A stretch of 44,655 nucleotides of DNA, taken from positions 1 through 44,655 of the forward strand of contig JAESRB010000002.1 of assembly GCA_016764855.1 (NCBI GenBank). The letters run 5' to 3'. Of the stretch, positions 1 through 44,655 are shown one piece after another. The stretch's first letter is position 1. Each line of letters opens with the position of its first letter. Position numbers and translations under genes: made by a program. This DNA is from Emcibacter sp. Lineage in GTDB: Bacteria; Pseudomonadota; Alphaproteobacteria; Sphingomonadales; Emcibacteraceae. The notes beneath the pieces were generated by a model that was not told the origin of the DNA, searched no databases, and worked only from the letters and a program-made list of their open reading frames with translations.

Positions 1-1151
1 AAAGCAAATACTCCCAGAACGGACCCTCGATTATCAACCGGGGCTTCTTGTGCCACCAATGCCTGTCCCGCCATAATGGCTGAGAATTCTCCCACGGCCA
101 ACATGACCAAGGCTAATATTGCCGATGGCGAAGTCGGGTCCGCCGTAAGTCCCACACTGACATAACCAATCACGGCCAATGCCATAGCAAAAATAACGAC
201 CGACACACGATCAAACCGATCAAGAATAATACCGAATATGGGGGCCCAGACCAATGTCACCGCCTGCACCATGCCGCTGATCCTCCCCGCATTGCTTGTA
301 GCTTCCGGTGCGGCAAGATCATTTTCCATGCCCGCCTGAATAAGCCACGCAGACAAAAATGTTCCAATCATCAACAGATCACCCCGAGCAATGAAACTTT
401 CCGAAAATGCCAGAACCAAACGGGAGTTCGTCCGCGCTGCGCCAAACCCTTGTTTCATCAAGACCGAAACACTTTCATGGCCTCTGGATCTTCCGGGCTT
501 TCCAGCTTTCAACCCCTTGAATACGACGGCGGAAGTTATGATACAAAGGCCCGTTGCCACCCAAAAGGTATAGGTTCCCGCCATTTCTGCTGAAACCCCG
601 TTACTGCTGAAAAGATTTGGCAATTTGCTGAGGAAAAAGATCATTGTCATAGCGCCCAGACCGTTTGCCCAACCACTCATCGCAGCCATAAACCCACGCG
701 ACCTGTTTTGCGGATAATCCGAAAGCACTGTTGCCATCATACCGCCAAGGGCCGCAGCTCCAATCCCCATAAAACCACGAAATAGCAACAACATTTGATA
801 ACTGGTCGCTAAGGGATAAAGGGCGAACCCTGCCCCAACCCACAGAAAACCAAGGGCAAAAATTACCCGCCGCCCTACTTTATCGGATAACGAGCCAAAA
901 AGCGGCGACACGCTCAACAGGGCAATTTCCCCCACAAATGACAGCGTCCCAACCGCACGGCCAATTTCATCCGCCGGCATATTGAGATGTACCCTAAGGA
1001 CATAATTCTGAAGAAAGCTGATGAATGACAGAAAGCCAATGGTCCAAAAAGCAGAAAACAAATAGGTTCGGGCATTCCAGCTGGTCACCCCCGGCTCCAG
1101 ATGAACTGGGCCAAATTTAATGCTTTTTATCTCTGCGGCGATGTCTGTCAT
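1..1151 (-). CDS. MFS transporter, C-terminus cut by window edge
   Basis: An open frame runs from an ATG at 1151 to the left edge with no stop, so the 3' end lies outside the window; about 383 residues are visible. It is a major facilitator superfamily permease in the inner membrane. Successive hydrophobic segments are clear, and the loop after the second segment carries the GSLSDKVGRR motif typical of the family. AGGA lies about six bases before the ATG. It is the last visible gene of an operon after the nitrilase-like and aldehyde dehydrogenase genes, with a 19-base gap, so it probably imports the substrate or exports a product of that pathway. The substrate is unknown. Unlike the two other MFS loci in the window, this frame is intact as far as it can be read. 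Confidence 0.88.
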   Translation of the reverse strand, partial: MTDIAAEIKSIKFGPVHLEPGVTSWNARTYLFSAFWTIGFLSFISFLQNYVLRVHLNMPADEIGRAVGTLSFVGEIALLSVSPLFGSLSDKVGRRVIFALGFLWVGAGFALYPLATSYQMLLLFRGFMGIGAAALGGMMATVLSDYPQNRSRGFMAAMSGWANGLGAMTMIFFLSKLPNLFSSNGVSAEMAGTYTFWVATGLCIITSAVVFKGLKAGKPGRSRGHESVSVLMKQGFGAARTNSRLVLAFSESFIARGDLLMIGTFLSAWLIQAGMENDLAAPEATSNAGRISGMVQAVTLVWAPIFGIILDRFDRVSVVIFAMALAVIGYVSVGLTADPTSPSAILALVMLAVGEFSAIMAGQALVAQEAPVDNRGSVLGVFA

Positions 1152-1170
1152 TTTTTATCCTAACATTTCC

Positions 1171-2658
1171 CTACAGATAAGCCGTGATGGCTTTGGTCTC
1201 CAGATAAGGCTCCAAACCCTCCCGACCAAATTCACGTCCCCAACCAGATTGTTTATAGCCCCCAAACGGTGTTGCCGGATCGATCGCAGCATGGACATTG
1301 ATCCCTACCTGACCGGATTTTATCCGGCGGGCCAGCTTATGTCCCCTTGCCAAATCAGCGGTCCAGATGCTGGCGGACAGGCCGAAAATATTATCATTCG
1401 CCAGAGCGGCTATCTCATCTAAGTCATCATTTTCAAATTTCTGAACCGTTAAAACCGGGCCAAATATTTCCTCCTTAACAATTCGCATATCAGGATTACA
1501 ATCCGCAAATATTGTCGGTTCAACAAAGAACCCCTCTCGCCCGGAAACACGTTTTCCTCCGGTAACCAGGCGCGCGCCTTCGCTCACCCCAATATCAATA
1601 TAAGCCATAACCCGTGTGAGCTGCTGCTCTGAAATCAGGGGGCCGATATCATATGTGGTCTCCATATCCGCCCCGACCGTCATGGCCTCAGATATTATTT
1701 TTAACCCCGATAAAACCTGATCATAAATATCCCCATGTACCAACAGGCGTGATCCGGCCATACAATTCTGACCTGACAGGAAGAATATTGCCCGCGCCGC
1801 CGCCGGAATAGCCTCCACCAGATTAGCGTCCTTCAACAAGATTACCGGAGATTTCCCCCCCAGTTCCAATGTGATTCTTTTCAGGTTTCCCGTCGCTGCA
1901 TGTATGATTTCTTTGCCCACATCCGTAGAACCGGTAAAGGATATTTTATCCACATCCCCATGAACTGATATAGCGGCACCTGCCTTACGGCCATAACCAT
2001 TCACCAGATTAAAAACACCCGCTGGCAAGTCTGTCTGAGCGACCAAATCCGCCAGATACATCGTGGAAAGCGGCGCATCCTCTGCAGGTTTCAAAACTAT
2101 CGTACATCCCGCAGCAAGCGCTGGGGCGATTTTCTGTACGGCCATAGCAAAGGGGAAATTCCACGGCGTAATTTGACCGACAACCCCGACGGGTTCTTTC
2201 TCCGTATAGGTCAGGAACTCACGTTTCTCTGATCTGGAGCGACTATTGGTGATTGTCTCACCATTTATTTTAGTCACCCACCCGGCATAATATCTTAACT
2301 GATCTGCCGCCAACTGCACACCAATGGTCTGCATCATATCGCGGGAAACCCCGATATCAAGAGCCTCCAATTGGCTGATCTGACCAGCATGCCTTTCGAT
2401 CAGGTCCGCTAAGCTGAACATAATCCGCGCCCGTTCTACCGGCGCCATTTTTGACCAAATACCTGAATCGAAAGCCCTACGCGCGGCAGCAACGGCCAAA
2501 TCAACTTCTGCGCTCCCGCCGCTATGGATGGATGAGACCACACCGCCTGTTGCCGGATTAATCACTTTGATCGTTTCAGCCCCAACACCATCAACCCATG
2601 CTCCATCGATGAAATGGCCATGAGACTTAGCCAGAAACACCTGAATGATAGAGGTCAT
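1171..2658 (-). CDS. NAD(P)-dependent aldehyde dehydrogenase
   Basis: This 495-residue protein belongs to the aldehyde dehydrogenase superfamily, which oxidises aldehydes to acids with NAD(P)+. Visible motifs are the PWNFP segment (N167), FTGSTDVGK at about 241, the general base Glu265 in LELGGK, the nucleophile Cys299 in [10 protein letters not shown], and EEIFGP near the C-terminus. Length is normal for the family. An ATG 84 bases further upstream would overlap the preceding gene, so the start at 2658 (MTSIIQ) is preferred, although its ribosome binding site is weak. It sits 31 bases after the nitrilase-like gene and 19 bases before the MFS gene, so the three are probably cotranscribed. The substrate cannot be inferred. 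Confidence 0.93.
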
Positions 2659-2689
2659 TTTTTCATGGTTAATTATATCATGCACAAAT

Positions 2690-3721
2690 CTAACCCCAAC
2701 GGCTTTTGTCTTTAAGAAATTTTGCAGCGGAAAAACCGTCATTAGGCAAATCTGTAGACATCAAATTTGGCGGATAGGCCTCTTGATATTGACCATACAG
2801 ATCACCGTACAGGCTCGGGTGAATACGGGGAAGGCGTCTGTTTTTACGGAAGTTAGCAATTGGAATTCGCGCCATGACCCCGGTTTCATTGACCGAATTT
2901 GCGATATCCAGTTCCTCCCCTTTTGGGCCATAAATTGCTGTCCCGCCAGAGCGCACATCCTCAAAGAAAGGTCCCGGATTATGGCTGATAGAATTATTCA
3001 CCAGCGTGGTATACATATTATTATGCATAGCACCGGAACGAATATCAATCGGGTCCGCGCCACTGGTGGCGGAACGCAACATAATTTCAGTCCCTTTCAA
3101 GGCATAGGCCCGGATAAGTTCCGGCTCATATTGGGTCGCCGTCGTGGCCAGATTACCAATATCCGTCCGCGTTACCGGAATAACCGCATCCCGACCATAC
3201 ATTTCCGTATATTGATCCAGAACGTCAAAAATCGTTGTGGTAATGACCTCAAAACCAGCAAAAACCCCTTTTATATTACGAAGTTTCCAATGCTTATCCA
3301 CGATTGAGCCATCCGGACCAATGATAGTGGTGATTGACAGCACATGATCCGGCCAATCCGGATCAATGGCATAGGAGCCAAAAACAATATAACAGCCGTA
3401 TCGTTTAGCGCGCGCGGCAACAGCCTCAGTCTCTACTCCGGGGATTTCAATTGCGACCTTAAGAAGGTCTTCCCGGGTCCATAAAAAGGAAAATCCTGTG
3501 ATGGGAAATTCATGAAACTGTATCAAATCCTTTGGCCCCATCCATGTGGCCGCCGCATCAATCAAGTCCAACATATGATTAAGATTATCACGCTTCATGC
3601 TCGTTGCATTTTCAACTGTCACCGGCACAACCCGCGATTGAACGGCCATTATCGTAATATCATCTTTTTTTAATGGTACGGTACGGTAACAACCATCCGG
3701 CTCAACCAGAATTTTTGTCAT
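2690..3721 (-). CDS. Nitrilase-superfamily protein lacking the catalytic cysteine
   Basis: This 343-residue protein has the carbon-nitrogen hydrolase fold. Glu71 (FHEFPITG) and Lys146 (KHWKLRN) match the Glu and Lys of the nitrilase Glu-Lys-Cys triad. The segment that should carry the nucleophile reads GNLATTATQYEPELIR at about 189-204. Aligned to the paralog at 35919-36965 (GNLACIASEE), the cysteine position holds Thr193. The usual amide or nitrile hydrolysis therefore cannot be assumed. The protein may be a non-hydrolytic relative or use another mechanism. It is the first gene of an operon with an aldehyde dehydrogenase and an MFS transporter, and a GACCA-N5-TGGTC operator lies about 107 bases upstream. 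Family assignment is firm; function is not. Confidence 0.85.
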   Translation of the reverse strand: MTKILVEPDGCYRTVPLKKDDITIMAVQSRVVPVTVENATSMKRDNLNHMLDLIDAAATWMGPKDLIQFHEFPITGFSFLWTREDLLKVAIEIPGVETEAVAARAKRYGCYIVFGSYAIDPDWPDHVLSITTIIGPDGSIVDKHWKLRNIKGVFAGFEVITTTIFDVLDQYTEMYGRDAVIPVTRTDIGNLATTATQYEPELIRAYALKGTEIMLRSATSGADPIDIRSGAMHNNMYTTLVNNSISHNPGPFFEDVRSGGTAIYGPKGEELDIANSVNETGVMARIPIANFRKNRRLPRIHPSLYGDLYGQYQEAYPPNLMSTDLPNDGFSAAKFLKDKSRWG

Positions 3722-3787
3722 ATTCTTCTCCCACCCCTAACTTTTTCAAGCAATAGATATTTGCACTAAAGTCCTAATGATATAGTA

Positions 3788-3816
3788 ATATGATATATTG
3801 GTCTTGAATATCATAT
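3788..3816. promoter_or_regulatory. AT-rich inverted repeat upstream of the nitrilase-like operon
   Basis: Nine-base arms ATATGATAT (3788-3796) and ATATCATAT (3808-3816) face each other across 11 bases. Another TGATAT lies at 3778-3783. TGATAT words recur in three other promoter gaps on the right side of the window. It may be an operator, or simply AT-rich promoter sequence. Confidence 0.4.
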
Positions 3817-3827
3817 CCTGATAACAC

Positions 3828-3842
3828 GACCACATACTGGTC
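3828..3842. promoter_or_regulatory. Operator GACCA-N5-TGGTC, perfect copy (site A)
   Basis: GACCACATACTGGTC is a perfect inverted repeat with five-base arms. Its reverse complement is identical over all 15 bases to the site at 5481-5495 beside the IclR gene. It lies about 107 bases upstream of the nitrilase-like gene start in the gap between that gene and the VOC gene. An isolated TGGTC half-site is present at 3799-3803. Likely bound by the IclR-type regulator (inference). Confidence 0.7.
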
Positions 3843-3952
3843 AAATTTGAGAACCCACCTTAAAATATATAAACAATCTCAATTTTTAATGCAAGTAATA
3901 ACGATTATTATCACCTGCATTACCCCTCCCATATATTTCCGCTAAAACTCCG

Positions 3953-4426
3953 TCACGACAGCCTGCAATTCACTTCCACGTAAATACCGTTGGGATCAAA
4001 AAATGAACATGTCGATAATTTTATAACACCCTGTCCCGAATGATCTTTTACGGACCATTCCACAGGGTCTGTTACCATCCTGGCATCATATTTTCGGGCA
4101 TTAAGGCATACCTGTTGAATATTATTGCTTTCCACAATCAATATGGCATCGCCAATCCCCAAAGTTGTGCGGTCTGCCTTGACCCTTCGTTCTGGTACAT
4201 AACCTTGATATTCCATAAAACCAATCATGCCAATGAAAGGGTCGTCTACCTTTAGAATGATGATTTTTCCCATGGTCTGATCCGGCGCACAGGGCGGAAA
4301 ACGTCTATCTACAGGCGTTTCATGATCATAGAAACGCGACCACCCAAAAATATCCTGATAGAAACGGGCGGTGACTTCCACGTCATCCACAATAAAACTT
4401 GTTCGGCGCAGCAGATTATTCACCAT
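3953..4426 (-). CDS. VOC superfamily (glyoxalase/dioxygenase-like) protein
   Basis: This 157-residue single-module protein has the vicinal oxygen chelate fold. The N-terminus (LLRRTSFIVDDVEVTARFYQ) and the C-terminal FFDPNGIYVEVN segment are the characteristic paired beta-strand ends, the latter with a metal-ligand-type Glu. Members include glyoxalase, extradiol dioxygenases, epimerases and isomerases, and the sequence does not tell which. It starts 11 bases after the beta-propeller gene, so the two probably form one operon. The context is aromatic or small-acid catabolism. No signal peptide is visible, so it should be cytoplasmic. Confidence 0.85.
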   Translation of the reverse strand: MVNNLLRRTSFIVDDVEVTARFYQDIFGWSRFYDHETPVDRRFPPCAPDQTMGKIIILKVDDPFIGMIGFMEYQGYVPERRVKADRTTLGIGDAILIVESNNIQQVCLNARKYDARMVTDPVEWSVKDHSGQGVIKLSTCSFFDPNGIYVEVNCRLS

Positions 4427-4437
4427 GTCTCTAGCCT

Positions 4438-5379
4438 TTATGCAATTTCAGCAATCGACGCCAACCGATAGACAAGCCCCGTATCTGCCGACGCTATCAC
4501 CTGCCCCGTGTCCAGCGATCTCTTTTCCAGACGCCCCGTGAAGAAATTCGCCACGAAAAAATTCGCCCCGTCTCTGGATACCCGAACCGCAGACCAGCCC
4601 CGTTCTTTGGGAATATCATATGTTTTCAGCAACCCTCCCTTTTGTGAGAAAAGACAGGCGCCGTAAACAGTTCCCATAAGGATATCGCCATCAGGTGTCA
4701 TGGCAATGCCCGCCGTAGATTTCTCATCCTCATCGGATAAGACAAACAGGTCCTCCATCTGACATCCCGCTGCCAGATCATATTGCATCACGCGCTTTCC
4801 CGTTTCCGAGATATAAACGGCCTTTTGATCCCTAGTTTGATCACTGCTTTGATCCCCGGCAGTCAACAACAGATTTGTCACCCCGTGAAAGCCAAACTTT
4901 CCCGGATCATGCTCTGCGGCAAAATGATTTCGTAACATGCCGTCTCCACCAAACTGATATATTTCTCCGCCGCCAATAAAAGGAAATTTATCTCCCTTTA
5001 TATGCTCTCCTATTACAATATCCCCGTTACGGGCCGCTGCAATAACGCCAAAATCTTTACCCTGCATCGCTGGAAAAGCTGGCATCATATTCCCATCTCG
5101 TGAAAAGCGTTTGACTGTCTGGCTACTGACATCGCTGACAAATAACGTTAAAGACTGTGCGCAATATTCCAGCCCGATCACCAACCCTTGTTCGCCTGTC
5201 CATAAGGCTCCCTTTACATTAAGATCCTTATCATAAACAAGAACGCGACCCTCACCGGAATTACGCCTGATATCAACCTCTCCTTCCGAAAAACTGGCTG
5301 CGATACAGACGTCCCCGGTTTCAAGCGAAACTGGTAATATATTATCCGATGTAAAACGCATAGAATCATTTATTGACAT
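4438..5379 (-). CDS. Beta-propeller protein, SMP-30/gluconolactonase-like
   Basis: This 313-residue protein is made of repeated beta-strand units with patterns such as RVLVYDKDL, NGDIVIGEH, PDGDILMGTVYG and DGANFFVANFF. This fits a six-bladed propeller of the SMP-30/gluconolactonase/strictosidine-synthase-like group. Such enzymes often hydrolyse lactones, but I cannot place the metal ligands with confidence, so a lactonase role is only possible. The frame is open 90 bases further upstream. The ATG at 5379 is chosen because AGGAGC lies six bases before it. It leads the operon with the VOC gene and is divergent from the IclR gene. The shared gap holds a perfect GACCA-N5-TGGTC operator about 100 bases upstream. 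Confidence 0.75.
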   Translation of the reverse strand: MSINDSMRFTSDNILPVSLETGDVCIAASFSEGEVDIRRNSGEGRVLVYDKDLNVKGALWTGEQGLVIGLEYCAQSLTLFVSDVSSQTVKRFSRDGNMMPAFPAMQGKDFGVIAAARNGDIVIGEHIKGDKFPFIGGGEIYQFGGDGMLRNHFAAEHDPGKFGFHGVTNLLLTAGDQSSDQTRDQKAVYISETGKRVMQYDLAAGCQMEDLFVLSDEDEKSTAGIAMTPDGDILMGTVYGACLFSQKGGLLKTYDIPKERGWSAVRVSRDGANFFVANFFTGRLEKRSLDTGQVIASADTGLVYRLASIAEIA

Positions 5380-5480
5380 GATATGCTCCTGAATGTGCCT
5401 GAATATAATTATCTTACCCTGATCAGTCTGCCCATGATCCCGACTGCAATCAAGAGCGCAATGCGTCATAAGGCTGCATT

Positions 5481-5495
5481 GACCAGTATGTGGTC
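5481..5495. promoter_or_regulatory. Operator GACCA-N5-TGGTC, perfect copy (site B)
   Basis: GACCAGTATGTGGTC lies between the divergent beta-propeller gene (start 5379) and the IclR gene (start 5562). It is about 67 bases before the IclR start. Its position suggests the regulator controls its own gene and the divergent operon. Site A is the exact reverse complement. Confidence 0.72.
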
Positions 5496-5561
5496 ATAAT
5501 TATGTTTAATTTAATGTCAAAGCCACATATGATTATAAATTACGCCTACAGGGAGGCTGTT

Positions 5562-6347
5562 ATGCATACCATTCGGTCCTTACGCCGCGGATTAATGGCA
5601 TTAGAAATTCTCAATAGTCGCAAGGCTATGACCGTTGCCGAAATGGCACGGGAAATTGTCCTGCCGCGCACCACGGCTTTCCGCATATTGGAAAATCTGG
5701 TCTCTTTTGGTTATTTAAAACGCAGTGATCAAAAAGGCCGATACAGCCTGACCATTCGCGTACGCAACCTTGCATCCGGCTTTAACGAAGACGCCTGGCT
5801 AAGTGAAGTCGTAAAGCCTCTGGCCATTGAGCTGTCCAAAATCGTCATCTGGCCGATTTCCATTATGTCGCCGCGAAATGTACGCATGTCCCTCCGTTTT
5901 ACCACAGATTCCGACAGCCCCTTGTCCCTTGATTATTATAACGAAGGGCTACGTCTGCCTATTCTTTCTACCGCATCGGGAAATGTGTATCTGTCCTATT
6001 GCAGCGATACGGAACGGGATATTGTCCTATCTGCTCTATGCCATGAAAAGCCCAATGAAACCAACATGCTGGCCAATAGCCCGGAGACAATCGGAAAATT
6101 GATTGAAACAACGCGGAAAAATGGCTTTGCCATCAATATCAGATCCCCGCGTTCCAACGAGCCCGGAAAAACAAACACCATCGCCCTGCCTATCATACGT
6201 AATGGTCATTTTCTGGCCGCCCTTGCCATGCGCTATATATCTGTTGCCATGACCACGTCTGAATTAAAAGAAAGATACCTCCCCACGCTGATAAAAATCC
6301 GGGACAAAATGGAAGACGAGTTGGCCACTGCCGAGCTTGGCATGTAA
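5562..6347 (+). CDS. IclR-family transcriptional regulator
   Basis: This 261-residue protein starts at the ATG at 5562, which has a strong GGGAGG six bases upstream. A longer frame from a GTG at 5490 would run through the operator and is unlikely. Residues about 3-65 are the winged helix-turn-helix, beginning IRSLRRGLMALEIL and including MTVAEMAREIVLPRTTAFRILENL. The rest is the IclR effector-binding domain, with LPILSTASGNVYLSY and ending in IALPIIRNGHFLAALAMRYI. Such regulators respond to small aromatic or carboxylic acids and act as repressors or activators. The inverted repeat at its own promoter recurs at six other gaps in the window, so it is the best candidate for a local pathway regulator. 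Confidence 0.93.
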   Translation: MHTIRSLRRGLMALEILNSRKAMTVAEMAREIVLPRTTAFRILENLVSFGYLKRSDQKGRYSLTIRVRNLASGFNEDAWLSEVVKPLAIELSKIVIWPISIMSPRNVRMSLRFTTDSDSPLSLDYYNEGLRLPILSTASGNVYLSYCSDTERDIVLSALCHEKPNETNMLANSPETIGKLIETTRKNGFAINIRSPRSNEPGKTNTIALPIIRNGHFLAALAMRYISVAMTTSELKERYLPTLIKIRDKMEDELATAELGM

Positions 6348-6352
6348 AACTT

Positions 6353-9300
6353 CTAGCTCACCTCATTCTGCGAGTTCTTACGGAAAACCTTGTGCTTCAG
6401 CCAAACTTTAAACCTCTCCAACATCACATAAAGATTCGGCACAAGAACCAGCGTAACAACAGAGGATAACGCCACCCCGAAAGCCAGTGATATGGCCATA
6501 GGAATCAGGAATTGTGCCTGTTTGCTTTCCTCTGATATGATGGGCATCAAACCAATGAAGGTTGTTAACGTGGTCAATAAAATAGGCCGGAATCGGCTTG
6601 CTGCGGCCATTTTTACCGCCTCCAAAGTCTTTTGTCCCTTGGCCGACAATTGGTTGATATAATCGATAAGAACCAGATTATCATTCACCACAACGCCCGC
6701 CGTTGCCACGACTCCCAGAAAAGAGAACATGGAAAAAGGCAGATCAAAAATCATATGCCCCAGAACAGACCCCAAATAACCAAAAGGGATTGCCGTCATC
6801 ACCAACAATGGCTGGGAATAGGATTTAAAGGCAATGGCGATCAAAGCATAAATTGCCAACAAAGCCATCGCCGTATTACGCAACAGACCTGTCTGAAATG
6901 TTTTTATCTCTTTTTGATCGCCTTCCAGCAGAAATTCAAGGTCAGGATATTTTTCCTGCAACAGGGGAATGATGTCGTCTTCGACCTTGCGGATCACTTC
7001 CTGAGCGTTTGTGATCTCAATATCCACGTCCCCGGTCACTTCCACAACACGCCTTCGATTAAGACGCCGGATTTCCGTAGCTCCCTGTTCAAATGTAATA
7101 TTCGCCACAGTCTCAAAAGGAACCTGCGCCCCACTGGACGTGCGGATACGCATGGCTTTCAATGTTTCTAGAGACTCTCTGGCCTCAAGAGGGTAACGCA
7201 CCATGACCTTCACATCATCTTTGCCGCGCGGGATGCGCTGAACCTCCTCACCGAAAAAACCCTGCCGCACTTGCCGCGCAAGATCACGGGTAGAAACCCC
7301 AAGGCTTTCCGCCTCTCCTTTTAGATCAAGCACCATTTCCTGACGGGAGGAACGCAGAGTATCTCCAATATCCAGAACACCGGAAAATTTTGCCAGCGCC
7401 ACTTCCAAATCTGCGGTAGCCTGTTCCAGCGTATGTCGATTATTACTGGCCAAGACAAAACTCAATGGTTTGTTTTGAGCGCGGAGCTGATAGCGCAAAT
7501 CAATTTGTTTGGCATCGGGCATATCCCCAATAAGCTTACGCCAGCGTCTGGAAATCTCAATGATATCCACAGTTCTTTCTTCCGCCGGGATAAGGTCAAC
7601 AAATATCTGCACCTGATTACCCTTCACAAAGGTCTGGATATTCCTTATGGGATTTACCGTATCTTCACCCTCCTTAAACCCATCCTCCGATAATATCATT
7701 GCAGCCTTTTCAATCTGCCTCATGACCTTTTCCGCCCGTTCAAAGGCGATGCCATCAGTCAATGTCACATCTGCAATAATATAATCTCTTGGAATGCTAG
7801 GGAAGAAATCCTGACGCATCCAGCCCCCCTGCACAAAAGAAAACAAAACCAGCCAGACCGCAATGAAGCAGGACAATGTCAAATAGCCTTTTTCAAGCGT
7901 CTTTTGCAAAAACGGTATATAATATTTGATTATAAATTTCTTTAACTGTCCCGAAACCGCCTGACGAATAGTTCTCAAAGTCTTGCTAATTACACCCTTT
8001 TCCTCACCGGAAGGTTTCATATGAGCCAAATGAGACGGCAAAATCAGAAATGCCTCAATCAATGAAAAGCTCAGCGCCAAAATAACCACAATGGGCAAGG
8101 GTTTCATAACCGCTGCTGCGATCCCATCCAAAAATAAAATCGGGGAAAAGGCAACCATCGTAGTCAGTGCCGCGAACATAACCGGTTTGGAAACACTGTT
8201 GGCCCCATATGTTGCCGCCTCCAGCCCTTTCATGCCGCTTTCCTGCCCTGAATGCACACTCTCCCCAATGATAATCGCATCATCTACAACAATTCCCAGC
8301 ACCAGTATAAACGCAAATAACGTGAGCATATTCAGGGAAACATCCATCATTGGCAATATCCACAATGCGCCCATAAAGGATGTAATAATACCACCGCAAA
8401 CCCAAAAAGCGATGGCCGGACGCAGAAATAACATCAGCAGGGAAAAAACCAATATCAAGCCGCTGACACCACTAGACAACAGAATATTGACCCGTCCTTT
8501 ATACGTGAAGGATAGATCCAGCCAGGAAACAAGGCTGACACCAGACGGGAGAAAGGCGCTACTTCTGGCGATATAATCCCGGACCTCTTTAGTTACATCG
8601 ACCACATCAGGTTCGGTCGTCAGAAGAATATCAATCAGAATTGCCGGTTTATTATTGAATCGCGCCAGTATCTGCTCTTCTTCAAATCCATCGATCACCT
8701 GTGCCACATCCCCCAAAAGAACCCGTGTACCGTCCAATTTTTTCAAGAGTGTGATATTCTGAAAATCCTCTGTATCATAAGCCTGTGACTTGGTCCGAAG
8801 CGTCATATCACCAGCTTTGGCCTTGATCGTTCCCGCCGGCATATTCAAAGAAGACTGACGCACCGCCTCCACCACAGCATCAAAAGTCAGGCCATAGCGC
8901 CTGAGAGCCACTTCCGACACCTCAATGGCGACCTCGTAACGGCGGTCGCCTTTCATTTCCGCAAAATCAACTCCCGGCAATGCTGCCAGATCATCGCGAA
9001 CTCTTTGCGCAATCACTTTCAGTGATTTTTCATCCGTATCCGCAAGCACCGCCACCTGAATCACACGTTCCCGGAATTTTATCAACCGGACGCTTGGCCG
9101 TTCCCCTTCCTGCGGGAATGTATTGATGGCGTCAACCTGTCCTTTTATCTCGTTAAGAACTTTTTGCAGATCATAACCAACGGCTACCTCCGCCTGAATA
9201 ATACCCAACCCCTGTGACGCCACAGAATTTATATTGATGATCCCTTCGATTTCCCGAATGGCTTCTTCCACACGAATGGATATCCGGTCCTCGACTTCCA

Positions 9301-9472
9301 CTGGATCGGCCCCCGGATAGACCACGGAAACCTGAATGAATTTTGCCGGCATGGAAGGCATAATTTCCCGATTTAACGTGGACAAGCTCATGAAACCACC
9401 AAAAATGATCGCAATCATCATCAAATTAGCGGCAACGGGATTATGCGCGAACCAGTTTATAATGCCCTTCAT
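6353..9472 (-). CDS. RND efflux pump, inner-membrane permease subunit
   Basis: This 1039-residue protein is an AcrB-type hydrophobe/amphiphile efflux permease. The N-terminal transmembrane helix is followed by a large periplasmic domain beginning near residue 32, then a helix bundle, a second periplasmic domain and a C-terminal bundle. The proton-relay aspartates are Asp397-Asp398 in LGIVVDDAIIIGE. Length is normal. Its start overlaps the stop of the adaptor gene by four bases (ATGA), so translation is coupled. The outer-membrane channel partner is not adjacent. The pump shares an upstream gap with the OprB-type porin, which contains an IclR-type operator, so it may export toxic substrate or intermediates. 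Confidence 0.95.
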   Translation of the reverse strand: MKGIINWFAHNPVAANLMMIAIIFGGFMSLSTLNREIMPSMPAKFIQVSVVYPGADPVEVEDRISIRVEEAIREIEGIININSVASQGLGIIQAEVAVGYDLQKVLNEIKGQVDAINTFPQEGERPSVRLIKFRERVIQVAVLADTDEKSLKVIAQRVRDDLAALPGVDFAEMKGDRRYEVAIEVSEVALRRYGLTFDAVVEAVRQSSLNMPAGTIKAKAGDMTLRTKSQAYDTEDFQNITLLKKLDGTRVLLGDVAQVIDGFEEEQILARFNNKPAILIDILLTTEPDVVDVTKEVRDYIARSSAFLPSGVSLVSWLDLSFTYKGRVNILLSSGVSGLILVFSLLMLFLRPAIAFWVCGGIITSFMGALWILPMMDVSLNMLTLFAFILVLGIVVDDAIIIGESVHSGQESGMKGLEAATYGANSVSKPVMFAALTTMVAFSPILFLDGIAAAVMKPLPIVVILALSFSLIEAFLILPSHLAHMKPSGEEKGVISKTLRTIRQAVSGQLKKFIIKYYIPFLQKTLEKGYLTLSCFIAVWLVLFSFVQGGWMRQDFFPSIPRDYIIADVTLTDGIAFERAEKVMRQIEKAAMILSEDGFKEGEDTVNPIRNIQTFVKGNQVQIFVDLIPAEERTVDIIEISRRWRKLIGDMPDAKQIDLRYQLRAQNKPLSFVLASNNRHTLEQATADLEVALAKFSGVLDIGDTLRSSRQEMVLDLKGEAESLGVSTRDLARQVRQGFFGEEVQRIPRGKDDVKVMVRYPLEARESLETLKAMRIRTSSGAQVPFETVANITFEQGATEIRRLNRRRVVEVTGDVDIEITNAQEVIRKVEDDIIPLLQEKYPDLEFLLEGDQKEIKTFQTGLLRNTAMALLAIYALIAIAFKSYSQPLLVMTAIPFGYLGSVLGHMIFDLPFSMFSFLGVVATAGVVVNDNLVLIDYINQLSAKGQKTLEAVKMAAASRFRPILLTTLTTFIGLMPIISEESKQAQFLIPMAISLAFGVALSSVVTLVLVPNLYVMLERFKVWLKHKVFRKNSQNEVS

Positions 9473-10674
9473 AGGTTATCCCCCTGCGTCCCCGCTTTCA
9501 CCAGATGCCACCTCACCTCTGTGCCTTCGATTAAAACTTCCAATGGCGAGATGTTAACCCGGTCTCCGTCTTTCAGGCCCCGAACAATGACATATTGCCG
9601 CGTTGAATGAACGACCTCAATATCCTGCGCTCTCATGGTGTTATTCTTATCCACAATGACGACCTGATGTTGTTTATGCAGCGCGGCCCTTGGCAACCTG
9701 AAAATATTATGCATTATTTTGCCAGGTATTTCCGCTTCAACAAACAGGCCGTTCAACAACGGCGCACCGCCTATGCTTACCTTATAGGGATGTTTCACTT
9801 CAACAATGACGCTCAGGATGCGGCTGTTCAGGTCTACTGTTCCTGCGGTTCTGACAATATTCCCGGTCCAACTTCTTGGCTTTCCACCAACCGACGCAAA
9901 CAGGCGCACCGCCAAAGGCGTCAGTCTAGAAGCTTTATCATCATAGATAAGCTGCACATCCAATTTGCCCAATTCCCTATCTGTGAGGGGCAAAGAAATT
10001 TCTGCAATATCCGTAGAATATAACACCGCGAGCTGCGTCCCCAAAGTGACATACTGCCCGATATCCACCATCTTTTCTTCAATACGGCCTTCAAATGGTG
10101 CTTTGAGTGTGGTCCGTTCAAGGTCCAGTAACGCCCGACTCAAATCCGCCTTGGCAGAGGCCAGTTTGGCGCGGGCACTTTCCATTTGAGGCTCCCGCAG
10201 AACCAGCGCGGTCGCCTCTCCATCGCCCAGTTCCTCCCATTCGGCTTTGGCAAGGTCCGCCTCTGCCTTCTCAAGGATAAGGATGTTCCGAGCACCTGCA
10301 ACGCTCGCCTGCGCACGGGAAACCGCAAATTCATAATTACGCGGGTCCACAAGCACAAGTGTCTCCCCCTTATCAAACAAGCCGCCTTCAGCAAAATCCG
10401 GAGAGACCCAAATAATTTTTCCGGCCACTTCCGGCACTAAATCTATTTGACGTTTTGCCTTTACCGTTCCTTGCGCCTTTATCACGGGCAGAAAAGAGGT
10501 TTCTTTGACTATAATTCCCCGGATTGTGGTCAGTTTTTTTTCTGGTGTGATCACCGCAACGACCGGACGGGAATTTCGTATGACACTGCTGATGACAAGT
10601 CCCGCCCCAATTACGAGCAAAGGAAGCGTCCATTTTAGAAGTTTTAGAAATAAGTCATTTTTTTTTATAATCAT
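9469..10674 (-). CDS. RND efflux pump, periplasmic adaptor subunit (membrane fusion protein)
   Basis: This 401-residue protein has one N-terminal hydrophobic anchor (about residues 13-30). It then has the membrane-fusion layout: a first lipoyl half-motif (QIDLVPEVAGKI), an alpha-helical hairpin rich in Ala/Lys/Glu, a second lipoyl half (LKAPFEGRIEEKMVDIGQYV) and a beta-barrel region. It joins the inner-membrane pump to an outer-membrane channel. The gene precedes and overlaps the pump gene by four bases. A perfect GACCA-N5-TGGTC site lies about 155 bases upstream, shared with the divergent porin gene. The ribosome binding site at the 10674 ATG is weak. Confidence 0.94.
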   Translation of the reverse strand: MIIKKNDLFLKLLKWTLPLLVIGAGLVISSVIRNSRPVVAVITPEKKLTTIRGIIVKETSFLPVIKAQGTVKAKRQIDLVPEVAGKIIWVSPDFAEGGLFDKGETLVLVDPRNYEFAVSRAQASVAGARNILILEKAEADLAKAEWEELGDGEATALVLREPQMESARAKLASAKADLSRALLDLERTTLKAPFEGRIEEKMVDIGQYVTLGTQLAVLYSTDIAEISLPLTDRELGKLDVQLIYDDKASRLTPLAVRLFASVGGKPRSWTGNIVRTAGTVDLNSRILSVIVEVKHPYKVSIGGAPLLNGLFVEAEIPGKIMHNIFRLPRAALHKQHQVVIVDKNNTMRAQDIEVVHSTRQYVIVRGLKDGDRVNISPLEVLIEGTEVRWHLVKAGTQGDNL

Positions 10675-10828
10675 TTTACCGTCTTATGAATCTAATATTA
10701 TAAAATATAACCGGGTAACAGCCCCTAAAAAAATCAAATAATTTGATATCTATTCTCTCTTATCAACGTATTAAATTATACGCATTGACGGCCAGTGTCA
10801 TGCGCTCGCCCTAGTTTTCTCTGTAATT

Positions 10829-10843
10829 GACCATAATGTGGTC
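10829..10843. promoter_or_regulatory. Operator GACCA-N5-TGGTC, perfect copy (site C)
   Basis: GACCATAATGTGGTC is a perfect inverted repeat in the 242-base gap between the divergent RND adaptor gene (start 10674) and the porin gene (start 10917). It is 73 bases from the porin start, so porin control is more likely than pump control. The arms match sites A and B while the five-base centre differs, as expected for a protein-binding palindrome. Confidence 0.7.
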
Positions 10844-10916
10844 GCTAATCGCAAAATTCGTTTATATCGTCCGTAGAATATGTTGATAAAGCACATCATA
10901 ACAAATAGGGTGCGCC

Positions 10917-12056
10917 ATGGAAAAAAAATATTTTGTACTGAGTATCCTTATCGCATTTTTCGCCCCAACTGCGGCTTTTGCGGATACACCGCCCTCCCTT
11001 ACCGGAGATATAACTTACACCGGAGAACTGTGGCAAAACGCAGACGGCGGCATTAAAAACGATGCCGTTTATCTCCATAACATTGACCTTAGTTTAGAAG
11101 GGAACCTTGAGCACTATGGTGTGAAGGGTGGATCTTTCTTCCTCTATGGTCTGATCACCAATAAAAACGAGCTCTCCTCTGACCTTGTTGGGGACCTACA
11201 AGTCATATCCAACATTGATAATGGCGAATCTTTTCGATTATATGAAGCTTGGTATCAGCATGAATTTACCAATATTCGTGCCAAAATGGGACTGATTGAC
11301 CTGAATAGTGAATTTGACGCCATAGAAACCGCTGGCCTGTTCCTCAACAGCTCCCATGGTATTGGTCCCGACTTTTCACAGACCGGGGAAAATGGGCCTT
11401 CTATCTTTCCGTCCACCTCACCCGCATTGGTGATTGAATATAACGGGTTTCAGAATTGGCGACTGTTGGCTGGCCTCTTTGATGCGGTGCCCAATGACCC
11501 GGACAGGCCCGGCCACCACAAACTATCCCTCAACGAAGGGGCTCTTCTGGTTGGGGAAATCAACTATAAAACAACCAACGGCCTGCGTTGGGCTTTTGGG
11601 TTCTATGGCTATACTGCCAAATTTACAACACTCGCCGACCCCGCCTTATCCAAAAGAGGGAATACAGGTTTTTACACCATTCTTGAGGCACCGTTAACCG
11701 ATAAAATAGCCGGATGGCTAAGGTTTGGCAGCGCGAATAGCGACCTCAATCCTCTTAAAAATTATATGGGTGGCGGGCTTGTCCTCACGGCCCCTTTCGT
11801 AAGTCGTCCTGATGATCAGATAGGAATCGCTCTTGGCGGTGCCAGAGCAGGCAAAAGCTTCAAACAGTTAATAGAGGAAAATAACCAACGACCTGCAACC
11901 GGAGAATTTAACATTGAGCTCACCTATCATTACCGGGTCAGCGACACTATCTCCATCCAACCGGACCTGCAATATGTCATCAATCCCGGCAGCAACCATG
12001 CTCTTAAAAATGCTTTGGTTATCGGGGTTCGTTTTCAAGTAGGCCAGCGGTTTTAA
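10917..12056 (+). CDS. OprB-family outer-membrane porin
   Basis: This 379-residue protein has a signal peptide ending AAFA at residue 22. It then shows alternating amphipathic strands and ends in phenylalanine (VGQRF), as outer-membrane beta-barrels do. The motifs FRLYEAWYQHEF, AKMGLIDLNSEF and SSHGIGPDFSQTG resemble carbohydrate-selective porin OprB. The signature supports the family, not the solute; here it more likely admits the island's substrate than glucose. AGGGTG stands five bases before the ATG. The gene is divergent from the RND operon and follows a perfect IclR-type operator. Confidence 0.88.
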   Translation: MEKKYFVLSILIAFFAPTAAFADTPPSLTGDITYTGELWQNADGGIKNDAVYLHNIDLSLEGNLEHYGVKGGSFFLYGLITNKNELSSDLVGDLQVISNIDNGESFRLYEAWYQHEFTNIRAKMGLIDLNSEFDAIETAGLFLNSSHGIGPDFSQTGENGPSIFPSTSPALVIEYNGFQNWRLLAGLFDAVPNDPDRPGHHKLSLNEGALLVGEINYKTTNGLRWAFGFYGYTAKFTTLADPALSKRGNTGFYTILEAPLTDKIAGWLRFGSANSDLNPLKNYMGGGLVLTAPFVSRPDDQIGIALGGARAGKSFKQLIEENNQRPATGEFNIELTYHYRVSDTISIQPDLQYVINPGSNHALKNALVIGVRFQVGQRF

Positions 12057-12116
12057 AATATAACCGCACAAAGGAACAATAGAGAAAAGATCAGTAAAAA
12101 TATTATGTTAGTCGTT

Positions 12117-12626
12117 TTATTTAACGTCTTCCTTAACGTTTTTTAGGGTCTTTTCTCTGACCTTTTCACTAGTCTTTTCGCTGGAATTCCCCCGAACGCT
12201 GGCATCGTCGATCATGACCGACCGTGTCAGCATTATCATCCAAACCAATGCAATTGCCATTAAGATTACACCTGCCAAATACGGCAAACCTTCCCAATAA
12301 GCAAACAGACTGCCCGCGAATAGAGGACCGACCGAGCGACCAAAGGATTGCATGGACTGTACAACGCCCATCACTAGCCCTCGCTCCGTTGGTCGCGCTC
12401 GATGAGACGCCAAAGCGCTGATGGCCGTCGTGAATAATGTGGTGCCAACCCCAGTACAGCATAACCCCAACACAACACCGTAAGGAAACGGCGTATAAAT
12501 GATGATCAAAAGCCCCGTGATCAACAAGCTAAACGAAATTTTCACCATATTTTTCTCACCAAAAACTCTGGCAAGGCGTCCAACCAATCCGCCCTGCACT
12601 GCGGCGTAATCATCAATATTATTTCT
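12117..12626 (-). pseudogene. MFS transporter remnant, C-terminal half only
   Basis: The frame from 12599 (GTG) encodes 160 residues beginning VQGGLVGRLARVFGEKN, the loop found in the middle of MFS permeases before the seventh helix. About six hydrophobic segments and a charged Lys-rich tail follow. The frame stays open only to a TAA at 12627-12629, and the N-terminal six helices are absent. No matching sequence is recognisable in the other frames upstream. It is most simply a 5'-truncated DHA1-type transporter gene. A short protein could be made from the GTG, but half a permease is unlikely to transport. Confidence 0.75.
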
Positions 12627-12734
12627 TTAATCATTTTTCATCCCTTGTTAATCTGGTCCTATCAATTTGGTAAAATAAAACAATAGAACAGAATGAAATA
12701 AAGGCTATTGTCAAAACACTCTATTTACCATCGC

Positions 12735-12749
12735 AACCACTTTGTGGTC
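12735..12749. promoter_or_regulatory. Operator-like AACCA-N5-TGGTC (site D)
   Basis: AACCACTTTGTGGTC differs from the perfect operator arms at the first base only. It is about 190 bases upstream of the Rieske gene and 75 bases from site E. That pairing is compatible with cooperative binding or looping. Confidence 0.5.
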
Positions 12750-12809
12750 ACCGGGAGGTAAATCCCGTAACAAATGCTCAATATAATTTGCATGTATTAT
12801 CCGTATAAT

Positions 12810-12824
12810 GACCAGTATATGGCC
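12810..12824. promoter_or_regulatory. Operator-like GACCA-N5-TGGCC (site E)
   Basis: GACCAGTATATGGCC matches site B in 13 of 15 positions and differs in one arm base. It lies about 114 bases before the Rieske oxygenase start, comparable to site A before the nitrilase-like gene. Confidence 0.55.
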
Positions 12825-12937
12825 ACTCTAAAGACTGCTATTTGGCACAACTCAAAAATTGGATCAAAATCCGCCATGGTATAAATATAATTTGATATGC
12901 TTAAAATGAACCGAACCTAGTCTTGGAAGGAAAATGA

Positions 12938-14065
12938 ATGTTTATCAATTTTTGGTATCCTGCATGTCTCAGCGAGGAACTCACTGAGCGGCCCTTGAAA
13001 GTGATGATGCTGGGATGCAATTTTGCTCTTTTCCGCGATAGTGATGGTTCGGCAAACTGCCTGAGCAACACTTGTATCCACCGGGGCGGATCCCTGGCCT
13101 GTCAAGGTGACACCACGCCCGGCAAGGTTATTGGTGATAATATTCAATGCCCCTACCACGGTTGGCAATATAACAAACAAGGCGACTGCGTCAAAATTCC
13201 CTCCCGCGGGAAAGACGCAAAAATACCTCCCCGTGCCAAAATAGATGCCTATCCGACACAAGAAAAATACGGCATTATTTTTGTTTTCTTAGGGGACCTT
13301 GCCGAAGAGGATCGCCCGCCCCTGTTAGAGGCGACAGAATACGACCAAGAAGGTTGGGCTTGTAATATCCAGACCTATGACCTGCACACCAGTTACCAAC
13401 GGTCCATTGAAAATGCCATTGACCCGGCCCATAACGAATTTGTTCACCCAACTCATGGTTTTTCCGGGGAACGGGATGACTATATGGTGCCAAAACTGGA
13501 TTTGATCGAGGAAAAATGGGGCGTCGGCTTCATGGCCGATTATGAATCAAGCGGCACGCCGGATCAGAAATATGGTAAATTACGGAACAAACAAACCACC
13601 CGCGCCGGGTCCGGCACCTTTGGACCGTCACAATTTTGGACCAAAATCCACCCCAGCGCCAAATTCCACATGCATCAATATACTTATGACCTGCCCATTG
13701 ATGAGAACCGAACCCGGGTCTTTCTGGTCAATATGCGCAATGCAGGGCTAGATGATGAAATGGGGGCCAGACTCCGCGAAAGAAATTCAATCGTCGCCCA
13801 ACAGGATATTGATATCCTTGATGAAGTAGAGCCAAGCCAAACCCCGTGGAGCAACACCAAAGAACTCATGATGCCCGCCGATAACTGCATTATAAAATAC
13901 CGCAGCTACCTTAAGGATTATGAAAAAAAGGGCTGGCGGATTGATATTATGAAGATGAACGCGGAACGTGCCACTGGTCGCATCGTTCATGCCATTCCTT
14001 CCCCCCGCCGCCGGACAGAGGATCACTGGGTACTGGATGAAGTCCCCCTGTTGTCCCCGGAATAA
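12938..14065 (+). CDS. Rieske non-heme iron oxygenase, oxygenase subunit
   Basis: This 375-residue enzyme would hydroxylate or demethylate an aromatic or related substrate with O2 and electrons from a reductase. The N-terminal Rieske [2Fe-2S] domain has Cys46-X-His48 (CIHRGG) and Cys71-X2-His74 (CPYHGW). The catalytic domain has the mononuclear iron motif Asp162, His165, His170 (IDPAHNEFVH) with Asp290 as the probable third ligand. Length suits single-component oxygenases of the vanillate demethylase/PaO type. The ATG at 12938 follows GGAAGG at a good distance. It leads a plus-strand operon with DUF1330, aldehyde dehydrogenase and YciI-like genes. No ferredoxin or reductase gene is seen in the window. 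Confidence 0.93.
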   Translation: MFINFWYPACLSEELTERPLKVMMLGCNFALFRDSDGSANCLSNTCIHRGGSLACQGDTTPGKVIGDNIQCPYHGWQYNKQGDCVKIPSRGKDAKIPPRAKIDAYPTQEKYGIIFVFLGDLAEEDRPPLLEATEYDQEGWACNIQTYDLHTSYQRSIENAIDPAHNEFVHPTHGFSGERDDYMVPKLDLIEEKWGVGFMADYESSGTPDQKYGKLRNKQTTRAGSGTFGPSQFWTKIHPSAKFHMHQYTYDLPIDENRTRVFLVNMRNAGLDDEMGARLRERNSIVAQQDIDILDEVEPSQTPWSNTKELMMPADNCIIKYRSYLKDYEKKGWRIDIMKMNAERATGRIVHAIPSPRRRTEDHWVLDEVPLLSPE

Positions 14066-14074
14066 GAAACTGAA

Positions 14075-14377
14075 ATGACGGCATATATGGTCATACTCGC
14101 CGAAATAAATGATCGTGACAGCTTTACACAATATGCTGCCAAAGCCGCAGGGCTGGTCGCCGAATTTGGGGGAGAATATGTGGCGAATGGCGCCGGGGAA
14201 AGTCAGTGTTTAGAAGGAGACTGGCCCGAAGAAACCCGGCTAGTTATTTCAAAATGGCTCTCCATGGAAAAAGCCCGTAATTTTTGGAATAGCCCCGATT
14301 ATCAAGAGATTAAACAATTACGTCAGGGTAATTCAACCGTACGCGTTCGCTTGATCGAAGGGAGTGATTTTTTATGA
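14075..14377 (+). CDS. DUF1330-family protein
   Basis: This 100-residue cytoplasmic protein has the dimeric alpha/beta-barrel pattern of DUF1330. Its strands include MTAYMVILAEINDRDSFTQY and TRLVISKWLSMEKARNFWNS, followed by the family's SPDYQEIKQLR segment. Biochemical function is not established for the family; related small barrels include monooxygenases and isomerases. It lies nine bases after the Rieske oxygenase gene and overlaps the next aldehyde dehydrogenase gene by four bases, so cotranslation is likely. An accessory step in the oxygenase pathway is plausible but not shown. Confidence 0.85.
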   Translation: MTAYMVILAEINDRDSFTQYAAKAAGLVAEFGGEYVANGAGESQCLEGDWPEETRLVISKWLSMEKARNFWNSPDYQEIKQLRQGNSTVRVRLIEGSDFL

Positions 14378-15810
14378 CGGGCCAAGAAATTCACGTCCGA
14401 AACCCGCGCAGCGGTCTTGTGGATTATCACTTCACGCCCGCCAACCAAACTCATATTGAAAATGCCTGTCACCGATTACGCGCCGCACAGGAGGCATGGC
14501 AAGACAACGGCCTAGAAAACCGCATAGCCACCTTGCGGGCCTTTGCCAAAGGGCTAACGGATAATCGCAAAATACTGGTAGAGGCACTGGTTCAGGACAC
14601 GGGCCGTTTGGGCTTATCCCTGTTGGAAGTGGACAGCATTGCCCCTGCCATTGAACGCTGGATAACAATAGCCACAGAGGCAACGCCCTCTACCCAAGGT
14701 ACATCCACGGCCCTGCCGTTTATTTCCTATACTATTGAAAAACGGCCCTATGCCTTGGTTGGTGTCATCAGCCCATGGAATTTTCCGCTAACCCTATCCC
14801 TGATTGATGCCATTCCAGCCCTGCTTGCCGGCGCAGCGGTTATCCTAAAACCCAGCGAAATAACCCCGCGCTTTGCAGCTCCCTTGCGCCAGATCATTGC
14901 CAATATTCCCGGTCTATCCGCCCTATTGACCATTGTGGACGGCGATGGTGTTACGGGTCAGGCCCTTGTGGATCAGGTGGATGTCATCTGCTTCACCGGA
15001 AGTGTCTCCACAGGACGGAAAGTTGGAGAACAAGCAACCCGAAATTTTTCCGTCGCTTTCTTGGAACTAGGCGGGAAAGACCCGGCCATTGTGTTGGCCA
15101 ACGCCGATGTGGACCGGGCGACAACGGCGATCTTAAGAGGGGCGATCATTAACAGCGGACAGGCCTGTCAATCCATTGAGCGCATCTATATCGCGCGGGA
15201 AATATACGATGAATTTGTCCAGAAAATCATTACCAAGGCCAGAGACATACGCCTTAACACCCCGAATATTCATTCCGGCCATCTAGGCCCCATCATTTCT
15301 GAACAGCAAGCCCGGATCATAGAAAATCAAATAGAGGACGCCCGCGACAAAGGTGCGACCATACATACCGGGGGCCAGCTTGAAAATCACGGAGGCTTAT
15401 GGTGCGCCCCAACAGTGATAACGGGGTTAACAGATGAAATGCGGATCATGACCGAGGAAACTTTTGGACCATTGTTACCCGTCATTGCTTTTAATACCAT
15501 TGATGATGCCATCACAATGGCCAATGACAGCGACTTTGGCCTGAGCGCCAGTGTTTTTGCCGCCACCGCCGCAGAAGCCATTGCCATCGGCCAACAGATA
15601 GAGGCTGGTGCCATCAGCATTAATGACGCCGCCCTGACCAGCCTGATGTATGAAGCCGAGAAAAATTCATTCAAATTGAGCGGTATGGGCGCATCCCGTA
15701 TGGGGCCAAGCGGGTATACACGCTTTTTCCGTAAGCAATCCTTGATGACCAATCAGGCAAAGGTCTTTACCATGGATCAATTTGACGAAATAAATGCCGT
15801 TACGCCTTAA
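14374..15810 (+). CDS. NAD(P)-dependent aldehyde dehydrogenase
   Basis: This 478-residue aldehyde dehydrogenase has the PWNFP motif at about 134, Glu231 in LELGGK and nucleophile Cys265 in SGQACQSIER. EETFGPLLPV is further on. It is only distantly similar to the enzyme at 1171-2658, so the two are not a recent duplication. The start overlaps the DUF1330 stop by four bases and has AAGGGAG upstream. It probably oxidises an aldehyde formed by the preceding oxygenase step, for example after O-dealkylation or side-chain oxidation (inference). Confidence 0.94.
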   Translation: MTGQEIHVRNPRSGLVDYHFTPANQTHIENACHRLRAAQEAWQDNGLENRIATLRAFAKGLTDNRKILVEALVQDTGRLGLSLLEVDSIAPAIERWITIATEATPSTQGTSTALPFISYTIEKRPYALVGVISPWNFPLTLSLIDAIPALLAGAAVILKPSEITPRFAAPLRQIIANIPGLSALLTIVDGDGVTGQALVDQVDVICFTGSVSTGRKVGEQATRNFSVAFLELGGKDPAIVLANADVDRATTAILRGAIINSGQACQSIERIYIAREIYDEFVQKIITKARDIRLNTPNIHSGHLGPIISEQQARIIENQIEDARDKGATIHTGGQLENHGGLWCAPTVITGLTDEMRIMTEETFGPLLPVIAFNTIDDAITMANDSDFGLSASVFAATAAEAIAIGQQIEAGAISINDAALTSLMYEAEKNSFKLSGMGASRMGPSGYTRFFRKQSLMTNQAKVFTMDQFDEINAVTP

Positions 15811-15820
15811 GCGGCCCCTT

Positions 15821-15861
15821 AAATAGCCTCAGGAAGTAGAGACAGTAAATAACCTCAGGAA
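15821..15861 (+). repeat. Imperfect 26-base direct repeat before the YciI-like gene
   Basis: AAATAGCCTCAGGAA (15821-15835) recurs as AAATAACCTCAGGAA (15847-15861), 26 bases apart with one mismatch. The second copy supplies the AGGA ribosome binding site for the gene starting at 15870. It may be a small tandem duplication. Confidence 0.6.
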
Positions 15862-15869
15862 ACCATAAG

Positions 15870-16208
15870 ATGATAAATAATATTGCCACAGACAAAATAT
15901 TCACCATCGTCACCTGTCGGGATAAACCCGGACCGGACATTGCCCGTATCCGCCGAGAAAAATTACCTGAACATCTGGTTCATATTGAAGAAACACTCGA
16001 AGACATCATGCTGGCAGGACCAATATTCGCTCCAGATGGGGCAAGCATATGTGGTTCTATCCTGATTTATAAAACCAACGATCAAAAAAAAGCCCAAACT
16101 CTGCTCGAAGCCGACCCCTATTATAAAGCGGCAATCTGGCAAGACATTACATATGATGTATTTTACGGCGCCGCGGGCAAAGCTGTTGGCGGCCTGTCTT
16201 ATAAATAG
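15870..16208 (+). CDS. YciI-like (YCII domain) protein
   Basis: This 112-residue protein resembles the YciI family: an N-terminal strand (IFTIVTCRDKPG), a His-containing helix (LPEHLVHIEETLEDIMLAG), GPIFAPDGASICGSILIY, and an ADPYYKAAIWQDI segment like the family's DPY motif. YciI-like proteins are small ferredoxin-like barrels. Some act as dehydrochlorinases or muconolactone-isomerase-like enzymes, but this one has no assigned reaction. It follows the aldehyde dehydrogenase in the same operon after a 59-base gap that contains a short direct repeat. Confidence 0.8.
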   Translation: MINNIATDKIFTIVTCRDKPGPDIARIRREKLPEHLVHIEETLEDIMLAGPIFAPDGASICGSILIYKTNDQKKAQTLLEADPYYKAAIWQDITYDVFYGAAGKAVGGLSYK

Positions 16209-16324
16209 AAGCCCCTAAGAAATAAAGGCCTCTAACTTACAAATTAAAAATCTATAAAAAAAATACCCAAAAGCCCAAATATTAAAGAATATCGATAAAG
16301 GATTGTAAATTAAAGGACCCCTCA

Positions 16325-17490
16325 ATGTCACAGGAGATACCAGCCTACCCCAAGCCCCTAAAAGCCTGGCTGACCGTGCTGTTGCTCACGCTGGCCTATA
16401 TTTTCTCCTATATTGATCGTTCCGTACTCGGCCTTCTTATCGAACCCATCAAGGCAGACTTTAATTTTAGCGACACACAGATGGGCCTATTAAGCGGCAC
16501 AGCTTTTGCCATTTTCTATGCTACGATGGGTATCCCTCTTGGCTGGCTGGCGGACCGATCAAACCGTCGTAATATCGTTGCCGTCGGGATCGCCATTTGG
16601 TCCGTGGCAACGGCGGCTTGCGGTATCGTACGCAGTTTCAGTGGGTTTTTTGTGGCACGGATGATGGTCGGCGCTGGCGAAGCCTCGCTCAGCCCCTGTG
16701 CCATGTCTATGATCACTGATATGTTTCCCAAAGAAATGCGCGGTCGGGCCATCGCCGTCTATTCCAGCGCACTGTCCATCGGCATTGGTTTTGGCAGCTT
16801 GCTTGTGGCCTTTTTACTGAATTTTGCCGAGGATTTTGATTTTTCCACTCTGGCCGCCTATGGCATTGAAAAAACGTGGCATCTGATTTTTGTCCTCTTA
16901 GGCACCACCGGACTGATTTTCTCCATTTTATTTTTTTTATGCGGGAACCTTCTCGGAAACAGGATCATAGTCTTCAGCCCAGCAGCATACCCCATACGCT
17001 GCACCATATATTTTCGCAAAACTCTGTCTATCTGGGGATTTTTGCCATGGGCGGCATTATGACTATCTGCGCCTATTATACTACCATCTGGAATGCGCCC
17101 TTCTTTAGCAGGACATTCGGCTGGGCTCCGGCAGAATATATGAAATACACCGGTTTTAGTATTTTAGCCATTGGCCCGGTGAGGATTATCTGTACCGGGT
17201 TTCTCATTGACGGTTTTACCATGACCACGGCCGCCGGGCCTGCCACCTTGATGGCCATAGCACCCGCCAATATGCGTGCACAGGTCATGGCCTTTTATTA
17301 TATGTTCATCAGCATGACAGGCCTGCTGATTGGTCCCAGTTCTGTCCCCTTTATCACCGATATCATTCTAAAAGATGAAATGCGCATAAATGAAAGTATG
17401 AGCTATGTAGCATTATTCCTTTGTATTCCCGCCGTAATACTTATACGTAAAGTACCTGGTGCCTATAAAAAACTTGTCACATCCCAATGA
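16325..17490 (+). pseudogene. MFS transporter, frameshifted and internally deleted
   Basis: The first frame (16325-17062) encodes a normal MFS N-terminal half with IFSYIDRSVLGLLIEPIK, the motif GWLADRSNRRN and GAGEASLSP, then degenerates. The correct continuation (FFMREPSRKQ, the loop after the sixth helix) is in the frame ending at 17490. The shift falls at the T8 run at 16931-16938. A second defect is visible: after IICTGFLIDGF (the eighth helix) the sequence jumps to PATLMAIAPANMRAQVMAF (the eleventh helix region). Roughly 70-80 residues covering helices nine and ten are missing. The total, about 388 codons, is short for this family. Two independent lesions make a sequencing error alone unlikely. 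Confidence 0.8.
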
Positions 17491-17492
17491 TT

Positions 17493-17507
17493 GACCATCT
17501 GCTGGTT
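17493..17507. promoter_or_regulatory. Operator-like GACCA-N5-TGGTT (site F)
   Basis: GACCATCTGCTGGTT has one arm mismatch to the perfect operator. It lies directly after the stop of the MFS pseudogene and 83 bases before the peptidase gene start. The peptidase and NHL genes may therefore have their own regulated promoter. Confidence 0.5.
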
Positions 17508-17589
17508 GAGACTTTGAGGTTAGCTTGTAACCGGGAAAACCACGATACAGACTATTGCAAATTTTAAAGATATCCAAAGGGGAGTTGTA

Positions 17590-20500
17590 ATGCTCAGATC
17601 AATAATCAGCATTTTTGTTTTTATTTTAAGCAGCCATGCCGCACTGGCCGCTGATACTATTCATCACAAAATGGACATTACGCTGAATCCGGCAAGTCAT
17701 CTATTAACGGCAACGGATACCATAACTATTCCCCCATCTCTGGCCCGCAATGGCATGACCTTACAAATCAACAGCGATCTGATGGTTGAGAAAATCTCTG
17801 GCAAAGTGACTTTTAAAAAAATTGCCGAGGGCAAAAATGCAAAAGACATTGGTATTGACCGGGACAATGACAAAAAAGACACCATCGTTAAAGTTACCCA
17901 TTATAAACTGGATGGTATAACCTCCGGCGATCCGATCACCCTTACCCTCAAACTGTCCGGCGTTATCAATAATCCGGTCATCGAGCTAAACGAAGAATAT
18001 GCCCGTGGTTTTTCCCAGTCACCAGGCCTGATCGAAGAACGCGGTGTCTATCTCGCCGGTGCAACTTACTGGGTACCAACCGTAAAAGACACTTTGATCA
18101 CCTATGACATCACCGTCAAGATGCCAGCGGACTGGCGCTCCGTTAGTCAGGGCGCACGGGTCAAACATGAGACAGGTGATTTTCATGTGGATGGTTGGAA
18201 AGCCGATACACCCACAGAAGAAATCTATCTGATTGCGGCCAAATTCACTGAATATGAAATCCCTGTTGGCAATGTAAAAGCCATGGCCTTCCTGCGCACG
18301 CCCGATGATGTCATGGCCCAAAAATATCTGGAAACCACGGCCCAATATATGGAAATGTACCGTGAGATGCTTGGCCCCTACCCCTATACCAAATTCGCTT
18401 TGGTGGAAAATTTCTGGGAAACAGGCTACGGCATGCCGTCCTTCACTTTACTTGGGTCACAAATCATCCGCTTTCCCTTTATTCTTCACAGCAGTTATCC
18501 CCATGAATTATTACACAACTGGTGGGGCAACGGTGTGTTCATTGATTTCGAAACAGGCAATTGGGCCGAGGGTCTGACCGCCTATATGGCCGACCATCTG
18601 GTGGCGGAACAACGGGGCAAAGGTGCGGATTATCGCCGATCCACCCTGCAACGCTATACCAGCTATGTTGATGATAAAACCGACTTCCCCCTGCGGAAAT
18701 TCAGAAGCCGCCATAATGCGGTGACCGAGGCCGTGGGCTACGGCAAAACCAGCATGATGTGGAATATGCTGCGCGGGCTAGTGGGCGACGAAGACTTCAA
18801 ACGCAGCTTCCAAAGATTTTACCGTAATCATAAATTCGGTGTCGGCACCTTTGATGATATCCGGGTCGCATTTGAAGGGGTCACAGATAAAGACTTAAAA
18901 CCATTTTTTGCCCAATGGGTAGATGACACAGGCGCACCAGAGCTAACTATTACACGCGCCGAACAATCGGGGAAGAAATTAAAAATCTCTCTGAAACAGC
19001 TTCAAAAACATGCCCCCTTTACGATTCAAGTCCCCGTCGCAGTTTATACCAAAGACAAGGTTGAGCGGCATCTGTTGCAAATGAACAAACGGTCGCAGGA
19101 TTTCTCCATCACGATGGAAAATAAAGTAGCGCGCATCGAAATTGACCCGGAATTTGACCTGTTTCGCCGCCTCCATTGGGCGGAAATCCCGCCCTCTCTC
19201 GGCAGTGCCTTTGGTGCAGAAAAGGTCGTTATGATCCTGCCATCCGATGCCACAGACGCTTTGCAGAAACGTTATCTGGAATTAACAACCATCTGGAGCG
19301 GCGGCAATAAAATGACCGTCCTGAAAGACAGCGATATCGAGACATTACCAACGGACGGAGCCATTTGGATTTTGGGTCAAAACAACCGCTTTTATGGTGT
19401 CGTAAAAGATGCCTTGAAAAATTATGATGCCAGTGCGACGGCCAATACGGTTCAATTTGGTAAACAGAAATTAAGCCTGTCCGAGAATTCAACAGTAATA
19501 GCCGTCCGTAATCCCAGCAATCCACAAAGTGTCATTGTAGGTCTGACTGTTCATAATGACGCCGCTGTAAAGGGATTGGCCCGCAAGTTGCCCCATTACG
19601 GTAAATACAGCTATCTGGCCTTCACCAATGAGGCCCCGGATAATAGCGCCAAAGGTCAATGGCCTGCGGTGGGGTCGCCTTTGGTTGCGGTACTTGATAA
19701 ATCCACAATAACCACGGCCCACCTGAAACCTCGTCCTGCACTGGCACAGCTGAAGCCCGTCTTTGATGGCAAGCGCATGATGTCACATGTGGAATATCTG
19801 GCCTCTCCCGAACTGGAAGGCCGCGGCGTTGGCACAAAAGGCCTTGAAAAAGCGGCATCCTATATCACCGACAGCTTTATCGCCGCAGGATTAAAACCTG
19901 CCGGAGAGAATGGCAGTTGGTTCCAGTCTTTTGACATGACCGGGCCAGACGACAAAAAAGTTACCGTTAAAAATATCGTCGGTATTATCCCCGGCAAAAA
20001 TCCGAACATGAACCAACAGTCTGTGGTCCTGTCCGCCCATTATGACCATCTTGGTTATGGCTGGCCCAATGTTCGGGCCGCCTATGCCGGACAAATCCAT
20101 CCCGGTGCCGACGATAATGCATCCGGTATTGCTGTCCTGCTGGAACTGGCGAAATCAATGGCCAAATCTTCTCCGGACCGCACCATTGTCTTTCTTGCTT
20201 CTACAGCAGAAGAATCCGGTCTTCTTGGCGCCCGTCATTATGTGAAAACCATGAAGGACTATCCCGCAATCAAAGCCATCGCCAATGTTAATTTGGACAC
20301 CGTTGGCCGCGCAGGCGAGAAAATCATGATCTTTGGGGGCACATCTGCCACAGAATGGCGGTTTATATTCATGGGAACAACGGCAACCACGGGCATTCAG
20401 ACGGACCTCGTCATGCAAGCCGTGAATGCCAGTGACCATACTGCCTTTATTGAAGCTGGTGTCCCGGCCATTCACATATTCGGCAGCCCCACCACCGATT

Positions 20501-20943
20501 ATCACAGACCCGGTGACAAGGCAGATACCGTAAATATAGCCAGTCTTATGAAAGTCGCGGCCTTGACCAAAGAGGTCGTTGAATATCTGGGCGGACGTGT
20601 CGATCCCCTGACCTCTACCTTAAAACCCGCTGATCCAAATGCGCCTAAAGTTCTGCCTGCTGCAAATAAACGCAGCGGCCGTAAGGTTAGCACCGGTGCC
20701 ATGCCCGACTTTGCTTTTTCCGGCAAAGGCGTCAAGGTATCGCAAGTAGCCCCCGGCAGCGCAGGTGCGAATGCGGGACTGACTGCCGGAGATATTATCA
20801 CCCGCTTTGGGGGGGAGAGCGTCACGAACCTGCGTGATTACACAAAAATCTTGGGCAAATATAATCCCGGTGACAAAGTTGATGTCATCGTTAAACGAGG
20901 CGACAAAAATATCCCTCTGGTTCTGACACTGAAGAAAAGGTGA
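17590..20943 (+). CDS. Secreted M1-M28 metallopeptidase fusion with PDZ domain
   Basis: This 1117-residue protein has a signal peptide ending ALA at residue 20. Residues about 25-540 are an M1-type (aminopeptidase N-like) unit with His305-Glu306-X2-His309 and Glu327 as zinc ligands in HELLHNWWGN and NWAEG. Residues about 740-1000 are an M28 peptidase. All expected metal ligands are visible: His817 and Asp819 (AHYDHLG), Asp841/842 (GADDNASG), Glu874-Glu875, Asp903 and His972 (DYHRPGD). Residues about 1035-1117 form a PDZ domain. It should cleave peptides in the periplasm or outside. It is odd among small-molecule catabolic genes. An operator-like site precedes it, and the NHL gene overlaps or abuts its end. 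Confidence 0.9.
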   Translation: MLRSIISIFVFILSSHAALAADTIHHKMDITLNPASHLLTATDTITIPPSLARNGMTLQINSDLMVEKISGKVTFKKIAEGKNAKDIGIDRDNDKKDTIVKVTHYKLDGITSGDPITLTLKLSGVINNPVIELNEEYARGFSQSPGLIEERGVYLAGATYWVPTVKDTLITYDITVKMPADWRSVSQGARVKHETGDFHVDGWKADTPTEEIYLIAAKFTEYEIPVGNVKAMAFLRTPDDVMAQKYLETTAQYMEMYREMLGPYPYTKFALVENFWETGYGMPSFTLLGSQIIRFPFILHSSYPHELLHNWWGNGVFIDFETGNWAEGLTAYMADHLVAEQRGKGADYRRSTLQRYTSYVDDKTDFPLRKFRSRHNAVTEAVGYGKTSMMWNMLRGLVGDEDFKRSFQRFYRNHKFGVGTFDDIRVAFEGVTDKDLKPFFAQWVDDTGAPELTITRAEQSGKKLKISLKQLQKHAPFTIQVPVAVYTKDKVERHLLQMNKRSQDFSITMENKVARIEIDPEFDLFRRLHWAEIPPSLGSAFGAEKVVMILPSDATDALQKRYLELTTIWSGGNKMTVLKDSDIETLPTDGAIWILGQNNRFYGVVKDALKNYDASATANTVQFGKQKLSLSENSTVIAVRNPSNPQSVIVGLTVHNDAAVKGLARKLPHYGKYSYLAFTNEAPDNSAKGQWPAVGSPLVAVLDKSTITTAHLKPRPALAQLKPVFDGKRMMSHVEYLASPELEGRGVGTKGLEKAASYITDSFIAAGLKPAGENGSWFQSFDMTGPDDKKVTVKNIVGIIPGKNPNMNQQSVVLSAHYDHLGYGWPNVRAAYAGQIHPGADDNASGIAVLLELAKSMAKSSPDRTIVFLASTAEESGLLGARHYVKTMKDYPAIKAIANVNLDTVGRAGEKIMIFGGTSATEWRFIFMGTTATTGIQTDLVMQAVNASDHTAFIEAGVPAIHIFGSPTTDYHRPGDKADTVNIASLMKVAALTKEVVEYLGGRVDPLTSTLKPADPNAPKVLPAANKRSGRKVSTGAMPDFAFSGKGVKVSQVAPGSAGANAGLTAGDIITRFGGESVTNLRDYTKILGKYNPGDKVDVIVKRGDKNIPLVLTLKKR

Positions 20944-20948
20944 GTAGA

Positions 20949-21911
20949 ATGATCCCCAGAATTTTTATTGTATTTCTTCTGGGCTTATGCCCCTTCATCT
21001 CATCTTATGCTGCAGAAATGAGCGTTATTGCTGGCAATGGTGAGGCCGGTTTTAAAGACGGTAAAGAGGCCCGTTTTAACAAACCGATCCGGCTAAGTCC
21101 TTTTGGGCCGGGGAGAATATTGGTTGCCGACATCGGAAATCATGCAATCCGCATCGTCAGCAAAGATGGTACTGTCACCACCATCGCCGGTGGCCCGGAC
21201 AAACAAGGTCATAAAGACGGCCCCGCCAAAGATGCCATGTTCAATGGCCCCCACGGCGTTGCGGTTTCTCCAGAAGGCATCATCGCCGTTGCCGGAGCGT
21301 CCAGCCATGTGATCCGGCTGATAACACCCACAGATCACGGCTATATGGTCAGTACAATCGCCGGCGTAGAAGGAGAAACCGGTCTTAGGAATGGGCCCGC
21401 GAAACAGGCTTTATTCAATTCCCCCCATGGCCTTTCCTGGGATGATCAGGGCGGCTTGCTCATTGTGGATATTGGTAATTCAGCAATTCGCCGGATCAAA
21501 GATGGCGTCGTCACAACTGTTCTAACTTCTGACGTCCCGGAAATGGCCATGCCCATTGATATAGCCCCTGCGGCAAAGGGGGCTTTCCTCATTGCCGATG
21601 CGGGAAATAATACGGCCTTACGTTGGCATCCAAACGGCCCCATTGAAATCATTGCCACGGACAAACCTCTGAAAGTACCCCACGGCGTTGCCCAAGGACT
21701 GAACGGAGCGGTTTATGTGGCAGAAATTGGCCATCATCAAATTTCCCGCCTGAAAAACGGTCATAAGACGAGCGTTGCTGGAACTGGCACTGCCGGAAAG
21801 GCCACCAACCAGTTAAACAAACCGGCTGCGGTACTTGTTCATGATGGCATATTATGGATTGCCGACCTTAGTAATCACCGGATCGCTATTGTTCCGCTTA
21901 CCGAAGAATAG
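20949..21911 (+). CDS. Secreted NHL-repeat beta-propeller protein
   Basis: This 320-residue protein has a signal peptide (cleavage near SYA at residue 21) and repeated NHL units: ILVADIGNHAIRIVSKDG, LLIVDIGNSAIRRIKDG, AVYVAEIGHHQISRLKNG, LWIADLSNHRIAIV. Repeats carrying FNGPHGVAV or FNSPHGLSW precede them. NHL propellers are binding scaffolds or, less often, enzymes. The ATG at 20949 has AGGTGA about five bases before it; a GTG at 20940 overlapping the peptidase stop is the alternative. The protein is probably a periplasmic partner of the peptidase fusion. Its activity is unknown. Confidence 0.88.
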   Translation: MIPRIFIVFLLGLCPFISSYAAEMSVIAGNGEAGFKDGKEARFNKPIRLSPFGPGRILVADIGNHAIRIVSKDGTVTTIAGGPDKQGHKDGPAKDAMFNGPHGVAVSPEGIIAVAGASSHVIRLITPTDHGYMVSTIAGVEGETGLRNGPAKQALFNSPHGLSWDDQGGLLIVDIGNSAIRRIKDGVVTTVLTSDVPEMAMPIDIAPAAKGAFLIADAGNNTALRWHPNGPIEIIATDKPLKVPHGVAQGLNGAVYVAEIGHHQISRLKNGHKTSVAGTGTAGKATNQLNKPAAVLVHDGILWIADLSNHRIAIVPLTEE

Positions 21912-21918
21912 ACTTCCC

Positions 21919-22953
21919 CTAACGGTCTAGGTCAATCACTTTGATACCCGCCGCAATGCCCGCGAATAAACTTTGCAGAGCCTCCGGCGCGGATTCTAAA
22001 CCGTGATAGACTTTCTCTGTCGAGATAAGGTCGCCATATTTATACCATCCCATCAAATCTGATTCCGCTGCTTCAAACTCCGCGAAATAATCCCAGACGA
22101 AGAAACCTTCCATCCGCGCCCGTTTATAGATCAGATTATAATAATGCCGCGGCCCAGGCGGAGCTACAGCCTCATATTCCGTCGAGATCAGCCCGCAAAT
22201 AATCGCCCTCCCCTTTAGGGCCATATTTTTTAACGCCAAATCCAGAATTTCGCCGCCCACATTATCAAAATAAATATTGATCCCGTCCGGACAATATTGG
22301 GCCAGCTTATCCGCCAGATCACCGGCCTTGTAATCAATGGCCTCATCAACGCCAATAACGTCTTTTATCCATGCGCATTTCTCCGGCCCGCCTGCAATAC
22401 CAATAACCCTACAGCCTTTCAGACGCGCGATCTGTGCCACAAGAGATCCCACACCTCCTGCACAGGCAGAGACCACAACCACATCACCTGCCACAGGCCG
22501 CCCCACATCCAACAAACCAAAATAAGCCGCGAAACCAGACGCCCCAAGTGTTCCTAAATGCAAATAATGCGGTGTTTGTGGCTGATGTATTTTTTGAAGC
22601 GTCTTTACGGGGGATTTTGACTGATCGCCATCCTGAATTGAATAATATTGCCATCCCGTGGAGCAGGCGACCATATCCCCTTCGGTAAAATCTGGATGGC
22701 ATGAACTGATCACCTGGCCAACGCCCCGGCCGCGCATAATTTCTCCTATCGCAAGCGGTGGATGAAATCGGCTGTCACGTCCCATCAGATAGGCCCGCTG
22801 CGCCGGAGAGGTCCCAAGTGCCTCTGTCTTCACCAGAAACTGTCCCTCACCCGGTGTGGGAATATCTTCTTCTGTAATGTTAAATAAATCCAGAGAAACG
22901 GCTTCATGTTCTTTGATATGCCGCGCGAGCCGTAACTGTCTGTTCCGTTCCAT
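21919..22953 (-). CDS. NADP-dependent oxidoreductase, MDR superfamily (PTGR/CurA-like)
   Basis: This 344-residue protein belongs to the medium-chain dehydrogenase/reductase group without structural zinc, close to prostaglandin reductase/leukotriene B4 12-hydroxydehydrogenase. The N-terminal substrate domain contains ALGTSPAQRAYLMGRD. The Rossmann domain has the nucleotide motif SACAGGVGSLVAQIA at about 163. YFDNVGGEILD is typical of the group. Members reduce alpha,beta-unsaturated carbonyls with NADPH. It is 26 bases downstream of the acyl-CoA-dehydrogenase-like gene and likely cotranscribed. Convergent with the NHL gene, with only seven bases between stops. Confidence 0.9.
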   Translation of the reverse strand: MERNRQLRLARHIKEHEAVSLDLFNITEEDIPTPGEGQFLVKTEALGTSPAQRAYLMGRDSRFHPPLAIGEIMRGRGVGQVISSCHPDFTEGDMVACSTGWQYYSIQDGDQSKSPVKTLQKIHQPQTPHYLHLGTLGASGFAAYFGLLDVGRPVAGDVVVVSACAGGVGSLVAQIARLKGCRVIGIAGGPEKCAWIKDVIGVDEAIDYKAGDLADKLAQYCPDGINIYFDNVGGEILDLALKNMALKGRAIICGLISTEYEAVAPPGPRHYYNLIYKRARMEGFFVWDYFAEFEAAESDLMGWYKYGDLISTEKVYHGLESAPEALQSLFAGIAAGIKVIDLDR

Positions 22954-22979
22954 CCCGTTAATACCCTGTTTTTAAAACC

Positions 22980-24191
22980 CTAGAACATATAGCTGCTTTT
23001 TTCCGGTGCGGAATCGATGATTTCATTCCCCGTTTCCAGTCCCAACGCCCACCGACCAATGGGCGTCATACCAATTTCCCATTGTTGACTTTGATGCGCG
23101 GTCAAGGCCTCCATATCTCGGTGGAACCGCTGTACAGGGTTTTTATCACTCAACCCGCTGGCCCCCATCATCTTTACGAGACGCGTGACAGCATCGGAAC
23201 ATAACTTGCCAATAAAGACACAGTCTCGCTTCAGTCGCACCAATTCATCTTTGGGAATTCGCTCCCCCTGCACACCACGGGCATGTAACATCTCATAAAC
23301 GCGGGCATTCAATAGCTTGGCTGCGGAAATTTCTGCGGATGATTCCGCAATCCGGGTCTGTACGGGAATTTGTTCAGCTATTTTCTCCCCAAACATGGCC
23401 CCCACTCTGCTTTTGGTAATCTCCAAATAGGCCTCCATTGCCCCAACTGCCGTTCCCACAATCGGCCCCAAAGGCACCGAAAAGAAATATTCCGGCATAT
23501 AGGCCTGATAAGTATAGCTGTCGTGCGCTTTTGCACCCTCTGCGGTTCCCGTATCAAAGGTGCTGATGGGCATGGCACGATGTTCGGGGATGAAGACCTC
23601 TGTAACTTTGATGTTCATGGAGCCTGTGCCTTTCAAGCCGGACACATACCAATTGTCCACATATTCAAAATCGCTTGCGGGCAAGACAAAAAGCGTCATT
23701 TCATATTCATCGCGGGTTGCGGTTTCGGCCTGCGTTCCGACAATCGCCCATTCTGAGTGCGACAAACCACTGGCAAATGACCATTCTCCGGAGACCAAAT
23801 AGCCACCGTCGACCTTTTTGCTGGAAACATTCCGACCCCCGGCAAAGGCCGTTGCAATAAGGACATCCGGGTTGGCAAAAATCTCTTTCTGAACCTGCAT
23901 TCCAAGACGCGCCGCCATCCATGTATGCGACCCGACGACGCATTGTATCCAAGCCGTAGACGTGCAGCCCCGTGCCAACTCATAAGCAATTTCCGCATGT
24001 GCGCCCCAGTCCATCTCGTACCCCCCGAACATTTTCGGCTGATAATATTTGAGCAGGCCTAGTCTGTGGAGATCGGCCATTGTTTCCTTGGGTAACTGGC
24101 GCAGGCTTTCGGTTTCTGCGGCACGGTCCCTAAGCGTCGGGACGAGACTACGTGCTCTTTCCAGGAGTTCTTCCAATGTCACATCCGTCAT
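22980..24191 (-). CDS. Acyl-CoA-dehydrogenase-fold flavoprotein, possible flavin-dependent monooxygenase
   Basis: This 403-residue protein has the acyl-CoA dehydrogenase fold of the group including HsaA, DszC and p-hydroxyphenylacetate hydroxylase C2. It begins with an N-terminal helical domain (LPKETMADLHRLGLLKYYQP, GGYEMDWGAHAEIAYELARG). The middle beta-domain has VSGEWSFASGLSHSEWAIVG and LKGTGSMNIKV. The C-terminal four-helix domain has MMGASGLSDKNPVQRFHRDM. The monooxygenase reading is preferred over a true acyl-CoA dehydrogenase, but a separate flavin reductase is not seen here. The ATG at 24191 follows GGAGGATGGAA. An operator-like site lies 116 bases upstream. It leads the operon with the MDR reductase. 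Confidence 0.83.
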   Translation of the reverse strand: MTDVTLEELLERARSLVPTLRDRAAETESLRQLPKETMADLHRLGLLKYYQPKMFGGYEMDWGAHAEIAYELARGCTSTAWIQCVVGSHTWMAARLGMQVQKEIFANPDVLIATAFAGGRNVSSKKVDGGYLVSGEWSFASGLSHSEWAIVGTQAETATRDEYEMTLFVLPASDFEYVDNWYVSGLKGTGSMNIKVTEVFIPEHRAMPISTFDTGTAEGAKAHDSYTYQAYMPEYFFSVPLGPIVGTAVGAMEAYLEITKSRVGAMFGEKIAEQIPVQTRIAESSAEISAAKLLNARVYEMLHARGVQGERIPKDELVRLKRDCVFIGKLCSDAVTRLVKMMGASGLSDKNPVQRFHRDMEALTAHQSQQWEIGMTPIGRWALGLETGNEIIDSAPEKSSYMF

Positions 24192-24306
24192 TTCCATCCT
24201 CCGCATAGTCCATAAAATCAATTGGCAGAATATGGCTCCATATGCTGCTCTTCTGGCTTAATATTATAAGGACTATTGGCAATAACATATTAGGAAGATA
24301 AGGACT

Positions 24307-24321
24307 GTCCACGCTATGGTC
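24307..24321. promoter_or_regulatory. Operator-like GTCCA-N5-TGGTC (site G)
   Basis: GTCCACGCTATGGTC has one arm mismatch to the perfect operator. It lies in the 201-base gap upstream of the flavoprotein gene (start 24191). It is the rightmost copy I found and marks the boundary between the left and right modules. Confidence 0.45.
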
Positions 24322-24392
24322 ACTGAATTTTGACGGATCAATAGGTATATGAGCCCCGTAACGCGCTGTTAAGTTCTCAGGTAAATTCTGAT

Positions 24393-25385
24393 CTAAATTT
24401 TGATGATGGTTTTGCCAAAATTTTTACCTGTCATCAGACGTACAAAGGCATCGGGCGCATTTTCTAAACCTTCTGTGACATCTTCCCGGTATTTGATCAA
24501 TCCTTGTTCCACCCACGGCAGAACCTTATTCAGAAATTCCTGTTTCTTGTCAAAATGATCATAGACGACCAAACCCCGGACCGTTGCCCGCGCGCGGATA
24601 ATTGTCGCAGGATTGGGCCCGGCCGGAACCACATCCGTATTATATTGCGCCATGAGTCCACATAGAACCACCCGCGCGCCAAGGGCCAATTGCCCCATAA
24701 CAACCTCCAACGTCTCGCCCCCGACATTGTCGAAATAAACATCAATTCCCTCCGGGCAGTATTTTTCAATTCTCCCCCTAAGGTCATGTTTTTTATAATT
24801 GATACAATGAGAAAAACCGGCCTCTTCAACCAGCCACCGGCATTTTTCGTCGGTTCCGGCAATACCAATCACTTCGCAGCCCAGAATTCGGGCAATTTGC
24901 CCCACCATAGACCCCACTGCACCCGATGCGGCCGAAACCACCAATCTGTCGCCTGCTTTAAGCTCCGCCAGATATAACATGCCAGCATAGGCCGTTAATC
25001 CGGGCATCCCCATTATGCCGAGCGCCAGAGAAACCGGTTCAATACGGTGGTCTACAAGGGTCAATTCCGCAGCTTCGGCCAGTGAATATACCTGCCAACC
25101 GCCCTGATGCATCACCACATCCCCCATTTTAAAATCCGGGTGATCTGACGTTACAATCTCGGAAATTGTCTCCCCACGCATAGTATCTCCCGGATGAATG
25201 GCCCCGGATATATGACGACCACTGATCTGCCCCCGCATATAAGGGTCAAGAGACAGATAAAGGCTACGGCATAAAACCTCCCCTGCTCCGGCCACCGGAA
25301 TCTGTCCATGAAAAACTTCAAAATCCTGTGCAACAGGGGCGTTTTCCGGTCGATTTTTCAAACGTATTTGAATATTCTCACTCAC
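24393..25385 (-). CDS. NADP-dependent oxidoreductase, MDR superfamily (PTGR/CurA-like)
   Basis: This 330-residue enzyme is of the same family as the gene at 21919-22953 but clearly diverged. Motifs are LYLSLDPYMRGQISGRH, the nucleotide motif SAASGAVGSMVGQIAR and VYFDNVGGETLEVV. It would reduce an enone or enoyl double bond with NADPH. The GTG at 25385 is preferred: the protein then begins SENIQIRLKNRP as its relatives do, GGAAAAAAG stands just upstream, and the start overlaps the stop of the FAD oxidase gene by eight bases (GTGAGTGA). An ATG at 25403 or 25406 is possible. It is the last gene of the Hyu operon. Confidence 0.9.
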   Translation of the reverse strand: MSENIQIRLKNRPENAPVAQDFEVFHGQIPVAGAGEVLCRSLYLSLDPYMRGQISGRHISGAIHPGDTMRGETISEIVTSDHPDFKMGDVVMHQGGWQVYSLAEAAELTLVDHRIEPVSLALGIMGMPGLTAYAGMLYLAELKAGDRLVVSAASGAVGSMVGQIARILGCEVIGIAGTDEKCRWLVEEAGFSHCINYKKHDLRGRIEKYCPEGIDVYFDNVGGETLEVVMGQLALGARVVLCGLMAQYNTDVVPAGPNPATIIRARATVRGLVVYDHFDKKQEFLNKVLPWVEQGLIKYREDVTEGLENAPDAFVRLMTGKNFGKTIIKI

Positions 25386-26976
25386 CTTTTTTTCCTTTGT
25401 CATCATCGGGCCACAGGCCAAGGGCTCCTGGATTAAGCCTCAACTGCGGGTCCAGATTTTTCTTGAGACTTTCCACCAATTGATAACTATTATCATGCAA
25501 ACCCTGTTTATATTTATAGGTTTTGCCAATTTGAAAATGAACGGCCCCCTGTGCCAAAAATAGATCAATCAGGCTTTCCCGGATTTTCTGAACCACAGAA
25601 CGCGCCTGATTATTTTCGGGAAAGCCCTTCATCGCCTTCAATACCGATTTTTCAACATGTTGGTGGTGAAATGGCAGCAACGCATCCGGCCAGAAGAACA
25701 CCGGTTCGATCACCACGGCCGATGTCCCGACCGTGGTATAAAGATACCCCGTGCCAATATTATATTCCGCCATATCCTTGGCAAATTTTGTATAGACAGC
25801 CTCGATCGCGCTTTGCAATTTATCTGCCCGCGAATGAGGCACCAAAGCATGTACCGGGGACCAACGTTCGCCCGCAGGACCGATCATATTATTCAATGGT
25901 GTGAAGGGATTGGCGCTAATGACCTTTGGAATTGTATTCTCAATTTCTTCGCCGTTACACTTCTTTGCGATGGCGCGAATATCGGCCATATAGTGTTCTG
26001 CTACGCCGTCATATTTATGTTCTGTTATTATATGGACCGAATAGCGCACCTCATCCATATAGCGCCGCCCGGAAAGCGCCATTTTGGCCCCTTCTTTCAA
26101 GCCCCCCAACAGGGAAGAATTGGCCTTGACCACCCCGGTCAGCGCCTTGACATCCTTGGCCAGACTTTCCCGTTTCATGCGTTGTGATTGCAGATAGGGG
26201 TCAAAACCAAAACATTCACTGGCCAGCCCCTGACGTGCAATCTCTGCCATGGCGGCGAACATATCATTTGACGTTTGAAAATTAAACGATCCAAAGACCT
26301 TATGAGGTGTCTCTGCCATTAGTCTCAGCGTGATGGTGGCCTTAACCGCCAATGCCCCCGCATCAGACGTAAACAACCCGGTCAAATCAGGACCATAATG
26401 ACGGAAAAATACACTGCCGCCCTTCACCGCTCCCGACCCAGTGGTGATGATATCGCCGCCAATGGTTACAAGTTTCATACCGATGACGCTGTCCGCTGCT
26501 GTGCCATAATGCCCCGAACCAAAAAAGATACTATTTTGGCTCAAACTGCCGCCAACCGTGGCGCTTATCCCAGAAAGCGTCCCCCAAAAAGGCGTGCGCA
26601 GGCCCGTATTTTTCAAGGCTTCATATAAATCTACCCACCGACAACCGCATTCTACAGTGACATACATATCCTGTTGATTGATCTCTAATATACGGTTCAT
26701 ACGCGTCGTATCGATGGTCAGGGATTTCTCCACCGTTGGCAAATAACCACTGGTATAGGATACGCCACCACCCCGGGGGAAAAGAGAATATCCCGCCATG
26801 GCCGCTATCTTTACTCCTGCCGAAAGTTCCGTCATATTCCCCGGTCTCATCACACCACAAGTTACATGGGAGGAAGCACGGTAAACATCCTGAGAATAAT
26901 AGATACATTCCGTTTTGTCGGTAATGAAATTTTCCGCCCCTAACAGAGAAATCATTTGGCTGGTCAGTTTCTTCAT
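25378..26976 (-). CDS. FAD-linked oxidase (vanillyl-alcohol oxidase/4-cresol dehydrogenase-like)
   Basis: This 532-residue protein has an N-terminal FAD-binding PCMH-type domain (CGVMRPGNMTELSAGV, LFPRGGGVSYTSGY, GLRTPFWGTLSGISATVGG). It then has a substrate/cap domain and ends in LRLNPGALGLWP. It fits the VAO/4-cresol dehydrogenase class, whose members oxidise para-substituted phenols, D-2-hydroxyacids or similar. Whether FAD is covalently bound cannot be decided. The ATG at 26976 is preferred to one nine codons upstream. It lies 109 bases after HyuB and overlaps the reductase gene by eight bases, suggesting that its product is an unsaturated ketone or acid passed to that reductase (inference). 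Confidence 0.85.
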   Translation of the reverse strand: MKKLTSQMISLLGAENFITDKTECIYYSQDVYRASSHVTCGVMRPGNMTELSAGVKIAAMAGYSLFPRGGGVSYTSGYLPTVEKSLTIDTTRMNRILEINQQDMYVTVECGCRWVDLYEALKNTGLRTPFWGTLSGISATVGGSLSQNSIFFGSGHYGTAADSVIGMKLVTIGGDIITTGSGAVKGGSVFFRHYGPDLTGLFTSDAGALAVKATITLRLMAETPHKVFGSFNFQTSNDMFAAMAEIARQGLASECFGFDPYLQSQRMKRESLAKDVKALTGVVKANSSLLGGLKEGAKMALSGRRYMDEVRYSVHIITEHKYDGVAEHYMADIRAIAKKCNGEEIENTIPKVISANPFTPLNNMIGPAGERWSPVHALVPHSRADKLQSAIEAVYTKFAKDMAEYNIGTGYLYTTVGTSAVVIEPVFFWPDALLPFHHQHVEKSVLKAMKGFPENNQARSVVQKIRESLIDLFLAQGAVHFQIGKTYKYKQGLHDNSYQLVESLKKNLDPQLRLNPGALGLWPDDDKGKKGE

Positions 26977-27085
26977 GCCTTCACACCCTAATTCACAAAA
27001 CACCTTACCATAAGAAACAATCTTCTGTTCAACAATAATAAATCATAAAAACCAGCTAGTTAGAAGACAGACCTTATCCGTTTCC

Positions 27086-28942
27086 TTAATTCCATACCGG
27101 CTGTATGGGCGCGGGAAGCCCGGTTTCCGCAAGACATCTTTCCCTAAGTTCCTCAAGAGAAGGGCCTGAGTTAAATATCTGGCTCGTTTTGATATTTTCC
27201 TGCATTACCGCCCTTAAATCGCGGGTTGCGGCTTCATCAACATCATTCTCAACATCCAGAACCACACCGTAATTCCGGGCACCTTGTGGTGAGACCAGTC
27301 CTTGCCGAACCTCCCGCGCGACCAATTCCGCATCACGGTCCAGCGGGTTACCCCATCCGCCGCCACCCCAAGTATTGTAAATCAGTACATCGCCAATTCG
27401 GACAGAAATATCATCACATTTGGACGGCAGAACCTCTCGTTCCCCGTCTTTGCGTACCAGTGTTTTTGTGGAACGCATTCCCGGATTTCCCCCATGCACA
27501 CCCCAAGGATAAGTAAACCAGCGGTCATCATGAATTGATATGGTCCCGTCCTGTAAAAAATGATAGTGGATCGAGATACCATTACCCCCGCGATTAAGAC
27601 CAGCACCGCCGGAATCCGCGATGGTTTCATAACGCTCTATCCTCAGCGGAAAATAGGCCTCAAGAAATTCATTAGGCACATTGGTAAAACCGGGCCATAG
27701 CGAGTGGCCGTCGGGACCATCGCCAAAGGGCCGTCCCGGAATACCGCCAAAGCCGATCTGGAACAGTTGGAACCATTCCCCCTGACTGTCATAACCAGAA
27801 TACATCAGATGGGGACTGGACGAGAAACCAGCCGCATTCAGGAATTCTGGCTGACGTTGCCCCAACAAAGCCCCCAATACATCAAAGATCCGACCCAATG
27901 CATGGGTCCGGCAACTCAAAGCCGCCGGGAAGCGTGGTTTCAGAAGCGAGCCTTCCGGGATACGCACCTCAACCAGATCGTAAAAGCCATCATTGAACAA
28001 TATCTGAGGATCAAACACCATGATCATATAAATGCCAAAAAACATCTTGAGCATATTTTCGTTAAGATAAAAATTGATCGAGCTTTCCGATTGCGGGTCT
28101 GTCCCCTCCCAATCCAAAATCACCTTGTCGCCTTCCCGCCACATGGTGCATTTTATTTTATAAGGCCCAAAACCACGGCCATCGTCACAGACATAATCCT
28201 CGAAAGAGACCTTTTCTTCCCCCACAGAAGTGGCAATCAACTGCGCCATAGCCCTTCTGTTACGGTCCAGAAGTTTTAATGTTGCAGAAATATACGTATC
28301 AGAACCAAACCGATCGCACATTTCAACCACCCGACGTTCCGCCATACGACAGGCCGCAACAATGGCATTCAAATCCGCCCCGGCCCATTCCGGCATACGA
28401 CATTGATGTAGAACGACCTTAAGCAGGTCCTCCTGCCTAACACCCTTTCTGTAAAGTTTAACGGGCGGAATTCGGATACCTTCCTGAAAAATAGTTATCG
28501 CATTGGTCGGTAATGACCCCGGCACCATACCGCCCACGTCTGTCATATGACCGAACATGGCGCTCCAGCCCACATGCCGCCTCTCTTTAAAAATGGCTAA
28601 TAATACCAACCAATCATTGGCATGGCTGACGGCCCCTTCACATGTATAGGGATCAGACAACCAAAAAATATCCCCTTCTTCAATCGTCCCGTCATACCCG
28701 TTGAGAAATCCCTGAATGAACGAGCCAAACTGCCCGGCTAACATCAATCCGCCCTTATCCGCAATCAAGGGAAAGGCGTCACCCTGCTCTCTAATTCCCG
28801 GTGACATAGCCGTTCGAAAGAGGGTCGCATCCATTTCAAAACGCGCATTCTTCAATGCATTTTCAATGATATCCAATGTAATCGGATCAACATCCACCGT
28901 ATTAAACGCTGTGGTATTTTCCTGAATTATTGTCGCAGCCAT
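27086..28942 (-). CDS. Hydantoinase B/oxoprolinase-type subunit (HyuB)
   Basis: This 618-residue protein belongs to the hydantoinase B/5-oxoprolinase family, the catalytic partner of HyuA. Typical segments are DPITLDIIENALKNARFEMD, MFGHMTDVGG, LDWEGTDPQS and the late YNTWGGGGWGNP. The complex uses ATP to open cyclic amides (5-oxoproline, N-methylhydantoin, caprolactam) or to carboxylate ketones such as acetone or acetophenone. The start at 28942 has AAGGAGGA upstream. It follows HyuA by ten bases, so the two form one unit. The substrate is unknown. Confidence 0.93.
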   Translation of the reverse strand: MAATIIQENTTAFNTVDVDPITLDIIENALKNARFEMDATLFRTAMSPGIREQGDAFPLIADKGGLMLAGQFGSFIQGFLNGYDGTIEEGDIFWLSDPYTCEGAVSHANDWLVLLAIFKERRHVGWSAMFGHMTDVGGMVPGSLPTNAITIFQEGIRIPPVKLYRKGVRQEDLLKVVLHQCRMPEWAGADLNAIVAACRMAERRVVEMCDRFGSDTYISATLKLLDRNRRAMAQLIATSVGEEKVSFEDYVCDDGRGFGPYKIKCTMWREGDKVILDWEGTDPQSESSINFYLNENMLKMFFGIYMIMVFDPQILFNDGFYDLVEVRIPEGSLLKPRFPAALSCRTHALGRIFDVLGALLGQRQPEFLNAAGFSSSPHLMYSGYDSQGEWFQLFQIGFGGIPGRPFGDGPDGHSLWPGFTNVPNEFLEAYFPLRIERYETIADSGGAGLNRGGNGISIHYHFLQDGTISIHDDRWFTYPWGVHGGNPGMRSTKTLVRKDGEREVLPSKCDDISVRIGDVLIYNTWGGGGWGNPLDRDAELVAREVRQGLVSPQGARNYGVVLDVENDVDEAATRDLRAVMQENIKTSQIFNSGPSLEELRERCLAETGLPAPIQPVWN

Positions 28943-28952
28943 GTTGTCCTCC

Positions 28953-31004
28953 TTATGCGCACGGGTTGATGAGAATATTGCCAAAACGGTCCACATCAGC
29001 CACATGACCGCTCAAGATCAAAGTCGTGGAATCCATCTCTGTTATAATGGCAGGTCCCGTGATTTTATCCCCCGCCCTCAATTTTTCACGGTCATACAGT
29101 TTGGCTTGTTTTTCCTCTCCATCCATCCAGACAGGCGTTACTCCCATTTGTGCCTCACGGGGATCGCCATTGCCCCTGACGATTTTGATCGCTTTCACAT
29201 TGGCTCTTTTACCAAGAACCGTAACCCGCAAATTCACCAATTCTATGGGAGCCTCCAAGCGAAAGGTAAACAGCTTTTCATGTTCCGCATGAAAGGCTTC
29301 TGCCAATTGGTCAAGCCCTGTCTTCGCAAAGCCTTCACGTGTGAAGGGCATCACCACCTCGAAACCTTGTCCCTGATAACGGACCCCGGCTTCAAATTGA
29401 ACCTCCTGCTCCAAGACAGGAACCCCCTGCTCAACAAGCTGTCTACTGACATCTCCGGCCATCGTTTCCAGTATTTCCTCGATTTGCTGCCCATCGGCAT
29501 TATCCAATCTGCTGGACAGACTTTGAGCGGCCTCTGCCCGCATACGGGTTGTTGCGTCACCATAAGCGCATAATACTCCCGGCCCCGGCGGGATTATCAC
29601 CGGCCACGACTGGGTAAGCTTGCCAATGGCATTGGCCTGTAACGGTCCGCCACCGCCAAAACCAATCAAGGCAAAGTCACGGGGGTCATAGCCCTGTTGA
29701 ACGGATACGATGCGTAACGCCCCAAACATATTCTCATTCACGATATCAATGATCCCGGCTGCTGCTGCCATCAGGCTGATGTCCAACGCATCGGCAATGG
29801 TCTGTACGGCTTTTCTCGCCGCAGCAACATCAAGCTTCATTTCACCCCCCAGCAAAGAAGCCGGCAAATATCCCAAAACCACATTGGCATCAGTCACAGT
29901 GGGCTTATCCCCGCCGCTGCCATAACAGGCCGGACCCGGTACAGCTCCGGCACTTTCCGGTCCCACCCGCAAAGCCCCGGTTAATTCCGGCACATGGGCA
30001 ATGGAGCCACCACCGGCCCCCACGGTTTTAATATCCAACGAAGACGTGCGCACCGTCAGGTCCCCCACCACCGTATCCCGAGTTACGCGTGCCGTACCAT
30101 TTTCGATCAAAGATACATCCGTGGAGGTACCGCCCATATCCAATGTCAAAAGATTATTATATCCCGCATGCCCCGCAATCCAAAGCGCACCAGAAACCCC
30201 GCCCGCAGGTCCGCTCATCAAGAGGGCAACGGGCAATTCTTCGGATTTTTCCGAGGACATCAATCCGCCATCGGACCGCAACAGATTAATCTGTCCCGTC
30301 ATATTCTGCGCCCGTAATTCATTGCGCAGATTTTGCACATAGCGGGCCACTGTGGGTCGGACCGCTGAATTAGCCACTGTGGTCAAAGCCCGTTCATACT
30401 CCTGTTTCTCCGGCAGGATATCAGACGACAAAGAAACCGGAATATCCGGCATTTCTTCCCTTATAATTTTTCCTACTCTTTGCTCATGTGCATTATTTGC
30501 AAAACTGTTGATCAGGCAGACTGTCACCGCCTCAACCTTTTCTTTTTTCAAAGTTTCAAGCTGTCTCCGCAAATTATCTTCGTCCAGTTCACGGATAATA
30601 TGACCTTGCGCATCAAGCCGCTCCGGGATCTCTATGGTGCATTCCAGCGGAGCCAGCGTTTCCGGTTTCTGCCAGATAATCCAAGAGGCCAGACCACCAG
30701 GAACCAGTGACCTTGCCACTTGCAATATCTGCCGGTAGCCATCGGTAACGACCAACCCAACACGGGCATATTTCCTCTCCAGAACCGCATTAGTCGCCAC
30801 TGTTGTGCCATGCATGAAAAAAGATAAATCAGATGCTGATATCCCCGCCATATCGCAAATCTTTTGCGTCCCCATAAGAACAGCCTGCGAAGGGTCCGCC
30901 GGCGTAGAGGGAACTTTGCTGCGATAAGTTCGCCCCGTATCCTCTTCTATTAATAACAAGTCGGTAAAGGTTCCGCCCACATCTACGCCTAAACGATATT
31001 CCAT
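28953..31004 (-). CDS. Hydantoinase A/oxoprolinase-type subunit (HyuA)
   Basis: This 683-residue protein is an ASKHA-fold ATP-binding subunit. The phosphate-binding loop is at the N-terminus (LGVDVGGTFTDLLLI). A second motif is TLDMGGTSTDVSLIENG, and VGAGGGSIAHV and FGGGGPLQANAIG also match the family. It activates the substrate carbonyl with ATP for the HyuB subunit. The ATG at 31004 follows GGAGG at a normal distance. It lies 24 bases after the HMG-CoA-lyase-like gene and ten bases before HyuB. The family includes N-methylhydantoinase, 5-oxoprolinase and acetone or acetophenone carboxylase, which sequence alone does not separate. Confidence 0.93.
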   Translation of the reverse strand: MEYRLGVDVGGTFTDLLLIEEDTGRTYRSKVPSTPADPSQAVLMGTQKICDMAGISASDLSFFMHGTTVATNAVLERKYARVGLVVTDGYRQILQVARSLVPGGLASWIIWQKPETLAPLECTIEIPERLDAQGHIIRELDEDNLRRQLETLKKEKVEAVTVCLINSFANNAHEQRVGKIIREEMPDIPVSLSSDILPEKQEYERALTTVANSAVRPTVARYVQNLRNELRAQNMTGQINLLRSDGGLMSSEKSEELPVALLMSGPAGGVSGALWIAGHAGYNNLLTLDMGGTSTDVSLIENGTARVTRDTVVGDLTVRTSSLDIKTVGAGGGSIAHVPELTGALRVGPESAGAVPGPACYGSGGDKPTVTDANVVLGYLPASLLGGEMKLDVAAARKAVQTIADALDISLMAAAAGIIDIVNENMFGALRIVSVQQGYDPRDFALIGFGGGGPLQANAIGKLTQSWPVIIPPGPGVLCAYGDATTRMRAEAAQSLSSRLDNADGQQIEEILETMAGDVSRQLVEQGVPVLEQEVQFEAGVRYQGQGFEVVMPFTREGFAKTGLDQLAEAFHAEHEKLFTFRLEAPIELVNLRVTVLGKRANVKAIKIVRGNGDPREAQMGVTPVWMDGEEKQAKLYDREKLRAGDKITGPAIITEMDSTTLILSGHVADVDRFGNILINPCA

Positions 31005-31028
31005 GTTACTGTCCTCCGTCCCTCTAGT

Positions 31029-31931
31029 TTATATCTTTGGTGGAAAAATCCCGGCCTTTGAGACTTGCCCCGGCACGGTCTTTTCCAACAGCCCCTCTAA
31101 CCAATGGGCCGTATCAATTAATTTTTCCAAATTTAGGCCCGTTTTTATGCCCATACGGTCCAGCATATAAACCAGATCTTCTGTCGCGATATTTCCCGTG
31201 GCATTTGGTGCAAACGGACAGCCCCCAATACCGCCGATACTGGCATCCAGAGTTTTAACCCCAGCCTCCACAGCCGCAACCGCATTGGCAAGCCCCGTCC
31301 CCCGGCTATTATGAAAATGACAGCGCAGGGGCATATCCGGCATTTCCCCGGCGACCGCACCGATCAAATCATGAACCTGTGTCGGCACCCCAACCCCGAT
31401 GGTGTCCGCAAAGCCAATTTCCACAGGGTCATATTCTGCAAGCCGCAGAGCAATATCTCTTACTTGATCAACCGCAACCTCGCCCTCAAAGGGACAGCCA
31501 AATGCGGCACCAATCGTCACTTGTGCTTTTATGCCACAAGCACGGGCGTCTTTAGATATCCGCTGCCATTGTTCCAGAGTCTGCTGAATGCTGGCCCCTT
31601 GGTTGCGTTGATTAAATGTTTCAGAAGCAACAATGACAAAACCCACCTCATCCACCTGCAACGCGCGGGCGCGCTCAAAGCCCCGATAATTCAATATCAA
31701 TCCGGTATAGGTTACCTCTGATCTTTTACGAAGTGATTGCAACAACTTATCCGCATCAGCCATTTGGGGAACACGGGCGGGATTGACAAAACTCGTAACC
31801 TCTATCCTGCGCAGCCCTGCCTCAACGGCCTTTTCAATCAAGGCCACTTTATCTTCTGTCGGCACAAATCTCTCTTCACTCTGAAGCCCATCCCTTGGGG
31901 AAACTTCAAGTATCTCAACATTCCCGGCCAT
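31029..31931 (-). CDS. Hydroxymethylglutaryl-CoA lyase family enzyme
   Basis: This 300-residue TIM-barrel enzyme has the family's SPRDGLQSEE near the N-terminus, metal ligands His205 and His207 (CHFHNSRGTG) and catalytic Cys238 in GGIGGCPFAPNATGN. HMG-CoA lyase cleaves 3-hydroxy-3-methylglutaryl-CoA to acetyl-CoA and acetoacetate; related enzymes cleave other 3-hydroxyacyl-CoAs. It heads the Hyu operon and faces a divergent class III CoA-transferase at 32070 that could make its CoA substrate. A role in degrading a branched dicarboxylic acid is therefore more likely here than leucine catabolism (inference). Its ribosome binding site is weak. Confidence 0.92.
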   Translation of the reverse strand: MAGNVEILEVSPRDGLQSEERFVPTEDKVALIEKAVEAGLRRIEVTSFVNPARVPQMADADKLLQSLRKRSEVTYTGLILNYRGFERARALQVDEVGFVIVASETFNQRNQGASIQQTLEQWQRISKDARACGIKAQVTIGAAFGCPFEGEVAVDQVRDIALRLAEYDPVEIGFADTIGVGVPTQVHDLIGAVAGEMPDMPLRCHFHNSRGTGLANAVAAVEAGVKTLDASIGGIGGCPFAPNATGNIATEDLVYMLDRMGIKTGLNLEKLIDTAHWLEGLLEKTVPGQVSKAGIFPPKI

Positions 31932-32004
31932 AAAGTTATTTCACATCGCTCATAATAAATATACCATCATTCTACACAGAGATAGACAGAAATGGCAAGT
32001 TATT

Positions 32005-32020
32005 ATATCATTATATCATT
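32005..32020. promoter_or_regulatory. Repeated ATATCATT in a divergent promoter gap
   Basis: ATATCATT occurs twice in tandem, starting at 32005 and 32013, between the HMG-CoA lyase gene and the CoA-transferase gene. On the minus strand it reads AATGATATAATGATAT and includes a TATAAT. It could be the minus-strand -10 box or part of an operator shared with other gaps. Confidence 0.35.
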
Positions 32021-32069
32021 AATGCTTTAAAAGCAGCTTAGATGATGGCAAAAAAGGGAAGATATACCT

Positions 32070-33287
32070 ATGGATACTGATCACGAACACGACATCACCG
32101 GCCCTCTGAAAGGCATACGGGTCATCGAGATGGGTCAATTACTTGCTGGACCATTCTGCGGTCAACTCATGGGTGATTACGGTGCAGAAGTGATTAAGAT
32201 TGAGCCGCCTCATGTGGGTGATCCTATTCGGGAATGGGGACAGGAAAAACCCCACGGACAATCATTATGGTGGCCAATTATCGCCCGAAATAAAAAATCC
32301 ATCACCTTGAATTTAAGAGAGAAGAAAGGTCAGGAAATAGCCCGCAAGCTCATTGCCAAGGCCGATATTGTCATTGAAAATTTTCGGCCCGGAACCATGG
32401 AGAAATGGGGACTGGGTTATGATGAATTGAAGAAAATTAACCCCGGCCTGATCATGGTTCGCGTATCCGGATTTGGTCAGGATGGCCCCTATTCCAGTCG
32501 GCCCGGTTATGGCTCTATAGGGGAAGCCATGGGCGGTATGCGTTATGTGGTCGGCGACCCTTCAACGCCGCCAAGCCGCATGGGCATTTCCATCGGGGAT
32601 CAATTGGCCGCCACCTTTGCCTGTCTTGGGGCGCTTGCTGCGCTTCATTACCGCGACCAAACCGGCGAAGGTCAGATGATCGACAGTGCCATTTACGAAG
32701 CCGTGCTTGCCATGATGGAATCTTTAATCAGTGAATATGTGGAAGGCGGCTATATCCGCGAACGGTCTGGTGCTATCCTGCCCAATGTGGCCCCGTCCAA
32801 TGTCTATCCAACCAAAGACGGTATTTTCGTTCTGATCGCCGCCAATCAGGATACGGTATTTAAAAGACTAGCCGCCGCCATGGGACAGCCGGAACTGGCC
32901 GAAGACGACCGTTATAAAAGCCATACTTCCCGCGGGAAAAACCAAAAGGAACTGGACGACTTAATTGCCGATTGGAGCCACACATTAAATGCAGATGAAC
33001 TAATGTCCATATTGGATGAGTATGCTATTCCCCAAGGTAAGATATATCGCGCACCGGATATGCTGTCCGATGCTCATTTCAAGGCACGGGAAGCGATTAT
33101 CAAAGTCGCCCACCCCCAATTCAAAAACCTTAAAATGCAGAATGTCTTCCCAAAATTCTCTAAAACTCCGGGGAAAGTCCGCTGGGCTGGCCCTACTTTA
33201 GGCCAACATAATGAAGAAATTTACAAAGGCCTTTTACAATTTAATGACATAGAGGTCAGTGACCTGACCAAACAGGATATCATATAA
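32070..33287 (+). CDS. Class III (CaiB/BaiF) CoA-transferase
   Basis: This 405-residue protein begins with GPLKGIRVIEMGQLLAGPFC and has YGAEVIKIEPP, ENFRPGTMEKWGLG and VRVSGFGQDGPYSSRPGY. The aspartate that forms the acyl-anhydride intermediate is present in SIGDQLAATFACLGALAAL. It transfers CoA from a donor acyl-CoA to a carboxylic acid. It is divergent from the HMG-CoA-lyase gene across 138 bases, which suggests that the two act in sequence: activation, then cleavage. AAGGGAAG precedes the ATG. Two more class III CoA-transferases lie in the window. Confidence 0.93.
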   Translation: MDTDHEHDITGPLKGIRVIEMGQLLAGPFCGQLMGDYGAEVIKIEPPHVGDPIREWGQEKPHGQSLWWPIIARNKKSITLNLREKKGQEIARKLIAKADIVIENFRPGTMEKWGLGYDELKKINPGLIMVRVSGFGQDGPYSSRPGYGSIGEAMGGMRYVVGDPSTPPSRMGISIGDQLAATFACLGALAALHYRDQTGEGQMIDSAIYEAVLAMMESLISEYVEGGYIRERSGAILPNVAPSNVYPTKDGIFVLIAANQDTVFKRLAAAMGQPELAEDDRYKSHTSRGKNQKELDDLIADWSHTLNADELMSILDEYAIPQGKIYRAPDMLSDAHFKAREAIIKVAHPQFKNLKMQNVFPKFSKTPGKVRWAGPTLGQHNEEIYKGLLQFNDIEVSDLTKQDII

Positions 33288-33292
33288 AAAAA

Positions 33293-33317
33293 GCCCGCCA
33301 TAATCGTCTTGGCGGGC
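33293..33317 (-). terminator. Rho-independent terminator for the hydantoinase-like gene
   Basis: An eight-base-pair stem GCCCGCCA/TGGCGGGC encloses a nine-base loop. On the minus strand it is followed by a run of T residues (the A run at 33286-33292 on the plus strand). It would therefore stop transcription arriving from the gene at 33369-34841. Confidence 0.75.
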
Positions 33318-33322
33318 CATAA

Positions 33323-33344
33323 ATCAGGGTCCTTCGACCCTGAT
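33323..33344. terminator. Second hairpin in the convergent intergenic region
   Basis: A perfect nine-base-pair stem ATCAGGGTC/GACCCTGAT encloses a CTTC loop, six bases from the first hairpin. It has no T tract on either side, so it may only assist termination of the plus-strand CoA-transferase transcript or protect its 3' end. Confidence 0.5.
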
Positions 33345-33368
33345 GAGGAAGAATCTACATATATGCTC

Positions 33369-34841
33369 CTAAATCGGGCGTTTTAAATATTGACCATTGG
33401 GACTGCCCACAATATTCCCATTGTCGTAAATCAGCCTGCCGCGCAGATAAGTCTGCTTGACCGTTGCTGTCAACGCCTGGCCTTCAAACGGTGTGTATCC
33501 TTGGGTTGAGGGGGAGTTTTTCGCGCTGACTACAAAACCCTCTGTCGGGTCAACCAATACAATATCCGCATCAAATCCGGGAGCAATATCCCCCTTTTTT
33601 GAAAGCCCATAACGAACCGCCGGATTTCGACAGACCAATTCCGCCATATGATTATAGGACATGCCACGTTTTCCCCCTTCACTGATCAAACCGCTCAACA
33701 GATATTCCGTACCGCCAAAGCCGGACTTGGCCAGGAATATCTGATCAGGCTGCTGATTATCGGTTTTCATTTCTTCTTTGCAACAGGCATGGTCCGATAC
33801 AATCCAGTCTACTTTACGGTCCAGCACTGCTTGCCATAAGGCCTCCACATCTTCTCGAGGACGAATGGGCGGATTGACTTTAGCATGACAGCCACATGGG
33901 GAATCCACATCTAATAATAAATGACCGATTGTTACCTCTGTTCGAAAATTTATATGGGGAAAGGCCAATGACATGCGGGCCGCTGAATCCAGCGCCTTTC
34001 GAGAAGATAAATGCAACAGATTGATATTCACACAGTCCGTCTCATGGGCAAGGTATGAGGCAATGGCGATGGCCAACCCCTCCGAATGGGGCGGGCGGGA
34101 TTCATGATAGGCCCGAAGCCCCGTATGCACGCCCTCCTCTTCCACTATTTTCGTATAGGCCGACATGATTTCAGCTGTCTCACAATGAAGACTACAGGAA
34201 ATAATGTCTTTTTTATCCGGATTTTCTTCCATGGCTTTTTTGATACCGCGCATGACGAATTCGAAATGCGCGATATCATATTTCTCCCCCGGTGGTGTCA
34301 TCAGAAAATCGCTCTGATCACTGGACAAACCATGAAGCCCATGAGAGCCATAAAACATGAAAATCTTGAATGACGTCACCCCATAGTTGGCCACAAGGTC
34401 CGGTATCTCCGCAATATGTTCTTTCATCATCGGGGCCAGATGATAACCATAATCCACATAGAAATTCCCATGGGAAAGCGCAAGAACTTCCGGGAAGAAA
34501 TCACGGTAAGCCCCGCCCTTATTCAGATAATATTGTCCAGTCCTCATATAATTCAGACTGGATGTCACCCCACCCATGGCAGCCGCGCGACTTTCCGTAC
34601 GCGCATCCTGATCAAGGGGGTTGTAGATTCCCGTATGCATATGGGCGTCCACCAATCCGGGGAAAGCCAATTTATTCTCCGCATCAACCACCTGCCCCGC
34701 TTCTGCTATGGGTAATTCCGGGGCAAGGACAGCGATCTTTCCGTCTTTGATCCCAATATCAAGAAGGTCAACCGTGTCCATTCCCGGTCGAACAACCCGC
34801 GCATTACGGATGATCAGGTCATAGGTTCGTCTTTCCGTCAT
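33369..34841 (-). CDS. Dihydropyrimidinase/hydantoinase/allantoinase-like amidohydrolase
   Basis: This 490-residue cyclic amidohydrolase has all expected binuclear metal ligands: His67 and His69 (VDAHMHTG), Lys159 as the likely carboxylated lysine (TSFKIFM), His219 (LHCET), His277 (LHLSS) and Asp350 (SDHACC). The start has MTERRTYDLIIRNARVV, and the C-terminus rebuilds the small beta domain. It should hydrolyse a ring amide or imide such as a hydantoin, dihydropyrimidine or allantoin-like compound. GGAGGG lies eight bases before the ATG. It is divergent from the VOC-nitrilase operon, sharing a gap with an ATGAC-N4-GTCAT repeat, and it ends in a terminator. The exact substrate is unknown. Confidence 0.9.
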   Translation of the reverse strand: MTERRTYDLIIRNARVVRPGMDTVDLLDIGIKDGKIAVLAPELPIAEAGQVVDAENKLAFPGLVDAHMHTGIYNPLDQDARTESRAAAMGGVTSSLNYMRTGQYYLNKGGAYRDFFPEVLALSHGNFYVDYGYHLAPMMKEHIAEIPDLVANYGVTSFKIFMFYGSHGLHGLSSDQSDFLMTPPGEKYDIAHFEFVMRGIKKAMEENPDKKDIISCSLHCETAEIMSAYTKIVEEEGVHTGLRAYHESRPPHSEGLAIAIASYLAHETDCVNINLLHLSSRKALDSAARMSLAFPHINFRTEVTIGHLLLDVDSPCGCHAKVNPPIRPREDVEALWQAVLDRKVDWIVSDHACCKEEMKTDNQQPDQIFLAKSGFGGTEYLLSGLISEGGKRGMSYNHMAELVCRNPAVRYGLSKKGDIAPGFDADIVLVDPTEGFVVSAKNSPSTQGYTPFEGQALTATVKQTYLRGRLIYDNGNIVGSPNGQYLKRPI

Positions 34842-34859
34842 GTTAAAATCCCTCCAAGG

Positions 34860-34890
34860 CTGACAAAAAAATAATGTCGAATGATATAAT
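34860..34890 (+). promoter_or_regulatory. Candidate sigma-70 promoter for the VOC-nitrilase operon
   Basis: CTGACA at 34860-34865 and TATAAT at 34885-34890 are separated by 19 bases, slightly longer than the usual spacing. A TGATAT-A-ATATCA palindrome (34882-34894) overlaps the -10 box. The ATGAC-N4-GTCAT repeat lies just downstream, where a repressor could block transcription. Confidence 0.4.
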
Positions 34891-34912
34891 ATCAGGCGAA
34901 GGTCAGGGGGAG

Positions 34913-34926
34913 ATGACTTTTGTCAT
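34913..34926. promoter_or_regulatory. Inverted repeat ATGAC-N4-GTCAT
   Basis: ATGACTTTTGTCAT is a perfect inverted repeat in the gap between the hydantoinase-like gene and the VOC gene. A close match, ATGACATTTGTCAC, sits upstream of the GntR regulator at 42618-42631 (12 of 14 bases identical). It may be the GntR operator (inference). Confidence 0.5.
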
Positions 34927-34988
34927 TGCCGAAAATATCCTTTAACGCAAACTGTCATCTGTATATTAATAAAATAGGGACCATGATC

Positions 34989-35903
34989 ATGACCGCACAG
35001 GACTGCCGCACTGACGGCGAAGGACGGATTAAATGCGCCACAGTATCTGCAGCGGATGTGACGGCCGTGGTCAATAGCTACAAAAACTATTTTGATTATA
35101 AGGTCATCGAAGACAGCTTTGTCCAACAAGATCAAGCCGATAGCTGGGGCACCCCGGACATGACCGGAAAACGACAGGTTCTCATGGGCCCGCTCAGTGA
35201 GGCTCAGGTCTTTATCCGCATCGTTGAAAATGATGACATGCCGGATTACAAACCATTAATGTCCTATGGCTGGAATGGCATTGAAATCACGGTTCAGGAT
35301 GTGGAAACATTACATGAAAATCTGAAAGAATCGCCCTTTGATATCATTGGCGTCCCCACCTATCTGGATTTTTCCGACAAAATTTATCCCATGCAAGCGG
35401 TGGGCGTGGCGCGGGAAGTCTTTTATCTCAATCAAGTGCGCGGCAATCTTCCGGATTATGATCTGCCCATGGCCCAAACCGCCGTTGATCATATCTTTAT
35501 CATGGTTCTGGCAACACCGAATATGAAAGACGCCATTAAATTCTATACGGAGAATTTTGGCTGGGCTCAAGGCAACGAGTATTTCGTTAAATATAGCGTC
35601 ATCAACAAAGCCTTTGATCTCCCGGAAGAAACCCCTCATTATCTGTCCATGAGTTGTGTCGGGCGGATCGTGAATAATGAGATTGACCAATATCCGGAAA
35701 CCACCATCAAACGCCCCTGCCAAACCAAGAAGCTCGCGCCCGGAATTGCCATGACCAGCTTTATTGTAGAAGATATGGATGCCGTAAAGGCCCCGTTGAT
35801 CACAGCCCCTATCCGCATGGATATGCCCCCCTACAATGGCCGAAGATCCGCATGTTGTATTGGCAATGCCGGCGAACTGATCGAATTAATCGAAGCAAGA
35901 TAA
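34989..35903 (+). CDS. Two-domain VOC superfamily protein
   Basis: This protein of about 304 residues has two vicinal oxygen chelate modules. One begins near IKCATVSAADVTAVVNSYKN. The second begins near VDHIFIMVLATPNMKDAIKF, with its closing strand at AGELIELIEAR. Two-module VOC proteins include extradiol ring-cleavage dioxygenases and glyoxalases, but the canonical His-His-Glu ligands are not all evident. Ring-cleavage activity should not be assumed. The frame opens at a TTG at 34920. The ATG at 34989, eight bases after AGGGA, is preferred, with an ATG at 34983 as an alternative. The nitrilase-type gene follows after 15 bases. Confidence 0.8.
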   Translation: MTAQDCRTDGEGRIKCATVSAADVTAVVNSYKNYFDYKVIEDSFVQQDQADSWGTPDMTGKRQVLMGPLSEAQVFIRIVENDDMPDYKPLMSYGWNGIEITVQDVETLHENLKESPFDIIGVPTYLDFSDKIYPMQAVGVAREVFYLNQVRGNLPDYDLPMAQTAVDHIFIMVLATPNMKDAIKFYTENFGWAQGNEYFVKYSVINKAFDLPEETPHYLSMSCVGRIVNNEIDQYPETTIKRPCQTKKLAPGIAMTSFIVEDMDAVKAPLITAPIRMDMPPYNGRRSACCIGNAGELIELIEAR

Positions 35904-35918
35904 GGAGGATGCGTAACA

Positions 35919-36965
35919 ATGGAAAATGAAGCTAAACTGCTCGGCCCTACTTATTACGCCATTGCGCTGCAAACCTCCATTGATACGGTCAACAACTGCA
36001 ACAGCCGCGAAGACGCCCGCCTGCTGATAAATAAGACGATCCAGCGTCTGGCATTGGAAATACAGTCCAGCAAGAAATTTGTCGGGCCTGATACCCGACT
36101 GGTGGTTCTGCCGGAATATTTCCTGACTGCCTATCCTATGAATGAAACGATTGCCGGATGGGCCGAGAAGGCCTGCCTTGATATGGATGGGCCGGAATAT
36201 GAAGCTCTGGGCCGCATTGCGCAGGATAATGATATCTATCTATCCGGCAATGCTTATGAAAAAGATCCAAATTTTCCGAGCCTTTATTTCCAGACCAGCT
36301 TTATCCTTAATCCTTCCGGCAATGTAATTTTACGCTACCGACGGCTGAATTCCATGTTTGCCCCGACCCCTCATGATGTCTGGGATAAATATCTTGATGT
36401 TTACGGTCTGGACGGCGTTTTTCCCGTGGCCCATACCGATATTGGTAATCTGGCCTGTATCGCATCCGAAGAAATCCTTTATCCTGAAATCGCCCGCAGT
36501 CTTGCCCTGCGCGGGGCTGAAATATTCCTTCATTCATCTGGCGAAATTGCCTGTACGGCAGACAGCCCGAAACATATCGCCCGCCGCGCCCGCGCCATCG
36601 AAAATATGGCTTATGTCATCTCATCGAATTGTAGCGCCATCCGAGGCCATGACATGCCAGAAAATGCCACAGGCGGCCGATCCGCCATCATTGATTACCG
36701 GGGTATGGTTCTTCAGGAATCCGGCTGGGGCGACACGATGACCGCCAATGCCTCCCTTGATATAAACGCCCTAAGACAACATCGCAAACGGCCGGGCATG
36801 AGCAATTACCTTGCTCGACAACGTCTGGAACTATTCGCCGATACCTATGGAAAATCCGGTAGCCACCCCGCCAATAGCCTGCTGGACAAAGGCGGCAAAC
36901 ATATTATTCCAGACCGAAGCCATTTCATGGCCCGCATGTTGGACGCGATAAAAAAACTATCCTGA
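35919..36965 (+). CDS. Nitrilase-superfamily carbon-nitrogen hydrolase
   Basis: This 348-residue protein retains Glu66 (LPEYFLT) and Cys180 (GNLACIASEEILYPEIAR) of the nitrilase triad. The position of the usual catalytic lysine (normally YRK) reads Arg142 in LRYRRLNS. From similar sequences I remember, this Arg may be a subfamily trait, but I could not check. It should hydrolyse an amide, carbamoyl or nitrile group if active. It shares clear sequence around YGLDGVFPV and TDIGNLA with the protein at 2690-3721, which instead has the Lys but lacks the Cys. AAGGAGGA precedes the ATG. Convergent with the FNR-like gene, with three bases between stops. Confidence 0.87.
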   Translation: MENEAKLLGPTYYAIALQTSIDTVNNCNSREDARLLINKTIQRLALEIQSSKKFVGPDTRLVVLPEYFLTAYPMNETIAGWAEKACLDMDGPEYEALGRIAQDNDIYLSGNAYEKDPNFPSLYFQTSFILNPSGNVILRYRRLNSMFAPTPHDVWDKYLDVYGLDGVFPVAHTDIGNLACIASEEILYPEIARSLALRGAEIFLHSSGEIACTADSPKHIARRARAIENMAYVISSNCSAIRGHDMPENATGGRSAIIDYRGMVLQESGWGDTMTANASLDINALRQHRKRPGMSNYLARQRLELFADTYGKSGSHPANSLLDKGGKHIIPDRSHFMARMLDAIKKLS

Positions 36966-36968
36966 TAT

Positions 36969-37664
36969 TCAAGGGGACGTTTTCTCAACCACTTGTCGCA
37001 AGCCTTCGCGGTCCTTCAGGGTCACGACCCAGGCTTGTGATAATTCGATCAGGCCTCGGCGTTTTAGCTGCGAAAAAGCACGGCTTACTGTTTCAACGGC
37101 CACGCCCAGATAGTCGGCAATATCAATTCGGGTCATGGGCAGTATGAAACTGTCGCTATGGCCATCAAATTTCTGTTGTCGTCCATCAATATAGAGCAGA
37201 AAATAGGCAATCTTCTCAACAGCATTTTTCCGGCCCAGAACAAAAAGCTGATCCATGGTAGCTGCTAAAACCCGGGAGGCTATTTCATGAACTTTCCTCT
37301 CCAAGACGGGGTGCGTAGGATATAACCCCTCAAGGTCTTTCATATGCCAGCGGCAAGCCACAACCGGGGCCAGCGCCTGTGCGCTGACACTATAAAAAGG
37401 TCCTGAATTGATCCCAATAAAGTCCCCCGGATATACAAAAGCCATGATTTGACGACTACCATCACTGGCCAGGCGTTCCAATGTGCATACGCCCGAGGAC
37501 AGATTATAAACATATTTGGAGGGGTCTTCTTCGTGAAGCAGAAAACCGCCCTCATCTACTTTTACCCGGTGGGCAATAGAAAATAGTTGCTCTATCTCAT
37601 CGCCAACCATCGCGGAACAAAGGGCGCTATTTCTGGCCAGACACGCTTGGCAACTTAATCCCAT
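36969..37664 (-). CDS. Crp/Fnr-family regulator with FNR-type cysteines
   Basis: This 231-residue protein has a cAMP-receptor-type beta-barrel with FVYPGDFIGI near residue 80, a dimerisation helix (VLERKVHEIASRVL) and a C-terminal winged helix-turn-helix (DIADYLGVAVETVSRAFSQL). Cys5-X2-Cys8-X7-Cys16 at the N-terminus plus a later cysteine (Cys104 or Cys60) match the pattern of oxygen-sensing [4Fe-4S] FNR/FnrN proteins. The ATG at 37664 is chosen for the strong GGGAGAGGG just before it and because it places the cysteines at the N-terminus; an ATG at 37682 is also possible. It is the last gene of a six-gene minus-strand operon, so its expression may follow the pathway. Confidence 0.88.
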   Translation of the reverse strand: MGLSCQACLARNSALCSAMVGDEIEQLFSIAHRVKVDEGGFLLHEEDPSKYVYNLSSGVCTLERLASDGSRQIMAFVYPGDFIGINSGPFYSVSAQALAPVVACRWHMKDLEGLYPTHPVLERKVHEIASRVLAATMDQLFVLGRKNAVEKIAYFLLYIDGRQQKFDGHSDSFILPMTRIDIADYLGVAVETVSRAFSQLKRRGLIELSQAWVVTLKDREGLRQVVEKTSP

Positions 37665-37728
37665 TTCCCTCTCCCAAACCATATCAACACAACCATATAC
37701 TGAAAACTCTTTAACTGACAAGCTATGA

Positions 37729-38364
37729 TCAGGAAATGTTATCCAAGTAGGATAGAATGAAACCCTCAGAAACGACCTCGGCATATTTCGCCTGAAGGTC
37801 AAATAAATTTGCTTCATGAGGGATTGAGTCCCTATCGCCAACGGCCTCTTTCACCACAAGTGGAATGAAGCCATGCTGACAGGCATCAACCGCTGTAGCC
37901 CGCACACAACCAGATGTGGACAGGCCCGTGACAATCACCGTATCCACTTTCATCGCTGTTAGGGTCGAGGATAACGACGTGCCGAAAAAAGCGCTGGCAT
38001 ATTGCTTACTTAAGACAAGATCCCCGTCCATGGGCATCAGAGAGGACGAAAATTCTGCTAACGGATTACCTTTAAGGAAGGATTCTAAGGCCCCGATTTT
38101 ACGGTAAAAAACTCCGCCGTCTCGACCATCTTTACTATAGACCACATTCGTGAAAATAACAGGAATCTGCGATTTTCGCGCGACCTCCAAAATACGCCCG
38201 GCACTTTCGAATACATTTTCCACGCCCGCATATAACGGCGAGTCATGATCAATATATGCCATAACAAAGTCCACGAGCAGAAGGGCCGGACGCTTACCCG
38301 GCTCTAATGTTTTGCCAAATTGAGCTGCTCCATCGTTTTTTATGAAAACTTTTTTATGCGCCAT
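37729..38364 (-). CDS. Isochorismatase-family cysteine hydrolase
   Basis: This 211-residue protein has the complete Asp-Lys-Cys triad of the family: Asp32 (LLLVDFVMAY), Lys120 (LSKQYASAFFGT) and Cys153 (STSGCVRATAVD). The sequence resembles N-carbamoylsarcosine amidase and related amidohydrolases more than true isochorismatases. It probably removes a carbamoyl or amide group and releases ammonia. The ATG at 38364 gives the best start after GGGCGGGC. It lies 17 bases after the cupin gene and 64 bases before the FNR-like gene in the same operon. With the hydantoinase-like and Hyu enzymes it supports C-N bond hydrolysis in this module. Confidence 0.92.
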   Translation of the reverse strand: MAHKKVFIKNDGAAQFGKTLEPGKRPALLLVDFVMAYIDHDSPLYAGVENVFESAGRILEVARKSQIPVIFTNVVYSKDGRDGGVFYRKIGALESFLKGNPLAEFSSSLMPMDGDLVLSKQYASAFFGTSLSSTLTAMKVDTVIVTGLSTSGCVRATAVDACQHGFIPLVVKEAVGDRDSIPHEANLFDLQAKYAEVVSEGFILSYLDNIS

Positions 38365-38381
38365 TGCCCGCCCTGCCAATT

Positions 38382-39350
38382 TTAATCATGATCATGGTTA
38401 TGATGGTGGTGATCATGCGGATGATCATGATGTCCGTGGATATGCTTAACCTGTGGATCATCATGATAGTGAGGATTTTCAAAATCAGAGGGACCGTGCG
38501 GATGGTTATGGCCATCGGACAAGGCCCATTGGTATAATTGCGGCCTTTGACGGTACATCTGTGCGGCAGCTCGAAGTTTATTCTCATCAGGGTTGGACCA
38601 CGGATTAAAATGAAAATAATTATGGAGTTTTGAATCTGTCCGGCCAAAGGCAATGGTTCCCAATTTGCTGCGGAATGACCCATGATTGATATAGGGCGGT
38701 CGCCAGAAATAACCTCCCGTGGGCAATTCACCAAATTGCATCATCCAGGACGAGCCCCAGATATGATAACTTTCTTCGGCACAATCATGATAGGAAATAT
38801 TATCCTGCATGAATTGCGGCGTCATACAATATAGAAACGATATGGCCTCGGTCAGCACATCATAGCGCAAAACCTTTATCAGACAGCCCGCCGCGACGGA
38901 TGGATTAACCAGATTCCCTGGCGCCCAGGGGGCATCCTCATAGCCATTGACGGTGACGAATCCCTCTTTCAAACATAGGGGATGATGCGTATCAGATTCC
39001 ATAAAACTTGGCTCGCTATCGTTATACATCACCAACATTTCACAGCCCTGCGGCACCTCAATAGCATCAAGAGCATATCCTGCGGGCACGAACAGATAAT
39101 GTCCCTCCACACATAGCTCCCCCCCCACCTTCATGGCCCCGTTCAGGACAAAAATCTCTATATCTGAATAGCTCAAGCCCGGTTTTCTGCTGTATCCGCC
39201 ATCAAAACGCATCTTCAGAGTACAAGAGCCCACATCCGTATCCAACGACAAGACTTTAAAGTGGCTCCCTAAGGGCGTGAAACCTGGTAGTGTAAAATTC
39301 TTATAATCCTCGTTCAGTTCAACAAAGGGCTCAATATGTGGACGCGCCAT
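38382..39350 (-). CDS. Cupin-domain protein with histidine-rich C-terminal tail
   Basis: This 322-residue protein contains a cupin-like barrel (YSDIEIFVLNGAMKVGGEL followed by GHYLFVPAGYALDAI) and a second, less clear barrel region (WSNPDE near the end). The last about 45 residues are unusually rich in His and Asp (KHIHGHHDHPHDHHHHNHD), a metal-binding tail. Cupins include dioxygenases, isomerases and sensors. The function here is unknown, but a metal enzyme is likely. AAGGAAAG precedes the ATG. It lies in the operon between a small unknown gene and the isochorismatase-like gene. The NicO-like metal transporter upstream of the operon also has a His-rich region. Confidence 0.82.
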   Translation of the reverse strand: MARPHIEPFVELNEDYKNFTLPGFTPLGSHFKVLSLDTDVGSCTLKMRFDGGYSRKPGLSYSDIEIFVLNGAMKVGGELCVEGHYLFVPAGYALDAIEVPQGCEMLVMYNDSEPSFMESDTHHPLCLKEGFVTVNGYEDAPWAPGNLVNPSVAAGCLIKVLRYDVLTEAISFLYCMTPQFMQDNISYHDCAEESYHIWGSSWMMQFGELPTGGYFWRPPYINHGSFRSKLGTIAFGRTDSKLHNYFHFNPWSNPDENKLRAAAQMYRQRPQLYQWALSDGHNHPHGPSDFENPHYHDDPQVKHIHGHHDHPHDHHHHNHDHD

Positions 39351-39379
39351 GATCTTTCCTTTTTTCTCTGATGTTTATG

Positions 39380-39649
39380 TTACCAAACCACTTTATCGGC
39401 ATCGGGCCGGTCCGGCCGTTCCGGGATTTCTTCGGGCGTAATCTGACGACGCAGATCACCATTCACGTTGAAGCCTTTATTTTGAATAATTTCCAAAAAC
39501 CTTGCGATCCAGCCGTTGCGTTTGTCCTGTAGCCCTTCCATTTCCGTGGCTATCGTCTCATATCTCACCTGTTGAGTAGCAATTTCCTCATCCAGCCAGG
39601 CCTTTACCTCTGCGGTGCGTTCCGGCTTTTCATCCTGCACATATCTCAT
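39380..39649 (-). CDS. Small protein of unknown function
   Basis: This 89-residue protein is not recognised. It has a charged, mostly helical N-terminal two-thirds with coiled-coil-like spacing (TAEVKAWLDEEIATQQVRY, EGLQDKRNGWIARFLEII). The tail is rich in Pro, Glu and Asp (TPEEIPERPDRPDADKVVW). No signal peptide or membrane segment is visible. AGGAGC lies nine bases before the ATG. It is 27 bases after the CoA-transferase gene and 29 bases before the cupin gene, with matching orientation, so it is probably a real gene of the operon. It may be a small subunit or chaperone. Confidence 0.72.
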   Translation of the reverse strand: MRYVQDEKPERTAEVKAWLDEEIATQQVRYETIATEMEGLQDKRNGWIARFLEIIQNKGFNVNGDLRRQITPEEIPERPDRPDADKVVW

Positions 39650-39676
39650 TGTTTCAAGCTCCTGTTTCTGTTTATT

Positions 39677-40879
39677 TTATGACGAAGGCCCTTTGGTAAT
39701 GCCTCGTGTGAACATCTGTTGAATCTGATCCTCATCATATCCAACCTCCCGTAATATCTCTTCACTCTGTTGTCCAAGACGCGGCGGTAACCTTCTGATA
39801 TCAAGGGGCGTTTCTGAAAAACCGTAGGGTGTTTTTGCCATACGCAGTTTTCCCTCTGTCGGGTGATCCACCATCTGCCAAAATCCAGATTGCTTTAAAT
39901 GTGGATCATCAACCAAATCGTCTAATGTATTAACCACCATATGCGGCACATTGGTTGGTTTCAAAAGCACCAGCCATTCGGCAGTTGTCTTTTTGGCTAA
40001 TGCCTTTCCTGTTTCCGCGTAACTGACATCAATATTGGCCAGCCGGGTTTTCATATCCTTAAAACGTGGGTCAGTCAGCATATCGGGCCGCTCAACCACC
40101 TCGCAAAATGTCTTCCAGTGATTATCCCAATAGGGCAGCACCGCAATATAGCCGTCTTTTGTTTTATAAGGCCGCCGGTGTTTACTCATCAAACGGACAT
40201 AACCTGCCTTGCCGATGGGCGGCTCAAATGTCTGGCCCCAAAGATGCTCCACCATGACAAAGGACACCATGGTTTCATACATGGGAATTTCTATTTCCTG
40301 CCCCTTACCGTGGCGTTCCTTGTAAAAAAGCGCTGCTGTCACCGCATTAACCACGGCCATACCAGTGGTTTTATCCGCGAGTATCGTCGGCAGATAACGT
40401 GGCTCCCCTTCCACCATACTCATCAACATGGCAATGCCAGACCCCGCCTGTATGCTGTCATCCAGCGCGCCCTTATCACCATAAGGTCCATTTTTACTGT
40501 AACCATAAGTGGCGCAATAGATAATTTCAGGATTTTCCGCCTTGACCGAGTCATAATCAAGGCCCAATCGGCCCATGGCTTGCGGCCGAAAATTATGGAT
40601 CATCACATCGGCCTGCGCCACCAATTTTAACGCTGCGGCCTTGCCTTCCGGTTGTTTCAGGTCCAATACAATACTGCGTTTATTCCGATTGCATGTCAGG
40701 AACAACGCACTCATATCATCATTATTTCTTCGCGGACCCAAATGACGGTTGGTGTCGCCCGTCGGAGGTTCCACCTTAATGACCTCCGCCCCCATGTCTC
40801 CTAAAATTTGACATGCCCAAGGCCCCAAAACCACGCTGGTAAATTCAATGACTTTCACACCTTCCAATGGACCACTCAT
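39677..40879 (-). CDS. Class III (CaiB/BaiF) CoA-transferase
   Basis: This 400-residue protein has GPLEGVKVIEFTSVVLGPWA, MGAEVIKVEPPTGD and HNFRPQAMGRLGLDYDSV. The nucleophilic aspartate sits in ILADKTTGMAVVNAVTAAL. It transfers CoA between carboxylic acids. Its divergence from the two other class III CoA-transferases suggests a different acid substrate. The ATG follows GGAGGA six bases upstream, and only two bases separate it from the amidohydrolase stop. The pair is therefore translationally close, and the amidohydrolase product may be its substrate or follow from it. Confidence 0.93.
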   Translation of the reverse strand: MSGPLEGVKVIEFTSVVLGPWACQILGDMGAEVIKVEPPTGDTNRHLGPRRNNDDMSALFLTCNRNKRSIVLDLKQPEGKAAALKLVAQADVMIHNFRPQAMGRLGLDYDSVKAENPEIIYCATYGYSKNGPYGDKGALDDSIQAGSGIAMLMSMVEGEPRYLPTILADKTTGMAVVNAVTAALFYKERHGKGQEIEIPMYETMVSFVMVEHLWGQTFEPPIGKAGYVRLMSKHRRPYKTKDGYIAVLPYWDNHWKTFCEVVERPDMLTDPRFKDMKTRLANIDVSYAETGKALAKKTTAEWLVLLKPTNVPHMVVNTLDDLVDDPHLKQSGFWQMVDHPTEGKLRMAKTPYGFSETPLDIRRLPPRLGQQSEEILREVGYDEDQIQQMFTRGITKGPSS

Positions 40880-40881
40880 GC

Positions 40882-41781
40882 TTAATCCTCCGCTGCCAAT
40901 TCAACACCCCGAGCCTCAAGGCCGTATAATTTAATGACATTATTGCGCAGGAACTTCTTCTCCACAGCAGGCTTCAGGCCATAAGATCTTACTTCCTGAA
41001 GTGTCCGCTCGAAACCCAGAACCGGAAAGTCTGTGCCAAAAATGACCTTATCCTGACCATAAGAATTGATATATTTCCATACGGATTCCGGCCAGTATTT
41101 CGGGCTATGTGCATCTGTACAAATATAGACATTTTCATGTTTCCACGACATGGCTATCATCTCTTCATGCCAGGGAATACCCACATGGCTACCGATCAAT
41201 TTCAATTCCGGTAAATCACAAGCCACATCATCCAAATAAATGGGACGCCCTACGGAGCGACAGCGGTTGTCTTTGGCATAAATCAACGACTGACCAACCT
41301 GCATCTGAATTGGGATATCCAGTTCGATACATTTGGCATAGAAAGGATAATATTTCGCGTGATTAGGGGCTAATTCAAACCAATGCGGATAAAGATGCGC
41401 GCCGATGAAGCCTTTGTTCTTCACATCGTCCTCCAAGGCGCGGACCCCGTCCATCCCCTGATAAGGATCAATGCCCACAAGACCGAAAAAACGTTTGGGG
41501 TATTTTTCCACGGCCTCTGCCACCACCTCGGGCGGCATATGGTAACACCCCGGAAGGCCCGGACGCCCGGTTTTTGCAGCAATCAGAAATGCGTATTCAA
41601 TGCCCGCCTCATCCATCATATGGATCATTTCTTCCAAGGACGTCCCGACGGAACTGTGGTTCCCCTTTACTTTGCCAACGAAAAAATCATCAGTCCAGTC
41701 GGGACGATGTTGCAGCGCCTCTGACGTCCAGATATTCACCACCGCATCAATTGCTTTGAAATTCCCTGTTTTCCCGGTCAT
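40882..41781 (-). CDS. Amidohydrolase-2 family (ACMSD-like) protein without the first HxH motif
   Basis: This 299-residue TIM-barrel protein has the later motifs of the amidohydrolase-2/ACMSD-like group: GFIGAHLYPHWFEL, IGSHVGIPWHEEM and FGTDFPVLGFER (the aspartate ligand). The N-terminal HxH that binds metal in most members is replaced by Val14-X-Asn16 (AIDAVVNIW). Such enzymes hydrolyse lactones or decarboxylate aromatic acids. The altered site suggests a different metal geometry or a non-canonical reaction. AAGGAAA and AGGAAAG precede the ATG. It is the first enzyme of the six-gene operon, 31 bases after the transporter gene. Confidence 0.85.
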   Translation of the reverse strand: MTGKTGNFKAIDAVVNIWTSEALQHRPDWTDDFFVGKVKGNHSSVGTSLEEMIHMMDEAGIEYAFLIAAKTGRPGLPGCYHMPPEVVAEAVEKYPKRFFGLVGIDPYQGMDGVRALEDDVKNKGFIGAHLYPHWFELAPNHAKYYPFYAKCIELDIPIQMQVGQSLIYAKDNRCRSVGRPIYLDDVACDLPELKLIGSHVGIPWHEEMIAMSWKHENVYICTDAHSPKYWPESVWKYINSYGQDKVIFGTDFPVLGFERTLQEVRSYGLKPAVEKKFLRNNVIKLYGLEARGVELAAED

Positions 41782-41812
41782 GGATACTTTCCTGTATTTC
41801 CTTTCATTTCGA

Positions 41813-42538
41813 CTATAGCCCCAGCGTTATCATGCCAAGGCCGCAAAGGCTGAGCGTGCCCCCGGCAAAAGCATGGGCATATTTTTCCAATCCGGAGAAA
41901 TCAACCGACTTCAAACCCATCATCGCCCCCGCGACGATTACCGCCATGGTTCCAATGGTCACCAACATGAACACACCGATCATCACGATCATGCTCATCC
42001 ATTCCCCCTGCGCTGCCGGGATCATCATCAACGGGATTAAGGGTTCACAGGGGCCAAGAACAAATATGATAAACAAAGCCCACGGAGCAAAATATCCCAT
42101 GCCCTTTTGACGTTGCCCACCCTCGTGAATATGCGCATGGGAAACAGTGTGATTATGGCTATGACTGTGAAATATCCCATCGCCATGGCTGTGCATATGA
42201 CGATGGGATTTATGACGTTGACTTCGTTTCATACCCCAAACAAGATAAACCAGACCAAAAGCGATCAAAACCCACGCCGCCACATCGCCGCGCAAGGCCT
42301 CTATCATTTCAAGGTCAGCAAGCGCCTTTCCCGCAATAACCCCAATAAGCCCCAACAGGATCGATCCGACAGAATGTCCTATCCCGCACAAAACTGTTGT
42401 CACAATCGTTTGGGACAGACCCCAACCCCGCGCTTTGCCAACGGCCACAAAGGGAAGGTAATGATCCGGACCAAGAAGCGTATGGATAAATGCAATAGAG
42501 GCCGCCCCCCATATCAACATCAATGTTTCATTGGTCAT
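41813..42538 (-). CDS. NicO/UreH-like nickel or cobalt transporter
   Basis: This 241-residue membrane protein has about six hydrophobic segments. The first contains HTLLGPDHYLPF, the H-X5-DH signature seen in NicO, HupE and UreH-type nickel/cobalt permeases. A hydrophilic loop after the third segment (about residues 107-145) is packed with histidines (HMHSHGDGIFHSHSHNH). Another helix contains GPCEPLIPLMMIP. It probably moves Ni2+ or Co2+; direction is unclear. AGGGAGAATGA-type sequence precedes the ATG. It lies 31 bases upstream of the amidohydrolase gene and likely leads the same operon. It is divergent from the GntR gene. Confidence 0.82.
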   Translation of the reverse strand: MTNETLMLIWGAASIAFIHTLLGPDHYLPFVAVGKARGWGLSQTIVTTVLCGIGHSVGSILLGLIGVIAGKALADLEMIEALRGDVAAWVLIAFGLVYLVWGMKRSQRHKSHRHMHSHGDGIFHSHSHNHTVSHAHIHEGGQRQKGMGYFAPWALFIIFVLGPCEPLIPLMMIPAAQGEWMSMIVMIGVFMLVTIGTMAVIVAGAMMGLKSVDFSGLEKYAHAFAGGTLSLCGLGMITLGL

Positions 42539-42617
42539 TCATTCTCCCACCGTGAGACAAAATATTCTATTTCTGGATGTTATATTTGGATCATCTCCCA
42601 CCGTATCTTTTCCTGCC

Positions 42618-42631
42618 ATGACATTTGTCAC
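42618..42631. promoter_or_regulatory. Inverted repeat ATGAC-N4-GTCAC in the GntR/NicO gap
   Basis: ATGACATTTGTCAC lies in the 207-base gap between the NicO-like gene and the GntR gene and closely matches the repeat at 34913-34926. Related half-sites ATGAC (42662-42666) and GTCAC (42683-42687) occur nearby at wider spacing. It is a candidate GntR operator. Confidence 0.45.
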
Positions 42632-42745
42632 AGGTAAAAAGCCGCGCGCTAAAAAATATACATGACCTATGTAATTTTCCTTGTCACATATGCTATAAAC
42701 GACATATCATTATACGCTATTAATATATGAAAAACGGAGAAGATT

Positions 42746-43561
42746 GTGGCAGAAAAAACAGTGACACATAAAGACACCATTGACGACAGCCTGCCAACGC
42801 CGCTTTATCATCAACTTTATGTTCTGATCCGGGAAAAAATATATTCCGGGGTTTATGCGAATGCCACCTTGATCCCGACGGAAAAAGAACTGGAAATGAT
42901 GTTTGATGTTTCCCGCATTACCGTCAAACGCTCCCTTGACGAATTGGCCAAGGAAGGCTTGGTCGCCCGACAAGGAGGACGGGGAACAACCGTGACCTTC
43001 AATACGCCCGTTTCCCATTCTTCGGGCAATATGGCAGGGTTGATCGAGGATATGCAAAATATTGCTAAGGAAACCTCCGTCACAATAATTGAATTCGATT
43101 ATGTTAAGGCGCCGCCACTGACTGTGGATGCCCTAAAGCTCGAACCATCTGCCATTGTCCAGAAAGCCATCCGCATTCGCCATATGAACGACATGCCTTT
43201 TTCCTATGTCATCACCTATCTGCCCGAAGATATTGGCAGAACCTTTAAATATGAGGAGCTGGAAGCCCGGCCTATTCTGGCCCTGATTGAGTGGTCCGGC
43301 ATTGCCATTGCACGGGCGCGGCAAACCATAACCGCAACATTGGCCGACAGCGCAACCGGGGCCGCCTTAAAGGTGAATATCGGCTCACCTCTGCTTAAAG
43401 TCACCCGTATTGTCTATGACATCAACGACAGGCCCGTTGAATATATTACAATTTTTTACCGGCCGGATCACTACCAACTTAATCTTGACCTCTCCCGCGA
43501 GAAAGGGGATCAGGCCAATTTCTGGTCTACTGGTCAGCAGGCTTCTGCCACATTTTCCTGA
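42746..43561 (+). CDS. GntR/HutC-family transcriptional regulator
   Basis: This 271-residue protein has an N-terminal winged helix (PLYHQLYVLIREKIYSGVY, ATLIPTEKELEMMFDVSRIT, LDELAKEGLVARQGGRGTTV). It is followed by a UTRA-type effector domain with FSYVITYLPEDIG and RPVEYITIFYRPDHYQL. HutC-type regulators are usually repressors released by a pathway metabolite. The GTG at 42746 is preferred because GGAGAAG lies just upstream. The 3' end overlaps the convergent CoA-transferase gene by 35 bases. It is the best candidate to control the right-hand module. Confidence 0.92.
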   Translation: MAEKTVTHKDTIDDSLPTPLYHQLYVLIREKIYSGVYANATLIPTEKELEMMFDVSRITVKRSLDELAKEGLVARQGGRGTTVTFNTPVSHSSGNMAGLIEDMQNIAKETSVTIIEFDYVKAPPLTVDALKLEPSAIVQKAIRIRHMNDMPFSYVITYLPEDIGRTFKYEELEARPILALIEWSGIAIARARQTITATLADSATGAALKVNIGSPLLKVTRIVYDINDRPVEYITIFYRPDHYQLNLDLSREKGDQANFWSTGQQASATFS

Positions 43562-44655
43562 TCGCTTCTGGAGCGTAGCCCATCTGCTCCAATATTTCGA
43601 CCGTATGCTGGCCAATCTGCGGCACGTCATGACGAACGCCAAATTTTTGTCCAGCCATTTCCAACGGGAGAGCCGGCAGTTCTGCCGTTCCGCCATCAGG
43701 TAAGTTCAGCGACAACAACCCACCGGAACTGCATAAATGAGGATCACTGGCCATGTCTTCGGGTCTGGCAATCGGAGCAAAGGGTAACCCGATATGCTCC
43801 AGCTTTTCCATAAGTTCCTGTTTACCGAACTGTTGGAACAAGGTCCGGACTTTCGGCATCAGGATATCCCGGTGGCGAACTCTGTCCCTATTGCACACAT
43901 AATCCGGGTTGCTGGCCCAATCATCCAAAGCAAAGGTTCGACAAAATTTAATCCATTGACTATCCGATACCACACCGACAAAAACCTGCTGCCCATCCCC
44001 GGTTTCAAACACATCATATATGGCCCAAGCGGAAATACGCACCGGCATGGGGGCCGCCGCCTGCCCTGTTACCGCATATTGCGCCATATGTTGACCAACA
44101 AGAAATACGGAACTTTCAAACAGCGCGCTTTTGACATGCTGGCCCATACCCGTTTGCTCACGCTGTTTCAAAGCGGCCAGAATTCCGATCACCCCGAACA
44201 TGCCCCCCATGACATCAATCACACTGGCTCCGGCGCGCAAGGGTTGCCCCGGTGGCCCGGTCATATAAGCAAGCCCGCCCATCATCTGGGCGACCTCATC
44301 CAATGCCGTACGATGTTCATAAGGCCCCGCCAGAAAACCCTTCTCAGAACAATATATCAATTGAGGATTGACGCTGGATAATACCTCAAAACCAAGTCCC
44401 AACTTATCCATGGCACCGGGCCGGAAATTCTCAATAACGATATCAGCCCCCTGAACCAGCCTTTCCGCTGCTTTCAGACCCTCCGGCGATTTCAAATCAA
44501 GACATATACTTTTTTTATTGCGGTTATACATGGCGAAATAGCCCGCACCAGACCCTGAAAGTCGCCGGGTATTATCACCACCGATGGGTTCAACCTTGAT
44601 AACATCTGCGCCAAGATCTGCTAAAATCAACCCGGCGGCAGGCCCCATAACCATA
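43527..44655 (-). CDS. Class III (CaiB/BaiF) CoA-transferase, N-terminus cut by window edge
   Basis: The visible 375 residues start inside the family's N-terminal motif (MGPAAGLILADLGADVIKVEP), so the true start lies beyond the right edge. The Met at 44654 should not be taken as the start. ENFRPGAMDKLGLG and the nucleophilic aspartate in SVIDVMGGMFGVIGILAAL are present. It is the third class III CoA-transferase here and differs clearly from the other two. Its 3' end overlaps the convergent GntR gene by 35 bases. Confidence 0.92.
   Translation of the reverse strand, partial: MVMGPAAGLILADLGADVIKVEPIGGDNTRRLSGSGAGYFAMYNRNKKSICLDLKSPEGLKAAERLVQGADIVIENFRPGAMDKLGLGFEVLSSVNPQLIYCSEKGFLAGPYEHRTALDEVAQMMGGLAYMTGPPGQPLRAGASVIDVMGGMFGVIGILAALKQREQTGMGQHVKSALFESSVFLVGQHMAQYAVTGQAAAPMPVRISAWAIYDVFETGDGQQVFVGVVSDSQWIKFCRTFALDDWASNPDYVCNRDRVRHRDILMPKVRTLFQQFGKQELMEKLEHIGLPFAPIARPEDMASDPHLCSSGGLLSLNLPDGGTAELPALPLEMAGQKFGVRHDVPQIGQHTVEILEQMGYAPEAIRKMWQKPADQ

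Follow-up and report, generated by a model that had tools for sequence, protein, structure and literature searches.

The gene cluster and its surroundings

The window analysed here is a stretch of 44,655 nucleotides from Emcibacter sp., in which five genes run on the minus strand from 31931 to 24393. All five have Pfam matches above the cut-offs (HMGL-like, Hydantoinase_A, Hydantoinase_B, FAD_binding_4, and ADH_N_2/ADH_zinc_N), and the set proposed in an earlier sequence-only reading is real, with gaps of 24, 10, 109, and −8 bases that were reproduced exactly at the junctions. The mechanical ORF starts were too early for HyuB, VAO, and MDR2, and were re-read at the junctions. HyuA follows HMGL1 after 24 bases. 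HyuB starts at an ATG at 28942, preceded by AGGAGG and 10 bases beyond HyuA, VAO at an ATG at 26976 after a gap of 109 bases, and MDR2 at a GTG at 25385, overlapping VAO by 8 bases. The relevant features are:

1171–2742: aldehyde dehydrogenase
24393–25385, minus strand: MDR2, NADPH-dependent enone reductase-like (curcumin reductase/PTGR type), GTG start (NF058644)
25378–26976, minus strand: VAO, putative VAO/PCMH-superfamily flavoprotein (FAD_binding_4)
27086–28942, minus strand: HyuB, metal-binding subunit (Pfam; D-H-D-H tetrad)
28953–31004, minus strand: HyuA, ATP-binding subunit of a putative ATP-dependent amidohydrolase (Pfam; solved relatives; phosphate motifs)
31029–31931, minus strand: HMGL1, HMG-CoA-lyase-family C–C lyase (PF00682, and NF004283 above cut-off)
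32070–33287, plus strand: CaiB1, class III CoA-transferase, divergent from HMGL1 (PF02515, CoA_transf_3)
33369–34841, minus strand: cyclic amidohydrolase of allantoinase/dihydropyrimidinase type (profile match)
35919–36965, plus strand: CN_hydrolase amidase (PF00795), next to VAO in many relatives
37729–38379, minus strand: isochorismatase-type amidase (PF00857), start uncertain, overlapping a Crp ORF
43527–44654, minus strand: CaiB3, CoA-transferase truncated by the contig end

The cyclic amidohydrolase remains next to CaiB1 in the sister Emcibacter loci L110 and L114. In relatives, CaiB3 adjoins the row HMGL2-LeuD2-LeuC2-DUF1838, which in this genome is carried by contig C23 (L209); window bases 44637–44655, 19 in all, are identical to the start of that contig's reverse complement. 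A flavin monooxygenase-like gene (22980–24221) and other island genes were considered as a source of the ring discussed below.

Conservation of the gene set and exchange of the lyase

A genome-neighbourhood survey, as suggested with the sequence-only reading, showed that the linkage of HyuAB to HMGL is recurrent. Of 56 orthologue loci, 52 have both HMGL and CaiB no more than 6 kb from HyuB (47 by ORF script and 5 more by tblastn). These loci, which are not independent lineages, were taken from the 80 best HyuB matches by requiring at least 6.5 kb of left and 4 kb of right flank. The exceptions are L120, which lacks HMGL, and L145, L164, and L180, which lack both HMGL and CaiB. By comparison, HMGL, CaiB, and isochorismatase are absent next to paralogous HyuAB in all 20 loci in relatives and all five in the window's own genome. 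With 52 of 56 orthologue loci against none of 25 paralogue loci, the linkage is not due to chance. It has also survived rearrangement into several gene orders and strands, and HMGL-HyuA-HyuB with CaiB is a real and old unit. Among 14 HyuB places in other alphaproteobacterial families, four have no partner within 6 kb and three have only weak isochorismatase matches (30–35%).

The isochorismatase-type amidase, overlooked in the sequence-only reading, is a core partner of HyuAB in relatives; at least 36 of the 56 loci have it no more than 6 kb from HyuB, and it also adjoins HyuAB in haloarchaea. The partner set recurs in Alphaproteobacteria, Geobacillus, Rubrobacter, and haloarchaea, and several of the carriers come from aquatic, hot-spring, and salt-lake sources. 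Plasmid-borne versions exist in Geobacillus (with LeuC/LeuD) and Acidiphilium, and an isochorismatase-type gene accompanies HyuAB in 10 of the 12 annotated plasmid records viewed, in one case behind the CoA-transferase. The lyase varies among these 12 records: three have a CoA-transferase with HMGL, two a CoA-transferase with a LeuA/citramalate-synthase-like protein, and four an isocitrate lyase/PEP mutase-family lyase. In haloarchaea this last type takes the place of CaiB and HMGL, and the module has four genes. Two unrelated lyases are thus interchangeable within the module, and both are compatible with a malate- or citramalate-type acid. Geobacillus and Acidiphilium have LeuCD as part of the set, and in many relatives the island contains a separate paralogue of LeuC. 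In most core loci, those of haloarchaea included, a hydratase is absent nearby, and the hydroxyl group would there have to come from the substrate.

As for VAO and the enone reductase, which had been regarded as part of the same module, these are a lineage-level addition outside the core, although VAO occurs repeatedly near HyuAB. Within 6 kb of HyuB, VAO is found in only 4 and MDR2 in 5 of the 56 orthologue loci (ORF script). In the sister Emcibacter loci three TRAP-transporter genes, missing from the window, lie between HyuB and VAO, and elsewhere VAO travels with CN_hydrolase and a TRAP transporter. That the two genes are mere neighbours, i.e., that two independent units have been fused only in Emcibacter-like genomes, is possible but doubtful, and would be compatible with any of the other readings considered here. 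Against it, 16 of the 20 relatives tabulated have VAO at most 45 kb from HyuB, a cut that was chosen post hoc and applied to related genomes. Moreover, VAO adjoins HyuAB in Roseateles and on two Sphingomonad plasmids, and VAO, an MDR gene, and HyuAB form an operon-like row on pJE1 and pTomTYG65b. On the two VAO-bearing plasmids, isochorismatase, CaiB, and HMGL are missing next to HyuAB. PMC10653915, from the plasmid owners, does not mention a hydantoinase in the passages searched. The FAD_binding_4 domain of VAO scores 105.5 bits, and its fold, predicted from seven sequences with a modest pLDDT of 66.9, matches vanillyl-alcohol dehydrogenase, PCMH, and D-lactate dehydrogenase in a generic manner (16–18% identity, TM about 0.65). 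MDR2 scores 387.7 bits against NF058644, for which the cut-off is 440.

Enzyme families and active sites

The best solved relatives of HyuA are N-methylhydantoinase (477 bits) and 6yra (376 bits), the latter taken as caprolactamase CapAB by its subunit lengths, and for both HyuA and HyuB the order of similarity is hydantoinase, caprolactamase, Apc, and Acx. The phosphate motifs of HyuA are conserved (P1 in all 73 rows that are not gapped there, out of 75; P2 and PGP in 75 of 75), as is the metal tetrad D76/H128/D131/H153 of HyuB in 81 of 81 sequences (numbering of the long mechanical ORF). CapAB of Pseudomonas jessenii is likewise a two-subunit, ATP-dependent ring amidohydrolase with the same phosphate motifs and D-H-D-H tetrad, but differs from HyuAB in that the partners here are CoA-transferase, HMGL, and isochorismatase, and the caprolactamase models NF050156 and NF050157 give 533.9 and 220.5 bits against cut-offs of 1000 each. 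None of HyuA, HyuB, CaiB1, and the isochorismatase-type amidase reaches an NCBIfam equivalog cut-off.

It had been proposed that the substrate is carboxylated before cleavage. In such a scheme HyuAB would carboxylate a ketone with ATP like acetone or acetophenone carboxylase, the CoA-transferase would activate the keto- or hydroxy-acid, and HMGL would cleave it. These carboxylases share the superfamily and the ATP and metal sites with HyuAB, and a carboxylated product would suit a CoA-transferase and lyase. However, they have longer subunits and are clearly less similar to HyuAB than the hydrolases are, and the models NF042975 and NF042976 for acetophenone carboxylase score 302.6 and 113.9 bits, far from the cut-offs of 1500 and 1500. 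According to PMC5214803 (section 7), ketone carboxylases need a gene for a gamma subunit, and often more. Neither an AcxC-like gamma subunit gene nor an acx/apc gene order was recognised in the window or in the annotated relatives viewed, where the genes behind HyuA-HyuB are those for CaiB, isochorismatase, TRAP, or others. Ketone carboxylation would furthermore leave the frequently linked amidase without a role. We consider it very unlikely, and the carboxylation step was rejected on the absence of the gamma subunit. Because there are two genes without a gamma subunit, the metal and ATP sites are intact, and hydrolases match first, HyuAB fits the amidohydrolase branch. A plain 5-oxoprolinase unlinked to its neighbours, the alternative that the sequence-only reading had allowed for, also appears unlikely since a fused-type 5-oxoprolinase-like frame of 1211 residues is found separately on contig C287 of the same genome, and HyuAB has fixed catabolic partners.

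A HyuAB-type gamma-lactamase takes part in anaerobic indoleacetate breakdown, as described in PMC5214803, and an auxin route can be envisaged that starts with opening of the lactam ring of dioxindole-3-acetate by HyuAB. Once CaiB had made the CoA ester, HMGL would split it into isatinate and acetyl-CoA, chemistry that would fit HMGL. Anthranilate and catechol genes were, however, not recognised near the core, the amidase would have no role, the module also occurs in haloarchaea, and the iad genes for the aerobic route are of different types. We found no open-access paper that joins a hydantoinase with aerobic auxin genes; the link was rejected, and this route is extremely improbable.

The nearest solved relative of the isochorismatase-type amidase is N-carbamoylsarcosine amidohydrolase (26st, 165 bits), with further matches to 3ot4 and to 3uao, which we take to be the maleamate amidase NicF. 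The triad D37/K125/C158 is present in 53 of 53 sequences, which places the enzyme in the N-carbamoylsarcosine/maleamate amidase group, and an arginine that presumably corresponds to the carboxylate-binding residue of these amidases is kept in 52 of 53. HyuA and the amidase both have their closest solved relatives named after creatinine/N-methylhydantoin breakdown, which would suggest a hydantoin and not an imide. HyuAB would then open a substituted hydantoin, the isochorismatase would remove the carbamoyl group, and CaiB and HMGL would process the carbon skeleton. Creatinine breakdown by N-methylhydantoinase and N-carbamoylsarcosine amidohydrolase likewise combines a ring-opening, ATP-dependent enzyme with an amidase of isochorismatase fold, one plasmid annotation uses the latter name, and genes of the Asp/Glu/hydantoin-racemase family occur in 8 of the 80 loci with the best HyuB matches. 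However, this route yields an amino acid, and cleavage of one by an HMGL-type or isocitrate-lyase-family enzyme is not known. Transaminase and sarcosine oxidase were not recognised among the recurrent neighbour clusters, and unlike in creatinine breakdown, a CoA-transferase and a C–C lyase are found instead of recognisable creatinine deiminase and sarcosine-oxidising genes. We regard a hydantoin substrate as unlikely.

HMGL1 scores 330.3 bits against NF004283 (cut-off 246) and belongs to the HMG-CoA lyase family. The catalytic Arg, Asp, His, His, Cys, and Asn, whose positions we assume to follow the human numbering, are conserved in 64–65 of 65 sequences. CaiB1 is a class III CoA-transferase (CoA_transf_3, 440 bits) with an aspartate in 66 of 66 sequences, Asp177, to which we assign the catalytic role. 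Its nearest models are succinate-glutarate and mesaconate CoA-transferase, both below cut-off (281.6 bits against 750 for the former, NF052585). This model and good matches to SUGCT structures, together with the retained residues of HMGL1, are consistent with 3-hydroxy-3-methylglutarate as the delivered acid, CaiB1 acting like human SUGCT and HMGL1 as a true HMG-CoA lyase that produces acetoacetate and acetyl-CoA. The genome, however, already has a leucine-pathway enzyme, LiuE, on contig C113 (L256), where isovaleryl-CoA dehydrogenase and methylcrotonyl-CoA carboxylase were recognised from their sequences. In the tree LiuE has its own clade, and HMGL1 forms a separate one with a long stem (support 100/99), on which grounds HMGL1 as a reused leucine-pathway lyase was rejected. 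The isocitrate-lyase-family replacements do not suit HMG either, and true HMG-CoA cleavage seems distinctly unlikely.

A candidate route for cyclic amides

From this gene set we infer a substrate, an order of steps, a delivered acid, and a CoA donor. There is about an even chance, in our estimate, that HMGL1-HyuA-HyuB with CaiB1 and the isochorismatase serves to degrade a small cyclic amide, of which a cyclic imide, perhaps with alkyl substituents, is the likeliest kind. At the expense of ATP, HyuAB would open the imide or lactam ring by hydrolysis, and the isochorismatase would free ammonia from the acid amide so formed. An unsaturated acid, where present, would be hydrated by a LeuCD-type hydratase. 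CaiB1 would use succinyl-CoA to form the CoA ester of a citramalate-type hydroxy-dicarboxylate, and HMGL1 would cut the C–C bond, with pyruvate as the 2-oxo acid product and an acyl-CoA, at its simplest acetyl-CoA, as the other. VAO and the enone reductase would have joined the module in the window's lineage, probably for conversion of a larger precursor to the ring accepted by HyuAB. The specific linkage and conserved residues support the claim that HMGL, HyuAB, and the divergent CoA-transferase share a single pathway, in which an ester of 3-hydroxyacyl-CoA type is formed by CoA activation and then cleaved. Carboxylation and a core role for the oxidase and reductase are not retained. The isochorismatase, a hydratase of LeuCD type, and the exchange for lyases of the isocitrate-lyase family are additions to this claim.

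Parts of the route have counterparts in known systems. (R)-citramalyl-CoA lyase is HMG-CoA-lyase-like. In nicotinate fermentation an alkylmalate is formed by dimethylmaleate hydratase (aconitase fold) and cleaved by dimethylmalate lyase (isocitrate-lyase/PEP-mutase family), a comparable hydratase-then-lyase logic, but in an anaerobic pathway without HyuAB. Succinyl-CoA:citramalate CoA-transferase and citramalyl-CoA lyase (KEGG K18313/K18314, tabulated in PMC8307300) resemble the module in combining a CoA-transferase and a CoA-ester lyase on citramalate, but lack a ring-opening hydrolase. The literature covered included PMC8453981, PMC12633357, PMC10374108, and PMC12290011, and no description of the module was found in the open-access literature searched.

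A wider, rather improbable reading is that alkyl-substituted maleimides and succinimides from chlorophyll, haem, and bile-pigment breakdown are widely processed by this module. HyuAB and the amidase would convert the imide to an alkylmaleate, with LeuCD-like hydration where needed, and the alkylmalate would be cut by CaiB and HMGL or by an isocitrate-lyase-family enzyme. The idea stems from this imide-to-alkylmalate logic and from the habitats of the carriers, with no direct pointer in the data; if true, it would fill a gap at the final stage of tetrapyrrole recycling.

Many genomes carry HyuAB pairs, and the names hydantoinase, oxoprolinase, and carboxylase given to them are mostly guesses. 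With a recurrent partner set and two exchanged, unrelated lyases, the range of chemistry shrinks to opening of a ring, deamidation, and cleavage of an acid of the malate type, and the haloarchaeal version, with its four genes, lends itself to direct testing.

Genes of the window and placement of their enzymes

The window's contig (C279) is part of a 3.1-Mb assembly that is 78% complete. Five minus-strand genes, described as an operon in the sequence-only reading, are present where that reading placed them, and its intergenic spacings are exact with gene starts read from the sequence. Its coordinates leave out one partner, an isochorismatase-type amidase.

Genes considered in the window
31029-31931, minus strand: HMG-CoA-lyase-family protein (HMGL)
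28953-31004, minus strand: HyuA
27086-28942, minus strand: HyuB
25378-26976, minus strand: FAD_binding_4 flavoprotein (VAO)
24393-25385, minus strand: medium-chain reductase
32070-33287, divergent from the five-gene row: class III CoA-transferase (CaiB1)
37729-38379, 4.4 kb past the CoA-transferase: isochorismatase

There are hardly any exceptions to the conservation of HyuAB's metal tetrad and ATP motifs, of the lyase residues, of the amidase triad and of the aspartate in the CoA-transferase. HyuAB scored highest against the N-methylhydantoinase and 6yra (caprolactamase) structures, followed by acetophenone carboxylase and then acetone carboxylase, and reached none of the curated equivalog cut-offs. 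The branch criteria set out in section 7 of PMC5214803, together with the metal tetrad as given in PMC8453981, assign HyuAB to the hydrolase branch, and the carboxylation step proposed earlier is misjudged. In a tree that carries a long-branch warning, HMGL1 forms a clade separate from the leucine-pathway enzyme; the leucine-pathway HMG-CoA lyase lies elsewhere in the genome, amid its usual neighbours.

The window holds three distinct class III CoA-transferases (32070-33287, 39677-40879 and 43527-44654); in relatives, each of them keeps a conserved neighbour set of its own. An MFS transporter gene (16325-17490) is split by an apparent frameshift near 16882-16939, its two frames aligning to a single 454-residue homologue at the relative locus L093. 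At 17590-20943 a large fusion protein combines M1-like and M28 peptidase regions with a PDZ domain, and an NHL-repeat protein comes next.

Conservation of the HyuAB neighbourhood

The 80 best HyuB relatives in the named genome collection, the closest being from Emcibacter metagenome-assembled genomes, were sampled with ORFs called around each, and partners were counted in the 56 whose flanks were long enough. HMGL and CaiB1 both lie within 6 kb in 52 of the 56 (47 by the ORF script and 5 more by tblastn), and at least 36 loci have isochorismatase within the same distance. A TonB receptor (45/56) and a GntR-family regulator (42/56) are also found in the locus. Neither HMGL, CaiB1 or isochorismatase, nor VAO or the LeuC paralogue, adjoins any of 25 control HyuAB loci (20 other pairs from relatives, 27–40% identical, and five from the window's own genome). 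Order and strand of the core vary: isochorismatase and CaiB1 are divergent from HMGL or all stand in a single row, and two loci have HMGL in inverted orientation. Between-locus distances of five proteins correlate (r 0.64–0.92, n = 40 loci), as shared descent would also produce.

In 8 of the 80 loci (L132, L137, L138, L155, L170, L174, L181 and L186), an Asp/Glu/hydantoin-racemase-family gene adjoins HyuAB or stands close to the TonB receptor and regulator; 17 loci have SnoaL-like genes.

Plasmids carry further HyuB relatives (47–70% identity; 20 listed records, H1–H20). Neighbourhoods were viewed for 13 of these and for the more distant H21; with H1 and H21 lacking usable annotation, counts refer to the remaining 12. 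An isochorismatase-type gene accompanies HyuAB in 10 of the 12. CoA-transferase and hydroxymethylglutaryl-CoA lyase occur together in three (Novosphingobium capsulatum, Acidiphilium multivorum and Geobacillus), CoA-transferase with a LeuA/citramalate-synthase-like protein in two haloarchaea, an isocitrate lyase/PEP mutase-family protein in four haloarchaea, and CoA-transferase alone in Rubrobacter. By sequence comparison, the CoA-transferases from Geobacillus, Acidiphilium and Rubrobacter belong to the CaiB1 type (57–66% identical). Two Sphingomonad plasmids have neither CoA-transferase nor lyase, and a flavoprotein, VAO and MDR immediately precede HyuAB.

The shortest form of the module, on haloarchaeal plasmids (L265, L269–L272 and L274), is HyuA-HyuB-isochorismatase-lyase, or has the CoA-transferase and LeuA-like protein. 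An acetamidase/formamidase gene lies near it in Halorientalis and Natronomonas.

Neighbouring oxidase and hydratase sets

VAO and reductase belong to a second set, with CN_hydrolase, a TRAP transporter and a glyoxalase-fold protein, that is often near the HyuAB set, not within it. The two sets lie within 45 kb in 16 of 20 relatives tabulated; the small p value obtained for this should not be trusted at face value because the cut was picked post hoc and the genomes are mutually related. VAO and reductase are close to HyuAB in Emcibacter loci; sister loci have three TRAP-transporter genes between HyuB and VAO, and a flavin reductase near MDR2, the medium-chain reductase. Neither was found in the window, where the HyuB–VAO interval is 26977-27085. 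The plasmid rows of VAO-MDR-HyuA-HyuB show the link outside the Emcibacter-like lineage, with the MDR only 25–31% identical to the window reductases.

Of the 24 relatives searched, 19 have a LeuC-like paralogue, and the query's own genome counts among them. The paralogue is 57–83% identical to the copy at the relative locus L112, compared with at most 48% for other full-length LeuC copies. In many relatives it lies on this same island, DUF1838-LeuC2-LeuD2-HMGL2-CaiB3 being one such row. In Robiginitomaculum (L115), HyuAB and reductase are followed directly by LeuC2 and LeuD2, and Geobacillus and Acidiphilium have LeuC and LeuD no more than 10 kb from HyuAB. The window's genome has HMGL2, LeuD2, LeuC2 and DUF1838 on contig C23 (L209), and the 19 bases at the window's right end (44637-44655) are identical to the first 19 of reverse-complemented C23, in the expected orientation; C23 continues the island. 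Because most core loci outside these groups have no hydratase nearby, it is an accessory. DUF1838, a family for which we know of no function, directly precedes LeuC2-LeuD2 in many island loci (L112:15878-16789 and relatives); this arrangement was not seen in L212–L216.

Lyase exchange and the likely chemistry

The isocitrate-lyase-family form also occurs outside archaea. Among 14 HyuB places from other alphaproteobacterial families, with neighbours taken within 6 kb, five have an isocitrate-lyase-family gene and one the HMGL1 and CaiB1 form; one has isochorismatase (37%) and VAO, three have only weak isochorismatase matches (30–35%), one of them with an additional 38% CaiB match, and four have no partner within this distance (one being a short contig). 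Novosphingobium sp. MW5 (L164) likewise has the isocitrate-lyase-family gene in place of HMGL and CaiB. These lyases keep K[KR]CGH, which we take to be a lyase motif, in 5/5 members of one set and 5/5 of another. An acid with a 2-hydroxy-dicarboxylate core suits both lyase types, and no other clue to the chemistry is as strong as this shared fit.

The enzyme families and their constant partners point to the individual steps, while their order and the compounds are inferred: HyuAB would open a ring with ATP, isochorismatase would hydrolyse the amide, CoA would be transferred (by analogy from succinyl-CoA), and C–C cleavage would give an acyl-CoA and a 2-oxo acid. A hydantoin substrate would explain the nearest solved relatives, but not the lyase. 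An imide would account for ring opener, second amidase and malate-type lyase together, because both of its C–N bonds are acyl bonds.

As far as our searches show, the HyuAB module is undescribed in the literature searched. It is a real, conserved catabolic unit, in which known kinds of enzyme are brought together in a new combination.
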